Assembly: GCA_003222975.1 (NCBI GenBank) | Contig: QHXN01000021.1 | Span: 1 to 64,000 of the forward strand | Reading direction: 5' to 3' | DNA length: 64,000 nucleotides | DNA from: Acidobacteriota bacterium | GTDB taxonomy: Bacteria > Acidobacteriota > Blastocatellia > Pyrinomonadales > Pyrinomonadaceae | Shown: piece after piece, positions 1 to 64,000 of the stretch | Layout: the number at the start of each line of letters is the position of its first letter | How positions within the stretch are numbered: the first letter of the stretch is position 1 | Position numbers and translations under genes: made by a program | Notes under the pieces: model-generated | Database searches by the model: none | What the model was told of the DNA's origin: nothing | Seen by the model: only the letters and a program-made list of their open reading frames with translations

Positions 1-554
1 GCCTTGAGCAGAGGGATCGCGCGCTCAACCGCCGCCGCGCTGCCCGCGATGACGACCTGCCCCGGCGAGTTGATGTTCGCGGGGCTGCAAACCTCTTCGC
101 CCTGCCGCGCCTCCGCGCACGCGGCCTCGACCGACTCGATGTCCGCACCGAGTATGGCCGCCATCGCGCCCGCGCCCGCGGGCACGGCCTCCTGCATGTA
201 GCGCCCGCGCTTGTGCACCGTCTGCACTGCATCGCCGAGCGTGAGCGCGCCCGCCGCGACGAGCGCGGAGTATTCGCCGAGGCTGTGCCCGGCGACGAAG
301 TCCGGGCGCGGCAGCCCTTCCGCTTCGGCGGCACGCAACGCGGCGACCGAGGCGGCGAGAATCGCCGGCTGCGTGTTCTCGGTCAACTGCAACTCTTCCG
401 CCGGGCCGTCGAAGCAGAGCCTTGAAAGAGCGAAGCCGAGCGCGTCGTCCGCCTCCTCGAAGACCTCGCGCGCCGCCGGGTACTTCTCCGCCAGATCGCG
501 CCCCATGCCCGGAGCCTGCGAACCCTGACCTGGGAAGATGAAAGCCAAGCTCAT
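1..554 (-). CDS. fabD: Malonyl-CoA:ACP transacylase FabD, C-terminus cut by window edge
   Basis: FabD moves malonyl from CoA to acyl carrier protein and supplies the extender unit for cytoplasmic fatty-acid synthesis. The start is the ATG read at 554-552, giving MSLAFIFPGQGSQAPGMG, the typical FabD N-terminus with the GQGSQ motif. The nucleophile motif GHSLGE follows, with Ser at residue 91. About 184 codons are present and the rest (usual length near 310) lies beyond position 1. It is the last visible gene of the - strand group fabH-fabD, separated from fabH by a heptad hairpin that ends 4 nt before this start codon; I see no Shine-Dalgarno there. Identification is firm; only the 3' end is unknown. 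Confidence 0.93.
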   Translation of the reverse strand, partial: MSLAFIFPGQGSQAPGMGRDLAEKYPAAREVFEEADDALGFALSRLCFDGPAEELQLTENTQPAILAASVAALRAAEAEGLPRPDFVAGHSLGEYSALVAAGALTLGDAVQTVHKRGRYMQEAVPAGAGAMAAILGADIESVEAACAEARQGEEVCSPANINSPGQVVIAGSAAAVERAIPLLK

Positions 555-558
555 AAAT

Positions 559-659
559 AGCTGTTAGCTATTAGCTGTTGGCTTTTAGCTTTTGGTCTTA
601 ACAGTCAGCTTCCTTGCCTTTGTTTCAAGCTAACAGCTAATAGCTAACAGCCAACAGCT
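559..659. repeat. Heptad hairpin element, TAGCTNT family (copy 1)
   Basis: The fabH-fabD gap holds a left arm (559-594) made of 7-nt units TAGCTGT/TAGCTAT/TAGCTGT/TGGCTTT/TAGCTTT and a right arm (627-659) made of the complementary units TAACAGC/TAATAGC/TAACAGC/CAACAGC. The loop is about 32 nt. The arms can fold into a long imperfect stem in RNA. A second copy of the same family lies at 23614-23740. On the - strand the left arm ends 4 nt before the fabD start codon. I see no target-site duplication and no coding potential. Confidence 0.88.
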
Positions 660-662
660 CCC

Positions 663-1649
663 TTACCACTTCAGAAGCACGCCGCCCCACGTGACGCCGC
701 CGCCGAAGGAGGCGAGCAGAACCAGGTCGCCTTCCTGAACCTTGCCCTTCTCGATGCACTCGTCGAGTGCGATGGGGATCGAGGCCGAGGAGGTGTTGCC
801 GTGGTAGGCGATGTTCGAATAGACGATTGAGTCGTCAACGTTCAGACGGGAGGCCACGGCCTCCGTGATGCGCTGGTTCGCCTGGTGCGGGATGAAGAGC
901 TTCACGTCGTCGGGCTTGTAGCCGGCCTCGTTTAAGACTTCGAGCGAAACGTCGGCCATCGAGCGCACGGCCACCTTGAACAGCTCGTTGCCCTTCATCT
1001 TGAAGTAGTGCAGGCCGCCCGAAAGGGTCTCTGCGGTCGGAGGGATGCGCGTGCCGCCGCCGGGCGAGTAGAGCTGCTCGGCGAAGCGCCCGTCGGAGTA
1101 GATGCGTGTGGCGAGGATGCCGCGGTCTTCGTCCGTCGGGCCGAGGACGGCTGCGCCCGCGCCGTCGCCGAAGAGCACGCAGGTCGAGCGATCCGTGAAG
1201 TCAACGTAGCGCGAAAGAATCTCCGCGCCGATGACTAAGGCGTAGCGCGTCAGGCCGGAGCGGATCATCTGGTTCGCCAGCGTCAGGCCGTAGAGGAAGC
1301 CGGAGCAGGCGGCGGCGATGTCGAAGGCGGCGGCCTTGTTGCAACCCAACTCGGCCTGAATCAGGCAGGCGGTTGAGGGCAGAATCTGGTCGGGCGTGAC
1401 GGTGGCGCAGATGACGAGGCCGATGTCTATGGGGTCAATGCGGGCGCGCTCGATGGCCTGGCGCGCGGCGGCGACGGCGAACAGAGAGGTGTACTCGCCC
1501 TCGGCGGCGCGGTGCCTCTCCTTGATGCCGGTGCGCGACGTGATCCACTCGTCCGAGGTCTCGACCAACTTTTCGAGGTCGGCGTTCGTCATGATGCCTT
1601 CAGGGTACGCGCGCCCCGTGCTGAGTATTTCCGCTCTGACTTCTCCCAT
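663..1649 (-). CDS. fabH: Beta-ketoacyl-ACP synthase III FabH
   Basis: FabH condenses acetyl-CoA (or a branched acyl-CoA) with malonyl-ACP and starts type II fatty-acid synthesis. The full Cys-His-Asn triad is visible: Cys115 in AAACSGFLYG, His255 in HQANQRI and Asn285 in GNTSSAS. The length of 328 aa is standard, and the protein ends in the family-typical GGGVTWGGVLLKW. The start codon follows a GGGGAG ribosome site (AGTAGGGGAGACCG before ATG). It lies between plsX upstream and fabD downstream, the conserved plsX-fabH-fabD order, so co-transcription is likely. Confidence 0.97.
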   Translation of the reverse strand: MGEVRAEILSTGRAYPEGIMTNADLEKLVETSDEWITSRTGIKERHRAAEGEYTSLFAVAAARQAIERARIDPIDIGLVICATVTPDQILPSTACLIQAELGCNKAAAFDIAAACSGFLYGLTLANQMIRSGLTRYALVIGAEILSRYVDFTDRSTCVLFGDGAGAAVLGPTDEDRGILATRIYSDGRFAEQLYSPGGGTRIPPTAETLSGGLHYFKMKGNELFKVAVRSMADVSLEVLNEAGYKPDDVKLFIPHQANQRITEAVASRLNVDDSIVYSNIAYHGNTSSASIPIALDECIEKGKVQEGDLVLLASFGGGVTWGGVLLKW

Positions 1650-1716
1650 CGGTCTCCCCTACTTTCTTTCACGCGCCGGACACGTCCCGCAAACGACGCC
1701 CTCCCTCACGGTCGCG

Positions 1717-2796
1717 CTACCGAGCCGGACTCACTTCGGCGACGGCGCGCAGCGACGCCAGCTCGCGCGCGTTCGTGTCGGCGATGCCGCGCTCGATGCG
1801 CGCGAGCGCCCCGTGCTCGGAGAACTCTTTGACGTTGCGGACGGCGTTGCGTATGGCGCGCGCGTTCGAGCTGCCGTGGCAGACGACCACGATGCTGCGC
1901 ACGCCCAAAAGCGGCGCGCCGCCGAACTCGGCGTAGTCGAGCCGCTTCTTCAAGTTCTGGAACGCGGGGCGCGCCAGCACCGCGCCCGTCTTCGTGATGA
2001 CCGACGCCGAAAGCTCGCGCTTGATCATCGTGACGACGGCCTCCTGCAACCCTTCCGAGAGCTTCAGGATGACGTTACCCGTAAAGCCGTCGGTGACGAT
2101 CACGTCAACCTCGCCCGTGAACACGTCGCGCCCCTCGACGTTGCCGACGAAGTTCAGGCTCTGGAGTTCGCGCAGCAGCGGGAAGGCTTCCTTCGTCAGG
2201 TCGTTGCCCTTCCCCTCCTCCTCGCCGATGCTCATCATTCCGACCGTGGGCCGCGGTGTCCCCAGAACCGAGCGCGAGTACGCGTCGCCCATGATAGCAA
2301 ACTGCGCCATGTGGTGCGGCTTGCACTCGCTGTTCGCGCCAACGTCCAAGAGAATCGTCGGGCGGCCCGACTTCGTCGGCATCAAGGCCGCGAGCGCCGG
2401 GCGGTCAACGCCGGGCAGCATCCCGATGACCATCATCGCCGTCGCCATCGCCGCGCCCGTATTGCCCGCGGAGATGAAGCCGTCGGCTTGGCCCTCGGCG
2501 ACGAGGCGCGCGCCGACCCTCATCGAGCTGCGGCGCTTGCGGCGGACGGCGCTGGCGACCGCCTCGTCCATGCGGATGACCTCGGCGGCCTCGACCAACT
2601 CGACGCCCTTGTCGCCGTCCTTGCGCCAACGGCAGCGGCGCAGCTCCGGCTCGACGACTTCCCGCTGGCCGACGAGGATGACGCGGACGCCGAAGTCGCG
2701 CGTCGCGGCCAACGCCCCGTCAATCTCCGGGTGCGGCGCACGGTCGCTGCCCATCGCGTCCACGACGACTTTGCCGGTCAGCTTAGCGTGTCCCAT
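1717..2796 (-). CDS. plsX: Phosphate acyltransferase PlsX
   Basis: PlsX converts acyl-ACP to acyl-phosphate for PlsY, the first committed step of phosphatidic acid synthesis on the inner membrane face. The N-terminus reads VVVDAMGSDRAP, a form of the PlsX signature VAVDAMGGDxAP. Other family motifs are GANSECKPHHMAQFA and VTDGFTGNVILK. I chose the ATG at 2796 (MGHAKLTGK); a GTG at 2823 would add nine Arg-rich residues that do not look native. That gives about 359 aa against a usual 330-350. It lies between rpmF and fabH, as in many bacteria. Confidence 0.95.
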   Translation of the reverse strand: MGHAKLTGKVVVDAMGSDRAPHPEIDGALAATRDFGVRVILVGQREVVEPELRRCRWRKDGDKGVELVEAAEVIRMDEAVASAVRRKRRSSMRVGARLVAEGQADGFISAGNTGAAMATAMMVIGMLPGVDRPALAALMPTKSGRPTILLDVGANSECKPHHMAQFAIMGDAYSRSVLGTPRPTVGMMSIGEEEGKGNDLTKEAFPLLRELQSLNFVGNVEGRDVFTGEVDVIVTDGFTGNVILKLSEGLQEAVVTMIKRELSASVITKTGAVLARPAFQNLKKRLDYAEFGGAPLLGVRSIVVVCHGSSNARAIRNAVRNVKEFSEHGALARIERGIADTNARELASLRAVAEVSPAR

Positions 2797-2886
2797 CGAA
2801 GACTCGCGGCGACGCCGCACCACGCGGTCGGGTCGCCGAAGATCGAACCGGGGCGCACGAGAGCACCCGCGCCGCGAGGGCGCGAC

Positions 2887-3072
2887 TCAAGCTTCCTGCT
2901 CGACCTTCACGACCTCGCGCCCCTTGTAGTGCCCGCACTTCGGGCAGACGCGGTGCGGCATACGCGGCTCCTGGCAGTTCTCGCAGAGCGAGGTCTGCGG
3001 CGCGCGCAGGGCGTCGTGCGCACGGCGCTGGCGCGTGCGCGACTTCGAGTGACGACGTTTCGGATTAGGCAT
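2887..3072 (-). CDS. rpmF: 50S ribosomal protein L32
   Basis: This is a small basic large-subunit protein of 61 aa beginning MPNPKRRHSKSRTRQRRAHD, the typical L32 start. It has an intact zinc ribbon: CENC at about residues 30-33 and CPKC at about 44-47. The start is preceded by a strong Shine-Dalgarno (AAGGAG) only a few nt upstream, so here translation does not depend on the adjacent hairpin element. It sits in the widespread yceD-rpmF-plsX-fabH order. Cys4 L32 is the zinc-requiring form; a zinc-free paralogue was not seen in this window. Confidence 0.97.
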   Translation of the reverse strand: MPNPKRRHSKSRTRQRRAHDALRAPQTSLCENCQEPRMPHRVCPKCGHYKGREVVKVEQEA

Positions 3073-3090
3073 GATTACTCCTTATGAATA

Positions 3091-3196
3091 GTAAATCGTG
3101 AACCGTAAACCGTGAACCGTAAACCGTGAACCGTGACAAGTAAAAAACAGATTTCCTCTTGTCACGGTTTACGATTCACGGTTTACGGTTCACGGC
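3091..3196. repeat. Heptad hairpin element, GTAAACC/GTGAACC family (copy 1)
   Basis: The left arm (3091-3140) alternates GTAAAYC and GTGAACC heptads at least six times and ends in GTGACAAG. The right arm (3158-3196) begins CTTGTCAC and alternates GGTTTAC and GRTTCAC. The loop is about 17 nt. The last codons and the stop of the yceD-like gene lie inside the right arm. Its reverse complement matches the element at 61090-61168 through the loop as well as the arms (GACAAGAGGAAATCTGTTTT against GACAAGAGAAATCTGTTTTT). Other family members are at 26313-26422 and 31745-31853. Confidence 0.9.
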
Positions 3197-3719
3197 TTTT
3201 ATCTTTCAAATCGGCGAGCGCAGACCAACGCGGGTCCGTCCCGCCCTGCTCGCAGGAGCACTGTCCCGCGTTCAAGTCCGCGCCGCAGTCCGGGCAGAGG
3301 CCCTTGCACTCCTCGCGGCAGAGTCGGCGCGAAGGGAGCGCGAGCAGTAGTTGCTCGCGGGCGAGTTCGTCCAGGTCAACCGCGTCGCCCTCGTAAGCCG
3401 CAAGCCCCATGTCTTCGGACAGCAGTTCGACGTTCTCCGTCTTCCTGGCCACTAACTCCCGCGGGATGAACGCCGCGTCGAACTCGACCTCAAGCGGCAG
3501 CCGCACGGCGGCGAGACAGCGGTCGCACAAGACCTCGACCTCGGCATTGATTCTCCCGCGCAGGCGAACCTCCTCGCCCTTGCGGCTCGCCCTGCCCTCG
3601 ACGGTCGCGGGCGAAGTCAGGCGCGCGTGCTCGTCTTCGTCGAGTGCGAACTCTTCGGGCCGGTACGTGTGCGCGAAAGGCTTGCCCGCTTCCGTCAGAC
3701 CCTCGACCTCGATCCGCAT
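3183..3719 (-). CDS. yceD: DUF177 / YceD-family protein (rRNA accumulation factor-like)
   Basis: This 178-aa protein has a DUF177 layout: an N-terminal beta-rich part, a middle CDRCLAAVRLPLEVEF motif and the C-terminal metal-binding-like CREECKGLCPDCGADLN. E. coli YceD (DUF177) is tied to 23S rRNA accumulation, and the gene almost always precedes rpmF, as here. The final residues SREP and the stop codon are read from the right arm of a GTAAACC/GTGAACC heptad hairpin, so the element probably replaced the native C-terminal codons. A near-consensus sigma-70-type promoter lies 58 nt upstream. Confidence 0.88.
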   Translation of the reverse strand: MRIEVEGLTEAGKPFAHTYRPEEFALDEDEHARLTSPATVEGRASRKGEEVRLRGRINAEVEVLCDRCLAAVRLPLEVEFDAAFIPRELVARKTENVELLSEDMGLAAYEGDAVDLDELAREQLLLALPSRRLCREECKGLCPDCGADLNAGQCSCEQGGTDPRWSALADLKDKSREP

Positions 3720-3776
3720 GACTTCAACCCCCGGACACGTATTGTGCTCGCCAGCGCGCTCGGCGCAAAAGTTGCA

Positions 3777-3804
3777 ATTATAGCGGTCGAAACGAAAGTG
3801 TCAA
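3777..3804 (-). promoter_or_regulatory. Sigma-70-type promoter for the yceD-rpmF-plsX-fabH-fabD genes
   Basis: On the - strand, TTGACA (complement of 3799-3804) is followed after 16 nt by TATAAT (complement of 3777-3782). Both hexamers are perfect consensus. The predicted transcript starts near 3770 and leaves about 50 nt of leader before the ATG at 3719. The -35 box overlaps the stop region of the upstream TPR gene. Confidence 0.8.
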
Positions 3805-5030
3805 CGCGGCGCGGCACCTCTCAGCGCGTCCTCCTGAAGCGCCGCGGCGAGCCGCTCGTCGCCGCCCGTGACAAGCCGACGCTTTCCGCGCCCCTTCGCG
3901 GCGAAAAGCGAGGGCGGCTCGCCGGCCCCGCGCGCCGGACTGCGCCGCGCCGCCGCGCCTCGCCGCGCGCCCGCGCCCGCGCCCGCCGCGCGCGCCGCGT
4001 CGAACGACGCGCGTGCGCGCGCGCGTTCGCCCAGGCGCTCATAGACTAGTCCGAGAAGGTAAAGGGCCGCGCCGTAGCCTGCGTCCAGCCCGACCGCCTT
4101 GCGAAGGTGGCGCAGCGCCGCGCGGTCGCGTCCGAGTTGGTATTGTGCGAGGCCGAGAAGGTAGTGTGCTTCCGGGCCGGGCCGGGCCGCGAGCGCGCGC
4201 TTGAACTCCGAGAGCGCCGTCTTCCAGTCGGACTCGGCGGCGGCGAGGCGACCGAGCGCGCAGTGGGCCGCGAACGAGTGGTCGCCGCGCCTGACCGCCT
4301 CGCTCAGCAGCGCGCGGGCGCGCTCCGGCTCGCCCTCGTCGCCGCACGCGAGTCCGAGCAGCAGCCGCACGCGCTCGTTCTCCGGGTCGGCGACGAACGC
4401 GCGGGAGAGGTGGTCGCGCGCCAGCGCCGTCTTGCCTTTGCCGAAGTAATGGACGCCGAGATAGACGTTGAGCGGCGCGAAGCCGGGGGCGAGCGCCGCC
4501 GCGCGTTCGAGGGTGCGCAAGCCTTCGACGGCCTTCCCCGTGTCCACGGCGGCGAAGCCCTCGCGCACGAGCCGCGCGAAAAGCTCGCGCTCCTCACCTT
4601 CGTAGAGCGAGATGATTTTCTCGCAGACCGCGTCGCGCACAGGCCCGGACTCGACGGCTTTTTCGTGCCGGTAGCGCTCGCGCCAAGCGGCCTCGACCAC
4701 TCGACGCCGGACGACGCCCGCCTCGTTCAGAACGTCAACGAGCGTGTCGAGCAGTGCGTGGTCGAGGTGGGCCGTGCGCGAGTGGCGCAGGAGGAGGTCG
4801 GCCATCTGCCCAAGCTTGTCCACGAGGCGCGAGAGGCTGTTCTCGATGACCGAGATGCGCTCCAGGATGTGCTCCTCCATCCCGCCCGACACGCCCCCGC
4901 CCTCGAAGCGCGATGCCGAAGGCTCGACGACGAGCATCAGGCGTGTGCCGCAACGCGCGCAAAGCTCCTGGCCGATCTCGTTGCCGGCCATGCAGCGCTG
5001 GCAGAAGATTTTTGACAGGCGGTTTGCCAT
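3801..5030 (-). CDS. Zinc-ribbon TPR-repeat protein
   Basis: The start at 5030 (MANRLSKIFCQRC) puts a zinc ribbon first: Cys10-x2-Cys13 and Cys24-x2-Cys27. A GTG-region extension to 5147 would add about 39 residues overlapping the 3' end of the next gene and looks spurious. After a coiled segment (ENSLSRLVDKLGQMADLL) there are several 34-residue TPR-like units, for example APLNVYLGVHYFGKGKTALA and AHYLLGLAQYQLGRDRAALR. The C-terminal 70 residues are low-complexity Ala/Arg/Gly. It probably scaffolds protein contacts in the cytoplasm; no enzymatic motif is visible. It lies downstream of hbd and upstream of yceD, and its function is unknown. Confidence 0.75.
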   Translation of the reverse strand: MANRLSKIFCQRCMAGNEIGQELCARCGTRLMLVVEPSASRFEGGGVSGGMEEHILERISVIENSLSRLVDKLGQMADLLLRHSRTAHLDHALLDTLVDVLNEAGVVRRRVVEAAWRERYRHEKAVESGPVRDAVCEKIISLYEGEERELFARLVREGFAAVDTGKAVEGLRTLERAAALAPGFAPLNVYLGVHYFGKGKTALARDHLSRAFVADPENERVRLLLGLACGDEGEPERARALLSEAVRRGDHSFAAHCALGRLAAAESDWKTALSEFKRALAARPGPEAHYLLGLAQYQLGRDRAALRHLRKAVGLDAGYGAALYLLGLVYERLGERARARASFDAARAAGAGAGARRGAAARRSPARGAGEPPSLFAAKGRGKRRLVTGGDERLAAALQEDALRGAAPR

Positions 5031-5094
5031 TCTCACATCCGCGGAAAGCCGCCGCGACCGAAACGATTCTGGCCGCACGGGTCGAGGGCCGGAC

Positions 5095-5940
5095 TCAATA
5101 CTCGTAGAAGCCGCGCCCGCTCTTGCGTCCGAGCCAGCCCGCGTCAACGTACTTCCTGAGCAGCGGGCACGGGCGGTACTTCGGGTCGCCCAGCTCCGCG
5201 TGCAGCACGTTCAGTATGGCGAGGCACACGTCGAGGCCGATGAAGTCGGCGAGCGTGAGCGGCCCCATCGGGTGGTTCATGCCGAGCCTCATGATGCCGT
5301 CAATTGACTCGCGCGTGGCGACGCCCTCGTGGAGCGCGAAGACGGCCTCGTTAATCATCGGCATCAGCACGCGGTTCGAGACGAAGCCGGGCGAGTCGTT
5401 GCATTCGAGCGCGGTCTTGCCGAGCCGCTCGGCCAGCTCGCGCGTGCGCGCCCACGTCTCGTCCGAGGTGGCGATGCCGCGGATGACCTCGACGAGCTTC
5501 ATCACCGGCACAGGGTTCATGAAGTGCATGCCGATGACCTTGTCGGGCCGACGGGTCGCCGCGCCGAGTTTCGTGATCGAGATCGAAGAAGTGTTCGAGG
5601 CGAGGACGGCGTCCTTCCTCACCGCCTCGTCGAGCGCGCGGAAGAGTTCCCGCTTGGCTTCCAGGTTTTCCGTGATGGCCTCGACGACGCAGCTCGCTTC
5701 GGCGAGTTCGCCCAACTCGGTAGTCGTCCTGACGCGACCGATGACGGCGCGCTTCTCTTCGTCCTTTAGCCGTTCCTTGTCCACGTCGCGCTGGAGGCTT
5801 CGGTCAATCGCCTCCACTCCGCGCCGTAGAAACTCGTCGCTGATGTCGCGCATGACGACCTCGTAGCCGGCGCGCGCGGCGACCTGCGCGATGCCGTTGC
5901 CCATCGTCCCCGCGCCGACCACTCCGATGATCTCGGCCAA
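5095..5940 (-). CDS. hbd: 3-hydroxybutyryl-CoA dehydrogenase
   Basis: This enzyme oxidises or reduces 3-hydroxyacyl-CoA/acetoacetyl-CoA with NAD(H). The N-terminus IGVVGAGTMGNGIAQVAA is the Rossmann dinucleotide-binding loop (GxGxxG). Family motifs follow: SNTSSISITKL, MHFMNPVPVMKLVEVI (catalytic His) and DSPGFVSNRVLMPMINEA. The length of 281 aa is standard for the single-function bacterial enzyme. It starts 33 nt after the thiolase stop, so the two are probably one transcript serving acetoacetyl-CoA metabolism (polyhydroxybutyrate, butyrate or fatty-acid oxidation; the window does not decide which). Confidence 0.95.
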   Translation of the reverse strand: MAEIIGVVGAGTMGNGIAQVAARAGYEVVMRDISDEFLRRGVEAIDRSLQRDVDKERLKDEEKRAVIGRVRTTTELGELAEASCVVEAITENLEAKRELFRALDEAVRKDAVLASNTSSISITKLGAATRRPDKVIGMHFMNPVPVMKLVEVIRGIATSDETWARTRELAERLGKTALECNDSPGFVSNRVLMPMINEAVFALHEGVATRESIDGIMRLGMNHPMGPLTLADFIGLDVCLAILNVLHAELGDPKYRPCPLLRKYVDAGWLGRKSGRGFYEY

Positions 5941-5973
5941 CGTTTGTCTCCGAAGAAAATTTGAGCCGCGCCT

Positions 5974-7161
5974 TCAGCGCTCGACGGCCAACGCCACGGC
6001 GTTGCCGCCGCCGAGGCACAGCGCCGCCAAGCCCCTCCGCGCGCCGCGCCGCTTCATCTCGTAGAGCATCGTCGTCAAAAGGCGCGAGCCTGACTGCCCG
6101 ATGGCGTGTCCGAGCGCGACCGCGCCGCCGTTGACGTTCACGCGTTCGGGGTCGAGTCCCAGCTCGCGTATGATCGCGACGGCCTGCACGGCGAACGCTT
6201 CGTTTAGTTCGATCAGATCAACTTCGCTCAGCGACCACCCGGCCTTACGCAGAACCTTTCGGATGGCCTCGACCGGGGCCATCATCACAAGCTCCGGCTG
6301 GATGCCGGAGGTCGCCTGTGCGGCGATGCGCGCCAGCGGCTCGACGCCGAGCGCGCGCGCCCTCTCAAGCGAGGTGACGACGACCGCCGACGCGCCGTCG
6401 TTGACGCCCGGCGCGTTGCCCGCCGTGACAGTTCCGCCCTCCCTGAATGCGGGCCGCAGCTTCGCCAGCGCCTCGATTGAAGTGTCCTCGCGCACCGACT
6501 CGTCCGTGTCGAAGACGAGGGCCGCGCCCTTCTTCTGCGGAATCTCGACCGCCAGGATTTCTTCACGGAACTTCCCCGCCCTCGTCGCGGCGGCGGCCTT
6601 GCGGTGCGAGTTTAGCGCGTACTCGTCCTGCTCCTCGCGCGTGACGTGGTAGCGCTCGGCGACGACCTCGCCGGTGTTGCCCATGTGGTAGTTCTCGAAC
6701 GCGCACCAGAGGCCGTCGTGAATCATCGAGTCCACGAGCGCGCCGTTGCCCATCCGGTAGCCCTCGCGCGCCTTCGTCAGAAGGTAGGGCGCGTTCGACA
6801 TGGACTCCATGCCGCCCGCGACGACCACCTCCGAGTCGCCGAGCTGCACGCCCTGCGCAGCCAACATCACAGACTTCAGCCCCGATCCGCAGACCTTGTT
6901 GACCGTGACCGCCGAGACGCCGAACGGGATGCCCCCGCGCAGCGCCGCCTGCCGCGCCGGGTTCTGGCCGAGTCCCGCCTGTATGACGCAGCCCATGATG
7001 ACCTCGTCAACCTCTTCGGGTTTAACGCCCGCGCGCCTCACGGCCTCGCCGACTACGAGCGCGCCGAGCTGCGTGGCCGTGAACCCCTTGAGCGCGCCCT
7101 GAAATTTCCCCGTCGGCGTGCGGCATGCGCCGATGATGACGGCCTCTCTTCTCTCCGGCAT
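5974..7161 (-). CDS. Acetyl-CoA C-acetyltransferase (thiolase)
   Basis: Thiolase reversibly condenses two acetyl-CoA to acetoacetyl-CoA. All catalytic residues are present: Cys91 in [12 protein letters not shown], His352 in [10 protein letters not shown] and Cys382 in [10 protein letters not shown]. The length of 395 aa is typical. A ribosome site (GAGGTG) precedes the ATG. A perfect sigma-70-type promoter reads into it from 7312, and a heptad hairpin occupies most of the ~117-nt leader. The downstream partner is hbd. It could equally be named atoB, thlA or phaA; the sequence alone does not separate these. Confidence 0.95.
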
Positions 7162-7179
7162 GACTGCACCTCAATAGTT

Positions 7180-7281
7180 CGGTGAACAGTAAATGGTGAA
7201 TGGAGGCGATTAGCCTTCAAACATGAGACAGACAAAGTACAGCAGGCATCTGTTTACTATTCACCATTTACCATTTACCAA
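7180..7281. repeat. Heptad hairpin element, GGTGAAT/ATTTACC family
   Basis: The left arm (7180-7204) reads GGTGAAC/AGTAAAT/GGTGAAT/GG. The right arm (about 7250-7281) reads TTTACT/ATTCACC/ATTTACC/ATTTACC. The loop is about 45 nt. The element sits in the divergent space between the thiolase and the sugar-nucleotide gene. It lies downstream of the thiolase promoter at 7285-7312, so it would be transcribed as part of that 5' leader. Confidence 0.85.
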
Positions 7282-7284
7282 ACG

Positions 7285-7312
7285 ATTATACGTTGGCCCT
7301 AGGGGGTGTCAA
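7285..7312 (-). promoter_or_regulatory. Sigma-70-type promoter for thiolase-hbd
   Basis: On the - strand, TTGACA (complement of 7307-7312) and TATAAT (complement of 7285-7290) are separated by 16 nt; both are consensus. The predicted start near 7279 puts the whole heptad hairpin in the untranslated leader of the thiolase mRNA. Confidence 0.78.
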
Positions 7313-7340
7313 GCAGGCGATTCCCTCCGGTGGGGCGTCG

Positions 7341-7370
7341 TTGAAATGCGTCGCAAGGCGGTGTTAGACT
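7341..7370 (+). promoter_or_regulatory. Possible promoter for the sugar-nucleotide operon
   Basis: TTGAAA (7341-7346) and TAGACT (7365-7370) are 18 nt apart, with start expected about 62 nt before the ATG at 7440. The -10 box matches consensus at four of six positions, so this is only a plausible site. Confidence 0.42.
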
Positions 7371-7439
7371 CGACCCCGCTTTCGATTTCGACACGCGGGA
7401 GATGCTTCAACACCGACTCCGTTCCTTCCCACAAAACCT

Positions 7440-8486
7440 ATGCAAGCACTCATACTCGCAGGCGGCAAGGGCACACGTCTCAGGCCGCTGACCGTGTACA
7501 CGCCGAAGCCCGTCGTCCCCATCTGCAACCGCCCGTTCCTGCTCTACCAGATTGACACGCTGCGGCGCGCAGGCATCACCGACATCACGCTCTCGCTCTC
7601 CTACCAGCCCTTCAAGATCGAGCAGCAGCTCGGCGACGGCTCGGACTTCGGCGTGAAGATAACTTACACGGTCGAGCCGCAGCCGATGGGAACCGCCGGC
7701 GCGTACAAGTTCGCCGAGGACTTGATCCGCGAGCCGACGGTCGTCTTCAACGGCGACATCGTCACAGACCTCGACCTCAAGGCCGTCATCCGTCAGCACA
7801 ACGAGCGCAAGGCCGCCGCAACAATCGTCCTCGCGCCCGTCGAGAACCCTTCGGCCTACGGCGTGGTCGAGACGGAAGAGGACGGGCGCGTCCGCCGCTT
7901 TCTCGAAAAGCCGAAACCCGACGAGACGAGTTGTAACAACATCAACGCGGGCACCTACATCCTCGACCCGAAGGTCTTGGACTTCGTCCCGGCGGGCGAG
8001 AGCTATTCCTTCGAGTACAACCTCTTCCCAGACCTCCTCAAGCGCGGCGAGGGCTTCTACGCGCACGTCCCCTCAGCCGCCTACTGGATTGACATCGGCA
8101 CGCCCGCGCGCTACCTCCAAGTCCACCACGACATACTGCGGGGCGGCGTGCGCGGAATCCTTCTCAAAGACCGCCGCGGCTCATTCGACTCCGCGACGCA
8201 CGCAGAGATTGACAACCTGTCCGTCATCGCCGACGACTGCACGCTCAAGCCGGGCGCGCAGGTCTTCAACTCCGTGCTCGGCGAAGGCGTCCACGTCGAA
8301 GAGAAGGCGCGCATAGAGAACTCCGTCGTCTGGCCGCACACGCGCGTCGGCGCGGGCGCGCAGGTCGTCGGCGCGATAGTCGGGCGCGGCTGCCACATCG
8401 GGCGCTCGGCGTCGGTCGGCGCGGGCGCGGTGCTCGGCGACAAGACGAACCTCACGGACTACACGCAGACCGGGGGCGCTTTGTGA
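7440..8486 (+). CDS. NDP-sugar pyrophosphorylase (mannose-1-P guanylyltransferase or glucose-1-P nucleotidyltransferase)
   Basis: The enzyme joins a sugar-1-phosphate to an NTP to make an activated sugar for glycan synthesis. The nucleotide-binding signature ILAGGKGTRLRPLT is at residues 5-18, KPVVPICNRP follows, and EPQPMGTAGA and VFNGDIVTDLDL form the sugar/metal site. After about residue 245 there is a hexapeptide-repeat (left-handed beta-helix) tail (VGAGAQVVGAIVGRGCHIG). This architecture is common in GDP-mannose pyrophosphorylases, but substrate cannot be read from sequence. Its TGA overlaps the GTG start of a phosphohexomutase by 4 nt, so the pair probably supplies and uses the same sugar-1-phosphate. 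Confidence 0.88.
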   Translation: MQALILAGGKGTRLRPLTVYTPKPVVPICNRPFLLYQIDTLRRAGITDITLSLSYQPFKIEQQLGDGSDFGVKITYTVEPQPMGTAGAYKFAEDLIREPTVVFNGDIVTDLDLKAVIRQHNERKAAATIVLAPVENPSAYGVVETEEDGRVRRFLEKPKPDETSCNNINAGTYILDPKVLDFVPAGESYSFEYNLFPDLLKRGEGFYAHVPSAAYWIDIGTPARYLQVHHDILRGGVRGILLKDRRGSFDSATHAEIDNLSVIADDCTLKPGAQVFNSVLGEGVHVEEKARIENSVVWPHTRVGAGAQVVGAIVGRGCHIGRSASVGAGAVLGDKTNLTDYTQTGGAL

Positions 8487-9985
8487 AGCCCGGACGCGAC
8501 GGCCCGACGCCCATACGCTTCGGCACGGACGGCTGGCGCGCACGCATCGCCGACGAGTTCACCTTCGAGAATGTCGCGCGCGTCGCGCAAGGGTACGCAG
8601 ACTTCCTCAAGCAGCAGCAACGTGCCGGCGAAGACTCCGGGAAGCGCGGAGGCAAAACCTCGGCGAAGCGCGGCGGCAAAGATTCCATCAAGAAGGAGTC
8701 GCACCCGCGCGTCGTCGTCGGCTACGACCGACGCTTCCTCTCCGAGCGGTTCGCCGAGCGCGCCGCCGAGGTTCTCTCAGGAAACCAGATCGCCGTCTCC
8801 CTCTTCGGCTCGGACGTGCCGACGCCGCTCGTCTCCTGGGCCGTGCGCGAGCGCGGAGCAGCGGGCGGCGTCTGTATCACGGCCTCGCACAACCCGCCTG
8901 ACTTTAACGGCTTCAAGATCAAAGCGCCGTGGGGCGGGAGCGCGACCGCCGAAACGACCGTCGCCGTCGAGTCGCTTTTGGACGCGCAGACGCCGCAGCT
9001 CGCCGCCATCCCAGAGGACGCGCGCGGCGGACTTGAAGAGCAGGTCGAGAGCTACCGCGTGCAGGTCGCGGAGTATATTGACCTCGAACGTGTCCGCGCC
9101 AAGCGCGCGCGCGTCGTCGTTGACCCGATGCACGGGACGGGCGGTCGCTGGGTGGAGAGTTTTTTGAAGGGCGGTCGGCTCGTCGTTGAAACCGTCCGCG
9201 CGGAGCGCGACCCCCTGTTCGGCGGCGTCAGCCCGGAGCCGATTGACCGCAACCTCGCGCCGCTCAAAGAGAGAGTTAAAAACAGCCGCGCGCTCGTCGG
9301 CCTCGCGACCGACGGCGATGCCGACCGCGTCGGCGCGGTCAACGAGCGCGGCGAGACGTTGACGATGCACGAGGTCGTCCCCGTAGTCCTGCTCCACCTC
9401 GCGCGACAGAGAAAGTTGAAGGGCGGCGTCGTCAGAACCTTCTCGCAGTCGGTTCTCTTGAAGCGCATCGCCGCCGCTCACAGCCTCCCACTCTACGAAA
9501 CGCCCATCGGCTTCAAGTACATCGCCGACCTGATGCTGCGCGAGGACATACTCATCGGCGCGGAGGAGTCGGGCGGCATCGGCGTGCGCGGCCACCTGCC
9601 CGAACGCGACGGCATACTCAACTCGCTCCTCTTCCTCGAAGCCATCGTCGCCGCGGGCAAGACGCCCACCGAACTCGTCGGCGAGATGCATCGCGAGTTC
9701 GGCGAGTTCTACTTCGGTCGGCGCGACCTGCAACTGGAAGTCGCGCGCGGCCTCGCCCTCGTCGAGTCGCTCGCCACGAAGCCGCCCGCCTCGGTCGAGG
9801 GGATGAAAGTTCAATCGGTCGAAACGCTCGACGGCACGAAGCTCGTCTTCGCCGACGAGTCCTGGCTGCTCTTCCGTCAGTCGGGCACGGAACCTGTGCT
9901 GCGCGTTTACGCGGAGGCTACTTCAGTCGCCAAGATGGAAACGCTCCTCGCCGACGGCTGTGGCCTGGCCCAAGCATTTCATTGA
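8483..9985 (+). CDS. Phosphoglucomutase/phosphomannomutase family protein
   Basis: This alpha-D-phosphohexomutase interconverts hexose-6- and hexose-1-phosphate. The phosphoserine loop is TASHNP with Ser135, and the metal loop ATDGDADRVG has Asp277, Asp279 and Asp281. The sugar-binding GAEESGGIGV and the C-terminal phosphate site RQSGTEPVLRVY are both present. Residues 50-72 are an unusual Lys/Gly/Ser-rich insert (GKRGGKTSAKRGGKDS) ahead of the first beta-strand of domain 1; it looks like a surface loop expansion. Start is GTG, translationally coupled to the upstream gene (GTGA overlap). Glucose versus mannose specificity is not decided. Confidence 0.9.
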   Translation: MKPGRDGPTPIRFGTDGWRARIADEFTFENVARVAQGYADFLKQQQRAGEDSGKRGGKTSAKRGGKDSIKKESHPRVVVGYDRRFLSERFAERAAEVLSGNQIAVSLFGSDVPTPLVSWAVRERGAAGGVCITASHNPPDFNGFKIKAPWGGSATAETTVAVESLLDAQTPQLAAIPEDARGGLEEQVESYRVQVAEYIDLERVRAKRARVVVDPMHGTGGRWVESFLKGGRLVVETVRAERDPLFGGVSPEPIDRNLAPLKERVKNSRALVGLATDGDADRVGAVNERGETLTMHEVVPVVLLHLARQRKLKGGVVRTFSQSVLLKRIAAAHSLPLYETPIGFKYIADLMLREDILIGAEESGGIGVRGHLPERDGILNSLLFLEAIVAAGKTPTELVGEMHREFGEFYFGRRDLQLEVARGLALVESLATKPPASVEGMKVQSVETLDGTKLVFADESWLLFRQSGTEPVLRVYAEATSVAKMETLLADGCGLAQAFH

Positions 9986-10039
9986 ACTGAATGCGACTGC
10001 GCCGTTGCAGTTTTCTCTCACGTCGAAAGAGCCTCCGGC

Positions 10040-10873
10040 ATGCCCGAACTTCCCGAAGTCGAACTCGTCGCGCGCTCTCTCGACCGCCTGCTGCGCGGCC
10101 AACGCATCACGTCGGCAAAGCTCCTGCGCGCCGGACTAGAACCGGAGAGCACGCCGCGCGCGTTCGCGCATCTTCTGCGCGGCGCGTCGGTCGAAGGAGT
10201 CGGGCGACGCGGCAAGCACGTCCTCTTCGCCCTCGACAACGGGCGCGTCCTCCTCGCGCACCTACGCATGACCGGGAGATTCCTCCTCCTCGCCGACGAC
10301 AGGCCGCTCCCCAAACACACGCACGCCCTCTTCCGGCTCGACGGCGGTCGCCGCCTCGTCTTCACAGACCAGCGCCACTTCGGCCTGATGAAGCTCGCCC
10401 GCGCCACGGAGCTTGAACACTTGAAGGAGCTACGCGACCTCGCGCCCGAACCATTTTCCGAAGAGTTCACGCCCGATTACCTCGCACGCGTTCTCACGCG
10501 GACGCGGCGCGCGCTGAAGTCCGTCCTGCTCGACCAGACGAAGGTGACGGGCCTCGGCAACATCTACGCCTCCGAAGTCCTCTTCCTCGCGCGCACCAAC
10601 CCCTTCGCCATCGCGTCGGAGCTTCCCCGCCGCCGCGTCACGCGCCTGCACCGCGCCATCCTCGACGTGCTCGGCGAAGCAATCAAACACGGCTCGACGA
10701 TGAGCGTTGACCCGGCAGACATTGACGCCAGCTACTTCGGCGGCGGCTACGCCGGGCGCTGGCGCATCTACGAACGCGAGGGCGAGCCTTGCCCCAACTG
10801 CCGCGCTCCCATCCGCCGCCTCACGCACGCCGGGCGCTCGACATATTTCTGTCCTCGATGCCAGCGATTCTAG
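10040..10873 (+). CDS. mutM: Formamidopyrimidine-DNA glycosylase MutM (Fpg)
   Basis: MutM removes oxidised purines such as 8-oxoguanine and nicks the abasic site. The start MPELPEVE gives the catalytic Pro2 and Glu3 after Met removal. The helix-two-turn-helix motif VTGLGNIYASEVLF is present, and the C-terminal zinc finger has CPNC (Cys251/254) and CPRC (Cys271/274). The length of 277 aa is standard. It follows the mutase by 54 nt and ends just before the promoter of the methionine gene. Confidence 0.97.
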   Translation: MPELPEVELVARSLDRLLRGQRITSAKLLRAGLEPESTPRAFAHLLRGASVEGVGRRGKHVLFALDNGRVLLAHLRMTGRFLLLADDRPLPKHTHALFRLDGGRRLVFTDQRHFGLMKLARATELEHLKELRDLAPEPFSEEFTPDYLARVLTRTRRALKSVLLDQTKVTGLGNIYASEVLFLARTNPFAIASELPRRRVTRLHRAILDVLGEAIKHGSTMSVDPADIDASYFGGGYAGRWRIYEREGEPCPNCRAPIRRLTHAGRSTYFCPRCQRF

Positions 10874-10899
10874 CGAACTCAGTGGAGCGCTCTACCAAC

Positions 10900-10929
10900 T
10901 TGACAGGTCTGCACGGACGGGCGTATAAG
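10900..10929 (+). promoter_or_regulatory. Sigma-70-type promoter upstream of the SAM-II-like leader
   Basis: TTGACA (10900-10905, perfect) and TATAAG (10924-10929, five of six) are 18 nt apart. The transcript would begin near 10936, about 8 nt before the first stem of the predicted riboswitch, which supports both calls. Confidence 0.75.
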
Positions 10930-10943
10930 CGCGTTGATGAAAA

Positions 10944-11002
10944 GCGTGGTGAGTTAAGGCGACTTGCGGCCACGTAAAACAAGCAGCTAAACAGCTCGGC
11001 GC
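10944..11002 (+). promoter_or_regulatory. SAM-II-type riboswitch (S-adenosylmethionine aptamer)
   Basis: The order of conserved blocks matches the SAM-II pseudoknot. Stem P1 is CGTGG (10945-10949) with CCACG (10970-10974). The loop carries TGAGTTAA and TTGC. After P1 come TAAAAC and the diagnostic GCTAAA (10986-10991). Loop TTGC (10964-10967) can pair with GCAG (10983-10986), and GGC (10958-10960) with GCT (10994-10996), to form the pseudoknot. It lies just downstream of a good promoter and upstream of a methionine-synthesis gene, the expected target. SAM-II is mostly described from Alphaproteobacteria and Bacteroidota. I could not run a covariance model. Confidence 0.75.
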
Positions 11003-11037
11003 TTCTTCAGGCGACCGCCAGAGACGGAACATGGAAG

Positions 11038-11066
11038 TCCCGCGCTGTTCGGCGCGGGAATTTTTT
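11038..11066 (+). terminator. Intrinsic terminator hairpin abutting the start codon (riboswitch expression platform)
   Basis: TCCCGCGC (11038-11045) and GCGCGGGA (11052-11059) form a perfect 8-bp stem with a 6-nt loop, followed by ATTTTTT (11060-11066). The next three bases are the ATG at 11067. The only purine-rich stretch before this ATG (GGGAA, 11056-11060) is in the 3' arm, so the hairpin could both stop transcription and hide the ribosome site. CGGCGC (10997-11002), just after the aptamer, can pair with GCGCTG (11042-11047) as an antiterminator. Confidence 0.75.
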
Positions 11067-12965
11067 ATGGACGACTTCAAAGAACTAATCGAAAGCGACC
11101 ACATCGCTGTCTTCGACGGGGCGATGGGGACGATGCTGTACTCGAAGGGCGTGTACATCAACCGCTCTTACGACGAGTTGAACCTGACGAACCCAGACCT
11201 TGTGCGCGCCGTGCACGAGGAGTATGTGCGCGCGGGCGCGGAGGTGATCGAGACGAACACCTTCACGGCCACGGCGCACAAACTCCAGCAGTACGGACTC
11301 GAAGGACGCTTGCGCGACATCAACGTCGCCGCCGCACGCATCGCGCGCGAGGCCGCATGCGGCAGATGCTACGTCGCGGGCGCGGTCGGGCCGCTTGGTT
11401 TGAGGATCGAGCCTTACGGGCCGACCTCTTTCGACGAGGCCAAAGAGATGTTCAAGGAGCAGGCCGCCGCGCTTCTGGAAGGCGGCGTTGACCTCTTCGT
11501 CCTCGAAACTTTCTCCGACATCTCCGAGATGCGCGAGGCCATACGCGCCGTGCGCGAGCTTTCAGACCTGCCCGTCGTCGCGCAGATGACTATCTCCCTC
11601 GACGGCAACACCTCCTTCGGCACGACGCCCGAAGTCTTCACCGCGCGCCTCGACGAGTGGGGCGCGGACGTGATCGGCCTCAACTGCGGCGTCGGCCCCG
11701 CGACCGTCTTGACCGCCGTCGAGAAGATGCGTCCGGTGACGACTAAAAAACTCTCGGCGCAGCCGAACGCCGGGCTGCCGCGCGACGTGCAGGGCCGTCA
11801 GTTCTACATGTGCTCGCCTGAATACATGGCGAAGTACGCGCGTCGGCTCATACAGTCGGGCGTCCGTTTCATCGGCGGCTGCTGCGGCACTACTCCCGCG
11901 CACATCAAGATGATCTCCGACGCCGTCCGCCCGCTCTCGCCGCGCCACACGGGTAGAACCGGCAAACTCGCCCGCGCTGTTCTCTTGGAAGAACAAACGC
12001 CCGCGGAGACTCCTGTCCTCCCACTTGAGGAACGCTCAAACTGGGGTCGCAAGATCGCGCGCGGAGAGTTCGTCACGACCGTCGAGGTTCTGCCGCCGAA
12101 GGGCTGCGATGCGTCGAAGACTTTAGAGAGCATACGTCTTTTGAAGCAGGCGGGCGTTGACGCCGTCAACATCCCCGACGGCCCGCGCGCGCAGACGCGC
12201 ATGAGCGCGCAGGCCACAGCCGTCCTCGTCGAGCGCGAGATAGGTCTTGAGTCAGTCCTCCACTACACCTGCCGCGACCGTAACCTCCTCGGCATGATGA
12301 GCGACCTTCTCGGCGCGGCGGCGCTCGGCCTTCGCAACCTTCTGCTCATCACTGGCGACCCGCCGAAGATGGGGCCTTACCCGGACGCCACCGCCGTCTT
12401 CGACATAGACTCCATCGGCCTGACCAACATGGTCAGCAAGCTCAACCACGGACTCGACCTCGGCAACAATCCCGTCGGCTCTCCGACCTCCTTCTGCATC
12501 GGCGTCGGCGTCAACCCCGGCGCTCTGAACCTCGAAGAAGAGATCAAACGCTTCGAGTGGAAGGTCGAGGCCGGCGCGGAATTCGCCATCACGCAGCCTG
12601 TTTTTGATGTCGAGCAACTGCTCGACTTCCTCCGCCGCATCGAGCACGTCCGCGTCCCCGTCGTCGCGGGCATCTGGCCGCTCGTCTCCTACCGCAACGC
12701 CGAATTCCTGCACAACGAAGTCCCCGGCGTTGTCGTCACGCCCTCGATCATGGAGCGCATGCGCGCCGCCTCCGAGAAGGGCAAAGAGGCGGGCCGCGAG
12801 GAAGGTCTGCAAATCGCGCGCGAACTCCTCCTCGACGTGCGCGGCGCGATCCAAGGCGTGCAAGTCTCCGCCCCCTTCAACAACGTCCGCTACGCCCTCG
12901 ACGTGTTCGAAGCCTTGCCGGAGTTCGCCAGGCGGAAGGAAGCCGAACCTGCCGTGAGCTTGTGA
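11067..12965 (+). CDS. Bifunctional homocysteine S-methyltransferase / methylenetetrahydrofolate reductase
   Basis: The N-terminal half (about residues 5-290) is a homocysteine methyltransferase TIM barrel: FDGAMGTMLYSKG near the start, and zinc ligands Cys207 (GLNCGVGP), Cys272 and Cys273 (GGCCGTTPAHI). The C-terminal half (about 325-625) is a MetF-type FAD reductase (HYTCRDRN, LLLITGDPPK, ITQPVFDVEQLLDFL). Together they make methyl-folate and methylate homocysteine to methionine, as in the YitJ type. I prefer the ATG at 11067; an in-frame ATG at 11031 would read through the terminator stem as coding sequence. The SAM-II-like leader would shut the gene off when S-adenosylmethionine is plentiful. 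Confidence 0.93.
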   Translation: MDDFKELIESDHIAVFDGAMGTMLYSKGVYINRSYDELNLTNPDLVRAVHEEYVRAGAEVIETNTFTATAHKLQQYGLEGRLRDINVAAARIAREAACGRCYVAGAVGPLGLRIEPYGPTSFDEAKEMFKEQAAALLEGGVDLFVLETFSDISEMREAIRAVRELSDLPVVAQMTISLDGNTSFGTTPEVFTARLDEWGADVIGLNCGVGPATVLTAVEKMRPVTTKKLSAQPNAGLPRDVQGRQFYMCSPEYMAKYARRLIQSGVRFIGGCCGTTPAHIKMISDAVRPLSPRHTGRTGKLARAVLLEEQTPAETPVLPLEERSNWGRKIARGEFVTTVEVLPPKGCDASKTLESIRLLKQAGVDAVNIPDGPRAQTRMSAQATAVLVEREIGLESVLHYTCRDRNLLGMMSDLLGAAALGLRNLLLITGDPPKMGPYPDATAVFDIDSIGLTNMVSKLNHGLDLGNNPVGSPTSFCIGVGVNPGALNLEEEIKRFEWKVEAGAEFAITQPVFDVEQLLDFLRRIEHVRVPVVAGIWPLVSYRNAEFLHNEVPGVVVTPSIMERMRAASEKGKEAGREEGLQIARELLLDVRGAIQGVQVSAPFNNVRYALDVFEALPEFARRKEAEPAVSL

Positions 12966-13064
12966 AGCAGCAAATAGTCAGCGTTGTATTGTCCCGATTT
13001 GACAGCCATCCTCCGGCGGGACGCAAGGTGTCTGAGGGAGACCAGCCGGAGGGCGGAAATACGA

Positions 13065-13095
13065 GCAGGGGGCCTCGTTTCAGAAGGCCCCCTGC
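13065..13095. terminator. GC-rich hairpin between convergent genes
   Basis: GCAGGGGGCC (13065-13074) and GGCCCCCTGC (13086-13095) make a perfect 10-bp stem with an 11-nt loop, lying between the methionine gene (+) and the Cys-rich precursor (-). The T-tract is weak on both strands, so it may work as a bidirectional terminator or simply protect 3' ends. Confidence 0.55.
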
Positions 13096-13146
13096 CGGCT
13101 GTTCAGTTTGGCGCGCGGGTCTCACTGAGGCTGGCGCGCATCCCCC

Positions 13147-13878
13147 TTATTGGTGACAAGAGCCGACAGCCCCACGGCACCACCAACTAGAGTTACAGGC
13201 GCAGCAAGCCAAAGCCTTTGCCGCACAGCCGCCGCATTTGAAGGCCACGCAACCCAGATATGCAGCCCAACTGGACGTGGGACAGGTGGCAAGCGCGCTT
13301 ATGCATACTCCGACACACTGTGACCTAACACGAGCAACGAAACAACTCCAAAGACTGTGCGCTCTCTCAGCCTTAAAGTTTTCGTTGACTCTGTACTCTT
13401 CCGGCTTTTGAACGTCGCCATTCGGAGCAATGAGACTGAATTCATAGGTGCTCGTTTGGTCTCCCGACGCAAGCGTCATGCTTGCCAGGGCGGCTATGCC
13501 CTTTGAGCCGGGCTTCCCGTAATTCTGGAGGATTAGCTTAGCCTTTAGAGTCTTCCCGTCCTTGCTGCGGTACTCAACTTCCCAACCAAAAAAATCATCC
13601 TTCCCTGCCCGTGCCCCGAAACCTCTCTCTCGCAGCAAGCCGCTCAGAGCCTGCCCCTGTCTTGAAGCGGTTAGCTGCTTGATTTGGGGAGCTACGATGT
13701 CCGCCCCGACTTTCCGTTCCTGAAGAATCTGAACATCTTGTTCGCCCGCTTGCTTCTCTTGCGCTTCCTGCTGACGGGCAAACGATCTGCCCGACCCAAC
13801 GAAGACCTCAGTGCCGGAATACAGGACGCCGGTCAGGATTGACACTACGACCAACATTCGAACTGTGAGCTTTCTCAT
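13147..13878 (-). CDS. Secreted precursor with 12-cysteine C-terminal tail (halocin C8-like bacteriocin candidate)
   Basis: The 243-aa product starts with a signal peptide (MRKLTVRMLVVVSILTGV, about residues 1-28). A soluble middle domain follows (about 35-175, for example KLILQNYGKPGSKGIAALA). The last 65 residues, from Cys179, carry 12 cysteines spaced 8-3-6-10-4-2-6-0-1-5-6. Halocin C8 of haloarchaea is made from a precursor of this plan: a long N-terminal part that serves as immunity protein, and a short Cys-rich C-terminal peptide. The assignment is by architecture and cysteine spacing only. A clear ribosome site (AGAGGAAC) precedes the ATG. It is monocistronic, with no visible transporter or protease next to it. 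It could instead be an unknown envelope protein. Confidence 0.6.
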   Translation of the reverse strand: MRKLTVRMLVVVSILTGVLYSGTEVFVGSGRSFARQQEAQEKQAGEQDVQILQERKVGADIVAPQIKQLTASRQGQALSGLLRERGFGARAGKDDFFGWEVEYRSKDGKTLKAKLILQNYGKPGSKGIAALASMTLASGDQTSTYEFSLIAPNGDVQKPEEYRVNENFKAERAHSLWSCFVARVRSQCVGVCISALATCPTSSWAAYLGCVAFKCGGCAAKALACCACNSSWWCRGAVGSCHQ

Positions 13879-14422
13879 GATTGTTCCTCTTTCTATTTCT
13901 GGGCGCCCCTGTGAGCATTTGAAAGGGGCGGGAAGGGCTTACCTTACCTTTACGCTGGAGTTTTTCGCTCCAAGTATGCTCTGGCTGTCGGTGTGATTTT
14001 GAAGTCGCGCCCTAATGAGCGATGGACGATCCAGGGTTCGTAGAGCGTGAGTGATTGACGACCCAAGGTTCGTAGAGTAGAAGCGCGGGTAATCTTATCT
14101 CTAAAATTTTTTAAGTACAAGCCCCCGAGCTTCTGCGACTCTTTTGAAGCTGCCGTTGAAAACAAAAAGCTTATCCCGCGCTGTCAAAAAGGATCGCAAC
14201 TTAGGGTCACTTGCCTCACAGGCGCAAAGTTATAGAATGGCGCGCGCCGAGATGGAGATTCAGCGAAGGGCTTTTATCATCCCATCTTTATTTCTTTCAT
14301 CCAGCGCCCCTCGCGTCACGCGCTCAGTAGCCGAAGGGTTTAGCCCCGGTCGGTAAACACTCTGCGACGCCGTCCACCCCGCTTTCTAAATCTTTACCCG
14401 CGACAGACAAAGGAGCACGACC
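13879..14422. other. Gene-poor divergent spacer with a short direct repeat
   Basis: This 544-nt space separates the Cys-rich precursor (-) from the giant secreted protein (+). It is less G+C-rich than its surroundings. The one pattern I see is an imperfect 21-nt direct repeat, GACGATCCAGGGTTCGTAGAG (14025-14045) and GACGACCCAAGGTTCGTAGAG (14057-14077), 32 nt apart and matching at 19 of 21 positions. It could be a regulator-binding pair or a small duplication. A 70-codon frame at 14144-14356 has no recognisable features and I do not call it. Confidence 0.4.
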
Positions 14423-17400
14423 TTGACCTCACGGGCAAGGCGACTTTCAATCGCCCTCATCTTCGCAGTCGCGCTCTGCCTGCTCGTCACGGGTGTCCGC
14501 TCGCAGAGTGAATCCGTCCGCCGCGTCACGAACACAACCGCCCAGACGCTCAACCTCAACCCGACGCTGAGCGGCGACGGCTCGCGCGTCGTCTTCGAGT
14601 CGAGCGCAGACCTCGCCGCCGCGGGCGCTGGCCGCGCCTTTCACCTCGTCGCGTCGGAGACTTCCGCGAGCGCGTCGGAGACTTCCGCGCCCGACGCCTT
14701 CAAGGAGCTTGCGCCCGCGCGCGGCCCCGCGCCCGCGCTCTCTCAGGACGGCACGCGCGCCGCCTTCGCCTGCAAAGACGACCCCACGGGCGAGAACCGC
14801 GACGGCAACTCGGAAATCTTCTTCTACGACGGCGCGCGCCTGCGCCAGATCACACACACGCAGGCAGACGACCCCGCGCGGCGCGCAACTCAAGGTTCGT
14901 TTCAACCCTCGATGTCCGACGATGCACGGCTCATTGCTTTTGCTTCAGACCGCGACCTCGCGGGTTCAAACGCCGACCACAGCTCCGAAATTTTCCTCTT
15001 CGACACACAGACGCAGAGCCTCGCGCAGATGACGGACGGCGCGGGCGCTCAGCAGTTCCGCGACGCGAAGATCAGCGGCGACGGCTCGCGCCTGGCGTTC
15101 ATCCGCGAGCGACAGACGGACGGCGGCACGACCTTGAGCGACCTGTTTGTTTTCGTGAGGGCGAGCGGCGAGACGATCAACGCCGCCGCGGGAGTCGAGG
15201 GCCTGGCGCTCACCTACGGTCGCGCCATAAGCGACGACGGGCTGCGCGTCGTCTTCTCGGCTCGCGGGGCGAACGGCGCTTCGCAAGTCTTCCTGCTCGA
15301 CGGGCGCAACAACTTCCTCGTGCGTCAGATTACGCAACTCGGCACGCGCTCCGCGGACGTTCCGCTCAACGCGACCATCAGCGGCGACGGCAACCGCATC
15401 GCCTTCGCCACGCGCCGCAGCGTGACGGGCGGAAACTCGGACGCAAGCGTCGAGCTTTACCTCTACGACATCCCCGCGGCGCGCTTCACGAAAATCACGA
15501 ACGCGCCCGCCGCCGCGACCGCCGAAGTCGTCTCCTCTCTCTCGGACGACGGCATTCTCGTCGCCTTCAGCTTCCCGCGCGTGCTCGCGGACGCAAACGT
15601 CTCCCCCGAACTCGCCAACAATCCCGAAATCTTCCTCGCCGCTCTCGCGCCGCGCGCGCAGTTCGACACTGGCTTGCAGGTCTTCAACGCCGCCGTGCCC
15701 GGCAAGACTCCGCCCGGAAATGCGCTCGCTCCGGACTCGCTTGCGATCATTACGGGAAAGAATCTCTCGCTCTCCACTTTCGAGTCGGCGCGGCAGGCGG
15801 ACGGCTCGTTCCCTTCGAAGCTACAGAACGTCACCGTCACGGTCGGCGGTCAGGCCGCGCAACTCTTCTACGTCTCGCCGACGCAGATAAACCTGCACCT
15901 GCCCGCCGGCCTCGACGCGGGCGCGGCGGAGGTCTCCGTCCTCAACCCCGACGGCTTCGAGATTCGCGGAAGCATCCCGCTCAGACGCTCCGCGCCCGGC
16001 ATCTTCACCGCGAACGGGAGCGGCGCGGGCGAGGCAATCGCGCTCGACAACGAGACGCTCCGGCCCGGCCCCTTCGACGCGACCGACGCGCAAGGCAATC
16101 CGCGCCGCCTCATCATCTTCTGCACGGGTTTGCGCAACGCGTCGAGCGTCGAAGTCAGCGTCGGCAACCGGAGCGCGAAGGTCGAGGCCGTAATTCCCTC
16201 GCCCGACCTGCCTGGCCTCGACCAGTTGCACGTCGCCCTCTCTTCGAGGTTGAAGGGCGCGGGGACAGTGCCGCTCGTCGTCCGCGCCGACGGCGTCTTG
16301 AGCAACAGGACAACGCTGACGATCACGGACGGCGGCGCTCCGCCGCGCGCGGCGAGAGTCGCCGTGTCGCCTGAGTCCGCGACCGTTCCCGTCGGTGGCG
16401 AGATGCGCTTCGGCGTGCGCGCTTTCGACTCGCTCGAAGAGGAGATCGAGAAGCCAAACGTCGCTTTCTCGTCGGGCAACACGGTCGTCGCGTCGGTTGA
16501 CTCCGGCGTTGCCGCCGGACTTGCTCTCGGACTCGCTCCCGGAGAGACGACGATCAGTGCTTCGGTCGGCGATGCCAAAGCCGACGCGCGTCTGCGCGTC
16601 TTGGCGCGCACGCTGGTCATTAACGAGGTTCTGGCCGATCCGCCCGTCGGTCTTGCCGGCGACGCGAACCACGACGGCACACGCAGCGGCAGCGACGACG
16701 AGTTCGTCGAGCTGGTCAATGGCTCAGGCGACTCGCTCGATGTCGGAGGCTGGACGCTCCGCACGCGCCCGCTCACTGGCGGCAGCGAGAGCGTCCGCCA
16801 CTCGTTTCCGAACGGCAGCCGGATTTCGGCGGGCGAGGCGCTGGTTCTTTTCGGCGGCGGCAACCCGAACCCTGACGATCCGGTTTTCGGCGGCGCGCTC
16901 GTTGGCCGCGTCTCGTCGAGTTCGCTTTCGCTCACAAACGCCGGGCTGACGATTCAAGTCCGCGACGCCGCCGGGAATCTCGTGACGCAGTTCTCTTACG
17001 GGACGGGCAACGACAACTTCGGCGGCGACTCGATAAACCAGTCCTTCACGCGCTCGCCCGACATCGAAGGCGGGTTCGTTCTGCACACCGCGGCGAACGG
17101 CGAGCGCAGATTCTCGCCCGGCCTCCGCGCCGACGGCTCATTCTTCCTCGAACGCGCGGGCCGCCTCACGCGCGCCACGCTCACGCCGCCTCAACAGACC
17201 ATCTTCACGGGCGAGTCGGCGCAGTTCGTCGCGCAAGCCTTCGACCAGTTCGAACGCCCTTTGAAGGGCGTCGCTTTCAACTTCGAGTCGGGTGACGCGA
17301 GCGTCGCCGCCGTCGAAAGCAGTAACGAGGACGCGGCCACGGGCGCGGCGGGCGTCATCGTGAAAGGCTTGAAGTCAGGCGGGGCAAAGCTCACGGCGAC

Positions 17401-20383
17401 GGCGACGGACGGCACGAACAACTTCGCCGCGCCTCCCGCCGAACTGTTCGTGAAAGACCTTCCGCCGAAGATCACGCGCGTCGAAGTCTCGCCCCCACCG
17501 CCCGCCTTGAACCGCGGCGGCTCACACCAGTTCAACGCCACGGCGTTCGACGAGAACAATCAAGCTGTGTCCGGTGCGATCTTCGACTGGAGTTCAGAAG
17601 CGCCGTCCGTCGCGACGGTTGATTCAACCGGACTCGTCAGTGCCGTCGGCGTTGGCGTGGTGAACATCAGCGCGACGACCTCCGACAATCGAGGAGCAAC
17701 CGCCAGCGGCCATGTGGCATTTAACGTGCGCCTGCCGCTCGTCATCAACGAAATCCTCGCGGACGTTCCGCCGGATGACCCCAAGACCGTCGAGATCGAG
17801 GGCGACGCGAACCGCGACGGGGTGCGCAGCGCGGACGACGACGAGTTCATAGAACTCCTCAACAACTCGGACGCGCCGGTTGACCTCTCCGGCGTGCAAT
17901 TCTCCGACGCCACAACCCTGCGCTTCACCTTCCCCGCGCACACGACGCTCGAAGCCGCGAGGCCGGTCGTCATCTTCGGCGGCGGCTCGCCCGCGTCGGA
18001 CGACCCAGCATTCGGCGGCGCACTGATCTTGAAAACCAACTCGCTCAGCCTCAACGACACCGGCGACACTGTGACGTTCAAGCTCCCGCTCTCCGACGGC
18101 ACGGTCGCCACAATCGCCACGCTCGCCTACGGCACGGTCGGGAGTGCGCCCGCGCCCAAAGACCAATCGCTGACGCGCGCGCCCGACGCCGAGGGGGGAA
18201 GGACGGGCGGCGACTTCGTTTCTCACACGAGCGGCGCGAACGCAGCCGGTCGCATCTACTCTCCCGGCACGCGCGCCGACGGCACGCCGTTCGGCTCGCC
18301 TTCGCTTTCCCGCATCGAAGTCACGCCCGGCTCGGCCTCGCTCGACACCAGCTCGAAGCAGGACTTCAACGCGCGCGCCTTCACCCAAACCGGCGGCGTC
18401 GAAGTCGAGCTTCCGCTCGTTTCCTTCATCTGGTCTTCGAGCGACGCGAAGAAGGCGACCGTCTCGCCTTCTAACGGACTGTTGACCACGGCGAACGCGC
18501 TCGCCTCCGGCGCTGTGACGCTCCGCGCACGTGCAGGCGGAGTCGAAGGCACGGCGACTCTCAACGTCAATCCGACGCCCACGCCGACGCCTTCACCAAC
18601 CCCAAGCCCCTCCCCGACTCCGACGCCCTCCCCGACTCCGACAGTCACGCCGACGCCCACGCCAACTCCGAAACCTACGCCGACACCCAAGGCCACACCT
18701 TCTCCGACGCCGGGGCCGACACCTACTCCCTCGCCGTCTCCGAGTCCTTCGCCCACTCCCGCGCCGGGGCCGAATCCGCCAGTTGTCATCAGCCAGATTT
18801 ACGGCGGAGGCGGCAACGCGGGCGCGCCGTTCAAGAGCGACTTCATCGAGCTTTTCAACCGCGGCGAGACGAGCGCCGATCTCAAGGGCTGGTCTGTTCA
18901 ATACTCTTCCGCTACGGGTGCGACCTGGCAGGTGACGAATCTCCCTGCGCTAACGTTAGCGCCCGGCCAATACCTTCTGATTCAGGAGTCCGCGGGCACG
19001 GGCTGCTCAAATTCGCCTTGCGGCTCGGACTTGCCGGCCCCGGACGCGGCAGGAGGCATCCAGTTGAGCGCATCGGCGGGTAAGGTCGCGCTCGTCAACG
19101 CCACGGTTGCATTGAGCGGCAGTTGTCCGACCGGCGCGCAACTGGTTGACCTCGTCGGCTACGGCTCAACCGCCAACTGCTTCGAGGGCAGCGGCCCGGC
19201 GCACGCGCCCTCCAACAACACGACCTCTGCGCTCCGACAGAGCAACGGATGCGCCGACGGCGACGACAACGCTTCAGACTTCCAGACCGGCACGCCCGCA
19301 CCACGCGATACAACCTCACCCTTCAACTCGTGTGCCGCCACCCCGACGCCCACGCCGACGCCTTCACCCGAACCGACAATTACGCCGACGCCATCGCCGA
19401 CATCAACACCGTCGCCGACTCCTTCACCAACGCCAACACCTTCGCCGTCACCCTCTCCGACTGCGACGCCCACGCCAGCCCCTTCTCCGTCGCCTACTCC
19501 GACTCCGACTCCGAGTCCGACACCAACTCCTTCGCCCTCGCCGTCTCCGAGTCCTTCGCCGACACCTTCTCCGTCGCCGAGTCCGACGCCTTTGACGAGC
19601 GTCGTAATCAGTCAGGTTTACGGCGGCGGCGGTAACAGCGGCGCGACCTTCAAGAATGATTTCATCGAGCTGTTCAACCGCGGCAACGCGGGGGTTGACC
19701 TGACGGGGTGGTCGGTGCAGTACGCCTCGGCGGGTGGCACTTCGTGGTCGGCGACTAACCTTTCGGGCATCATACAGCCCGGCAAGTATTACCTCGTGCA
19801 GGAGGCGGCGGGGACGGGCGGCACGGCCAGCCTGCCGACGCCCGACGCGACCGGCAACATCAACATGAGCGCGACTTCCGGCAAGGTGGCGCTCGTCAAC
19901 ACGACTGCGGCCCTGACCGGCGGCTGCCCGCTCGGCCCGGCAGTCATTGACTTCGTCGGCTTCGGGTCGGGGACGAATTGCTCCGAGACCGCGGCTGCGC
20001 CTGCCCCGTCCAACACGACCGCAGTCCTCCGCGCCGGCGACGGCTGCCTCAACACCGGCAACAACTCAACCGACTTTTCGACCGGCGCGCCGAACCCGCG
20101 AAACGCCGGCTCTCCCGCTCATATTTGCGGCGGCGCGTTGTCGCAAACGGAAGCCGCCTACTTGCAAACTGAGACGGGGGTCGGCAGCGTACAAACAGAG
20201 GCGGGAGCCGGCCTCTTCATTTCAGAGTGGCCGCTCCCGTTCTTATTCGTTTCTTTTTCGCCCGAAGTTTTCAGCGCGCCACGCCCGCAAGAGGACTTGA
20301 GGCGCTGGCGTAGAGACGTTTCGGCATCCGGCCCGCGAGGTAGGCGCGGCGGCCCGCCTCGACCGCGAGGCGCATGGCCGTAG
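14423..20383 (+). CDS. Giant secreted multidomain protein: PD40 beta-propeller, TIGR03437-like domain, Big and lamin-tail domains
   Basis: The 1986-aa product has a signal peptide (about 1-28). WD40-like PD40 units follow (about 35-410, recurring [11 protein letters not shown]-type blades), then an IPT/TIGR03437-like domain (about 430-635, [14 protein letters not shown]) typical of Acidobacteria. Next come alternating bacterial Ig-like domains (near 643, 912, 1016, 1295) and four lamin-tail domains (near 732, 1106, 1453, 1728). The first two lamin-tail domains carry Ca-loop-like DANxDG segments; two Pro-Thr linkers separate the last modules. It is probably a cell-surface or secreted adhesive or scaffold. 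The final ~85 residues read through a terminator hairpin and into the antisense of thiG, so the native stop was probably lost by a late frameshift or mutation. Confidence 0.85.
18571..18780 (+). repeat. Pro-Thr/Ser linker 1 (coding low-complexity repeat)
   Basis: In-frame degenerate CCGACN/CCNTCN hexamers encode about 70 residues of TPTPSP type between the fourth Ig-like and third lamin-tail domains. It is a flexible extracellular linker, and length change by slippage is likely. Confidence 0.85.
19340..19595 (+). repeat. Pro-Thr/Ser linker 2 (coding low-complexity repeat)
   Basis: This second linker of about 85 residues has the same TPTPSP composition and separates lamin-tail domains three and four. 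The flanking domains are near-duplicates ([14 protein letters not shown] and [14 protein letters not shown]), so linker plus domain probably arose by tandem duplication. Confidence 0.82.
20202..20258. terminator. Strong hairpin between the giant gene and thiG
   Basis: CGGGAGC (20202-20208) pairs with GCTCCCG (20233-20239), extended by GGCC with GGCC and CTC-type pairing toward the loop. It is followed on the + strand by a T-rich stretch (TTCTTATTCGTTTCTTTTT). It looks like the terminator of the giant gene, yet the open frame passes straight through it. Confidence 0.7.
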
Positions 20384-21062
20384 CCATCTGCTCGGCGTCC
20401 CGCGCCTCGGCAATTGCCGTGTTCATCAGCACGCCGTCCGCGCCCAGCTCCATCGCGATGGCCGCGTCGCTCGCCGTGCCGACGCCCGCGTCGACGATGA
20501 TGGTCGCGCCGGACAACTGTTCGCGCATGATCGCCAAGTTCGCAGGGTTCTGCACGCCGAGGCCCGAACCGATGGGCGCGGCCAGCGGCATCACGGCGGC
20601 GCAGCCAGCGTCCAGCAGCTTCTTCGCCATGATGAGGTCGTCCGTGAAATAAGGCAGCACCGTGAAGCCCTCGCCGACGAGCACGCGCGCGGCTTCGAGC
20701 GTCTGCTCGTTGTCGGGGAAGAGCGTCGTCTGGTCGCCGATGACTTCGAGCTTGATGAGGTCGGTCTGCAAAGCCTCGCGCGCCAGCCGCGCGGTGCGTA
20801 TCGCTTCCTCCGCGGTGTAGCACCCGGCGGTGTTCGGAAGGATGGTCAGCTCCGGGCCGAGGTGATCGAGGAACGACTCCGTCTTGCGGTCGAGCGGTAC
20901 GCGACGCACGGCTACCGTCACCATCTCCGCGCCCGACGCGCGGTGAGCCGCCTTCATCTCTTCAAAACTTCTGTACTTGCCCGTCCCGACGATCAGGCGG
21001 GAGCGGAACGTGCGCCCGCCGATCTCGAAAGCTTCTTTCGTGACTTCGACAGCAGTGGACAT
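20271..21062 (-). CDS. thiG: Thiazole synthase ThiG
   Basis: ThiG builds the thiazole phosphate of thiamine from DXP, dehydroglycine and ThiS-thiocarboxylate. The N-terminus [19 protein letters not shown], the Schiff-base lysine segment LIKLEVIGD, and the phosphate-binding region [20 protein letters not shown] are family hallmarks. The length of 263 aa is standard. It lies downstream of thiS. I found no convincing TPP riboswitch upstream of the group. Confidence 0.96.
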
Positions 21063-21064
21063 TT

Positions 21065-21208
21065 TTAGAAGTGCTCTTTCTCAAGGATGACTCCGCGCCG
21101 CCTCGCTGGACGACGCGGACGGCACTCAATGTACACCTCTCCGGCGAGAAACAAAAATTGCCGTTGGCCCGGACGTTGAGTAATGACTCTGCCCTTTGCT
21201 GCGTTCAC
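21065..21208 (-). CDS. Possible 47-codon ORF between thiS and thiG
   Basis: A GTG overlaps the thiS stop (GTGA) and opens a 47-codon frame, beginning (M/V)[16 protein letters not shown] and ending LEKEHF, that stops 2 nt before the thiG ATG. The fit is suggestively tight, and translation would couple thiS to thiG. Composition is Arg-rich and I recognise no family, so this could equally be a chance frame. Confidence 0.25.
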
Positions 21209-21405
21209 CCGCCGCCCACGAAATGCACGATCTCGACGCGGTCGCCCTCGAAGAGCGTGACGCGCGGCCAGTCCGTGCGGCGGATCACTTCGCAATTCAG
21301 CTCGACGGCGAGCCTGTCGGGGGCGAGCGAGAGTTGTTCGACGAGCCGCTGGAGAGTCGTCCCGTCGGCCACTTCTTTCGTCTCGCCGTTCAGTCTGATT
21401 TGCAC
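21205..21405 (-). CDS. thiS: Sulfur carrier protein ThiS
   Basis: This 66-aa ubiquitin-fold protein starts MQIRLNGETKEVADGTTLQR and ends [10 protein letters not shown]. The Gly-Gly tail is adenylated and thiocarboxylated to donate sulfur to ThiG. The visible end has one extra Gly after the usual GG. It starts 12 nt after the upstream hypothetical gene and is followed by thiG. Confidence 0.93.
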   Translation of the reverse strand: MQIRLNGETKEVADGTTLQRLVEQLSLAPDRLAVELNCEVIRRTDWPRVTLFEGDRVEIVHFVGGG

Positions 21406-21417
21406 GCTGGGCGGCCC

Positions 21418-22215
21418 TCACGCCTGATGAATGATGCGACGCATCTCCGCCGCGTCTTCGCCGTCCACGGCGCGGATGATGATCGCCGAGCGGCCCGAAG
21501 TGAAGCGCGGCAGAAGCGCGCGGATGATCGCCACGCCCGTCTCGTCGGTGACGCCCGCGAGGATGAGCGGTCTGAAGGTCGTGCCGAGAATCTTCACGGT
21601 CACCGGCGCGCCCGCGACGGCCCTCTGGCCGTAAGTGCCGCGGCCCACGTGCACCTTGATCATCACAAGCTGCCCCGCCCGGAAGTCGCCCTCGTCATCC
21701 AAAAGGGTCAGGTAAAGTTCGTCCGAAGAACCCTGCGGCGGCGCGTGCCCCCCGGCCCGCGACAGCTCAGGGGGCGGCGCGACCAGCTCCGACGCGACGG
21801 GCATCTCTTCGTGGACGGGCGTCGGCCTGACTGACTGAGGCCTGAACGTCTGCGGCTGAAAGTTCGTGCTCTCACCCAGCGCCTCGATCTCGTCCACCAG
21901 CGTCGTCAGGATAACGATCTCGTCGCCGGAAGACTTGCCCGCACCACCCTCTGCCGCACCCGTCTCGCCGGCATCTTCGACTCCGACCGGCCCTTTAGCT
22001 TCGCCAGTTCCGTTCGCCACGTCCGACCCGTTCAGGGCTTTTTCGTCGAAGCCACTGGCGAGGAGGTCTTCGTAGGGCGTGCGCTTGCTGGCGATGATGG
22101 CCCCGCCGACGTAAACGAGCGTGAGGATGAGCGGCGCGTCGAGTCCCTTGTCCTCAGTCTGGACGTGGTAAGTGACGCCTCCGTGCTGAATGTCTGTGTT
22201 GAATCCTGTGATCAC
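21418..22215 (-). CDS. Conserved hypothetical protein upstream of thiS
   Basis: The product is 265 aa. The N-terminal block (ITGFNTDIQHGGVTYHVQTE, then VYVGGAIIASKRTPYEDLL) belongs to a family I have seen as uncharacterised in Acidobacteriota and Deltaproteobacteria-like genomes. Next is a low-complexity linker (about 65-170). The C-terminal beta-rich domain (GAPVTVKILGTTFRPLILAG) resembles a transthyretin/Ig-type fold. No signal peptide is visible. It heads the thiS-thiG group, but a link to thiamine is not evident. Confidence 0.7.
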   Translation of the reverse strand: MITGFNTDIQHGGVTYHVQTEDKGLDAPLILTLVYVGGAIIASKRTPYEDLLASGFDEKALNGSDVANGTGEAKGPVGVEDAGETGAAEGGAGKSSGDEIVILTTLVDEIEALGESTNFQPQTFRPQSVRPTPVHEEMPVASELVAPPPELSRAGGHAPPQGSSDELYLTLLDDEGDFRAGQLVMIKVHVGRGTYGQRAVAGAPVTVKILGTTFRPLILAGVTDETGVAIIRALLPRFTSGRSAIIIRAVDGEDAAEMRRIIHQA

Positions 22216-22289
22216 GCGGCCACGGCTTGAAAACGAACGGGGGGTGCAAGAATAAAGGGGGCAACGCGCCGCAAGGGGGCGGCAAAATC

Positions 22290-22319
22290 AAAGTAGCACA
22301 GCGCTCCGAAGCCGGTCAA
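22290..22319 (-). promoter_or_regulatory. Weak promoter candidate for the hypothetical-thiS-thiG group
   Basis: On the - strand, TTGACC (complement of 22314-22319) and TACTTT (complement of 22290-22295) are 18 nt apart. The -10 match is poor, so this is a guess based on position in the divergent space. Confidence 0.28.
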
Positions 22320-22361
22320 TCTCCTTGCAAAACAGGGCTTTGAGGTGTCGCCTACAGAGCC

Positions 22362-22390
22362 TTGACACTCATCAGGGCATGGACTAGGAT
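22362..22390 (+). promoter_or_regulatory. Promoter candidate for the nuo operon
   Basis: TTGACA (22362-22367, perfect) and TAGGAT (22385-22390, four of six) are 17 nt apart. The start would fall near 22397, leaving about 73 nt before the GTG of nuoA. The rest of the 22216-22469 space shows no gene. Confidence 0.6.
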
Positions 22391-22469
22391 TTGTTTGTGC
22401 CATGATTCTCAATCTACAAAACGGCTGCCCGGAGGCCGCATTTTCAGCGCAAGCTGACGGGAGGTAAGT

Positions 22470-22952
22470 GTGTTCAATCTCTCCGACTACTTGCCCATCG
22501 TGTTGATGTTCATCGTCGCCATCGGCTTCGCCGCGGGCAACGTCCTGCTCTCGCAGCTCGTCGGCCAGCACAAGGCGACGCGGACGAAGACGATGCCCTA
22601 CGAGTGCGGCAAAGACCCCGTCGGCAACGCGCACGAGCGCTTCTCGGTCAAGTTCTACTTGATCGCCATGATCTTCATCCTCTTCGACATCGAATTGATC
22701 TTCCTCATCCCGTGGGCGGTCGTCTTCAAGTCGTTCGCGACCGCAGGCCGCGACCTGGGTACGCTGATTTACGTCGAGATGATGCTCTTCGTCGCGCTGC
22801 TCCTGGTCGGCTACGTCTATATCATCAGGAAGGGGCTGTTCGATTGGGGCGAGCGGGCGCGGCTCGAAGCGGAGGCCGAGGGGCGTGCACTGGCGGAGAC
22901 GGAGGCGCGGCGGCGTGCGATGCAGGCGGCGACGACTGCGCGCGCCGCGTGA
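22470..22952 (+). CDS. nuoA: NADH-quinone oxidoreductase subunit A
   Basis: This is a small membrane subunit of complex I near the quinone site, with three transmembrane segments (about 8-28, 62-82, 92-112). The TM1-2 loop Cys motif is PYECGKDP, and [23 protein letters not shown] is the family core. Start is GTG with a good Shine-Dalgarno (GGGAGG, about 5 nt away). The length of 160 aa exceeds the usual ~120-130 because of an Ala/Glu/Arg-rich C-terminal tail (about 128-160). It is the first gene of the operon. Confidence 0.95.
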
Positions 22953-22978
22953 AGAAGTGACAAGGGGGAGGAGTTTTC

Positions 22979-23613
<635 letters not shown>

Positions 23614-23614
<1 letters not shown>

Positions 23615-23740
23615 ATAGCTATTAGCTGTTAGCGATTAGCTTTTAGCTTTTCGAGCTGTGCAAAGAGATTTGAGAACAAACGCGGATGTTAATTGAGACA
23701 GGCAAATAGCTAACAGCTAATAGCCAATAGCTAACAGCTT
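23614..23740. repeat. Heptad hairpin element, TAGCTNT family (copy 2)
   Basis: The left arm (about 23614-23655) has units TATTAGC/TGTTAGC/GATTAGC/TTTTAGC. The right arm (about 23704-23740) has TAACAGC/TAATAGC/CAATAGC/TAACAGC. The loop is about 48 nt. It fills the nuoB-nuoC gap: the left arm starts at the nuoB stop and the right arm ends about 4-5 nt before the nuoC ATG, leaving no room for a normal Shine-Dalgarno. The family matches the fabH-fabD element at 559-659. Confidence 0.88.
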
Positions 23741-23743
23741 CTT

Positions 23744-24283
23744 ATGGACATCGAGCGAGAGAAGGAGATTGCCGCCGGGGCGCGCAGGGCGGCCTCGTAC
23801 CCTGTTCCGCCCGCTGATCTCGTCAACGCTTTGCGGAGCGAGCAAGGGGCCTGGGTGTCGGAGGTCGTCGAGGCTTTCGGCGAGGTCACGCTGGTCGTGC
23901 CGCGCTCCTCAATCGTCGCCATCTGCACGCACCTGAAGAGTGCGCCGGGCTTCGAGTTCGACATGCTCTCGGACGTGTCGGGCGTTGACCGCGGGCCGGA
24001 GGAGGAGCCGCGCTTCGAGGTCAACTACCACCTGTTCTCGACCAAGCGCTATCACCGCCTGCGTCTGAAAGTTCTACTGAATCAGGAAGACGTACACGTG
24101 CAGTCCGTGGTCGGCGTGTGGCGCACGGCCAACTGGCACGAGCGCGAGACCTTCGATTTGATGGGCGTCGTCTTCGACGGCCACCCAGACCTGCGCCGCA
24201 TACTTCTGCCCGACGACTGGCAGGGCCACGCACTTCGCAAAGACTTCCCGCTGCGCGGCTACGAGCCGTACAGCCTGACATGA
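23744..24283 (+). CDS. nuoC: NADH-quinone oxidoreductase subunit C
   Basis: This is a 30-kDa-type subunit of the peripheral arm. Its C-terminal half carries the family signature WHERETFDLMGVVFDGHPDL, then RRILLPDDWQGHALRKDFP. It has 179 aa, a stand-alone NuoC (not fused to NuoD). The start codon sits directly after a heptad-hairpin arm without a visible ribosome site. Confidence 0.95.
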   Translation: MDIEREKEIAAGARRAASYPVPPADLVNALRSEQGAWVSEVVEAFGEVTLVVPRSSIVAICTHLKSAPGFEFDMLSDVSGVDRGPEEEPRFEVNYHLFSTKRYHRLRLKVLLNQEDVHVQSVVGVWRTANWHERETFDLMGVVFDGHPDLRRILLPDDWQGHALRKDFPLRGYEPYSLT

Positions 24284-24431
24284 TGAGTCCGCCGCCGCGG
24301 TGCGACTCTCATCGGCCTTTCGGCAGTCGGAATTCGATCTTTCTGACGTACAACTTCGTGCCCGAATAGCCACGCGTTTGTGAAGAGGCGCGGGCATGAT
24401 GAGGCTTTAAATCGAACCCGCAGACGAAGGC

Positions 24432-25652
24432 ATGAGCATCTCGACGAGAAATCTTACGCCGCCGTTCGAGGTCGTTGACCGCCCGCTCGACACGCAGATG
24501 ACGATCTCGTTCGGGCCGCAACACCCCTCGACGCACGGCGTCCTGCGCCTCGAACTCGTCCTCGACGGCGAGATGGTCGTCAAGTGCGTCCCCGACATCG
24601 GCTACCTGCACACGGGGATGGAGAAGCTCTTCGAGTACAAGAAGTACCAGCAAGGGATAGTCATCACCGACCGGATGGACTACCTCAACCCTCTCGGCAA
24701 CAACCTCGGCTACTGCATGGCGGTCGAGAAGCTTCTGGGGCTGGAGATTCCCGAACGCGCGCAAATAATCCGCGTGATGATGTGCGAGTTGCAGCGCATC
24801 GGCTCGCACCTCGTCTGGTTGGGGACGCACGCGCTCGACCTCGGCGCGATGACGGTCTTCTTCTACTGCTTCCGCCAGCGCGAGAAGATCATGAACCTCA
24901 TCGAGGCGGCCTCCGGCGAGCGCATGACGCCCAGCTACTTCCGCATCGGCGGCCTGATGATGGACTTGCCCGCGGGCTTCGAGCGGCGCATGCGCAGCTT
25001 CACGGAGGACTTCCCTCGCGCGGTCGCGGAGTTCCACGACCTGCTCACCGGCAACCGAATCTTCCAGAGGCGCACGCAAGGGATCGGCATCATCTCGGCG
25101 GAGGACGCGGTTGACTGGGGCTTGACCGGCCCCAGTTTGCGCGGCAGCGGGGTGGCGCTGGACATCCGCCGCGTCAACCCCTATTCGGGCTACGAGACAT
25201 ACGACTTCGACGTGCCGGTCGAGCAGGGCGGCGACGTTTGGTCGCGCTACCTCGTGCGGATGCGCGAGATGGATGAGTCGAACAAGATCATCCGGCAGGC
25301 GCTCGAACGCCTCCGGCCCGGCCCCACCAAGGCCGACGCGCCGAAGGTCGTGCTTCCCGAACGCGAGGCGATGAAGACGCATATGGACGCGCTCATCCAC
25401 CACTTTCTCATCGTCGCCGAGGGCTTCAACGTCCCCGCCGGCGAGGTCTATCAACCGATTGAGGGGTCGAAGGGCGAGCTGGGCGTCTATATTAAATCCG
25501 ACGGCGGCCCGAAGCCCGCGCGCGTCCACGTCCGCGGGCCTTCATTCGTCAACCTCTCGGCGCTGCCCGTTATGTGCGAGGGCGAGATGATCGCCGACGT
25601 GGTCGCCGTCATCGGCTCGATTGACATCGTGCTCGGAGAAATAGACAGGTAA
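24432..25652 (+). CDS. nuoD: NADH-quinone oxidoreductase subunit D
   Basis: This is the 49-kDa-type subunit that forms the quinone cavity with NuoB. Motifs are FGPQHPSTHGVLRLELVLDG near the N-terminus, IGYLHTGMEKL, and the C-terminal VNLSALPVMCEGEMIADVVA ending VIGSIDIVLGEIDR. It has 406 aa, standard for free-standing NuoD. A 148-nt spacer without a heptad element precedes it. Start is the ATG after GACGAAGGC, a weak ribosome site. Confidence 0.97.
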   Translation: MSISTRNLTPPFEVVDRPLDTQMTISFGPQHPSTHGVLRLELVLDGEMVVKCVPDIGYLHTGMEKLFEYKKYQQGIVITDRMDYLNPLGNNLGYCMAVEKLLGLEIPERAQIIRVMMCELQRIGSHLVWLGTHALDLGAMTVFFYCFRQREKIMNLIEAASGERMTPSYFRIGGLMMDLPAGFERRMRSFTEDFPRAVAEFHDLLTGNRIFQRRTQGIGIISAEDAVDWGLTGPSLRGSGVALDIRRVNPYSGYETYDFDVPVEQGGDVWSRYLVRMREMDESNKIIRQALERLRPGPTKADAPKVVLPEREAMKTHMDALIHHFLIVAEGFNVPAGEVYQPIEGSKGELGVYIKSDGGPKPARVHVRGPSFVNLSALPVMCEGEMIADVVAVIGSIDIVLGEIDR

Positions 25653-25743
25653 AGGAATGATGAATGCGGAGTGATGAATAATGAATTGAAAGCAAAGGCT
25701 TCTTGTCTTCATTCATCATTCCGCATTCATCATTCATCATTTA
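25653..25743. repeat. Heptad hairpin element, ATTCATC family (copy 1)
   Basis: The left arm (25653-25688) has units ATGATGA/ATGCGGA/GTGATGA/ATAATGA. The right arm (about 25709-25743) has ATTCATC/ATTCCGC/ATTCATC/ATTCATC/ATTTAG. The odd unit ATGCGGA on the left is matched by its complement TCCGCAT on the right, so pairing is preserved through variation. It starts at the nuoD stop and ends 4 nt before the nuoE ATG. Confidence 0.9.
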
Positions 25744-25747
25744 GTTT

Positions 25748-26308
25748 ATGAGTCAGCAGTTCACGCCGAACAACCCTCTGCCGCAGGAGGCGAAAGTCCC
25801 ACCGAAGATGGCGGTCTTCCCGCCGGAGGTAGAGGCGGAGATTGAACGCCACCTGGCGAAGTACCCGGTGAAACGCTCGGCCATCCTGCCGCTGATGTTC
25901 ATCGTGCAGCGCGAGCGCGGCGGCTACCTCGACCCGCCGGGCGTAGCCTACCTGGCCGACCGCCTCGGCGTCCGCATCACCGACATCTGGGAAGTGGCGA
26001 CCTTCTACTCGATGATTAACACCGAGCCGGTGGGCCGCTACCACTTTCAGATTTGCAGGACGCTCTCGTGCAAGATTCTCGGCGCGGGCAAGATCACCGA
26101 ACAATGCACGAAGCGTCTGGGCATCAAGCCGGGCGAGACGAACGACGACGGCACGTTCTCGCTCTCCGAGGTCGAGTGCCTCGGCTCCTGCGGCACCGCG
26201 CCGATGATGCAGATCGGCTTCGACTACTACGAGAACCTGACGACCGAGAAGGTTGACGAGCTGATCGAGAAGTGCAAGAGCGGCGAGCTGTCGAACGGCG
26301 TGCGCTGA
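25748..26308 (+). CDS. nuoE: NADH-quinone oxidoreductase subunit E
   Basis: This thioredoxin-fold subunit carries the [2Fe-2S] cluster N1a. Cluster cysteines are in CRTLSCK and CLGSCGTAP, the usual 2+2 pattern. It has 186 aa. It is flanked on both sides by heptad hairpins of two different families, and no Shine-Dalgarno is visible before the ATG. Confidence 0.96.
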   Translation: MSQQFTPNNPLPQEAKVPPKMAVFPPEVEAEIERHLAKYPVKRSAILPLMFIVQRERGGYLDPPGVAYLADRLGVRITDIWEVATFYSMINTEPVGRYHFQICRTLSCKILGAGKITEQCTKRLGIKPGETNDDGTFSLSEVECLGSCGTAPMMQIGFDYYENLTTEKVDELIEKCKSGELSNGVR

Positions 26309-26312
26309 AAAG

Positions 26313-26422
26313 GCCGTAAAGCGTGACCCGTAAACCGTGACAAGTGGTTTCCGGTTCGGCAAGGCTCGCGGTTTCTGTCACAAGGCATTTCTCCTGTCAC
26401 GGTTCACGGTTTACGGTTTACG
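26313..26422. repeat. Heptad hairpin element, GTAAACC/GTGAACC family (copy 2)
   Basis: The left arm (26313-26344) is CCGTAAAGCGTGACCCGTAAACCGTGACAAG-type; the right arm (26394-26422) is TGTCACGGTTCACGGTTTACGGTTTACG-type. The loop of about 49 nt is unrelated to the loops of the other copies. It starts a few nt after the nuoE stop and ends 6 nt before the nuoF ATG. Confidence 0.88.
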
Positions 26423-26428
26423 AAAATT

Positions 26429-27748
26429 ATGTTCATCGGGGCAATCGGCTGCGAACCACTTCAACTCAGGCGCGTGAGTCTTGAGCGCTCGCGCACGCTC
26501 GACGTGTACCGACGCAACGGCGGCTACGAGGCGCTGCGGAAGGTTCTCGACGGCATGTCGCCTGACGACGTGATCGGCGAGGTCAAGAAATCCGCGCTCC
26601 GCGGTCGCGGCGGCGCGGGCTTTCCCACCGGGATGAAGTGGAGCTTCGTGCCCAAGGACTCGCCGAAGGCCCGCTACGTCGTCTGCAACGCCGACGAGTC
26701 GGAGCCGGGCACATTCAAAGACCGCTACCTGATGGAGCGCGACCCGCACCTGCTCATCGAGGGCATGTTGATTGCGGGCTACGCGCTCGGCGCGCGCGTG
26801 AACTACATCTACACGCGCGGCGAGTACCGCTACCTCATCGAGATCATGGACGAGGCGCTCGAAGAGGCGCGCACGGCGGGCCTCCTCGGCGACCGTGTTC
26901 TCGGCACGGACTTCAACTGCGAAATCTACACGCACACGGGCGCGGGCGCATACATCTGCGGCGAGGAGACGGCGCTTCTGAACTCGCTCGAAGGCTTGCG
27001 CGGCCACCCGCGCATGAAGCCGCCCTTCCCGGCGGTCGCCGGTCTTTATGGTTGCCCGACGGTCGTCAACAACGTCGAGACGCTCACAGCCGTGCCCGAC
27101 ATCATCAAGATGGGCGGCGACGCTTATAAAGCCCTCGGCACGGAGAAGAGCGGTGGGACGAAGCTCTGGTCTGTGTCGGGCCACGTTGCGCGCCCCGGCG
27201 TCTATGAACTGCCGATGGGTTACGACGACATGGAGAAGTTCATCATGGAGGACTGCCAGGGGATCACGAACGGGCGGCAACTGAAAGCCGTCATCCCCGG
27301 CGGGTCGAGTGTTTACATCATGCCCGCCGAGGACATCATCGGGCGTGACGTGCGGATGGACTACGAGGGCCTGGTCGCTGCCGGCTCGATGGTGGGATCG
27401 GGTGGCTTCATCGTGTTGGACGACACGGTTGACGTGTTCGAGTCAACGAAGAACCTGACGGAGTTCTACAAGCACGAGTCCTGCGGCTGGTGCACGCCCT
27501 GCCGCGAGGGAACGGACTGGCTCGTCAAGGTCTTCAAGCGCATCGAGTCGGGCGGCGGCAGGCCCGACGATGCACAGCTCCTGCTCGACATCGTTGACAA
27601 CATCGAGGGTAAAAGTTTCTGCCCGCTCGGTGATGCCGCCGCGTGGCCGATTCAGTCGGCGATCAAGAAGTTCCCCGAAGACTTCCGCAGGCACATTTCC
27701 AACGGCGCAAGCGGGGACGGCGGAAAAGAAGGATTACCGACGGCGTAG
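26429..27748 (+). CDS. nuoF: NADH-quinone oxidoreductase subunit F
   Basis: This subunit binds NADH and FMN and holds cluster N3. Motifs are RGRGGAGFPTGMKW (FMN/NADH glycine loop), CNADESEPGTFKDR, GAGAYICGEETALLNSLEG, and the [4Fe-4S] ligands in ESCGWCTPCREG. The final Cys is in GKSFCPLGDAAAWP. The length of 439 aa is normal. The retropepsin-like gene starts 4 nt after its stop. Confidence 0.97.
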   Translation: MFIGAIGCEPLQLRRVSLERSRTLDVYRRNGGYEALRKVLDGMSPDDVIGEVKKSALRGRGGAGFPTGMKWSFVPKDSPKARYVVCNADESEPGTFKDRYLMERDPHLLIEGMLIAGYALGARVNYIYTRGEYRYLIEIMDEALEEARTAGLLGDRVLGTDFNCEIYTHTGAGAYICGEETALLNSLEGLRGHPRMKPPFPAVAGLYGCPTVVNNVETLTAVPDIIKMGGDAYKALGTEKSGGTKLWSVSGHVARPGVYELPMGYDDMEKFIMEDCQGITNGRQLKAVIPGGSSVYIMPAEDIIGRDVRMDYEGLVAAGSMVGSGGFIVLDDTVDVFESTKNLTEFYKHESCGWCTPCREGTDWLVKVFKRIESGGGRPDDAQLLLDIVDNIEGKSFCPLGDAAAWPIQSAIKKFPEDFRRHISNGASGDGGKEGLPTA

Positions 27749-27752
27749 GGCT

Positions 27753-28166
27753 ATGGGTGAAGCCAGGGTTCAGGTGAAGCTACTCAATGCCATTGATGAA
27801 GGCATGGCCCGGCGCGGGTTACTGCCTGTGGATCAGGTTCGTACCTACGAGGCCAATGCGCTGGTTGATTCCGGCGCGGTTAGCAGTGTGTTGCCCGTCG
27901 AAGTAACCCGCAGGCTCGGGCTGGAGGTAGTTGACCGGCGCGTTGACCAGTACGCGAATGGCTCTCAGGAGGTCGTTGACGTGACGGAGCCGGTTGCTAT
28001 CGTTATCAACAATCGCAAGACGGTCGAGCAGACATTGGTGATCGGGGATGAAGTATTGATAGGACAGACGGTGCTTGAAACTCTGGATTTGCTCGTTGAC
28101 TGCGCCAACGGGCGCGTCATCACGAATCCGGCGCACCCTGATCAGACAGTCAACAAAGTCAAGTAA
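27753..28166 (+). CDS. Retropepsin-like (clan AA) aspartic protease inside the nuo operon
   Basis: This 137-aa single-domain protein carries the aspartic protease motif ALVDSGAVSSVLP, with Asp-Ser-Gly in place of the more common Asp-Thr-Gly, and a C-terminal LLVDCANGRVITNPAHP. Small proteins of this kind (TIGR03698-like, one catalytic Asp, presumably active as dimers) are frequent in cyanobacteria. Their substrates are not known to me. I start at the ATG 4 nt after nuoF; an open frame continues upstream only inside nuoF. Codons are visibly less G+C-rich (many GTT, GAT, CTG/TTG) than in nuoF or nuoG, which suggests later acquisition. It may be an operon passenger or may act on complex I. Confidence 0.82.
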   Translation: MGEARVQVKLLNAIDEGMARRGLLPVDQVRTYEANALVDSGAVSSVLPVEVTRRLGLEVVDRRVDQYANGSQEVVDVTEPVAIVINNRKTVEQTLVIGDEVLIGQTVLETLDLLVDCANGRVITNPAHPDQTVNKVK

Positions 28167-28178
28167 CAGGTCTCAGGA

Positions 28179-30467
28179 ATGGCAGAGCTTATTAAAGTCA
28201 TAATCAACGGGCAGGACTTTCAGGTCGAGAAGGGCGCGCGCCTCATTGATGCGTGCCGCGAGAACGGCTACTCGATTGCCAGTTTCTGCTACTACGCAGA
28301 CCTCGCGCTCCAGGCGTCGTGCCGGATGTGCTTGGTGCGCATCGAGAAGATGCCGAAGCTGCAAACGTCCTGCACGATCACCTGCACCGACGGCATGGTC
28401 GTCACGACCGAGAGCGAGGAGATCGAGAAGGCGCGGCGCGGGATGGTCGAGTTCCTCCTGGCGAACCACCCGCTCGACTGCCCCGTCTGCGACCGCGGCG
28501 GCGAGTGCGAGCTTCAGGAGATGGTCTTCGACTGGGGCGACCTCGAAGAGCGCTTCACCGAGCGGAAGAACTACGCGCCCGAAAAATTCCTCTCGCCCGT
28601 GGTCGCCAACGACTCGCAGCGCTGCATCCTCTGCAAGCGCTGCACGCGCGTCTGCGACGAGTGGATGGGCGAGGACGCCATCGAGGCGGGCGGGCGCGGC
28701 GCGCACACCGTCATCGGAACTTACGGCGGCTGGCTCAACTGCTCGCAGTGCGGCAACTGCATCGAGGTCTGCCCGACGGGCACTCTGCTCGATGCAACCT
28801 ACCGCCACCAGACGCGACCGTGGGAGTTGAGCCGCACGACCTCGACCTGCAGTTTCTGCTCCGACGGCTGCCAACTCTCCGTCGGCTCGCGCCGCGGCGA
28901 GGTGATGCGTGTCGTCGCGCGCGACCGCTACGTCAACGGGCACAACGGCGAGTTCCTCTGCATCAAGGGCCGCTTCGCGCACCCGTTCGTCAACCACGAG
29001 GAGCGCCTGCGCACGCCGCTCGTCCGCTACAAGAAGGGGGGCCGCCTCGTCCCCACGACATGGGAGGAGGCCGTCCGCTTCGCCGCGCAGAAACTTCAGG
29101 AGGTGAAGGACGCGCACGGCGGCAGCGCAATCGGCGTCGTCGGCAGCCCCCGCCTGACGAACGAGTCGAACTGGGCTTTGCTCAGGTTCGCGCGCGACGT
29201 TCTGGGCACGGACAAGTACACGGCCTCGGAAGCCTTCTCGCTCGCCCCCTTCTTCGAGAACCTGTCCGCGCCGCTCGCGACGCACAAGGACATTCGCCAC
29301 GCCAAAACCATCGTGCTCATCGGCGGCGAGCCGGAGGAGTTGCAGCCGCTCACGGGCAAGCAGGTTCGCCAGGCGGTGCGCAACGGCGGCGCGAAGCTCG
29401 TCATCTTCAACAGCGTCCCCATCCGCCTGAAGGAACAGGCCGCGCAGTTCGTACACATCAGGCCCGGCTCGGAAGACGCCGTCGTGCTCGCGCTCGCCTC
29501 GCCTGGCGACGCCGAAGTTGCCGCAAGCAAGCTCGGCGTTGAGGCAGACGAGATTGGCAAGGCGAGCCAGATCATCAGCGAGACGGCGGGCGACGTTGTT
29601 CTCATGTTCGGCGGCGAGCTGAGTGCCGAGGCTCAATCGGTCGTCGCGCAACTGCCGGCGGCCTTCGGCGAGAAAGAAGGGCGGCGCTTCCTCCTCCACC
29701 CGCTGCCCCTCTTCAACAACAGCGTCGGCGTCCACGACCTCGGACTGATGAATGGTGCGCTGAACCCGCTCGAAATCCTCGACGCGGCTGGCAGCGAAGT
29801 GCGCGCGTTGTACGTCGCGGGCGGCTTCCTCCCCGCGCACCTCGAAGGGCGCGAGGGCGCGCTCTCACGGCTCGACTTCCTCGCCGTGCAGGAGCTTTTT
29901 CTGACCGAGACGGCTGAGGCCGCGGACGTAATCTTCCCCGCTGCCTCGTTCGCCGAGACGGACGGCACGTTCACGAACAGCGACGGCCTCGTCCAGCGCG
30001 TGCGCCAATCAATCCCGCCCGTCCACCAGTCGAAGCCCGACTGGGCCATCACCTCGCAGCTCGCGTCGGCGCTCGGCACAGACCTCGGTTTCCAGATGTC
30101 TTCGAGCAACATCTTCCTCGACATCGCGCACGGCGTCCCGGCATACGAGGGCCTGCGCTACCCCCTGCTCAAAGATGAGTCGAAACCGGTGCAGGTCAAA
30201 CACGCACTCGCCGGGCGGCGCGACGTGACGGCGCAACTCGCCGAGCTGCGCCGCGCCCTCGAATCACTTGACGAGAACGCGGAGAAAATTACGGAGACGC
30301 CTCCGGTCGGGCACGAGCTGTTCAAGCTCGGCGTGCTGACGAGCAAGGTTCCGCAATTCCACCTGCTCGCCGCCGGCAACCCCGAACCCGAAAGCGTCCT
30401 GGTTTCCCCCCTCTACCAGATTACGCTTGACCCAGGTTTGCGGCGCGAGGCCGCGGCGGGAGACTGA
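28179..30467 (+). CDS. nuoG: NADH-quinone oxidoreductase subunit G
   Basis: This is the large 75-kDa-type subunit. An N-terminal [2Fe-2S] domain is followed by HPLDCPVCDRGGECELQ (His-Cys3 cluster N5) and two [4Fe-4S] sites (CILCKRCTRVC and CSQCGNCIEVC). Then comes a molybdopterin-oxidoreductase-like domain (about 215-700) that contains an additional Cys motif CSFCSDGC. It has 762 aa, in the usual range. It begins 12 nt after the protease gene. Confidence 0.96.
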   Translation: MAELIKVIINGQDFQVEKGARLIDACRENGYSIASFCYYADLALQASCRMCLVRIEKMPKLQTSCTITCTDGMVVTTESEEIEKARRGMVEFLLANHPLDCPVCDRGGECELQEMVFDWGDLEERFTERKNYAPEKFLSPVVANDSQRCILCKRCTRVCDEWMGEDAIEAGGRGAHTVIGTYGGWLNCSQCGNCIEVCPTGTLLDATYRHQTRPWELSRTTSTCSFCSDGCQLSVGSRRGEVMRVVARDRYVNGHNGEFLCIKGRFAHPFVNHEERLRTPLVRYKKGGRLVPTTWEEAVRFAAQKLQEVKDAHGGSAIGVVGSPRLTNESNWALLRFARDVLGTDKYTASEAFSLAPFFENLSAPLATHKDIRHAKTIVLIGGEPEELQPLTGKQVRQAVRNGGAKLVIFNSVPIRLKEQAAQFVHIRPGSEDAVVLALASPGDAEVAASKLGVEADEIGKASQIISETAGDVVLMFGGELSAEAQSVVAQLPAAFGEKEGRRFLLHPLPLFNNSVGVHDLGLMNGALNPLEILDAAGSEVRALYVAGGFLPAHLEGREGALSRLDFLAVQELFLTETAEAADVIFPAASFAETDGTFTNSDGLVQRVRQSIPPVHQSKPDWAITSQLASALGTDLGFQMSSSNIFLDIAHGVPAYEGLRYPLLKDESKPVQVKHALAGRRDVTAQLAELRRALESLDENAEKITETPPVGHELFKLGVLTSKVPQFHLLAAGNPEPESVLVSPLYQITLDPGLRREAAAGD

Positions 30468-30470
30468 GAA

Positions 30471-30560
30471 GAAATGATGAATGCGGAATGATGAGTGATG
30501 AATTATAAGCGGCGGGTTTCTTAACATTCATCATTTCGCATTCATCATTCATCATTTAGC
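30471..30560. repeat. Heptad hairpin element, ATTCATC family (copy 2)
   Basis: The left arm (30471-30503) has units ATGATGA/ATGCGGA/ATGATGA/GTGATGA. The right arm (30534-30560) has ATTCATC/ATTTCGC/ATTCATC/ATTCATC/ATTTAG. The loop resembles that of the nuoD-nuoE copy (GAATTATAAGC against GAATTGAAAGC), so the two are related elements. It ends about 5 nt before the ATG of the 37-codon ORF. Confidence 0.9.
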
Positions 30561-30564
30561 GATT

Positions 30565-30678
30565 ATGGACTGGCTGACTAATCTCGTCGGGCCGGACTGG
30601 GCGCGTCGTGCTCATTTCGGGGCGGTCGCGATCCTGAACGTAATCATAACGGCGACCGTTCTATTCCTCCGGCTTTGA
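30565..30678 (+). CDS. 37-aa single-pass membrane peptide at the nuoH-nuoI position
   Basis: This frame encodes MDWLTNLVGPDWARRAHFGA, then a hydrophobic stretch (about residues 19-35) ending in VLFLRL. It lies where nuoH and nuoI stand in a standard operon, between nuoG and nuoJ, and it has the same hairpin-to-ATG spacing as nuoE. The hydrophobic segment and position suggest a real small membrane protein or a complex I accessory peptide. A degraded nuoH start is less likely because no NuoH motif is visible. I recognise no family. Confidence 0.5.
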   Translation: MDWLTNLVGPDWARRAHFGAVAILNVIITATVLFLRL

Positions 30679-30717
30679 CGAATTGAAAAACGACGGGCCA
30701 GCGCGGACGGCTTTAAC

Positions 30718-30748
30718 TCGTCACTTGTCACCCGTCACTCGTCACTTG
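30718..30748. repeat. Solo heptad arm, CACTYGT type
   Basis: Four 7-nt units (CACTTGT/CACCCGT/CACTCGT/CACTTG) lie 5 nt before the nuoJ ATG. I see no complementary left arm between 30679 and 30717. It is the only single-arm member in the window and ends at the same distance from a start codon as the paired elements. Confidence 0.65.
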
Positions 30749-30753
30749 CTTTT

Positions 30754-31443
30754 ATGTTCACGATACCGCTCTTCGTTCTCTTCGGCGCGATGGCCGTCGG
30801 CTGCGCACTCGCGATGGTGGCGCAGCGCAACCCGCTCTACAGCGCCATCTCGCTGATCGGCGTCTTCGTCTCGCTCGCCTGCCTCTACATGACTCTGCAA
30901 GCGCCCTTCATCGCGGCGGTGCAGGTCATCGTCTATGCGGGCGCAATCATGGTGCTCGTCGTCTTCGTCATCATGCTCCTCAACGTGGAGGAGGAGGTGC
31001 GCCGCCCCGTCCGCCTGCGCTTCCTGGTTCCGGTCGGAGTCCTCCTCGCGGCGATCCTCATCGGTGAGGCCGCCTTCATCCTGAAGCTGCCGGGCGCGGC
31101 GTCGCGCATTGACGCGTTCGGCCAGCGCCCCTCCGACGTGGGGCTGACGGCCTCAATCGGCACGGCGCTGTTCACAGAGTACCTGCTCCCGTTCGAGGTC
31201 ACTTCGGTTCTGATACTGATGGCCTTAGTTGGCGCGATCACGCTCGCGCGCCGCACGGCGACGCCGCGACTCGCCGCCCCCGGAAACGTTGACACCGAGC
31301 CGCCCGAACTCGGCCCCCGCGGTGAAGTGTTCATCCGTCCCGGCGACACGGCGGAGACCGGACGCGCGTTCGCGCGACACCAGCTCCAGCGCGGCGAGGC
31401 CGCGGCCTCCGCGAAGAGGACTGGAGAGGAGGGCGAACGATGA
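30754..31443 (+). CDS. nuoJ: NADH-quinone oxidoreductase subunit J
   Basis: This membrane subunit has five predicted transmembrane helices in residues 1-165 and the family core [20 protein letters not shown]. It has 229 aa with a ~60-residue hydrophilic C-terminal tail. Its stop overlaps the nuoK start by 4 nt (ATGA). Confidence 0.94.
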
Positions 31444-31742
31444 TTCCGCTGTCCTGGTATCTGGCGCTCTCGGCGGTTCTGTTCACCATCGGAGTGGTCG
31501 GCGTCATCATCAAACGCAACGTCATCTCGATGTTCATGTGCATCGAGCTGATGCTCAACGCCGTCAACCTGACGTTCGTCGCCTTCTCCAGCTACTTCGG
31601 CGACGTGACCGGCCAGCTCTTCGTCTTCATCGTGATGACGGTCGCCGCGGCAGAGGCCGCCGTGGGCCTAGGCATCGTCATCGCCATCTTCCGCAACCGC
31701 GAGTCGCTCGATGTTGACGACGCGAGCGTGTTGAGACTTTAA
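31440..31742 (+). CDS. nuoK: NADH-quinone oxidoreductase subunit K
   Basis: This 100-aa, three-helix membrane subunit contains the proton-path glutamates, in [20 protein letters not shown] and [18 protein letters not shown]. The length is exactly that of the family. It is coupled to nuoJ, and a GTAAACC/GTGAACC heptad hairpin follows its stop. Confidence 0.96.
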
Positions 31743-31744
31743 AG

Positions 31745-31853
31745 GCCGTAAACCGTGAACCGTAAACCGTGACGAGACGAAAGCGACTTTCATTGTTCAC
31801 GGTTGGCGGGCAGCGGGTTTTAACTTGTCACGGTTTACGGTTCACGGTTTACG
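31745..31853. repeat. Heptad hairpin element, GTAAACC/GTGAACC family (copy 3)
   Basis: The left arm (31745-31775) is CCGTAAACCGTGAACCGTAAACCGTGAC-type; the right arm (31824-31853) is TGTCACGGTTTACGGTTCACGGTTTACG-type. The ~48-nt loop itself contains a degenerate internal unit (TTGTTCACGGTTGGCGG). It starts right after the nuoK stop and ends 6 nt before the nuoL ATG, here with a weak GAAGG between. Confidence 0.9.
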
Positions 31854-31859
31854 AAGGCT

Positions 31860-34241
<2,382 letters not shown>

Positions 34242-34248
34242 ATCCGAG

Positions 34249-35838
34249 ATGCAGCAATACCTGCTCACAATCCTGATCCTGCTGCCCGCGGTCGGCGCGC
34301 TCGCCGTCGGTCTGCACGGCTCCGCCCCATACGCGCGCGCGCAGCACTACAGATGGATCGCCCTCGGCTTCTCCGCGCTGACCTTCGCGGTCTCGCTCCT
34401 TCTGCTCGGCGCGCCCGTCGGCCTCGGCGCGGGCGGCACTTTCCACTTCGTCCAGGACTTGCCGTGGGTCGAGTCCGTCGGCGCGCACTACCACCTCGGC
34501 GTTGACGGGATAAGCCTGTGGCTCGTGCTCCTGACGACGCTGCTCGTCCCCGTCTCCATCCTGTCAAGCTGGACTGCGATTGAGAAGCGCGAGCTTGCGT
34601 TCTACGCGTCCATGCTCGTCATGGAGTCGGCGATGATCGGCGTCTTCGTCTCGCTCGACCTGCTGCTGTTCTACCTCTTCTTCGAGGCGTCGCTCGTGCC
34701 GATGTTCTTCCTCATCGGCGTGTGGGGCGGCGACCGAAAGCTCTACGCCGCCATCAAGTTCTTCATCTACACGGCGGTCGGGAGCCTCCTGATGCTCGCC
34801 GGCATCATCGCGCTCTGGTACGCCTTCGGCACGTTCGACTACGCGCAGATTCTCGCCGCGCTCCAGGCCGACCCGCACAGGCTCACCGCCGAGTGGGCGT
34901 TCTGGCTCTTCCTCGCCTTCGCCTTCGCCTTCAGCATCAAGATACCGCTCTTCCCCCTGCACACGTGGCTGCCGGACGCGCATACGGAAGCGCCGACCGC
35001 CGGAAGCGTCATCCTCGCGGGAGTGCTCCTCAAGATGGGCACATACGGATTACTGCGCTTCAACTTCGCGCTCTTCCCCGAACAGGCGCGCAACTTCGCG
35101 CCGCTCTTCGTCGTGCTCGCCGTCATCGGCATCATCTACGGCGCGCTCGTCGCGATGGTGCAGCCGGACGTGAAAAGGCTCGTGGCCTACTCGTCCGTCA
35201 GTCACATGGGCTTCGTCGTGCTCGGCATGTTCAGTTTCACGGAGTGGGGCATGCAGGGCGCGCTCTACCAGATGCTCAACCACGGCGTCTCCACGGGGGC
35301 GCTCTTCCTGCTCGTCGGGATGATCTACGAGCGGCGGCACACCAGACAGATCGCGGACTTCGGCGGACTGTCGAAGCCGATGCCTCTGTTCGCCACGCTT
35401 TTCGTTTTCACGGCGCTCTCGTCCGTCGGGCTGCCGCTCTTGAACGGCTTCGTCGGCGAGTTCCTCATCATGTTCGGCACGTGGAACACAGGCTTTGTTT
35501 ATCTGTTTTGGGTCGGCGAGCGCGCCTTTCATTTAAACACGTGGGTCGTGACGATGCTGGCGGCGACGGGCGTCATCTGGGCCGCCGTTTACATGCTCTG
35601 GATGTTGCAGCGCGTCCTGTTCGGGCGTGTGACGAACGAGAAGAACCGGCGGCTCGCCGACTTGAACTGGCGTGAGATCGGCCTGCTTCTGCCGCTGCTC
35701 GCGCTGATGGTCTTCATGGGCGCTTACCCGCGCCCCTTCCTCGAACGCTCGCGCGCGAGCATCGAGCAGGTGCGCGCGCGCGTCGTCGCGGGCGAGACGC
35801 AGGGCGTCTTCTCCGCCGCGGCGCAGGAGTCGAAGTAA
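34249..35838 (+). CDS. nuoM: NADH-quinone oxidoreductase subunit M
   Basis: This is an antiporter-like proton-pumping subunit with about 14 helices. Visible motifs are FYLFFEASLVPMFFLIGVWG, KIPLFPLHTWLPDAHTEAP, and YSSVSHMGFVVLGMF. It has 529 aa, normal for the family. It starts 7 nt after nuoL. Confidence 0.96.
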   Translation: MQQYLLTILILLPAVGALAVGLHGSAPYARAQHYRWIALGFSALTFAVSLLLLGAPVGLGAGGTFHFVQDLPWVESVGAHYHLGVDGISLWLVLLTTLLVPVSILSSWTAIEKRELAFYASMLVMESAMIGVFVSLDLLLFYLFFEASLVPMFFLIGVWGGDRKLYAAIKFFIYTAVGSLLMLAGIIALWYAFGTFDYAQILAALQADPHRLTAEWAFWLFLAFAFAFSIKIPLFPLHTWLPDAHTEAPTAGSVILAGVLLKMGTYGLLRFNFALFPEQARNFAPLFVVLAVIGIIYGALVAMVQPDVKRLVAYSSVSHMGFVVLGMFSFTEWGMQGALYQMLNHGVSTGALFLLVGMIYERRHTRQIADFGGLSKPMPLFATLFVFTALSSVGLPLLNGFVGEFLIMFGTWNTGFVYLFWVGERAFHLNTWVVTMLAATGVIWAAVYMLWMLQRVLFGRVTNEKNRRLADLNWREIGLLLPLLALMVFMGAYPRPFLERSRASIEQVRARVVAGETQGVFSAAAQESK

Positions 35839-35861
35839 TTTCTTAGCGGACTCTTTTTCTG

Positions 35862-36446
35862 ATGCGACGAGTTTCGATCTTCATCTTCTTGTTGCTGCTC
35901 GCGGCCTTCTGCCAACAGGCTGGGGCGCAGCAGAAGGAAGCAACGAAGGAAGCGGCATCCGACGTGCCGCGCGAAATCGGCTTCAGGCTGAAGGGCCTGG
36001 ACGGAAAGTTCTACGACACGTCGGAGATGCGCGGGCAGGTGCTCGTCGTCTCCTTCGGGGCGACGTGGTGCACGCCCTGCATCTGGGAGTCGGTCGCCAT
36101 CGAGGAGTTGAAGGAGGAGTACGCGGGCAAGCCCGTCCGGTTCCTCGCGGTCAACATCGAGGACACGAAGCGCATGCCCAACGAAGTCCTTCGCTACTAC
36201 GCGAAGGAGCGCAGGGTAACCGTCCCGGTGCTACGCGACCCCGGCGGCGAGGCGCTGGCGCAGTTCACCGAAGGGGAGCGCATCCCCGTCCTCGTCTTCT
36301 TCGACCGCGAAGGACACTTCGACGCGCCGGCGCGCAACGGCATGCAACAGGAGATAGCCCTCTACAAACAGATGGTGCGCGAACGCGTGAACGCGCTGCT
36401 GAGCCGACAGACGGGGAAGGCCGAGGCGAGCGCCCGCGAGAAGTGA
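35862..36446 (+). CDS. TlpA/ResA-like thioredoxin-fold protein between nuoM and nuoN
   Basis: The product is exported, with a signal peptide at about 1-22 (FIFLLLLAAFCQQAGAQ). The thioredoxin-like domain has active site WCTPC (Cys70, Cys73), and a cis-Pro region is at RIPVLVFFD. TlpA/ResA proteins reduce or shuffle disulfides outside the membrane, often for cytochrome c maturation. Its place between nuoM and nuoN is unusual; a ResA-like role fits the large multihaem cluster further on, but that link is inference. It has 194 aa. Confidence 0.85.
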   Translation: MRRVSIFIFLLLLAAFCQQAGAQQKEATKEAASDVPREIGFRLKGLDGKFYDTSEMRGQVLVVSFGATWCTPCIWESVAIEELKEEYAGKPVRFLAVNIEDTKRMPNEVLRYYAKERRVTVPVLRDPGGEALAQFTEGERIPVLVFFDREGHFDAPARNGMQQEIALYKQMVRERVNALLSRQTGKAEASAREK

Positions 36447-36497
36447 GATGTCAAACGCCCGCCCAAGTCCGCGGGCGGATCGGTGAGAGTTGAGACG

Positions 36498-38111
36498 ATG
36501 AACCTGAGCTTCGCGATCCCGCTGTCCGCGCCGGACGTAAACTTTCGGCTGCTGCTGCCCGAACTGATCCTGTCCGTGACGGGCGTCGTCGTCATGCTCG
36601 TTGACGCCTTCACGGGCCGCAGCCAGCGGCGCGCGACCGCCACGCTCTCGCTCGCTGGCCTGGCGGCGACCGCCTGGGCGACGCTGTGGCTCTGGCCGTC
36701 AGCGCAGGGCGCGGACACGCGCGCCTGGGGCGGCATGATCGTGCTCGACCCGATGCGGCTCTCCTTCACGCTCGTCTTCCTGATCGTCGCGGCGCTGACC
36801 GTTCTCATCTCGGCCATCTGGGTCGAGTGGGAGGGCCTGCCCGCGGGCGAGTTCCACACGCTCCTTCTGTTCGCGACCGTTGGCATGATGCTCATGGCTT
36901 CGGGCAACGACCTCGTGATGATCTTCCTCGGCCTGGAGATACTCTCGATTGCGACCTACGTCATGGCGGGCTTCCGCAAAAACGACCTGCGCTCGAACGA
37001 GTCGTCCTTGAAGTATTTCATCCTCGGCTCGTTCTCCTCGGCCTTCCTCCTCTACGGCATCGCGCTGGTTTACGGCGCGACGGCGCACGAGGTCAGCGCG
37101 CAGCCGCAGGCTTCGGGCGCGCTCGCGCAGCACGTAATCCTCGCCGGGACGACGAACATCAGCGCCATCGCCGAGCGCGTCAACGACGGACTGTACCCGC
37201 CGCTTCTGTTCGCGGGCGCGGCGATGCTCATGATCGGCTTCGGTTTCAAGATCGCCTCCGCGCCCTTCCACGTCTGGACGCCCGACGTGTATGAGGGCGC
37301 GCCCACGCCCGTCACGGCCTTCATGGCCGCCGGGCCGAAGGCCGCGGGCTTCGCCGCCTTCATGCGCGTCTTCCTCCTCGCCTTTCCCTTCGTCGCCGCG
37401 TCGGGGCAGATGAGGAGCACGGGCGCGCAGCTACACGACGCCTGGCTCGGCGCGCTCTGGATTCTGGCGGTGCTGACGATGACCGTCGGTAACGTCGTCG
37501 CCCTCGTCCAGACGAACGTCAAGCGCATGCTCGCCTACTCCTCAATCGCGCACGCGGGCTACGCGCTCGTCGGCTTCGTGGCCGCGGGCGCGGCGGACTC
37601 CGCGCACCAGACCGACGCCGTGGCCGCGGTCGTCTTCTACCTTCTCGCCTACGCCGTGATGAACCTCGGCGCGTTCGCCGTCGTCACCCTCATCGCGCGC
37701 AGCGGCGACCGGCGCACAGACATCGAAGACTACCGCGGCATCGGCTTCGACTCTCCTGCGCTCTCGCTCACGCTCTCGCTCTTCCTCCTCAGCCTGCTGG
37801 GCGTGCCGCTGACCGCGGGCTTCATGGGCAAGGTTATGGTCTTCAGCCAGGCGCTCGGCGAAGGCTACAAGTGGCTCGTCGTCATCGGCGTGCTAAACAC
37901 GGCGATTTCGGTATACTATTACCTGGGCCTGATCGTCGTGATGTTCTTCCGCGAGCGCACGACCGAGTGGCGCGCGCCGCGCATCCCGACGACCCTGGCT
38001 GTGGTGCTCGTCCTGACCGTGGCCGGGGTGATCTACCTCGGCCTGTTTCCGGGGCGCGTCATCAATGCCTTCCGCGCCGTGCAGCCGATTGCCGTCTCCA
38101 GCCTGCGCTAG
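36498..38111 (+). CDS. nuoN: NADH-quinone oxidoreductase subunit N
   Basis: This is the third antiporter-like subunit. Family motifs are FLGLEILSIATYVMAGF, ESSLKYFILGSFSSAFLLYG, ASAPFHVWTPDVYEGAPTP and VKRMLAYSSIAHAGYALVGF. I use the ATG at 36498 (MNLSFAIP); a GTG five codons upstream is possible. That gives 537 aa. It is the last gene of the visible nuo cluster. Confidence 0.95.
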   Translation: MNLSFAIPLSAPDVNFRLLLPELILSVTGVVVMLVDAFTGRSQRRATATLSLAGLAATAWATLWLWPSAQGADTRAWGGMIVLDPMRLSFTLVFLIVAALTVLISAIWVEWEGLPAGEFHTLLLFATVGMMLMASGNDLVMIFLGLEILSIATYVMAGFRKNDLRSNESSLKYFILGSFSSAFLLYGIALVYGATAHEVSAQPQASGALAQHVILAGTTNISAIAERVNDGLYPPLLFAGAAMLMIGFGFKIASAPFHVWTPDVYEGAPTPVTAFMAAGPKAAGFAAFMRVFLLAFPFVAASGQMRSTGAQLHDAWLGALWILAVLTMTVGNVVALVQTNVKRMLAYSSIAHAGYALVGFVAAGAADSAHQTDAVAAVVFYLLAYAVMNLGAFAVVTLIARSGDRRTDIEDYRGIGFDSPALSLTLSLFLLSLLGVPLTAGFMGKVMVFSQALGEGYKWLVVIGVLNTAISVYYYLGLIVVMFFRERTTEWRAPRIPTTLAVVLVLTVAGVIYLGLFPGRVINAFRAVQPIAVSSLR

Positions 38112-38192
38112 CGCGGCGGGCGCTCATCCGAATCCGGCTTCCGCCGATAGAGGAGACGGCGACGCCGCCCTTCGTCCGACGGCGAGTTGCCG

Positions 38193-38756
38193 ATGAGAGC
38201 CGCGACCGCGACAGAGCAGAGCGCGAACGAGAGCGCCGGGCGCGCCGGCACAGGCGCTCGCCCGGCCTCGGTCGAGTCGCTCGTCGCGGAGGTTAAAGAA
38301 CGGATGGGCGAGGAGTGGCCGCCGCGGATTTACCGCGAGCGCGTGCTACAGATGCGCACGCGCTCGCACGCCATCCCACAACTTACGAAGAACGCGGGCG
38401 TCGAGATTCTGCACACGCTGCTCGGCATCGAGTTGAAGGTCGGTCGCCGACGCATCTCGTGCCCCGACCTCGCGACGGCGCGCTACCTCTCGGTCTTCGC
38501 GCGCGCGGGCGCGATGGAAGTCGCCGTGCCTTACGACATCACGAAGATTTCGCGCCTGGCCGACGAGCTTGAGTCCGCTTGGCAGCGCCTGCTACTGCTG
38601 GCCGAGCACGTGACGCGCGGGCGCGCGGCTGCGACGAGGTCGCGCGTGCGCGCGGCTGTGGTCAAAGAGGCGAGGCGGGAGATTGAGGAGGCGGGCGCGG
38701 GGACTGCCGTCCCGCAGTTTAACCAGAACACCCGGCAGCGCCCGCAGCGCATCTAA
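38193..38756 (+). CDS. Conserved hypothetical protein (187 aa)
   Basis: This is a soluble protein with an Ala/Gly-rich disordered N-terminus (about 1-30), then a compact alpha/beta region (for example IPQLTKNAGVEILHTLLGIE and ISCPDLATARYLSVFARAG). An Arg/Glu-rich helical tail ends in NQNTRQRPQRI. The ATG at 38193 is preferred over a TTG two codons upstream. I do not recognise the family. It lies between nuoN and a glutamine amidotransferase, all on the + strand, and could be co-transcribed with either. Confidence 0.6.
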   Translation: MRAATATEQSANESAGRAGTGARPASVESLVAEVKERMGEEWPPRIYRERVLQMRTRSHAIPQLTKNAGVEILHTLLGIELKVGRRRISCPDLATARYLSVFARAGAMEVAVPYDITKISRLADELESAWQRLLLLAEHVTRGRAAATRSRVRAAVVKEARREIEEAGAGTAVPQFNQNTRQRPQRI

Positions 38757-38787
38757 AGGTTTGACGAGGAGGGTTTCGATTCGACCG

Positions 38788-39828
38788 ATGACGCCAGAGA
38801 CGACGCAGCAGCCACCCCAAGACCAGCCGGACTCGCTGCCTTTCCCTTACAACCAGCGCCCATTCTGCCATTACGAGCCGGTCGAGAAGAGCATCCCTTC
38901 GATCCGGGTGCTCGTCGTCAACGCCCTTCTGCACGACGAGGCAGACCTCTCAGACCTCGCGCGCCGGGAGTGGGGCGAGACAGCCGCGTCGAAACTCGAA
39001 CGCGAGCGCTACATCTCCTCGCTCGCCGTCGAGAACATCGTCAGTAACGTCACGCGCCTCGTGCGGGAGCCTGAGACGCGCGTCGTCAACCTCTCCGAGA
39101 CGGTCGGGGCGGTCGAGGAGTTTCGCCCGCAGGCCGTCGTCGTGAGCGGCACGCTCTCCGACTTCGACTACTACGACCCTGAGATGCTCCGCCGCTTCGC
39201 GCGCTTCGTCGAGCGGACGCGCACGCCTGTGCTCGGCATCTGCGGCGGTCACCAACTCGTCGGCCTCTGCTTCGGCGCGCACTGCGTCACACTCGACAAC
39301 CGCGAACCCGCCGAGCGGCGCGAGGGCCGGCAGTTCGAGTACCAGTACCGCTTCATACGCATCACAGACCCCGCAGACCCCATCTTCCGCGGCATGCACG
39401 AGCGCGACTCCGGCGTCTGGCAGGACTACACGACCGAGGATCGCATCCTGCGCGTCTGGCAGAACCACGGCCTCCAGCTCGACCGCGTGCCCGAAGGCTT
39501 CCACCTGCTCGCCACAGCTTATCTGTGCCGCAATCAGATGATGGTCAAGCGCACCGATGGGCAGCTCATCTACACGGTGCAGTTCCACCTGGAGAAATCC
39601 TTCCAGGACTTGACGAGCAACCTCCAGCGCATCAACCCGAACCTCCCGCCCGAAGAGCGCAAGCGCCTCCTGCGCGAGGAGGCCAGCCGCCGCACCCTCT
39701 GGGCGCACCCCAACGAATCGCGCGACGGTCGCATCATCTTCGAGAACTTCCTGCGCCTCGCCTTGGAGCACGGTCAGAACCGCGAGCGGGTGGGAGTAAA
39801 CGCAGAAGACCGCAACGCTGAACGATGA
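38788..39828 (+). CDS. Class I glutamine amidotransferase-like protein
   Basis: This 346-aa protein has a GATase1 fold in its C-terminal two thirds. The nucleophile elbow is VLGICGGHQLVGL with Cys152, and the His-Glu pair appears in VQFHLEKSF. The first 100 residues are not typical of GuaA or other fused synthetases, and there is no partner synthetase domain, so the acceptor is unknown. The start is the ATG at 38788; an upstream frame overlaps the previous gene. The last codons (NAEDRNAER) and stop are formed by one arm of a long palindrome. Confidence 0.8.
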   Translation: MTPETTQQPPQDQPDSLPFPYNQRPFCHYEPVEKSIPSIRVLVVNALLHDEADLSDLARREWGETAASKLERERYISSLAVENIVSNVTRLVREPETRVVNLSETVGAVEEFRPQAVVVSGTLSDFDYYDPEMLRRFARFVERTRTPVLGICGGHQLVGLCFGAHCVTLDNREPAERREGRQFEYQYRFIRITDPADPIFRGMHERDSGVWQDYTTEDRILRVWQNHGLQLDRVPEGFHLLATAYLCRNQMMVKRTDGQLIYTVQFHLEKSFQDLTSNLQRINPNLPPEERKRLLREEASRRTLWAHPNESRDGRIIFENFLRLALEHGQNRERVGVNAEDRNAER

Positions 39829-39881
39829 GTTGAAAGGCAGGTGCCTTCACTTCCGCGCTCAGCGTTGCGGTCTTCTGCGTT
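39799..39881. repeat. Long perfect inverted repeat between convergent genes
   Basis: Arms of 23 nt (39799-39821 and 39859-39881) are perfect complements around a 37-nt loop. The core reads CGCAGAAGACCGCAACGCTGA. The left arm encodes the last residues of the amidotransferase. It has no heptad periodicity and no T-tract, so it differs from both the heptad hairpins and a classical terminator. It may still end transcription for the convergent amidotransferase and modA genes. Confidence 0.8.
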
Positions 39882-39921
39882 CGCGAGGCACGCTCGCTAC
39901 TGCTCGCGGCTCTGGCTCAGG

Positions 39922-40719
39922 TTATCGCTGCCCCGGCGCTTCATACCCGAAACTCTTCAACACCGACTGCCCCTCTTCGCTCAGCACAAACTCAACGAAG
40001 TGCCGCGCCGCGTCCGGCCTCTCCGACGCGCGCACGACCGCTATGCCCTGGTCAATCGGCGCGTGCAAACGCTCGTCAACCTCGATTGTCCTCCCCTCGC
40101 CTTCTTTGACGAGCGAGCGCGGGAGGAACGCTGCGTCCGCGTTGCCGGAAGCGGCCCACTGCCTCGCCTGCGCGACTGACTGCGCGTAAACAACCTTCGG
40201 CCCTAACTGCTGCCAGACGTTCAGAGCGCGCAGCGACTCGACCGCCGCCTGCCCGTAGGGCGCGACATCAGGCTTCGCGACGGCGACCTTCGATACGCCC
40301 GCGCCCGCGAGGTCTTCGACTCGACTGATCTGTAGATTACTCCCCGGCGGGAGCCAAACGACCAGACGCCCGCGCGCGTAAACGGCCCGCGTGCCGTCGG
40401 CGAGCAGACCCTTTTCAGCCAGCGCGTCAACGTGAGAAACGTCAGCAGCCGCGTACACGTCGAAGGGCGCGCCGTTCTCGATCTGGCGCGCGAGGTCGGC
40501 GGTCGCGCCGAAGCTGCACGTGACGCGCACGCCCGTCCGCGCCGTGAAGCGACGCCCCAGCTCCTCGAAGGCGTCCGTCAGGTTCGCCGCCGCCGCGACG
40601 ACGATCTCGCCGGCGTCCTTCGCGTCGTCGCCTTTCCTCGCGCAGCCCGACTCGGCGAAGAGGGCGAGCAGCAGAATCAACGCTACAAACTTCAACAGCC
40701 GACGACGCGTGCCGCGCAT
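39922..40719 (-). CDS. modA: Molybdate ABC transporter substrate-binding protein ModA
   Basis: This extracytoplasmic molybdate/tungstate receptor is 265 aa with a hydrophobic export signal and a near-lipobox (LFAESGC) at about residues 20-26. Family motifs are VAAAANLTDAFEELG, FGATADLARQIENGAPFDVYAAAD, and VAKPDVAPYGQAAVESL. It is divergent from modB with an 83-nt shared control region. I saw no ModE-like palindrome or Moco riboswitch there. Confidence 0.93.
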   Translation of the reverse strand: MRGTRRRLLKFVALILLLALFAESGCARKGDDAKDAGEIVVAAAANLTDAFEELGRRFTARTGVRVTCSFGATADLARQIENGAPFDVYAAADVSHVDALAEKGLLADGTRAVYARGRLVVWLPPGSNLQISRVEDLAGAGVSKVAVAKPDVAPYGQAAVESLRALNVWQQLGPKVVYAQSVAQARQWAASGNADAAFLPRSLVKEGEGRTIEVDERLHAPIDQGIAVVRASERPDAARHFVEFVLSEEGQSVLKSFGYEAPGQR

Positions 40720-40802
40720 ACTCGTCGCACCCTTTCATGTTCCTGCCCTGTCTGCCATGAAGATTGCCGCCACCGAACGCCCGGTGCTATCTTCGACGAC
40801 CG

Positions 40803-41471
40803 ATGAGAGAGATTGATCTGTTCCCGCTCTGGCTCTCGCTCCAGGTCGCCGCCGTCTCCACGCTCTTCGTCGTCCTCTCCGGCGTCGCGCTCGCGTGGCT
40901 GCTCGCCCGAAAGAACTTCTTCGGTCGCGAGGCGCTGGACGCGCTCGTCACGCTGCCGCTCGTGTTGCCGCCGACGGTGCTCGGATACTACCTGCTCGTT
41001 CTGCTCGGTCGCAACGGCCCCGCCGGACGCCTGTTCGAGGCGCTGACGGGCGGGCAGCTCGTCTTCACACTGCGCGGCGCGGTCATCGCCGCCTCGGTCG
41101 GCGCGCTGCCGCTAATGTTGAAGACGGCGCGGGCGGCGATTGCGAGCGTGGATGCGCAGTTCGAGGACGCGGCGCGCACCCTCGGAAAGTCCGAGTGGCA
41201 AATCTTCCGACGCGTGACGCTGCCTCTGGCCTCGCGCGGCATCCTCGCCGGCGCGATGCTCGCCTTCGCGCGCTCGCTCGGCGACTTCGGCGCGACGCTG
41301 ATGGTCGCCGGCAACATTCCGGGCCGCACGCAGACCGCCTCAATCGCCATCTACGACGCCGTGCAGGCCGGGCGCGACTCGCAGGCGCTCGCGCTCGTCG
41401 CCCTCCTCTCGCTCGTGGCCTTCACGCTCCTCTACGCGACCAACCGGCTTGTGAGCGCGAGCCTCAAGTGA
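40803..41471 (+). CDS. modB: Molybdate ABC transporter permease ModB
   Basis: The start at the ATG 40803 (MREIDLFPLWLSLQ) gives 222 aa and removes 13 residues from a longer frame that do not fit the family. It has about five transmembrane helices. The ABC-permease EAA-type loop DAARTLGKSEWQIFRRVTLP contacts ModC, and GDFGATLMVAGNIPGRTQT is the ModB signature. The stop overlaps the modC start (TGATG). Confidence 0.94.
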   Translation: MREIDLFPLWLSLQVAAVSTLFVVLSGVALAWLLARKNFFGREALDALVTLPLVLPPTVLGYYLLVLLGRNGPAGRLFEALTGGQLVFTLRGAVIAASVGALPLMLKTARAAIASVDAQFEDAARTLGKSEWQIFRRVTLPLASRGILAGAMLAFARSLGDFGATLMVAGNIPGRTQTASIAIYDAVQAGRDSQALALVALLSLVAFTLLYATNRLVSASLK

Positions 41472-42706
41472 TGCTCAACGCACGCATACGCAAAGCGTTC
41501 GCGCCGACCGACGAGGCGGACTCCCGCCCGAACGAAGAAGTTCCTTCGCCCGTCGGCGACGAAGCTTCCGCACGCGGCGACCACAAAGTGTCTGCGCGCG
41601 ATGACGACAGAAGGCCGGCGCGCAAAGATGGGCGCGCGAGCGGTCGCTTCGTGCTCGACGTTGACTTCAACGCCCCGCCCGGCGTGACGATCCTCTTTGG
41701 CGCGTCCGGCGCGGGGAAGACCCAAACTCTAAAAGCAATCGCAGGACTCGTCCGCCCAGATGAGGGTTTCATCGCGGTTGACGGGCAGGCGCTCTTCGAC
41801 TCCTCCCGCGGCGTTAATACTCCCGTCAATCGGAGGCGCGTCGGCTACGTCTTCCAGAACCTCGCGCTCTTCCCGCACATGACGGCGCTTGAGAACGTCG
41901 AGTTTGCGGTCGGCAATTTGCCGAGGCGCGAGCGGCGCGCGAGGGCGCGGGCGCTGCTTGAACGCTTCAAGGTGGGGCACACAGCGCGCCGACGCCCTCG
42001 CGCCGTCTCCGGCGGCGAGGCGCAGCGCGTCGCGCTCGCCCGCGCGCTCGCCGGCGAGCCGCGGCTGCTCCTGCTCGACGAGCCTCTGTCCGCGCTCGAC
42101 GAGGCCATCAAGCTCGACATCATCGCAGACCTCAAGGAGTTGAACCGGAGACTCCGGCTGCCCATACTCTACGTCACGCACAGCCGCGACGAAGCGTTGA
42201 CTCTGGGCGAGCGCGCGCTCGTCCTTGAGCGCGGGCGCGTCGTCGCCGAGGGCGAGCCGCACGAGGTCTTCGGCGCGCCGGTCAAGGCGAGCGTCGCGCG
42301 CCTCACCGGCGTCGAGAACATCTTCGAGGGTGAGGTCTTGTCGCGGAGCGAGGATGCGGGGACGATGCTCGTCGAACTCCACGGGGGAGCAGAGGCGCGC
42401 GGGGCGTGCCGCGTCGAAGTCCCACTCGGTCGGGCGCGCGAGGGCGAGCGCGTGTGCGTCGCCGTCAGCTCCGGCGACATCCTGCTCGCGACCGAGGAGC
42501 CGCGCGGCCTCTCGGCGCGCAACATCCTGGCGGGCCGCGTCGCGCGAGTCGAGCAGCGCGCCGAGCAGACGCTTATCCACGTCGAAAGCGGCGTCACCTG
42601 GGCCGCGAGCGTCACGCGCCAGTCGCTGCGAGAGATGAAGATTGAAACAGGAAAGGCGGTCTGGCTGGCGTTCAAGACCTACTCGTGCCGCATCCTCGAC
42701 AGTTAA
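41471..42706 (+). CDS. modC: Molybdate ABC transporter ATPase ModC with an N-terminal insert
   Basis: Walker A is GASGAGKT, the Q-loop is VFQNLALFP, the signature is VSGGEAQR, Walker B is LLLLDEP, and the switch His is in YVTHSRDEA. The C-terminal third is a MOP/TOBE-type molybdate-sensing domain (ARNILAGRVARVEQ). It has 411 aa instead of about 350. The extra length is a charged, probably disordered stretch of about 45 residues (13-58) inserted between the first beta-strand and the next, ahead of Walker A. The ATPase drives molybdate import with ModB. Confidence 0.92.
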   Translation: MLNARIRKAFAPTDEADSRPNEEVPSPVGDEASARGDHKVSARDDDRRPARKDGRASGRFVLDVDFNAPPGVTILFGASGAGKTQTLKAIAGLVRPDEGFIAVDGQALFDSSRGVNTPVNRRRVGYVFQNLALFPHMTALENVEFAVGNLPRRERRARARALLERFKVGHTARRRPRAVSGGEAQRVALARALAGEPRLLLLDEPLSALDEAIKLDIIADLKELNRRLRLPILYVTHSRDEALTLGERALVLERGRVVAEGEPHEVFGAPVKASVARLTGVENIFEGEVLSRSEDAGTMLVELHGGAEARGACRVEVPLGRAREGERVCVAVSSGDILLATEEPRGLSARNILAGRVARVEQRAEQTLIHVESGVTWAASVTRQSLREMKIETGKAVWLAFKTYSCRILDS

Positions 42707-42825
42707 GGCAAAAGGCAAAAGAAGGAGACGGCGGGCCGAGTCGCCTCTCATCAACCGCCGATGATGAGAGCGGCGCTGCCCGCCTCTTCTTCACTTTTGC
42801 CTTTTGCCTTTTTACTTTTGCCTTA
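42703..42825. repeat. Heptad hairpin element, GGCAAAA/CTTTTGC family
   Basis: The left arm (42703-42726) has two GGCAAAA units then GAAGG. The right arm (about 42785-42825) has CTTCTTCA/CTTTTGC/CTTTTGC/CTTTTTA/CTTTTGC/CTTA. The loop holds a nested inverted repeat (CTCTCATCA with TGATGAGAG). It lies between convergent modC and ybdK-like genes and touches both stop codons. Confidence 0.85.
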
Positions 42826-43962
42826 TGGCGTCGCGGCGCTCTCGCCTTCCCCCGCTTCGGGGACGTTCTCAATCGTCCGCTTCATCAGGCGGTCAACGAC
42901 GGCTTTGAGGTCGCCGGTCTCGCGGAAGACCTGGAGCTGCTCGTCGGCGGAAGTGCCGCGCTCAAGGATCGTGTGGATGTGCTCGACCTCTTTGCGCGAG
43001 CCGAGGTCGTCGAGCACGTCGTCCACGAAGTCCAGAAGCTCGCGGATGAGGTCGCGCGTGGGGACTTCCTTCTGCTTGCCGAAGTCAATCATCTTGCCGT
43101 CGAGTCCGTAGCGCACCGCCCGCCACTTGTTCTCCTGGATGAGCATGCGTCGGTAGAGGCGGAAGCCGAGGTTCTTTTCGATGAGGCGGTCGAGGCGGGC
43201 GACGATGGCCTGGAAGAGCGCGGCGATGGCGACGGTGTCGTCCACGCGCGTCGGGATGTCGCAGATGCGAAACTCCAGCGTCGGGAAGTTCGGGTGCATC
43301 CGCACGTCCCACCAGATTTTCTTCGGGTTGCTGATCGAGTTCGTCTTCAGAAGCAGCTCGATGTAGCGCTGGTACGAGGCGTAGGAGTCGAAGTGGTCGG
43401 GGATGTCCGTGCGCGGGAACTTCTTGAAGACCTCGGAGCGGTAAGACTTCAGGCCCGTGTCTATGCCGAGCCAGAAGGGCGACGAGGTGGAGAGCGCGAG
43501 GACGTGCGGCAGGAAGTAGCGCGCCGCGTTGAGTATGTGAACCTGCCGGTCGCGGTCGGCGATGCCGACGTGGACGTGCAGCCCGAAGATGAGCAGGGAG
43601 CGCGCGACCATCTGCAACTCCTCGATGAGGAGCGTGTAGTGCGCGTCGTCGGTAATCTGTTGCTCGCTCCAGTGGGAGATCGGGTGGGTCGAGGCGGCGA
43701 CGATGGCGAGCCCCTTCTTGCGCGCGAGCGAGGAGATGACGGCGCGCAGGTTCGTGATGTCGGCGCGCGCCTCCCGTATGTCGCGGCAGATGCCCGTGCC
43801 GACCTCAACCTGCGACTGGATCATCTCCGGCTTCACCTGCTCGCCGAGGATCATCCTGCCCTCTTCGAGTATTTCGGAGAGGTGCGAGCGCAGCTCACGC
43901 GTCTGCGGGTCAACGATCTGAAACTCCTCCTCGATGCCGAGCGTGTACTGTTCTGGCGTCAT
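42823..43962 (-). CDS. YbdK-type carboxylate-amine ligase (glutamate-cysteine ligase 2 family)
   Basis: This ATP-dependent ligase family (GCS2/YbdK) joins a carboxylate to an amine; E. coli YbdK has weak gamma-glutamylcysteine synthetase activity. The start at 43962 (MTPEQYTLGIEEEFQIVD) fits the family N-terminus. Other marks are GLHVHVGIADRD, HPNFPTLEFRICD and ENKWRAVRYG. It has 379 aa, standard. It is the last gene of ATP-grasp/PilZ/ligase on the - strand; the neighbouring ATP-grasp enzyme suggests a small-peptide or glutamyl-conjugate pathway. Confidence 0.88.
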   Translation of the reverse strand: MTPEQYTLGIEEEFQIVDPQTRELRSHLSEILEEGRMILGEQVKPEMIQSQVEVGTGICRDIREARADITNLRAVISSLARKKGLAIVAASTHPISHWSEQQITDDAHYTLLIEELQMVARSLLIFGLHVHVGIADRDRQVHILNAARYFLPHVLALSTSSPFWLGIDTGLKSYRSEVFKKFPRTDIPDHFDSYASYQRYIELLLKTNSISNPKKIWWDVRMHPNFPTLEFRICDIPTRVDDTVAIAALFQAIVARLDRLIEKNLGFRLYRRMLIQENKWRAVRYGLDGKMIDFGKQKEVPTRDLIRELLDFVDDVLDDLGSRKEVEHIHTILERGTSADEQLQVFRETGDLKAVVDRLMKRTIENVPEAGEGESAATP

Positions 43963-44006
43963 CTGAAATTCTCCGCCCGTCCTTAAAACGCCGGGGCGTC
44001 TGGCCC

Positions 44007-44333
44007 TCAATCGCCGGCGAGCGCGGCCTCGATGTAGGCGCGGTCTTCGTCCGAGAGGCCCTGGAAGTTTATGCCGACGCCGCGACCGGGGTTGCTGTAA
44101 ACGACCTCGCCGTTGCAGACCACGTCGCGGCCCGCGAGCGGGATGCGCAACGTGAGCGGCGCGCCTTCGGGAATCTCCGCCTGCGTGTTCATGTAAAGCC
44201 CGCCGACGCTGATGTCCTTCGTGCTGGCGACGCCGGTCAGGTCTGCGCCGTCGAAGAACACGTCAATGATGAGCCGCGAGCGCTCGTGGTGTCGCCGCTC
44301 TTCAAGCGGGTTCTCGCTGTTGACAAAGTTCAT
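44007..44333 (-). CDS. PilZ-domain protein (c-di-GMP receptor candidate)
   Basis: This 108-aa single PilZ domain carries both c-di-GMP-binding motifs: an N-terminal Arg-rich RRHHERSRL (RxxxR) and KDISVGGLYM (D/NxSxxG). The start at 44333 (MNFVNSENP) is chosen because the longer open frame upstream is antisense-like and overlaps the ATP-grasp gene. It lies between the ATP-grasp and YbdK-type ligase genes, an unusual place for a c-di-GMP receptor. Confidence 0.85.
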   Translation of the reverse strand: MNFVNSENPLEERRHHERSRLIIDVFFDGADLTGVASTKDISVGGLYMNTQAEIPEGAPLTLRIPLAGRDVVCNGEVVYSNPGRGVGINFQGLSDEDRAYIEAALAGD

Positions 44334-44382
44334 CGCCAAACTCCTCCGTTGCCGAACTACGAACTGCCGCCGCTCTCCCCGA

Positions 44383-45738
44383 CTAGCCCTTCCCGCTGAT
44401 GATGAACGTCGGAACCATCCCGCCGCCCGAAGAGACGTTGGCGAGTTCCGTGAACGAGAGGCGCGTGAAGGCCGAGCCGACCTTGCCGTTGAAGAGCAGC
44501 GGGTCGAGGTCAACCAACTGCTCGGAGAAAAAGACCGAGCCGTCCTCGGCGAGCGCCGGGAAGGTCTCGCGCGCCGTGGGCACGCGCTCCTGCACGAGAT
44601 AGTCGCCGTTGGCGATGGCCGAGCGCAGCGCCTCGTCCCAGGCCACGGGGTCGTTGTTCCAGCCGATGTAGATGCCGTGCCCGCCGTAGTCGTCGTTGGG
44701 CTTGAGGACGAGACGGTCGCTGTGCGCGCCGACGTATTCGAGCAGGTCAATTGATTCGCCGTCCTTCTCGGTCTTCCCCTCGCGCACCTTGCGCGTCCAG
44801 GGGACGTGAAGGCGGATGGCCTCGCGCTCCCCGGCGTTGAAGAGGCGCGCGTACCTTTCGTCCGTGAGCACGGCGAAGAGCGCCTTCTTGTGAATCAGCT
44901 TGGAGCGGAAGTTGTTGACGAGGCAGGCGGCGCGCGCGCGGTATGCTTCCAGGAGCGCGGGCTGCTCGCGGATGATCGGCAGGTACTCGTTGACGAGCAG
45001 GCGCTTGTAAACGATGTCTATCTCGAACGCGCCGCAGCGCAAACGACCGCCCGAAAACTCAAGCTCGTCGGGCGAGCAGATGACCGCCGGATGGCCCTCC
45101 GACTCGAAGAACTCGCGGAACAGTTCGAACTCCTTCTGCGTCGGCAAGTTCTTCAGGTCAACGATAGCGATTGACGGCCTGGGCCTGGCCTGCGCGCCCG
45201 CGAACTCGCGGTAGGCGGAGAGGAGTGTCTCCAAGAGGAGCGGTCGTCCGTGGAAACGGCGAAGTTGGAAGCGCTCTGCGAAGCGCCGCATGACGGGCAG
45301 GCGCGAGAAGATTTCGTAGGCCGCGTCGGCGTAGGCGATGCCGGCGGGGCTTTCGCCGTTCAGCTCGACGAAGCTGTAGGCGTCGCCGGTGAGGAATGAG
45401 TCGAGGCGCGCGGTCGGCGAGACGGCGCGGTAGCCTGGGTCTATGCGGACAAGCTCGCGCTCGATGTCCGTGACGCCGAGTTCGTCAACGATTGACTCGT
45501 CCTCGACCGCCGCATCCTTCACCTTCTGGATGGCGCTCCAGACCGTCTCGCAGACGCGCGTGACGCGCGCGAAGTCTTCCTCGGTGACGAAGTGCGGGCG
45601 CAGGTACGGCGAGAGGCGTCGGCCCCCGAAGATGAGCTTCGCCTGCTCCAGCCCCTCGTCGAGCATCCGGCGCGAAGACTCGGCGAGGTCGCCCTCTTCG
45701 AGCAGATGATGATAGAACTCAACGGCCTCTTGCAGCAT
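44383..45738 (-). CDS. Circularly permuted ATP-grasp-like ligase
   Basis: This 451-aa cytoplasmic protein has ATP-grasp marks in the C-terminal third: LVLKPNDDYGGHGIYIGW (phosphate-binding and metal region), DYLVQERVP, and SGGGMVPTFIISGKG at the end. The middle has an alpha/beta domain (SIAIVDLKNLPTQKEFEL). The pattern resembles circularly permuted ATP-grasp (glutathionylspermidine-synthase-like) enzymes that form amide bonds. Substrate is unknown. It heads an apparent operon with PilZ and the YbdK-type ligase. Confidence 0.75.
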   Translation of the reverse strand: MLQEAVEFYHHLLEEGDLAESSRRMLDEGLEQAKLIFGGRRLSPYLRPHFVTEEDFARVTRVCETVWSAIQKVKDAAVEDESIVDELGVTDIERELVRIDPGYRAVSPTARLDSFLTGDAYSFVELNGESPAGIAYADAAYEIFSRLPVMRRFAERFQLRRFHGRPLLLETLLSAYREFAGAQARPRPSIAIVDLKNLPTQKEFELFREFFESEGHPAVICSPDELEFSGGRLRCGAFEIDIVYKRLLVNEYLPIIREQPALLEAYRARAACLVNNFRSKLIHKKALFAVLTDERYARLFNAGEREAIRLHVPWTRKVREGKTEKDGESIDLLEYVGAHSDRLVLKPNDDYGGHGIYIGWNNDPVAWDEALRSAIANGDYLVQERVPTARETFPALAEDGSVFFSEQLVDLDPLLFNGKVGSAFTRLSFTELANVSSGGGMVPTFIISGKG

Positions 45739-45838
45739 TCCTGGCTGAGAGCTTTCCTGTGATTTCGATAGAACGAGCGGCGGGTCAAGAGTAGCACAGA
45801 TGCGCGCCGGTTTGGAAAATGTGTGAGGGGCAGAGAAG

Positions 45839-45932
45839 ATTAACTATAGAGGCACAGAGGACACGAAGGTCACACAGAGGAAATCAAAACTCTGTGCAGT
45901 CTCTGTGTCCTCTAAGCCTCCGCGGTTAACTA
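45839..45932. repeat. Hairpin element with ~9-nt units, ACAGAGGAC family
   Basis: The left arm (about 45839-45880) reads TTAACTATAGAGGCACAGAGG/ACACGAAGG/TCACACAGAGG. The right arm (about 45890-45932) reads CTCTGTGCAGTCTCTGTGTCCTCTAAGCCTCCGCGGTTAA. Outer TTAACTA and GGTTAA also pair. It lies between two - strand genes. Its unit is nearer 9 nt than 7, so it may be a relative of the heptad hairpins or a separate class. Confidence 0.7.
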
Positions 45933-45966
45933 ACCGATTCCTATTCTCAACCGAAAGTATTACCGA

Positions 45967-47955
45967 CTACCGCTGTTGAAAGTTATCCCCGGCAAGCGAA
46001 AACTTGAGGGTCATGCTGTGACCGTCGCGCACGACGCCGAGTGTGGCGGGCGTCGCGTCGAAGGCCGCGAGCAGGCGTCGGAGTTCGAGGCTGTCGGCAG
46101 GCGCGCCGTTCACGGTCTCGATCACGTCGCCCGCGTGCAGGCCGCTGGCGGCGGCTGGGCTGTCGGGTCGCACCGCGACGACGAGCATCCCGCCGCGCGC
46201 GTTCAGACGCGCGGCACTTCGCCCGGTCAGGCCGATGGCGCGCAGGCCGAAGGCCGGCAGCGGCGTGGAAGCTTGGAAGGGTTCAATCTCCGTGGACGGT
46301 TGGCTGGCGGTGGTCGCCGCGAAAACGCGGCCCGCGCCCGTGCGCCCCTCGGCGTCGGCGATCAGCGGTAGAACGCGGTCGAACTGATTCTCGGCTTCGC
46401 GCATGCGCTCCGCCAGACGCGCCAGCGTCGCCGCGTCCGGCGAAGTCGGGCCGCCGTTCAAAAGTCTCTGCTGCGTCTGAATCGCCCTGATTTCTCTCCG
46501 CAGAGACAGGAGGCCTTCGCGCGCGGCGCGCTCCTCGGAGAGCGCGGTGGCGAGCGCGGGGTTCTGCGCCCCCTGCAACTGCACGGACAGCTTGAGCGGC
46601 GTGGCCTCGAAGGCGCGCAGGACGGTGAAGACCACGGTCGAGCCGACGCCCAACTCGTCGAGCGTCATTGAGAGGTCTTCGACGCTGCGCACCTCTCGCG
46701 CGCCGACGCGCGCGATCACGTCGCCGGGCCGCAGTCCTGCCTGCGCCGCGGGCGTGCCGGGAGCGACCGAAGTCAGGAAGACGCCCTGCCGGTTCTGTAT
46801 GTGCGGCAGCGCCGTCTCAGGCTTCCAGCCGAGGTTGACCCACGTTCCGAGCGGGGCCTGGAACGCGGCGTCGCCGCGCACGCCGAGCCAGGGCTGGGGT
46901 GCGCTGCGGCGAAGCTTCAGCACGCGGTCGCACGCGCCGTGGATGGTCGCAACGGGGACGATCTGCGTCTCGCCGGAGCCGCTCTGCGAGACGATGCCGA
47001 CGACCTCGCCCGCCTCGTTCGCTGCAACCGCGCCCGTCCACTCCGGCGGGACGCTCGCGCTCGCGACCACGCGGAAGGGCTTGCCCGACGGCGCGCGCCT
47101 GACTTCGGTCAGACGCCCCTCCCTTTGATCTATGTTCAGAAGAATGTAGCCGTCGCCGGCCCGCGACGTTGTCTGCGCGACGGGCGCGGGGGCGGGGGCG
47201 TAGAGGTGAACGCGCTGGCCGACGTTCGGGTCTTCGGTGTCGCCGGTGTCGCCCTCCGGCTCGCCGGGGAGAATCTGCCGGACGGCTTCGAGCATGGACA
47301 GGCCCGTGGCCGCGTCCAGCCCTATGAACTTCGCCTCGACGCGCTTGCCGTCCGCGGTGACGAGCGTGAACTCCGGCTGCTCGTTCTGCGCCGCGGCGGG
47401 CGCAGCAAAAAAGCCCGGCGGCGGGTCGGGCAACGAATCAAGCTCTGCCTCTGATTGCGGCAGACGCACGACCACCGTCCGCCCGTCTTCGTAAACGTAC
47501 CCGGCGACGATGTTCGTGTGAGCGTCTCCGGTCGAGGGCAGGCTGTCCAACTGCATCGCGGGCGGGCCGCTGGTCGCGAGCCATGTGAGAAGCTTCCAGC
47601 CACTCAGACGATGTACGACCGTCACGACCTGTCGCGGCGGCATCGGCAAAGCCTTCGGCGCTGGCCGCGTAGGCGAAGCTCGCCTGCTCTGCGGCGCGGC
47701 GGGCGCGGGCGCGTTCGGGGCGGGCGTCGGAATCTGCGGCGCGGCCATTACTACGACCGTGCGGCGGACGGCGGGTTGCGCCGGCCTCGGTGCCGGTGCG
47801 TCTTGTCGTTGCTGCGCGGTGGCGGCGGGCGCGGGAGCTTCCTGCGCGAAAGCCGCGCCGCAAGGTGTGGCGATGAGCCAGACGAAGAGCGCCGCGCCCG
47901 CGGCAACGAGCCTCAGCGTCAGACACACTCTCAGCTTGTAACTTCCAGACCTCAT
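45967..47955 (-). CDS. HtrA-like envelope protein with two PDZ domains and no catalytic serine motif
   Basis: This exported 662-aa protein has a signal peptide at about 1-38 and a Pro/Ala-rich linker to ~110. A trypsin-like beta-barrel (about 115-365) comes next, followed by PDZ1 (about 370-480, GVFLTSVAPGTPAAQAGLRPG) and a coiled region. PDZ2 is at the end (about 575-655, AVRPDSPAAASGLHAGD). Where active HtrA proteases have GNSGGP, this one reads EWTGAVAANEAGEVVGIV, so no nucleophile is visible. It is probably a binding or sensing protein. It lies 7 nt after the anti-sigma gene, echoing sigma-E/RseA/MucD-type modules. Confidence 0.8.
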   Translation of the reverse strand: MRSGSYKLRVCLTLRLVAAGAALFVWLIATPCGAAFAQEAPAPAATAQQRQDAPAPRPAQPAVRRTVVVMAAPQIPTPAPNAPAPAAPQSRRASPTRPAPKALPMPPRQVVTVVHRLSGWKLLTWLATSGPPAMQLDSLPSTGDAHTNIVAGYVYEDGRTVVVRLPQSEAELDSLPDPPPGFFAAPAAAQNEQPEFTLVTADGKRVEAKFIGLDAATGLSMLEAVRQILPGEPEGDTGDTEDPNVGQRVHLYAPAPAPVAQTTSRAGDGYILLNIDQREGRLTEVRRAPSGKPFRVVASASVPPEWTGAVAANEAGEVVGIVSQSGSGETQIVPVATIHGACDRVLKLRRSAPQPWLGVRGDAAFQAPLGTWVNLGWKPETALPHIQNRQGVFLTSVAPGTPAAQAGLRPGDVIARVGAREVRSVEDLSMTLDELGVGSTVVFTVLRAFEATPLKLSVQLQGAQNPALATALSEERAAREGLLSLRREIRAIQTQQRLLNGGPTSPDAATLARLAERMREAENQFDRVLPLIADAEGRTGAGRVFAATTASQPSTEIEPFQASTPLPAFGLRAIGLTGRSAARLNARGGMLVVAVRPDSPAAASGLHAGDVIETVNGAPADSLELRRLLAAFDATPATLGVVRDGHSMTLKFSLAGDNFQQR

Positions 47956-47962
47956 CAGCCGA

Positions 47963-48754
47963 CTACCAGACCCCTTCCTTGTCCGTCACCGGCGCGCGGC
48001 GACTCGTCCCCTCACGCGCGATTAGCTCCTGCGAGCCGAAGCTGACCGCGCGCATCGGCACGACGCGCGTCACGCCGCGCCCGTCCTTCAGCACGACGCG
48101 CAGCGGCTCGGCGGTCGTGCCGAGCGAAATCCTCATCGTCGGACTCTGTTCGATGACCCGCGCGGAACTGAGAGCGGCGGTCAAAAAATTCTTCGCCGGC
48201 GCTTCGCTCGACGGCTCTCCCAACGCGGCTTCCTTCGCGCGCGGCGGAGAAATTGTCCGCGTCTTCACTTTGCCCCGCCGACTCTGAGCACCGGACAGCT
48301 CTGAGCCGCTGGCTCTCGTCTCGCCCGCGTCAGTCACCTGCGCGGCTATACTTTCCCGCCCCGACCGCGCCGCGCCCCCCGCGCTCCGGGCTATCACTGC
48401 CTGGCGCTGACCGGCGTCCGGCCTCCTTTGCTGCTCCTGCCTGAAGTAGAGCGACGCCGAGACGACGAGGAAGCAGGCGGCTGCGGCCAGCGCGGCGAAG
48501 CCATAGACGGGACGGAGCGGGTTGCGTCTTTCTTTGGCGCGCGACGCGTCCATGCGAGCGCGCAGACGGAACTCGAAGTCCGCGGGCGCTGCGACCATCT
48601 CAAGACTACGGACGAGGCGGCGCAGCGAGGCGCGCTCCTGCTCCAGATGGCGGCAGGCTTCGCACGCGTTGACGTGCGCGCGCGCTTCGAGGCCCAGGCG
48701 CCCGACGCCGGCCAGTTCCTCGATCTCTTCACGGTAAGTTTTGCAGTCTGCCAT
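47963..48754 (-). CDS. Zinc-finger anti-sigma factor, membrane-anchored
   Basis: The start at 48754 (MADCKTYREEIEELAG) gives 263 aa. The N-terminal zinc-binding anti-sigma motif is HVNACEAC (His27, Cys31, Cys34). One transmembrane helix (about 83-104) separates the cytoplasmic part from a ~155-residue outer domain. It lies 11 nt after the ECF sigma gene and should bind that sigma factor until an envelope signal releases it. Confidence 0.87.
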   Translation of the reverse strand: MADCKTYREEIEELAGVGRLGLEARAHVNACEACRHLEQERASLRRLVRSLEMVAAPADFEFRLRARMDASRAKERRNPLRPVYGFAALAAAACFLVVSASLYFRQEQQRRPDAGQRQAVIARSAGGAARSGRESIAAQVTDAGETRASGSELSGAQSRRGKVKTRTISPPRAKEAALGEPSSEAPAKNFLTAALSSARVIEQSPTMRISLGTTAEPLRVVLKDGRGVTRVVPMRAVSFGSQELIAREGTSRRAPVTDKEGVW

Positions 48755-48765
48755 AAAACACTTCC

Positions 48766-49338
48766 TTACAGGTACGCCTGCAACTTGTCGCGCAGGAACG
48801 AGCGCGCGCGGTTGATGCGCGACTTCACCGTGCCCTCGTTCATCCGCAGGATGCTGGCGATCTCTTCGTAGCTGCGCTCCTCCACGTCCCGGAGCACCAG
48901 CGGGGCGCGGTACTTTTCCGGCAGCGTCGCAATCGCCCGCGCGACCGCCGCGCGTCTCTCGTCCTCGACGAACGTCGCGTCCTGGAGCGGCCCCGCGTCC
49001 GGCAGCTCCAGCTCGCACGTGTCTGACGGCGACTCGCGCTCCTTGAAGAAGCTCGTGAGCGAGACCAGGCGGCGGCGCTTGCGGCGGCGCAGCTCCGAGA
49101 TGGCGAGGTTCGTTGCGATGCGGTAGATGTAGGTCGAGAACGCGTAGCTCGTCTGGTAGCGCTCCGCCGCCGCGTAAACCCGCATGAAGGTCTCCTGCGC
49201 GAGATCAACCGCCAGGTCGTAGTCGCCCGTCATGCGATAGACGTAGTTCGTGATCTGATTCCGGTAGCGTCGCACAAGCTCCGCGAAGGCCACCTCGTCG
49301 CCCGCCTTCGTCTCCTCAAGGAGCCGGTGGTCTGTCAT
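48766..49338 (-). CDS. ECF-type RNA polymerase sigma factor (RpoE-like)
   Basis: Region 2 is visible as FAELVRRYRNQITNYVYRMT and DLAVDLAQETFMRVYAAAERY. Region 4 is LPEKYRAPLVLRDVEERSYE with a helix-turn-helix ending EGTVKSRINRARSFLRDKL. I use the ATG at 49338 (MTDHRLLEE), which has a GAGGAG about 12 nt upstream. Starts at 49425 or 49473 would add residues without clear homology. With the anti-sigma and HtrA-like genes downstream it forms an envelope-response module. Confidence 0.9.
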   Translation of the reverse strand: MTDHRLLEETKAGDEVAFAELVRRYRNQITNYVYRMTGDYDLAVDLAQETFMRVYAAAERYQTSYAFSTYIYRIATNLAISELRRRKRRRLVSLTSFFKERESPSDTCELELPDAGPLQDATFVEDERRAAVARAIATLPEKYRAPLVLRDVEERSYEEIASILRMNEGTVKSRINRARSFLRDKLQAYL

Positions 49339-49789
49339 CGCCCCGAACGTCTCCTCTTCCCGCACGGACGCCCCCGCCCCCGCGACGGAGAAGAGTAGTT
49401 CGTTCGTGGAGGAAATGGCGCTCATCCAGGAAAGGCGGGCTTCTTCCGGGGCTTTACAGACCCCGGAACTCAAGTTATCTACGAAGCGTCAACCCCGGCT
49501 TTCAAACTCGCCGGGCCGGACGTGCCGAAATTATACACTCTTCCCCGGCTTTATCCGCTCTGTGTTCACGCCCGGACTGGTCGCCGGGTTCCAAAAAAAC
49601 AGAACCGCGAGCGGCTTCGGTCTTCGCGCTCGTAGTGGGCGTGTGCCCTCGCTCCCGGCAAAATAGATACTTTTCAACTCGCCGCGCAGTGTTATAATGC
49701 CCACTCAATTCGCAAATCGTCTCGTCTTTCGCCGCCTTCGTGCGGGCGCAAATTGCTCCTGATAGAATCTTCTCTAGCATTCAGAAGTT
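49339..49789. other. Divergent control region between sigma gene and cNMP/Fe-S gene
   Basis: No gene is called here, although the sigma-factor frame stays open to 49473. A - strand TATAAT (complement of 49530-49535) may serve the sigma operon, without a clear -35. A + strand promoter is at 49671-49698. The region is less G+C-rich than its neighbours. Confidence 0.5.
49671..49698 (+). promoter_or_regulatory. Promoter candidate for the redox cluster
   Basis: TTTTCA (49671-49676, four of six) and TATAAT (49693-49698, perfect) are 16 nt apart. Start is expected near 49705, about 85 nt before the ATG at 49790. Confidence 0.6.
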
Positions 49790-52264
49790 ATGCCGAAAGA
49801 GATAAAGAAGCACCAGACCGTGCTCGAAGCCATCCGCAAGGTGGACATCATCTCGGAGCTTCTCGAAAAGCACAACGGCCACTTCGAGCACGAGCTAGAC
49901 CTCGAAGTCATCGCCTACGGTCGCAACTACAACGGCAAGAAGGTCGGCCCCTACGTCCACCTGCTCGAATACGAGGCGGGCGAGGAGGTCATCCGCGAGG
50001 GCGACTGGGGCGGCAACACCTTCTACGTCACCGTGGAGGGTAAGCTCGACGTGTTCGTCCGCGACCGCGAGGCGGGCGAGAGCCGCAAGGTGGGCGAGAT
50101 ACCGCCCGGCGTGAGCTTCGGCGAGATGTCCATCCTCGCGGGCGTGCCGCGCAACGCGACCATCAGCGTGCCGCCCGGCTCGAAGGCCCGCGTGCTCGAA
50201 GTCACGCGGCCCGCGCTCCGGCTGCTGAGAAAGCTGCCGAAGTTCGGGCAGATGCTCGACGCCAACTACCGCAAGCACGGCCTGAGCCGCACGCTCATCG
50301 AGGTGCGGCAGGCGACGGGCGAGGCCTTCAGCCAAGAGCTGACCGACAAGCTCGGCAGGTCGGCGCGCTTCACCGTCTACGCCAAGCACCACGTCCTCTT
50401 CCGCGAGGGCGAACTCATTGACCGCGTCATCTTCTTACGTAACGGCTGGGTCAGGCGCGTGCGCGGCCTCGGCTACGGCGCGGTGATGGGCGATCTGCTC
50501 ATCGAAGGACTCTCGGACGACGTGGGCGTGGACTTCCTCGGCGCGGGCAACTGCCTCGGACTCGAAGGCGCGGAGCGCGACGCGCGCTGGGCCTACACGG
50601 CGGTCGTCCTCCAGCGCACCGAAGTGCTGGAAGTCGCCATGCCGCCGCTGCGCTCCGACCGCTCCCTGCGCGACACGGTCGTCCGAACCTTCTCCGACTT
50701 CTCGCTCGCGGACGACGACGTGCTCGTCTCTTCGGGCCTCGACAAAGCGGTCATCTCCGCGACCGAGCGCGAGATAGCGACAGGCATTGTGGACGGCACG
50801 AACCTGCTCGTGATGGACATGGACAAGTGCGTGCGCTGCGGCAACTGCTCAATGGCCTGCCATCAGGTGCACGGCCAGTCGCGCCTCCTCCGTCGCGGCA
50901 TACACATCGAGCGCGTCAAGAACTACGGCGGCGTTTCGAGCGAGCAGATTCTCGTCCCCTCGGTCTGTATGCACTGTCAAGACCCGGAGTGCCTGACGGG
51001 CTGCCCCACGGGAGCCATCGGTCGCTTCGAAAACGGGCAGATAGACATTGACCCGAAGACCTGCATCGGCTGCGGCGACTGCGCGACCCAGTGCCCATAT
51101 AACGCGATCACGATGATCCCGCGCAAGCCGGAGGTGGCGAAACCCCTGACGTTGGCCCAGAAGATGAAGGGGATGCTGAGCATGGCCCCGGCCACGCCGC
51201 CGCAGCCCGTCACGGCCACCGACAACCTGCTCGCCACGAAGTGCAACCTCTGCCAGGGAACTTCGCTCAACCCGCCCGACGCGAAGACGCAAAGCTACTC
51301 CTGCCAGGAGAACTGCCCGACGGGCGCGCTCGTGCGCGTCAACCCGCGCGAGTATTTCACCGAGGTCAACACGCGACTCGGCCTCGTCTTCCGCGACCAG
51401 AACCAGGCCATCGGTCGCAACATACACAAGCGCGACCCCCTCGCACGCCTCTGGCACGCCCTCGGCCTCGTGCTCGCCGTCGGCGTCACCGCCGGCATCA
51501 TCTGGGGACTCGAACGCTTCGGCATTGACCAGCGGCTCGGCGGCACGTTTCTGACCGTCCGCTGGATCACGGGTCTCATCGGCCTCGGCGGCATCGCCGC
51601 GGTGATGACCTACCCCGTGCGCAAGCAGGTCTATCGCCAACGCGCGGGGGCGCTGCGCTACTGGATGCTGATGCACGTCTATCTCGGCACGGTCGCGGGG
51701 CTGTCGCTCCTGCTCCACGGCGGCAAGACGACGGGGGGCTTGCTCACCTCGCTTTTGATGATCTCGTTCGACGCAGTCATCGTCACGGGGCTGTTCGGCA
51801 TCATTGTCTATCTCGTCGCGCCGCGCATCATGACGAGCATCGAGGGCGAGCCGCTGCTCGTCGAAGACCTGAGAGCGCGCCGGGAGGAGCTGCGCGAAAC
51901 GCTCGCCGACATCGGTCAGCGCAGCAACGAACGCTTGCGCGAGTTCATACGCAAAAAGGTTCGCGGCAAAGTCTTCGCCTTCCGCTACCTGCTCCGGCAG
52001 TACCTCAGGCGCGAGGAGCTGACGGAGCTTCTGGCCGCCGCGCGCGAGGAGTACGAGGCGGAGGCGCGCGGCCTCGACCCGGAGTCGCGCCAGCTATTGC
52101 TCGAAGCCATCGAGGCGACGGTCACACTCCGCCGCGTGGACTCCCTGATCTACCTGCATCAGCTTTTAAAACTCTGGCTCGCGCCGCACGTCGTCGCGTC
52201 CTCGCTGATGCTGGCGCTGATGACCGTCCACGTCGTCCAGGTCATCTTCTTCGCCGCCCGCTGA
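49790..52264 (+). CDS. Fusion of two cNMP-binding domains, a four-cluster ferredoxin and a membrane cytochrome b-like domain
   Basis: The product is 824 aa. Residues 50-145 form a cyclic-nucleotide-binding domain (FGEMSILAGVPRNATI). A second, more divergent one lies at about 190-300. Residues 345-515 hold four Cys groups of DmsB/HybA type (CVRCGNCSMAC, CMHCQDPECLTGC, CIGCGDCATQC, and CNLC with CQENC). The C-terminal part has about five membrane helices with two His pairs spaced 14 residues apart (His629/His643, and a pair in the last helix), as in diheme cytochrome b. It probably passes electrons between cytoplasm and membrane under nucleotide control. It heads a three-gene + strand group; I know no named family of this exact layout. 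Confidence 0.85.
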   Translation: MPKEIKKHQTVLEAIRKVDIISELLEKHNGHFEHELDLEVIAYGRNYNGKKVGPYVHLLEYEAGEEVIREGDWGGNTFYVTVEGKLDVFVRDREAGESRKVGEIPPGVSFGEMSILAGVPRNATISVPPGSKARVLEVTRPALRLLRKLPKFGQMLDANYRKHGLSRTLIEVRQATGEAFSQELTDKLGRSARFTVYAKHHVLFREGELIDRVIFLRNGWVRRVRGLGYGAVMGDLLIEGLSDDVGVDFLGAGNCLGLEGAERDARWAYTAVVLQRTEVLEVAMPPLRSDRSLRDTVVRTFSDFSLADDDVLVSSGLDKAVISATEREIATGIVDGTNLLVMDMDKCVRCGNCSMACHQVHGQSRLLRRGIHIERVKNYGGVSSEQILVPSVCMHCQDPECLTGCPTGAIGRFENGQIDIDPKTCIGCGDCATQCPYNAITMIPRKPEVAKPLTLAQKMKGMLSMAPATPPQPVTATDNLLATKCNLCQGTSLNPPDAKTQSYSCQENCPTGALVRVNPREYFTEVNTRLGLVFRDQNQAIGRNIHKRDPLARLWHALGLVLAVGVTAGIIWGLERFGIDQRLGGTFLTVRWITGLIGLGGIAAVMTYPVRKQVYRQRAGALRYWMLMHVYLGTVAGLSLLLHGGKTTGGLLTSLLMISFDAVIVTGLFGIIVYLVAPRIMTSIEGEPLLVEDLRARREELRETLADIGQRSNERLREFIRKKVRGKVFAFRYLLRQYLRREELTELLAAAREEYEAEARGLDPESRQLLLEAIEATVTLRRVDSLIYLHQLLKLWLAPHVVASSLMLALMTVHVVQVIFFAAR

Positions 52265-52269
52265 AATGA

Positions 52270-52382
52270 GAGGGGAAAAGGGTAAAAGGGGAAATGGGTA
52301 AAAGGGATAAGACGGCTGGCTCTCACGGGGGCAGTGCTTTTCTGTTCCCCTCTTCCCTATTTCCACTTTTACCCTTTTCCCC
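52270..52382. repeat. Hairpin element with 8-nt units, GGGTAAAA family
   Basis: The left arm (52270-52309) has GGGGAAAA/GGGTAAAA/GGGGAAAT/GGGTAAAA/GGGATAAG. The right arm (about 52350-52382) has TTCCCCTC/TTCCCTAT/TTCCACTT/TTACCCTT/TTCCCCC. The period is 8 nt, while the architecture equals the heptad elements. It starts right after the 49790 gene and ends 15 nt before the next ATG. Confidence 0.85.
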
Positions 52383-52397
52383 CGTCACGGATTAGGT

Positions 52398-53894
52398 ATG
52401 CAGACAGAGGCCAGTAAATTCATCATCAACCGCGAGGACTTGAACGTTGACCCGGTGACGCTCGTCACGGACGGTCTGAAGATCGGTCGCGCGCCGAGCT
52501 GCGAGCTGGTCTTGAATCACCCGATGGTCTCGCGCCTGCACGCCGGCATCAACGACGCCGACGGTCGCTACTACCTCTATAACTTCAGCCATTCGAGCGG
52601 CACGACGCTGAACGGTCGCGTCGTCGCCATCGAGTCGGCGGAGGTCTTGGCCGACGGCGACGTGGTGCAGATCGGCCCTTACTTCCTGCGCATCTCGCGC
52701 GCGGGCGACGCGCTGAGCATTGGCGTCACGCTCGAAGTGGCGATGACCGTGGCCGATTCGGAGAGCCGCGGCGAGACGCCGCAGAGCCAGGGCCAGCAGG
52801 CCCCACAGCCGAGCAAGGAGTCAACGGAGGTGGCCGCCGCGCTCGGCGTCTTCTGGGAGAAGCGCAAGCGCGAGGCCGGCAAGATGCAGCACGTCTCGCC
52901 GCTCCGCCCGCAGAAGCCCCAGCGCGTGCTCGGCAAGGCGCGCTTCAACTGGACGCCGACGCGCGATCTCGTCCGACCGTGGCCTTTCTCCGTCTTCGTC
53001 TGGGGCTTCGCCGCGGTCGCCGTCCTGTCAATCGTCGCCGCGGTCGTCTATGCACAGACCTACTCGCCCGCGCCCATCTCCTCGGCCCACGCGCGCGGCA
53101 AGTTCACTTCGCAGCCGCCCGTCGCCCGTCAGGCCAACGCGACCAACTGCACGGCCTGCCACACGCTGACGGTGAGCATGGACAAGAACTGCGCCTCATG
53201 CCACGAGACGCCGGCCTTCCGGCCCACCATCACGGACGCGCACAAGGCCGCAGGGCTAGGCTGCACCGCCTGCCACGTCGAGCACCAGGGCACGGAGTAC
53301 CGCCCGTCGGTCGCCAGCCTCCAGACCTGCACGAACTGCCACAACGACGCGAACAAGAAAACGTACAACGGCCACGGCGTCCACACGCCGCACCCGCAGA
53401 CGGGCTTCGGCTACCCTGTGGTTAACGGCAAGTGGGTCTGGACGGGGCTGCCGGACGCGGAGAAGCAGCAGAAGACGCCTGAGTTGCAGAGGATAATTGA
53501 TAACGTCAGGAGCCAGCTCGTCCCCCCCAACTCCGCGCGCGACCCCGATGACCTTCACCGCAGCGCGGAGTTCCACGCGCTGCACATACACCGCGTGAAG
53601 GCCGTCGGCGGCCTGCCGGCTAACCGCGACGGCGAGCTGTCCTGCTCCTCCTGCCACAAGTTTTTCAGCCCCGTCAACGTTGACCGCGAGACGCCGCGCG
53701 CGACCTGCGGGACGTGCCACAACGGCGACCGCGGCGGCAAGTTTGAGAACGTCCTCGCGGCGGACAAACCCAACTGCATCTCCTGTCACGTGCAGCATCT
53801 TGAGGCCCGGCGCGAGTGGGGGCGCGCGCTCTTGAACGACCTGTCGGCGGCGTCGCCGAATTTGCAGCTCGGCGACGCCCCGCCGCAAAAGTGA
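52398..53894 (+). CDS. FHA domain fused to a heptahaem cytochrome c
   Basis: The product is 498 aa. Residues 20-105 are an FHA phosphothreonine-binding domain (GR at 30-31, SRLH at 45-48, NG at 72-73). After a linker a single transmembrane helix (194-220) leads to an outer domain with seven CXXCH haem sites: CTACH, CASCH, CTACH, CTNCH, CSSCH, CGTCH, CISCH. The topology implies cytoplasmic FHA and haems outside, so phosphorylation inside could be tied to electron flow outside. It has a weak ribosome site next to the 8-nt hairpin. I know no described family with this fusion. Confidence 0.88.
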   Translation: MQTEASKFIINREDLNVDPVTLVTDGLKIGRAPSCELVLNHPMVSRLHAGINDADGRYYLYNFSHSSGTTLNGRVVAIESAEVLADGDVVQIGPYFLRISRAGDALSIGVTLEVAMTVADSESRGETPQSQGQQAPQPSKESTEVAAALGVFWEKRKREAGKMQHVSPLRPQKPQRVLGKARFNWTPTRDLVRPWPFSVFVWGFAAVAVLSIVAAVVYAQTYSPAPISSAHARGKFTSQPPVARQANATNCTACHTLTVSMDKNCASCHETPAFRPTITDAHKAAGLGCTACHVEHQGTEYRPSVASLQTCTNCHNDANKKTYNGHGVHTPHPQTGFGYPVVNGKWVWTGLPDAEKQQKTPELQRIIDNVRSQLVPPNSARDPDDLHRSAEFHALHIHRVKAVGGLPANRDGELSCSSCHKFFSPVNVDRETPRATCGTCHNGDRGGKFENVLAADKPNCISCHVQHLEARREWGRALLNDLSAASPNLQLGDAPPQK

Positions 53895-53941
53895 GTCCCA
53901 GCGTCTGCCGGCGCGGATAACTTCTATTTCACGCGAAGACC

Positions 53942-55492
53942 ATGAAGAAATCACAGCTATTCGTCATCCTCGCGCTCTGGTCGCTGCTGATGCCGATCAA
54001 CCTGGCGACGAAAGACCCGAGCAAGAGCTTCTTCGGCGGCCTGCCCTGGTGGGGCTGGGGCGGCATCGGCCTCCTCCTCATCGTCACCGCCGTCGCGTTC
54101 GCGGTGAACGACTCGCGGCGCGCGCGCCTCCTGCTCGAAGAGCCTCTGCCGCCGAAGCCCGAAGAGGACGGGGGGCGCATCAAGCTCACTAAAGAGCAGT
54201 TGGAGAAGTACGACCCCGACGGGCCGAACTACCCGCACCCGGTCGTCATCACGGAGCGCTGCATCGGCTGCCACGCCTGCGTTGATGCTTGTCCCCACGA
54301 CGTGCTCGCCATCGTCAACGGCGTCTCCACGCCCGTTGCCCGCGACCAGTGCATGGAGGATACCTCGTGCCAGGTCGAGTGCCCCGTCAACCCGAAGGCG
54401 TGCATCGTCGTCAACACGGACAAGAAGATTCCGCCGCGCAAAGTCCCGAACCGCGATGCGAAATTCATGACGAACGTCCCCGGCTGCTTCATCATCGGCG
54501 ACGTGTCGGGTACGCCGCTCATCAAGAACGCGACGAACGAGGGCACCGACTGCGTCAAGTTCATCCACGAGGAGCTTCGCAACGGCACGCCGCCCGAACC
54601 CAAATCAAACGTCGAGGTCGCCATCATCGGCATCGGCCCGGCAGGGCTGTCCGCCGCCATCACCGCGCAGCAGCTCGGCCTCTCCTACGTCGGCATCGAG
54701 CAGGACAAGGTGCTCGCCACAATCGAGGCTTACCCCGCGAACAAGTACGTCTTCTTCAAGCCGGAGACGATGGAAGCCCGCGGCGGCATCAAGCCTGAAG
54801 GATTGGGGCAGCAGCGCGAGTCAATACTCGAAGAGTGGACACGCGCGATGCGCGAGACGGGCGTCTCGATTAACGAGTTGGAGAGCTGCAAGTCTGTGAA
54901 GAAGGCGGAGGACGGCGACTACTTCGTCGTCCAGACCGAGCAGGGCGCGGAGAAGAAGAAGGTGACGTACAACGCTCGTCGCGTCGTGCTCGCCCTCGGC
55001 AACCGCGGCACGCCGATGAAGCTGAGGGTCGCGGGCGAGGAGATGAAGGTCACGCGCGACGGGAAGACTTCCGACAAGGTGATGTACAAACTGACCGACC
55101 CCGAAGATTACCGCCGGAAGCGCATCATCGTCGTCGGCGCGGGCAACTCGGCCATCGAGGCGGCGGTTGATCTGGTGGCAACGCGCCAGGGCGACCAGAT
55201 AACTTTCCGCTCGGACTCGGAGATCAACGACGTGACGCTCGTCATACGTAGTGACATGAAGAACGACCTCAAGTTCGGCAACAAGCTACAGGTTTACGAC
55301 TGCATAGACGAGGGCAGGATTAAGGTCTTCTTCGGCACGGGCATCAAGGAGATCAAGGACGACGAGGTCGTTCTGATGAACGCGCGCACCGAGGAGGTCA
55401 AGACCACCGTGCCGAACGATTACATCTTCGCCATGATCGGCGGCGACCGCCCGACCAAGTTCCTCGAAGGCATCGGCATCAAGATCGGCTGA
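53942..55492 (+). CDS. Membrane-anchored ferredoxin-flavoprotein (thioredoxin-reductase-like)
   Basis: The product is 516 aa. Two N-terminal hydrophobic helices (about 5-22, 36-56) precede a dicluster ferredoxin: CIGCHACVDACP (Cys107/110/113/117), then Cys137, Cys143, Cys147 and Cys154. The rest is a two-dinucleotide-domain flavoprotein with FAD loop IGIGPAGLSAAI (about 229-240) and NAD(P) loop IVVGAGNSAIEAA (about 395-407). The redox-active Cys pair of thioredoxin reductase is not visible. It probably moves electrons between NAD(P)H and Fe-S partners at the membrane, feeding the cytochromes. A strong terminator follows. Confidence 0.87.
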   Translation: MKKSQLFVILALWSLLMPINLATKDPSKSFFGGLPWWGWGGIGLLLIVTAVAFAVNDSRRARLLLEEPLPPKPEEDGGRIKLTKEQLEKYDPDGPNYPHPVVITERCIGCHACVDACPHDVLAIVNGVSTPVARDQCMEDTSCQVECPVNPKACIVVNTDKKIPPRKVPNRDAKFMTNVPGCFIIGDVSGTPLIKNATNEGTDCVKFIHEELRNGTPPEPKSNVEVAIIGIGPAGLSAAITAQQLGLSYVGIEQDKVLATIEAYPANKYVFFKPETMEARGGIKPEGLGQQRESILEEWTRAMRETGVSINELESCKSVKKAEDGDYFVVQTEQGAEKKKVTYNARRVVLALGNRGTPMKLRVAGEEMKVTRDGKTSDKVMYKLTDPEDYRRKRIIVVGAGNSAIEAAVDLVATRQGDQITFRSDSEINDVTLVIRSDMKNDLKFGNKLQVYDCIDEGRIKVFFGTGIKEIKDDEVVLMNARTEEVKTTVPNDYIFAMIGGDRPTKFLEGIGIKIG

Positions 55493-55515
55493 GGCCGCGG
55501 AACTCTCAAGCCCAA

Positions 55516-55568
55516 AGAGAAGAGGCGTGCCCCCTCGATGGAAGGCACGCCTCTTCTCTCTCTTTCCT
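55516..55568 (+). terminator. Intrinsic terminator of the three-gene redox operon
   Basis: AGAGAAGAGGCGTGCC (55516-55531) and GGCACGCCTCTTCTCT (55544-55559) make a perfect 16-bp stem with a 12-nt loop. A pyrimidine run (CTCTCTTTCCT) follows. Confidence 0.85.
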
Positions 55569-55596
55569 AAAGCAGGTAGCGGTTGGGCGTGGCCTG

Positions 55597-55653
55597 TTCA
55601 GAGTTCACGCTTCAGCGTGTTCAGGCGGACAGCCTGAACTCTGAACTCTGAAC
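55597..55653. repeat. Heptad hairpin element, CTCTGAA family
   Basis: The right arm (about 55632-55653) has units TGAACTC/TGAACTC/TGAAC after GCC. The left arm (about 55597-55632) begins GTTCAGAGTTCA and contains its own small hairpin (CACGCTTCAGCGTG) before TTCAGGC. It lies between convergent genes, just past the terminator. Confidence 0.75.
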
Positions 55654-55691
55654 CCGGAGCACTCCCGACCGCACGCAGCTATATAGTCTCG

Positions 55692-56216
55692 CTACTGTTC
55701 GTTCCCAAGCTCCGGCACGGGCCGCCCCATTGACTGGTAGATTTGGACGATCTCGTCCATCTTGTCGCGCGCGTCCTTGTTGGTCGGGTCGTAGCGCAGG
55801 CCGCGCCTGTAGTCGGCGAGCGCGAACTTGTAGAGCACGGGCATGCCCTTGTCGCGGAAGAAGTCCGCACGCTCGAAGTAGGCGGCGGCTGCGGCCTTCT
55901 TGTCGGCCTCGCCCGCGCCCGGCGCTTTGGCCTTCGCCTCGGCCTTCTGAATCTTCGCGTCCAGTTCCGGCGTCTCGACCGGCGGCTTGGCCGCAGAGCC
56001 GGACGCCGGCGCGCCCGACGCTGCGCCGCCGGGCGCGGCCATGTTGCCGCCGTGCGACGAGACGACGCCGACGTTCGACGAGTTAGCGCCGCCGGCCTGT
56101 GCGGCGTTGGCCGCCGAGTTGGAGTTCTGCGTGGACGTTGACGCGGGCGGGTTGTTGCCGCAGGCCGCCAGCAGCGAGTAAACGATGACGGCGAAGAGCA
56201 GGAAGAGCTTCTGCAT
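55692..56216 (-). CDS. Lipoprotein with TPR-like C-terminus
   Basis: The start at 56216 (MQKLFLLFAVIVYSLLAACG) gives a signal peptide with lipobox LAAC. Next is an Ala/Gly/Ser/Asn-rich linker (about 20-95), then a helical region with one or two TPR-like units (YFERADFFRDKGMPVLYKFA). It has 174 aa. No haem site is present. It lies at the distal end of the - strand cytochrome genes and may be a periplasmic scaffold for them; I do not recognise a family. Confidence 0.7.
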   Translation of the reverse strand: MQKLFLLFAVIVYSLLAACGNNPPASTSTQNSNSAANAAQAGGANSSNVGVVSSHGGNMAAPGGAASGAPASGSAAKPPVETPELDAKIQKAEAKAKAPGAGEADKKAAAAAYFERADFFRDKGMPVLYKFALADYRRGLRYDPTNKDARDKMDEIVQIYQSMGRPVPELGNEQ

Positions 56217-56327
56217 TTCGGACGACTCCTGGGAAGAATTCTGCCGGACGATGATAGCGCGAAGGTTCGCCGGAGTCACTCGAAACCGGCGAACCTTCGC
56301 GCGTCGCTCAGAGAATTTCCGACGACC

Positions 56328-56924
56328 TCACTTGCCCGTGTGGCACTTGGCGCAGTCGTTCGTGGAAGGGGCGTTGATTCCCTTCCGCGCCTCGAGGGCC
56401 TGGTCGTGGCAACTGTTGCAGTTGCGGTGAAAGGCCGCGTCGTTCGTCAGCGGGGTCGGGTCTGTGTCGCCTTCGAAAGTGACCTGCGGGATTTCGGCCA
56501 GGAGCTTTGGCTTGTCGCCCTCCTGCGCGTGGCAGGCGCGGCAGTTCTGCACGTCGGGCGTCTTCGGGTCTTTGGCCGTCTCGGCTGTGAGCGTGACGGT
56601 GCGGTCTGCCGGGTAGGCCGTCTTATCGGGCGGATGCTTCGCGGCCTCGGAGGCGGGCTGCTCCGTGTGGTGGCACTCGATGCAGGCGATTGGCTTCGTG
56701 CCGTCAATGCTGTAGTTCTTCGTCGCGTGATTGACGTGGTTGAAGGTGACGGCGAGCGCTTTGGCCTTGTCCTTCTTGGGGTCGGTCGAGAGTTTGTAAA
56801 CGTCCTGCGGCGTCTTGCCGTCGGCGATCAGTGCACCCGCGCCGGACTTGAGGGCGCGGGAGTTACAGCCGATGACGACGCAGAGGAGGCACGCGAGCGT
56901 GGCCGATACGATTAAGAGTTTCAT
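56328..56924 (-). CDS. Tetrahaem cytochrome c lipoprotein (cytochrome c3-like)
   Basis: The product is 198 aa with a lipoprotein signal (lipobox VIGC at about 17-20) and four CXXCH sites: CIECH, CRACH, CNSCH, CAKCH. Additional His residues (FNHVNHAT, CHH) could be sixth ligands, giving bis-His low-potential haems as in the class III family. It is probably an outer-face electron carrier for the larger cytochromes upstream. Confidence 0.9.
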   Translation of the reverse strand: MKLLIVSATLACLLCVVIGCNSRALKSGAGALIADGKTPQDVYKLSTDPKKDKAKALAVTFNHVNHATKNYSIDGTKPIACIECHHTEQPASEAAKHPPDKTAYPADRTVTLTAETAKDPKTPDVQNCRACHAQEGDKPKLLAEIPQVTFEGDTDPTPLTNDAAFHRNCNSCHDQALEARKGINAPSTNDCAKCHTGK

Positions 56925-57126
56925 GGGCGATTTTCCTTGAGAGTTGGCTCATTCGTTCGAGATTCAAAAGAGCTTCGCGCGGGAGAGCGTGACTCACCTA
57001 TCGCGTTTGAAAGCGATCAAGTTTTCACAGAATCCGTCTGGGAGATGTGCGGAATGATAGACGCGCCCCCGAACCTTGTCAAACTTTTTAATTTCCGGGA
57101 CGCCGAATCCACGTCCCGGCGGTGCT

Positions 57127-58089
57127 TCAGAAGCGGAAGGTCTGCCCCGTGTGGCAGCGCTTGCAGGCCGAGAAGTCGTCGCCGCCGAAGGCGCGCCGGT
57201 TGTTGTGACAGCTCATGCACGCCTGCGCGCGCCCCGCGCCGAAGTGCTGCGTGGGCCGGGGGGCTGTGACCTGCTGCGTGCGCGGGACGCCGGAGCGAAC
57301 CTGGTGGCAGTCGTTGCATGAAAGGCCCTGGCGCGGGCCGTGGCCGGCGTGTGTGAAGTTGACGCGGTAGGCCAGCGAGCCTGTGGACGCGCGCCCGTAG
57401 CCGCCCTGCGCGTGGCAGAGGCCGCAGGAGCCGATGTTGCGCCCGCCCGACTGCGCGTTCGGCGTGTGGCACTGGTAGCAGTTGTTGTGCGCGGCGAGGC
57501 CGACGGGAATCGAAACCGCGACGCCGCGCCGCATCGGCTGGTGACAGGCGGAACAACCCTGCTGGGGTTGCGCCTCGCCGCTCATGTGCTGCAAGTGGTC
57601 GAAGCGCATGCCGAAGTTCTTCAGGCCGGGGAAGGCTTTGAGCGGCGGGTTGTTCGACTCGACGTTCGTGTGGCAGTTAAGGCACAGCGCGCTGCCTGAA
57701 GTAGTGAACTGTGCGGTGTGACAGTCCGTGCAGGCCTTGTGGCCGGGCAGACGTGGCTCAGCCGAGTTGTCCTCGCGGCGGTGGCAAGAGTCGCACGCGA
57801 GCGAGGCGTGCTGCGGGATGGAGTGCGAGAAGTTCGAGCCTTCGCCTTGCGCCGCGGCGTCGAGCGGCGCGGCGAGTCGTGCGGCGCGCGCCGATGCCGT
57901 TGAAGCGGGCGCGCGCCTGCCGGCGGCGAACGCCAGGAGGAAGCCTGTTGCGACGAGCAGCAGAATGACACGCGGGAGCAGGCGCGGGCCGAACGACGCG
58001 CGCGTCGTGCGCGAGTGTGACGCGTCGCGCGTCGGGCGCGTGTGTTCGGGCGCTCTGATTTGTTCGTCCGTGTCCGGCAGGTCTGTCAT
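57127..58089 (-). CDS. Nonahaem cytochrome c, membrane-anchored
   Basis: The product is 320 aa. After a ~38-residue N-terminal cytoplasmic stretch, one hydrophobic helix (about 40-57) anchors an outer domain with nine CXXCH sites: CDSCH, CTDCH, CLNCH, CSACH, CYQCH, CGLCH, CNDCH, CMSCH, CKRCH. The protein ends just past the last site. It starts 3 nt after the preceding nonahaem gene stop, so the two are surely co-transcribed. A 202-nt gap without a visible gene separates it from the tetrahaem gene. Confidence 0.92.
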   Translation of the reverse strand: MTDLPDTDEQIRAPEHTRPTRDASHSRTTRASFGPRLLPRVILLLVATGFLLAFAAGRRAPASTASARAARLAAPLDAAAQGEGSNFSHSIPQHASLACDSCHRREDNSAEPRLPGHKACTDCHTAQFTTSGSALCLNCHTNVESNNPPLKAFPGLKNFGMRFDHLQHMSGEAQPQQGCSACHQPMRRGVAVSIPVGLAAHNNCYQCHTPNAQSGGRNIGSCGLCHAQGGYGRASTGSLAYRVNFTHAGHGPRQGLSCNDCHQVRSGVPRTQQVTAPRPTQHFGAGRAQACMSCHNNRRAFGGDDFSACKRCHTGQTFRF

Positions 58090-58092
58090 GTC

Positions 58093-59283
58093 TTACTTAG
58101 AGACGGCGTCGAGGTGCGACTTAGGCACCTGCGCCTTGCCGTAATTGATGTGGCACTTCGTGCACTGGAAAGTCGGGTCGGCCTCGCGCTTGCCGACCTC
58201 CTCGTTGAGAATCTTCTTCGGCCTCGGGTTGATGTGGCAGCCGGAGCCGCCGCACGTCAGTACGGGAACCTTGATGGTCTTCTCGTCGAGCAGGCTGATG
58301 GCCGTGATGTTGATGTGGCAACTCGTGCAGCCGCGCGACTGGTGTTTGTCTTCCTCGTGCGAGAAGGTGGCCGAGTCGCGCCGCAGCAGCTTGCGGATGA
58401 TGAACGGGTCTGTGATTCCTGCCTTTGCAGCGGTCTGCGCGTCGGCATCTTTGCCGGGCGGCGCGGGTGTCTTCCCCTGCGGCAGAAGCCTGTGGCAGCC
58501 CGCGCAGTCGGAGGCGAGCGGCTTTTCGCCGCCGTCCTGCCAGTGACAGTTGAAGCACGACTCGTGGCCCGAAGGGGTCGTCTTGAACGTGCCGTCCTCC
58601 AGCACTAGCGCGCCCGCGGCAGGCGTCGCCGCGGGCTTGTTCTGCTGGTGGTAAGTCTGGTGACAGATCGAGCAACTGTCAACGGGCTTCTTCTCGCCCT
58701 GCGGCTCGAACGACGCGCGGACGAGAGGGATGCCCTCCGCCTTGAATGAAGGCATGAAGCGGGCCATCACGTCCTGGTGTCGGTCGTGCGGGAAATTCAA
58801 CGAGAACTCCGACTGAACGCCCTTCGCCTTCTCCGACTTCGAGAAAGCACCCGCGGGGTTCTCGAACGGGAAGCGACCGCCCGTGCGCGGCGAGACGACC
58901 GTGTGGCAGACCGCGCAGATCGCGGGGCGCGCGCCTCTGAAGAACTGCTGCCGGTGGCAGTTGATGCAGGAGGCGTGTTCCGGGTAGTCGGTGATGTCCG
59001 GGAAGGCCGCTTCATGGTCGCGCGCCTGAGTCCAGTTCGCCGACGGAGTCTTGTGGCAGGAGTCGCAAGTCTCCTGCTGGTGCTGCGCGACGCGGTGCGA
59101 GAACTTCGTGTAATCAACGGCGGGGCGCGTGGCAACGGGCGCAGGGCGGCGAGCGCGGCCACGGCGCTGCTGCGGCGCGGGCGCGGCCTTCGCGGAGGCG
59201 TTCGAGGTGACGAAGCGCGGACAGACGAACGCCGCCGAGGCCAGCAGGAGCAGAGTCGCGAGCGTCAGTGTTCGGTGCTTCAT
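58093..59283 (-). CDS. Nonahaem cytochrome c with one CX4CH site
   Basis: The product is 396 aa with an N-terminal signal (about 1-30, LATLLLLASAAFVC). There are eight CXXCH sites (CDSCH, CINCH, CAVCH, CSICH, CFNCH, CAGCH, CTSCH, CTKCH) and one wider site CGGSGCH, a CX4CH motif known in some multihaem cytochromes. It is the first cytochrome gene of the - strand group. Partner proteins are the downstream nonahaem and tetrahaem cytochromes and CcsA/ResB upstream for haem attachment. Confidence 0.92.
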   Translation of the reverse strand: MKHRTLTLATLLLLASAAFVCPRFVTSNASAKAAPAPQQRRGRARRPAPVATRPAVDYTKFSHRVAQHQQETCDSCHKTPSANWTQARDHEAAFPDITDYPEHASCINCHRQQFFRGARPAICAVCHTVVSPRTGGRFPFENPAGAFSKSEKAKGVQSEFSLNFPHDRHQDVMARFMPSFKAEGIPLVRASFEPQGEKKPVDSCSICHQTYHQQNKPAATPAAGALVLEDGTFKTTPSGHESCFNCHWQDGGEKPLASDCAGCHRLLPQGKTPAPPGKDADAQTAAKAGITDPFIIRKLLRRDSATFSHEEDKHQSRGCTSCHINITAISLLDEKTIKVPVLTCGGSGCHINPRPKKILNEEVGKREADPTFQCTKCHINYGKAQVPKSHLDAVSK

Positions 59284-59459
59284 CCGGTCGAAGAAGGGTT
59301 AGGCCGGTTTTCGCCGTTCCCGGTTCGCGGCCAGAACGCGCGCCGGAACGTGTCTTAAGAGAAACCACCTGGCAGTAGTGCTCGGAAAAATAATTAAATG
59401 CCGGAAGCGGGTTGTAGCACAGTTAGAAAAGACTGACAACAGAATTCTTCACGACGCCT

Positions 59460-60245
59460 CTAATTACCCGACCCAGCGGCCTGCTGCCTGGGCGCGCTCA
59501 GCTCGACGAGGACGGAGTGTATCTGTTTCGGGATGGGCGGGAGCGCCGTCACCTGACAGTCCCAGAGGATGCCGCCCGTGCCGAGAGGCATCAGGTTGGA
59601 GATGTAGTAGCCGCCGGGCTTGATGCCCGTGAAATACGCCGCGCCCTTCTCGTCGGTCATCACGGACGAGACCCTGCCGGCCTTCTGCGCCGCCTGTTCG
59701 AGCCAGGCCCGCTTGCGCTTGAAGTATTCGGTGCGGACGTTCTTCAGAGGGAAGTTGACCGTGATCCACTTGAGGGCGAGCTTGTCGTTGTGGTATTTGC
59801 GCTGCCCCTCTTCGTAAGCGCGCTTGAACTCCGGCACGGTCTTGACGGCGTCCGCATACTCCGACTCGTACTCCGGGCAGTAGAGCGTGTCGCAGTCGTG
59901 CTTCGCCAGCCACTCGCGTAGCTGCGGACTCGCGCCTTGCAGGAACTCTTCGCGCCTGGGTGCGGCGGAGAATGCGTCGGCGTCGGACGCGCGCGCGCTG
60001 CGTTGGAGAAGGTAGAAGCGTTTGCGCTGGAGCGGCTTTCCGTCCGGTCCTGTGACCGTGATGCGGATGCCGGTCGTCACGTTGGGCGCGGAAGGCTGGG
60101 CGGGCGCTGCGCCCTGCGGCGTGTTCACCTTGCACGCGCCGGCTGCGGGCGCGGCGGTCTGAGCGCTGGCCGCGTACCCTCCGAGCAGGAGGGCGACGAT
60201 TGCCAGCGCGCTTGGGAGCGAAAACACAAGCCTGTCGGGTCTCAT
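59460..60245 (-). CDS. Secreted hypothetical protein with carboxypeptidase-regulatory-like fold
   Basis: The product is 261 aa with a signal peptide at about 1-29. A beta-strand pattern (GIRITVTGPDGKPLQRKRFYL and GAAYFTGIKPGGYYISNL) resembles a carboxypeptidase-regulatory/transthyretin domain interrupted by a helical, Lys/Glu-rich middle. There are a few Cys (for example HDCDTLYCPEYESEY) but no haem site. It lies between the cytochromes and the TPR protein and is probably part of the same envelope assembly. No family is recognised. Confidence 0.7.
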   Translation of the reverse strand: MRPDRLVFSLPSALAIVALLLGGYAASAQTAAPAAGACKVNTPQGAAPAQPSAPNVTTGIRITVTGPDGKPLQRKRFYLLQRSARASDADAFSAAPRREEFLQGASPQLREWLAKHDCDTLYCPEYESEYADAVKTVPEFKRAYEEGQRKYHNDKLALKWITVNFPLKNVRTEYFKRKRAWLEQAAQKAGRVSSVMTDEKGAAYFTGIKPGGYYISNLMPLGTGGILWDCQVTALPPIPKQIHSVLVELSAPRQQAAGSGN

Positions 60246-60324
60246 ATTTTCCTCAAGTCTGGTTTGCTCTCTGAAATCTGCGGCGAGGCTACAGTCCTTC
60301 GGAGTCTTCTTCGCTCAATCCGTC

Positions 60325-61080
60325 TCAAGATTTCTTCTGCCCCTTGCCGCCATCGCCTTCTGAAGAAGTCGGGCTGCGCCGCGCCTTCTCGATCTCCTCG
60401 CGGAGCTGCGAGAGGTCGTCGTTCTGCGGGTTGATCTTTTCGAGGCGGGCGAGTGTCGCCTGCGCGCCGCCGATGTCGCCGGTCTTGGCGAGGACGAGCG
60501 TCAGGTTGTGGAGCGTCGGCACGTGGTTCGGGTCGTACTGGAGCGCGCGCCGGAATTCCGCGACCGCCTTTTCGGGCTGCGGCGGGTCGCGCAGGAAGTA
60601 GGTCAAACCGAGGTCGGAGCGAACGCCCACGTCTTCAGGTTTTTTCGCGAGCGCCTCGTTGTACCAGCGCTCGGCCACGTCGAAGCGGCGGGCCTCAAAG
60701 TTGGCGTTGCCGAGCTTGACGAGCGTATCGTAATCGCCGGGGCGGAGCTGGTTGGCCTTGGTGAAAAAGTCTATCGCGTCTTCGGCCTGCCCCGCTTCGA
60801 GGCTCGCCGTGCCGGCCTCGACCTGCGCATCAAAGTCCTTCGGGTCTTGTCTCGCGCCCCGCGTCGCGTGCTCTATGGACGACTGCGAGCGCTGATTGTC
60901 TTTCGTGCCGTCCGCCGGCAGCGCAGGGTGATCCGGCGGCAGCCCGCCGGCCTGCTCTTCGTCGGCGGCGGCGACGCGCCGCACGGGCTGATTCTGGTTG
61001 ACGTACACGACGAGGTGGAAGGCTATGAGATAGCCGAGCAGCAGTCCGACGGCGGCGAAGAGGATGTTTTCGCGGTTCAT
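60325..61080 (-). CDS. Membrane-anchored TPR protein near ccsA
   Basis: The product is 251 aa. An N-terminal transmembrane helix (about 7-27) precedes about four TPR units (about 80-225, for example AIDFFTKANQLRPGDYDTLV and AVAEFRRALQYDPNHVPTLH) and a charged tail. The layout recalls CcmI/NrfG-type proteins that present apocytochromes to the haem ligation machinery, fitting its place next to ccsA. This role is inferred from context. Confidence 0.8.
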   Translation of the reverse strand: MNRENILFAAVGLLLGYLIAFHLVVYVNQNQPVRRVAAADEEQAGGLPPDHPALPADGTKDNQRSQSSIEHATRGARQDPKDFDAQVEAGTASLEAGQAEDAIDFFTKANQLRPGDYDTLVKLGNANFEARRFDVAERWYNEALAKKPEDVGVRSDLGLTYFLRDPPQPEKAVAEFRRALQYDPNHVPTLHNLTLVLAKTGDIGGAQATLARLEKINPQNDDLSQLREEIEKARRSPTSSEGDGGKGQKKS

Positions 61081-61089
61081 AAGTTGCTT

Positions 61090-61168
61090 CGTAAACCGTG
61101 AACCGTAAACCGTGACAAGAGAAATCTGTTTTTACACGTCGCGGTTTACGGTTCACGGTTTACGGCTT
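61090..61168. repeat. Heptad hairpin element, GTAAACC/GTGAACC family (copy 4)
   Basis: The left arm (61090-61119) is GTAAACCGTGAACCGTAAACCGTGAC-type; the right arm (61137-61168) is GTCGCGGTTTACGGTTCACGGTTTACGG-type. The loop is about 17 nt. Its loop and inner arms are the reverse complement of copy 1 (3091-3196) with few changes. It lies between ccsA and the TPR gene and ends about 9 nt before the TPR start on the - strand. Confidence 0.9.
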
Positions 61169-62828
61169 ATGCGTATGAGTGCAGGCCCGGCAGCAGGTAA
61201 CTCACCCCCAGGTAGGTGAAGACGATCAGGAGGAAGGCGACGATGGCGAAGTAGGCAGACGCCCGCCCCGTCCACCCGCGCGATATCCTGACGTGGAGGA
61301 AGCCGCCGTAGGTCAACCACGCCACGAAAGCGCCCGTCTCTTTGGAGTCCCATCCCCAGTAGCGGCCCCACGACTCGTTGGCCCAGATCGCGCCCGTCAT
61401 CAGCAGCAGGGCGAGTCCGGCGAACACGACCCCGCCCGTCTTGTACATCAGAGAGTCTATCTTCTCCTTCGGCGGCAGGGCGAAGCGCAAGCGTTCGGTC
61501 TTGAAGCCGAAGATGATGACGAAGAGCGTGCCCGCGAAGGCGGTGATGAGCGCGGCCAGCTCGACGGGGTTGGCGTTGAGGCTCAGGAACAGCTCGTCCT
61601 GCCGCTGGCCGGCGAACCTTGCCGCCTCGCCTTCGAGCTTGGCCGGGTCAATCGTCGCCACCTGTGCCGGCGGGACTCCGTCCTGCTGGGCCATCCAGAC
61701 GCCGAACCTGTAGAACTGCTGCGTGTTGATGCAGGCCGTCTCAGCCGGGCGACCGTCGGCGCAGACGGCGACGTGCTTGAGCGTCTTGACCTGCCACACG
61801 AGCAGGACGATGGCGAGCGCCTGCGCGACGAGCGCCGCCTTGATGAGATACCAGCCCCAACGTTGATACGACTTAACATTCGGAGCCTTCTGCTCGTCCG
61901 AGAAGGCATAAGTGCCGAAGAGGACGACTACGCCGAGCAGGAGCAGGCCCGCGATGATGAGCAGCGGGCCGACGAAGGGGATGTCCGCGCGCAGGGGCAC
62001 GGGCATGTGCGGCGGAAGAAACGTCGCGGCGGCGTAAGTCCCCGTCGTGAGGATGGGGAATGTTCCCAGCGGGCCGCCAATCGTCGAGATGATCGCAATC
62101 GCGAAGACGCTCGACCAGAAGGCCATCGCCTCGACCTTCACGCCGTCCTTCAAGAGATAGACCACGGCGGTGGCGAAGCACACCAGCGCGATGCCGTAGG
62201 TGAGCGACGCGATGCCGACGTGGATGGGCCGCCAGTAGGAGTCGAGCACGGGCTGGAGGCCGAGTATGTCATCGCCGATGAAGCGCGCGAGTATGAGAAT
62301 CAGCGCGGCCAGCGGCAGGGAGACCGCGCCGAGGAAGCGGAAGTTCTTGCGGTGCGCGATGAGCAGCGTCGTCATGCCTGCGCCGAAGGCGAAGGCGAGC
62401 GACAGGTCGTAGAGGTTCGCGAACGGGATGTTGCGGAAGACCCAGGGCCACTCGGCCACGGGCTTGCCCTGCTGGAGCCAGATCGAAACGTCGTGCTCGC
62501 GGTAGGCGACCCAGCGCGTGAGCCAGCTCGCGAGGTTCATCAGCACTCCCACGGTCGCGCACGCCAGGCCGACGCGCTCGAACAGGCGCGAGGGCGCGTA
62601 GAGGTTCAGCAGGTAGAACGTGGCGGCGACGAGGTAGGCCGCGAGCGCGAGCATCATCAGCGCCCCGTCCGTGCTGAAGTGCTCCGGCCCGACCTTGATG
62701 CGGAGCAGCGTCAGCGCGCCCGCGCCCGTGAACGCAATCGCGGCGGGCAGGTAAGACGAAAGGCCCGCGCCCTGCAAACTGATCTCCGGCGTGCCCATGA
62801 CCGCGGGCTGCTTCATAACTTCGCTCAT
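61167..62828 (-). CDS. ccsA: Cytochrome c biogenesis protein CcsA (ResC), System II
   Basis: This polytopic membrane protein exports and presents haem for attachment to CXXCH motifs together with ResB. The tryptophan-rich WWD-type motif reads WGRYWGWDSKETGAFVAW, and conserved His residues flank it (for example in PIHVGIASLTYG). It has 553 aa and at least ten helices; the extra N-terminal membrane part and a ~90-residue outer loop (about 355-450) make it longer than minimal CcsA. It overlaps the resB stop by 4 nt. Confidence 0.92.
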   Translation of the reverse strand: MSEVMKQPAVMGTPEISLQGAGLSSYLPAAIAFTGAGALTLLRIKVGPEHFSTDGALMMLALAAYLVAATFYLLNLYAPSRLFERVGLACATVGVLMNLASWLTRWVAYREHDVSIWLQQGKPVAEWPWVFRNIPFANLYDLSLAFAFGAGMTTLLIAHRKNFRFLGAVSLPLAALILILARFIGDDILGLQPVLDSYWRPIHVGIASLTYGIALVCFATAVVYLLKDGVKVEAMAFWSSVFAIAIISTIGGPLGTFPILTTGTYAAATFLPPHMPVPLRADIPFVGPLLIIAGLLLLGVVVLFGTYAFSDEQKAPNVKSYQRWGWYLIKAALVAQALAIVLLVWQVKTLKHVAVCADGRPAETACINTQQFYRFGVWMAQQDGVPPAQVATIDPAKLEGEAARFAGQRQDELFLSLNANPVELAALITAFAGTLFVIIFGFKTERLRFALPPKEKIDSLMYKTGGVVFAGLALLLMTGAIWANESWGRYWGWDSKETGAFVAWLTYGGFLHVRISRGWTGRASAYFAIVAFLLIVFTYLGVSYLLPGLHSYA

Positions 62829-64000
62829 GCCTTTTTCACCTCAAAACCTTTCTCCGCCTTGACCTCGAAACTCTCCCCGCCGATTGACGCCACAAGCTTC
62901 TTGAAGCGGTCGCCGAATCCCAGGTGGTTCCGGTTGGTGTTGCCGCCGAGGACAACCTCGAACGCGCCCTCGCCCTTCTCTTCGACGAGCGCCCACACGC
63001 GTTCGTGCGAGAAGAAGAAGACCGAGGAGAGCGTCAACGCCAGCAGTGTGAATCCGAGATAGACGACCGTCGAGCCGGGGTCTTTCTGAACTGAGAGGAT
63101 GTGCGCCTTCGGGGCCTTCTCGAAATCAACGAGACGCCACGTGTAGCCCGCGACGGGCTGCTTGGCGAAGGGCGCGCGCTCGGCCATCTCCGGCGTGAAG
63201 GCGAAGGCGCGCTGCGTTTGCCCGCCCGGCGGCGTAACGGCGAGCGTGGCCGCGGGGTTCGTGTACTCACTCCCGTCCCCGCTCTGCGTGCCGCCGACCG
63301 TGAAGTTCGCCGCAAAATCTTTCAACTCGACGCGCGTGCCGTCGGCGAGCTTCGTCACGCCGTTGCGCGGGATGGTTATCTCCTGCGGCTCCCCACCCTG
63401 CTGCGGCGTCACGCGCAGAGTCACCTGGCGCGCCTTGCCGTCGGCGATGAAGCTGGCCTGGAAGAGCCGGTAGCCGCGGTAGTCGTAAGGCGCGTTCAGG
63501 TGCACGAGCGCGTCGCGGTCGCCGTAGTCGGGGTCTTTGATGCGGATGCGCGTCAGCCAGTCGAGCGTGTTCTCCGAAGTGATGTTGCCCTCTTTGCGTA
63601 TGAGCTTCTGCTGGATGTCGGTGCACTCGACCGTAAACGGGAGCTGGTAGGCGGCCTGCGAGAGCTGGTCAATGTTGAAGACCGTCTCGGTCATCTGGTC
63701 GGACTTCTGGCCGGGTTCGAGCGGCATGTTGCCGGTTCGCCCGAACTGAGCGGTGAGGAAGCCGCCGAAGAAGATCGTCAGCAGCGCGACGTGGACGGCG
63801 TATGCGCCGAGGCGGTTCCAAGCGCCGCGCTCGCCGAAGACGAAAGTCTTCCCATTCTTCTCCGTCACCCTCTGCTTCAGTCGGTTCGCCGCAAACGCCG
63901 CCGAAACCTTCTCGACCACGGCGTCGCGGCCCGACGCCTGCGCGAATCTCAGGCTCGCGCTCTGCTCCTGCCCGCGCAGCCAGTGGGCCGAGGCGTCGAG
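62825..64000 (-). CDS. resB: ResB-like cytochrome c biogenesis protein, N-terminus cut by window edge
   Basis: The frame is open to position 64000 (392 codons) and continues beyond. Visible parts are a transmembrane segment (LGAYAVHVALLTIFFGGFLT), a large outer domain with the ResB-type PYDYRGYRLFQASF motif, and a last helix (TVVYLGFTLLALTLSSVFFF) before a cytoplasmic tail. A GTG at 63919 is internal, not the start. ResB holds apocytochrome for CcsA; the ATGA overlap with ccsA shows coupling. Confidence 0.9.
   Translation of the reverse strand, partial: LDASAHWLRGQEQSASLRFAQASGRDAVVEKVSAAFAANRLKQRVTEKNGKTFVFGERGAWNRLGAYAVHVALLTIFFGGFLTAQFGRTGNMPLEPGQKSDQMTETVFNIDQLSQAAYQLPFTVECTDIQQKLIRKEGNITSENTLDWLTRIRIKDPDYGDRDALVHLNAPYDYRGYRLFQASFIADGKARQVTLRVTPQQGGEPQEITIPRNGVTKLADGTRVELKDFAANFTVGGTQSGDGSEYTNPAATLAVTPPGGQTQRAFAFTPEMAERAPFAKQPVAGYTWRLVDFEKAPKAHILSVQKDPGSTVVYLGFTLLALTLSSVFFFSHERVWALVEEKGEGAFEVVLGGNTNRNHLGFGDRFKKLVASIGGESFEVKAEKGFEVKKA

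Follow-up and report, generated by a model that had tools for sequence, protein, structure and literature searches.

A cyclic-nucleotide-binding, iron-sulfur and cytochrome b fusion protein in a putative envelope-spanning electron conduit of an acidobacterium

Introduction

What kind of system is built when signalling domains are joined directly to electron carriers? A locus at 49790-55492 of contig QHXN01000021.1 raises this question. It lies in a stretch of 64,000 nucleotides from an acidobacterium, here called the window. An earlier note on this DNA read its three genes as an electron-transfer chain from NAD(P)H to outside cytochromes, gated by second messenger and phosphorylation, and knew of no named system of this composition. 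Our analysis favors a somewhat different reading, to which we give a probability of roughly 0.55: the three proteins make up the inner-membrane part of a porin-cytochrome conduit that spans the envelope, is of the PCC4 kind, leads from NAD(P)H to outer haems and is probably switched by a cyclic nucleotide.

Results and Discussion

The first protein, P1 (49790-52264, + strand, 824 aa), fuses two cyclic-nucleotide-binding (cNMP) folds, four [4Fe-4S] sites and a cytochrome b. P2 (52398-53894, +, 498 aa) consists of an FHA domain, a transmembrane (TM) helix and a heptahaem c-type cytochrome. P3 (53942-55492, +, 516 aa) has a TM helix, a dicluster ferredoxin and a circularly permuted YpdA/FNR-like flavoprotein. 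The open reading frames and their Pfam domains, counted only above curated cut-offs, together with the alignment of P1, the residue positions in P2 and a fold comparison of P3, bear out the composition first given to these adjacent same-strand genes. P1 is found in 70 of the 147 sampled genomes of the class, its homologues match over the whole length (46-85% identity), and P2, either separate or fused to P3, adjoins P1 in all 20 loci read. The full-length homologues and the constant neighbor argue that the arrangement is not due to chance.

The iron-sulfur region of P1 (residues 340-515; 50807-51334, +) resembles DsrO, NrfC and DmsB. Its 16 clustered cysteines (347/350/353/357, 393/396/401/405, 425/428/431/435 and 485/488/505/509) are invariant in 18 homologues and are predicted to form four [4Fe-4S] sites, as had been proposed. 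The region matches the four-cluster ferredoxin subunits of the NrfC/DmsB/DsrO type along the cluster-binding stretch. Unlike those subunits it is fused to cNMP folds and a cytochrome b, it scores far below their curated cut-offs, and no catalytic molybdenum or hydrogenase partner was seen in the cluster.

The cytochrome b (residues 550-824; 51437-52261, +) has five predicted TM helices and the motifs WX3H629X13H643, TGLFG and WX3H800X13H814. Exactly four membrane histidines of P1 are invariant, the pairs 629/643 and 800/814, so the bis-His helices of the earlier note stand. The helices are supported by hydropathy segments, by the helix spanning H629-H643 and by an AF2 model (pLDDT 81) with long helices at all five places. 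A Foldseek search of the model against the PDB returned 0 fold neighbors at E<=0.001, a PDB profile search with the cytochrome b alignment returned coiled-coil noise only, and Pfam matches to Ni_hydr_CYTB were weak and under the cut-off. With no significant Foldseek match, the fold class is assigned from the motifs and the weak Ni_hydr_CYTB matches. Alignment A3, which placed P1 with separate core and cytochrome b rows, was left out because the cytochrome b rows were misplaced.

These motifs lead to a published family. PCC3 and PCC4 are hypothesised porin-cytochrome conduits of iron oxidisers, and their model assumes a quinone-active cytochrome b whose partners are not given (He et al. 2017, PMC5566968). 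The cytochrome b of the window has the size of the PCC3/PCC4 inner-membrane protein (IMP), about 300 aa with five TM helices, and carries WX3HX13H on TM3 and TM5 (W625/H629/H643; W796/H800/H814). The SGXXG motif on TM4 reads TGLFG, with T as its first residue. This signature occurs in 18/18 class homologues, in 6/7 sister loci and in all rows of alignments A1 and A5 (20/20 in A5). In PCC4 subgroup II an Fe-S (pfam13247) gene lies upstream of the IMP; here the equivalent Fer4_11 domain (PF13247; 34.7 bits against a cut-off of 26.2) is fused to the N-terminal side of the IMP.

The window's system thus shares with PCC4 an IMP-type cytochrome b with two WX3HX13H motifs and S/TGxxG, an Fe-S domain at the IMP, several periplasmic multihaem cytochromes and, in relatives, a porin-like gene in the cluster. 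Unlike PCC4, it has Fe-S and IMP in one protein, haem counts of 4, 9, 8 and 7 rather than 4, 5 and 10, an LVIVD multihaem protein, and no adjacent porin in the window. PCC3 has the same cytochrome b signature and is resembled by sister loci that combine a cytochrome b, a ferredoxin-permuted flavoprotein and cytochromes of 16-51 haems. As described, PCC3 consists of giant extracellular and periplasmic multihaem cytochromes, a porin and an IMP, with no FeS, cNMP or FHA module named. The window's system is not PCC3. The statement that no named system fits holds for the signalling domains, since the main text of He et al. 2017 (PMC5566968) contains none of the terms FHA, cyclic nucleotide and ferredoxin (0 occurrences), but not for the cytochrome b, which has all IMP sequence features of PCC3/PCC4. 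Full-text searches of open-licence papers gave no description of the cNMP/FHA/multihaem combination. What is new is that cNMP, FHA and flavoprotein modules are built into a putative conduit of the PCC4 kind.

The interval first noted contains the three genes correctly, but it ends before further conserved genes of the same neighborhood, all on the - strand. These encode a tetrahaem lipoprotein-like cytochrome (56328-56924), a nonahaem cytochrome (57127-58089) and an octahaem cytochrome (58093-59283), all c-type, with 4, 9 and 8 CxxCH motifs respectively, and a 261-aa protein with a signal-like start and no Pfam match (59460-60245). Cytochrome c maturation genes of the CcsA/ResC type (61167-62828) and ResB type (62825-63919) follow, spanning 61167-63919.

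An outer-membrane module is also associated with the trio. In relatives (L050, L052/L192 and L058/L191) the cluster continues directly into genes for a porin-like protein and an LVIVD multihaem protein, and a porin is contiguous with it in a Nitrospira locus (L080). In the window's own genome both genes lie on other contigs. The porin-like protein has no Pfam match; its putative barrel is suggested by a signal-like start and an aromatic C-terminus. Among the 147 class genomes, 68 of the 70 with P1 have the LVIVD protein (Fisher 4e-33) and 67 have the porin (Fisher 1e-31), in tests that ignore genome relatedness, although among the genomes listed one genus has both modules in an all-or-none manner. 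As a control, an unrelated gene of the window with a patchy distribution gave p = 0.38 against P1. We rejected a stand-alone trio once the porin, the LVIVD protein and the cytochromes had been recognized as partners; contiguity in relatives and co-occurrence with P1 indicate a variant of the hypothesised envelope-spanning conduit.

At least five bacterial groups have the same six modules, divided among genes in a different way. In Nitrospirota, Desulfobacterota, alpha- and gammaproteobacteria and other Acidobacteriota they appear as [flavoprotein-cNMP2-FeS4][cyt b][FHA-c10]. Sphingobium has this form with a TM helix between FHA and haems, and its proteins P8, P9 and P7 are homologous to P1 (2e-16), P2 (2e-11) and P3 (8e-21) of the window. 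Of the best 80 loci in a scan of 565 relatives, nearly all have the TM-containing form. Among the plasmids searched, the whole variant occurs in Sphingobium only; matches on E. coli, Salmonella and Sinorhizobium plasmids were rejected as ordinary FeS subunits. Viral contigs gave 32 pattern matches, none of them a relative. Fusion in relatives, conserved order and re-partitioning of the modules across phyla support the prediction that P1, P2 and P3 act together.

P3 matches Pyr_redox_3/2 (Pyr_redox_3 at 120 bits) and Fer4, and its eight ferredoxin cysteines agree with the dicluster ferredoxin and FAD/NAD domains read from it earlier. It has GxGxxG/A motifs for FAD and NAD(P) and the corresponding fold. 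Its one CxxCH, at residue 107, was rejected as a haem site, being part of the ferredoxin motif. The nearest sequence and fold neighbors of the flavoprotein are bacillithiol disulfide reductase (Bdr/YpdA; 7a76, E 7e-23) and ferredoxin-NADP+ reductases of the TrxR type (FNR1 8c3m, 1e-15). Unlike them, P3 is membrane-anchored, ferredoxin-fused, without CxxC in the flavin part, and circularly permuted. Residues 168-209 (54443-54568, +) correspond to a segment that is C-terminal in canonical flavoproteins and N-terminal here, and in the P3 homologues of the class this GD segment stands ahead of the catalytic part. The permuted flavoprotein is common to the window's system and the sister system, and is new.

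P2 and P3 are one protein in six loci (L050, L052 and L054-L057), where a second TM helix would return the ferredoxin and flavoprotein to the cytoplasm. Where P3 is split off, it has an extra N-terminal hydrophobic helix. No flavoprotein stands beside P1/P2 in five other loci (L047, L048, L049, L058 and L064) or in type D loci. With loci of this kind, the family must have donors other than NAD(P)H via P3. Of the chain proposed from NAD(P)H to the outside, the linkage of P1, P2 and P3 and the co-occurring outer-membrane module are supported.

Pfam recognizes FHA and Cytochrome_C7/c3 in P2. The FHA domain (residues 20-100; 52455-52697, +) has the canonical residues of a phospho-Thr pocket (R, S-x-x-H, N-G) as GR, SRLH, GT and NG. 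A single TM helix (199-217) follows, and all seven CxxCH sites (residues 251-464; 53148-53789, +) lie C-terminal to it, predicted on the outer side. This fits cytoplasmic signalling and flavin modules with haems outside, as the earlier note had placed FHA and haems. The phosphopeptide pocket is intact in the window and most same-class relatives. In L047-L049, in L058 and in most type C proteins the pocket is degenerate; nearly all type C proteins and distant homologues lack its Ser, and type D loci have no FHA. Despite the intact pocket here, the loss of the Ser and the absence of the domain in type D make FHA-based phosphorylation gating a weak proposal.

Pfam places two cNMP_binding stretches in P1, beside Fer4_7, Fer4_11 and others. 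Fold 1 (residues ~59-145; 49964-50224, +) has an intact phosphate-binding cassette, G-E ... R-x-A-T, with the sequence FGEMSILAGVPRNAT. Fold 2 (residues ~190-285; 50357-50644, +) is without one. The two domains first described are thus present as folds, but only pocket 1 is conserved. An Asn directly follows the cassette Arg of fold 1, which is neither the usual cAMP nor the usual cGMP choice. The window's genome encodes four class III cyclases.

It is quite improbable that the conduit is constitutive with the cNMP and FHA folds as structural scaffolds only. The loss of pocket 2 in the window's class and of the FHA Ser in type C would suit such a role, whereas strong conservation of the cassette, kept in pocket 1 of most type A/B proteins and matched twice in 66 of 80 type C loci (once in the other 14), speaks against it. 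A sensor that reads haem or FeS redox state inside through cNMP and FHA to set signalling seems just as improbable. Two kinds of built-in signalling domain, the intact FHA pocket and the second FHA carried by type C Acidobacteriota could be explained in this way. Against a sensor, the fusions include no output enzyme (kinase, cyclase or phosphatase), cNMP folds as a rule serve as input rather than output domains, and the full outer-membrane module co-occurs; moreover, the family can do without FHA and flavoprotein but not without FeS, cytochrome b and haems. For gating of the conduit by a cyclic nucleotide, plausible given the conserved pocket 1, we put the odds as about even.

The direction of electron flow can also be considered. 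P1-P3 resemble NADPH oxidases and ferric reductases (FRD domain) in two HX13H pairs and in predicted transfer outward from a cytoplasmic NAD(P)H-flavin module. They differ in the flavoprotein family, in the FeS wire between flavin and haem, and in the outward relay to c haems; PF01794 is touched weakly by only 7 of 20 cytochrome b rows. Alternatively, an outside donor (Fe(II), Mn(II) or another cell) could feed the haems; beyond the cytochrome b, electrons could enter the quinone pool or continue over FeS and flavoprotein to NAD(P)+. He et al. 2017 (PMC5566968) draw PCC3/PCC4, which they find in iron oxidisers, with electrons moving from outside into the quinone pool. Of 87 genomes of iron-oxidising Gallionellaceae, 27 are listed as having a "Forkhead-associated protein" cluster that bears 10 haem motifs. 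Delivering electrons inward to NAD(P)+ would mean working against both the redox gradient and the membrane potential. Bdr and FNR, the closest flavoproteins with a known structure, use NADPH, and the hosts include sphingomonads and Acidobacteriota, which to our knowledge are not metal oxidisers. We regard the inward direction as unlikely and outward flow as rather probable.

From the modules, ligand residues, fusions, re-partitioning and co-occurrence we infer topology, complex formation, cofactor loading and an electron path for the outward conduit. P3 would take electrons from NAD(P)H via FAD and then its own ferredoxin, and pass them to the four [4Fe-4S] sites of P1. The membrane would be crossed over two b haems, H629/H800 most likely holding the cytoplasmic-side haem and H643/H814 the outer-side haem. 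From the seven haems of P2 the electrons would pass to the tetra-, nona- and octahaem cytochromes of the periplasm and end at the porin/LVIVD pair at the outer membrane. A cyclic nucleotide on fold 1, N-terminal to the FeS wire, would probably open or close electron entry to the membrane part. FHA may serve to bind P2 to a partner that is phosphorylated, or it may only hold P2 to the flavoprotein side. The fullest form of this proposal, a modular complex of at least five phyla or classes in which a cyclic nucleotide allosterically switches a transmembrane wire carrying NAD(P)H electrons to extracellular cytochromes, is offered tentatively.

Conclusions

The locus bears on how electrons cross the inner membrane to PCC3/PCC4-type conduits. 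Here a cytochrome b of that type shares one protein with a four-cluster FeS wire and cNMP folds, and is genetically linked to an NAD(P)H flavoprotein. Donor, direction and control can thus be tested directly, including in cultured sphingomonads. Should the cNMP pocket gate the flow, envelope electron transfer would have a post-translational switch, something for which we know of no precedent.

Results and Discussion

Three adjacent forward-strand open reading frames, P1 (49790-52264), P2 (52398-53894) and P3 (53942-55492), were found where an earlier note had placed them. P1 (824 aa) joins two cNMP-binding stretches to an iron-sulfur region and a membrane domain, and the four Fe-S sites and bis-histidine helices attributed to it were borne out. 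Sixteen cysteines of the iron-sulfur region are invariant among 18 homologues (46-85% identity), and exactly four membrane-domain histidines are invariant throughout all phyla compared, H629 and H643 on one helix and H800 and H814 on another, an arrangement typical of a cytochrome b that carries two haems. P2 (498 aa) has an FHA domain, a single transmembrane helix and seven CxxCH motifs; P3 (516 aa) has a hydrophobic N-terminus, a ferredoxin and a pyridine-nucleotide flavoprotein. With no export signal evident in P1 and the haem sites of P2 lying C-terminal to its only transmembrane helix, hydropathy and charge would place the c haems outside and the cNMP, Fe-S, FHA, ferredoxin and flavin modules in the cytoplasm, which fits the topology proposed earlier for P2.

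P1 is present in 38 of 60 near relatives and in 70 of 147 genomes sampled from the class; 18 of 297 phylum genomes had a match, 17 from this class and one a distant form. P2, separate or fused, adjoins P1 in all 20 loci read. In six loci P2 and P3 form a single protein of about 1060-1180 aa (L050, L052, L054-L057), laid out as FHA-TM-c7-TM-ferredoxin-flavoprotein. The modules also recur in several other phyla, with different gene borders. On Sphingobium herbicidovorans plasmid pMSHV the six are re-cut as [flavoprotein-cNMP2-FeS4], [cyt b] and [FHA-TM-c10], here called type C, with pairwise homology between P3 and P7 (8e-21), P1 and P8 (2e-16) and P2 and P9 (2e-11). A genome scan gave at least 565 relatives; the 80 best of these are spread over Acidobacteriota, Nitrospirota, Desulfobacterota, and alpha- and gammaproteobacteria, and nearly all of these 80 retain the type C order. 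Several Sphingobium strains carry the whole type C operon on large plasmids (L059), so it is movable between strains. In type C Acidobacteriota the decahaem protein (P0011, L063:9660-11984) has an FHA domain at either terminus, two in all, and its haems lie between two transmembrane helices. Two loci of the window's own class (L066, L067) have a stripped form, [cNMP2-FeS4][cyt b][TM-c10], without flavoprotein or FHA. The constant core thus consists of the cNMP folds, Fe-S sites, cytochrome b and c haems, with FHA and flavoprotein variable. In the cytochrome b tree, the class, C, D (stripped) and sister forms make one clade each, and L064, a divergent truncated sequence, sits on a long branch.

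The P3 flavoprotein is a circularly permuted YpdA/TrxR fold. In BLASTP, P3 236-515 aligns with P7 1-278, but P3 169-209 aligns with P7 287-327. This 'GD' segment, C-terminal in the canonical flavoprotein, precedes the catalytic part in every class P3 homologue examined with type C profiles (37 bits, 3e-11 in the window's P3). P7 keeps the canonical order, as do an L046 neighbour and a paralogue (L150) in the window's genome. In the AF2 model of P3, confidence is high for the catalytic part and most of the 'GD' segment; Bdr/YpdA structures match the model best in the PDB, and TrxR-type FNRs rank lower. The ferredoxin-permuted flavoprotein also occurs alone in many other Acidobacteriota, where it repeatedly adjoins a homologous cytochrome b (E 1e-7 to 1e-18) and cytochromes with 16-51 CxxCH. 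Six such sister clusters (L165, L167, L168, L169, L171, L183) lack cNMP and FHA domains and are possibly PCC3-like.

PCC3 and PCC4 are porin-cytochrome clusters proposed by He et al. 2017 (PMC5566968). Their inner-membrane protein has five transmembrane helices, of which TM4 carries SGXXG and TM3 and TM5 each carry WX3HX13H, and in PCC4 subgroup II an Fe-S (pfam13247) gene lies upstream of its gene (PMC5566968). The window's cytochrome b bears this signature (W625-H629-H643, TGLFG, W796-H800-H814), as do 18/18 class homologues, 20/20 rows of the cytochrome b alignment and 6/7 sister proteins, the TM4 motif starting with T or S in these cytochrome b rows. The idea that no named system has this composition therefore stands only in part. 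Because haem counts differ from PCC4, the porin is non-adjacent in the window's genome, and the comparison is with described features rather than reference sequences, we do not claim PCC4 membership. The main text of PMC5566968 mentions neither cNMP nor FHA domains, and it is against that text that these domains are claimed as new to PCC3/PCC4-type conduits.

The signal pockets are unevenly kept. Of the two cNMP domains proposed for P1, both stretches are present; in most members of the class fold 1 retains FGEMSILAGVPRNAT or a close variant, but fold 2 has lost its cassette. Type C loci match the cassette pattern twice (66/80) or once (14/80). The P2 FHA pocket is complete in the window but degraded in L047-L049 and L058, all loci without P3, and its Ser is absent from nearly all type C proteins. 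On this pattern of retention and loss, we put cNMP control at even odds and regard phosphorylation control as a weak candidate; the window's genome has four class III cyclases and 12 FHA domains. The joint absence of P3 and an intact pocket suggests that FHA serves the flavoprotein side, though these four loci may represent one or two events only. An ECF sigma factor, an anti-sigma-like protein and a PDZ protein upstream (45967-49473), in an order conserved in L039-L042, are possible regulators. Farther upstream (34249-40719) are two NuoL/M-like proton-pumping subunits and, further on, an ABC transporter solute-binding protein.

The outer-membrane half would lie elsewhere in the genome. A barrel-like protein of 607-740 aa, with a signal-like start, an aromatic C-terminus and no Pfam match, adjoins type C genes in L074, L080, L086 and L088. 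Its homologues in the window's genome, on contigs C23 (47%, E 5e-156) and C33, lie directly upstream of 9-10-CxxCH relatives of LVIVD-repeat multihaem proteins; these porin-like/LVIVD modules span L189:5560-14566, which an HbpS-like protein adjoins, and L190:7783-13642. In G005, G037 and G044 such a pair and the P1 cluster form one contiguous stretch. Across the 147 genomes of the class, the LVIVD protein accompanies P1 in 68, while 2 have only P1, 5 only the LVIVD protein and 72 neither (Fisher 4e-33, kinship ignored); for the porin the corresponding counts are 67/3/5/72 (1e-31, kinship ignored). An unrelated solute-binding gene (39922-40719), taken as control, was independent of P1 (25/45/22/55, p 0.38). 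In genus g9, 10 sampled genomes have both P1 and the outer module, and the others listed have neither.

The simplest reading of these sequences is a path in which electrons would pass from NAD(P)H through FAD, ferredoxin, the four Fe-S sites and two b haems to c7, and then through periplasmic cytochromes to the porin/LVIVD module. We favor outward flow, with a probability of roughly 0.6, since NAD(P)H is a strong reductant and the membrane potential would not oppose electrons moving outward. In the published PCC4 model the flow is the reverse, to quinone (He et al. 2017, PMC5566968).
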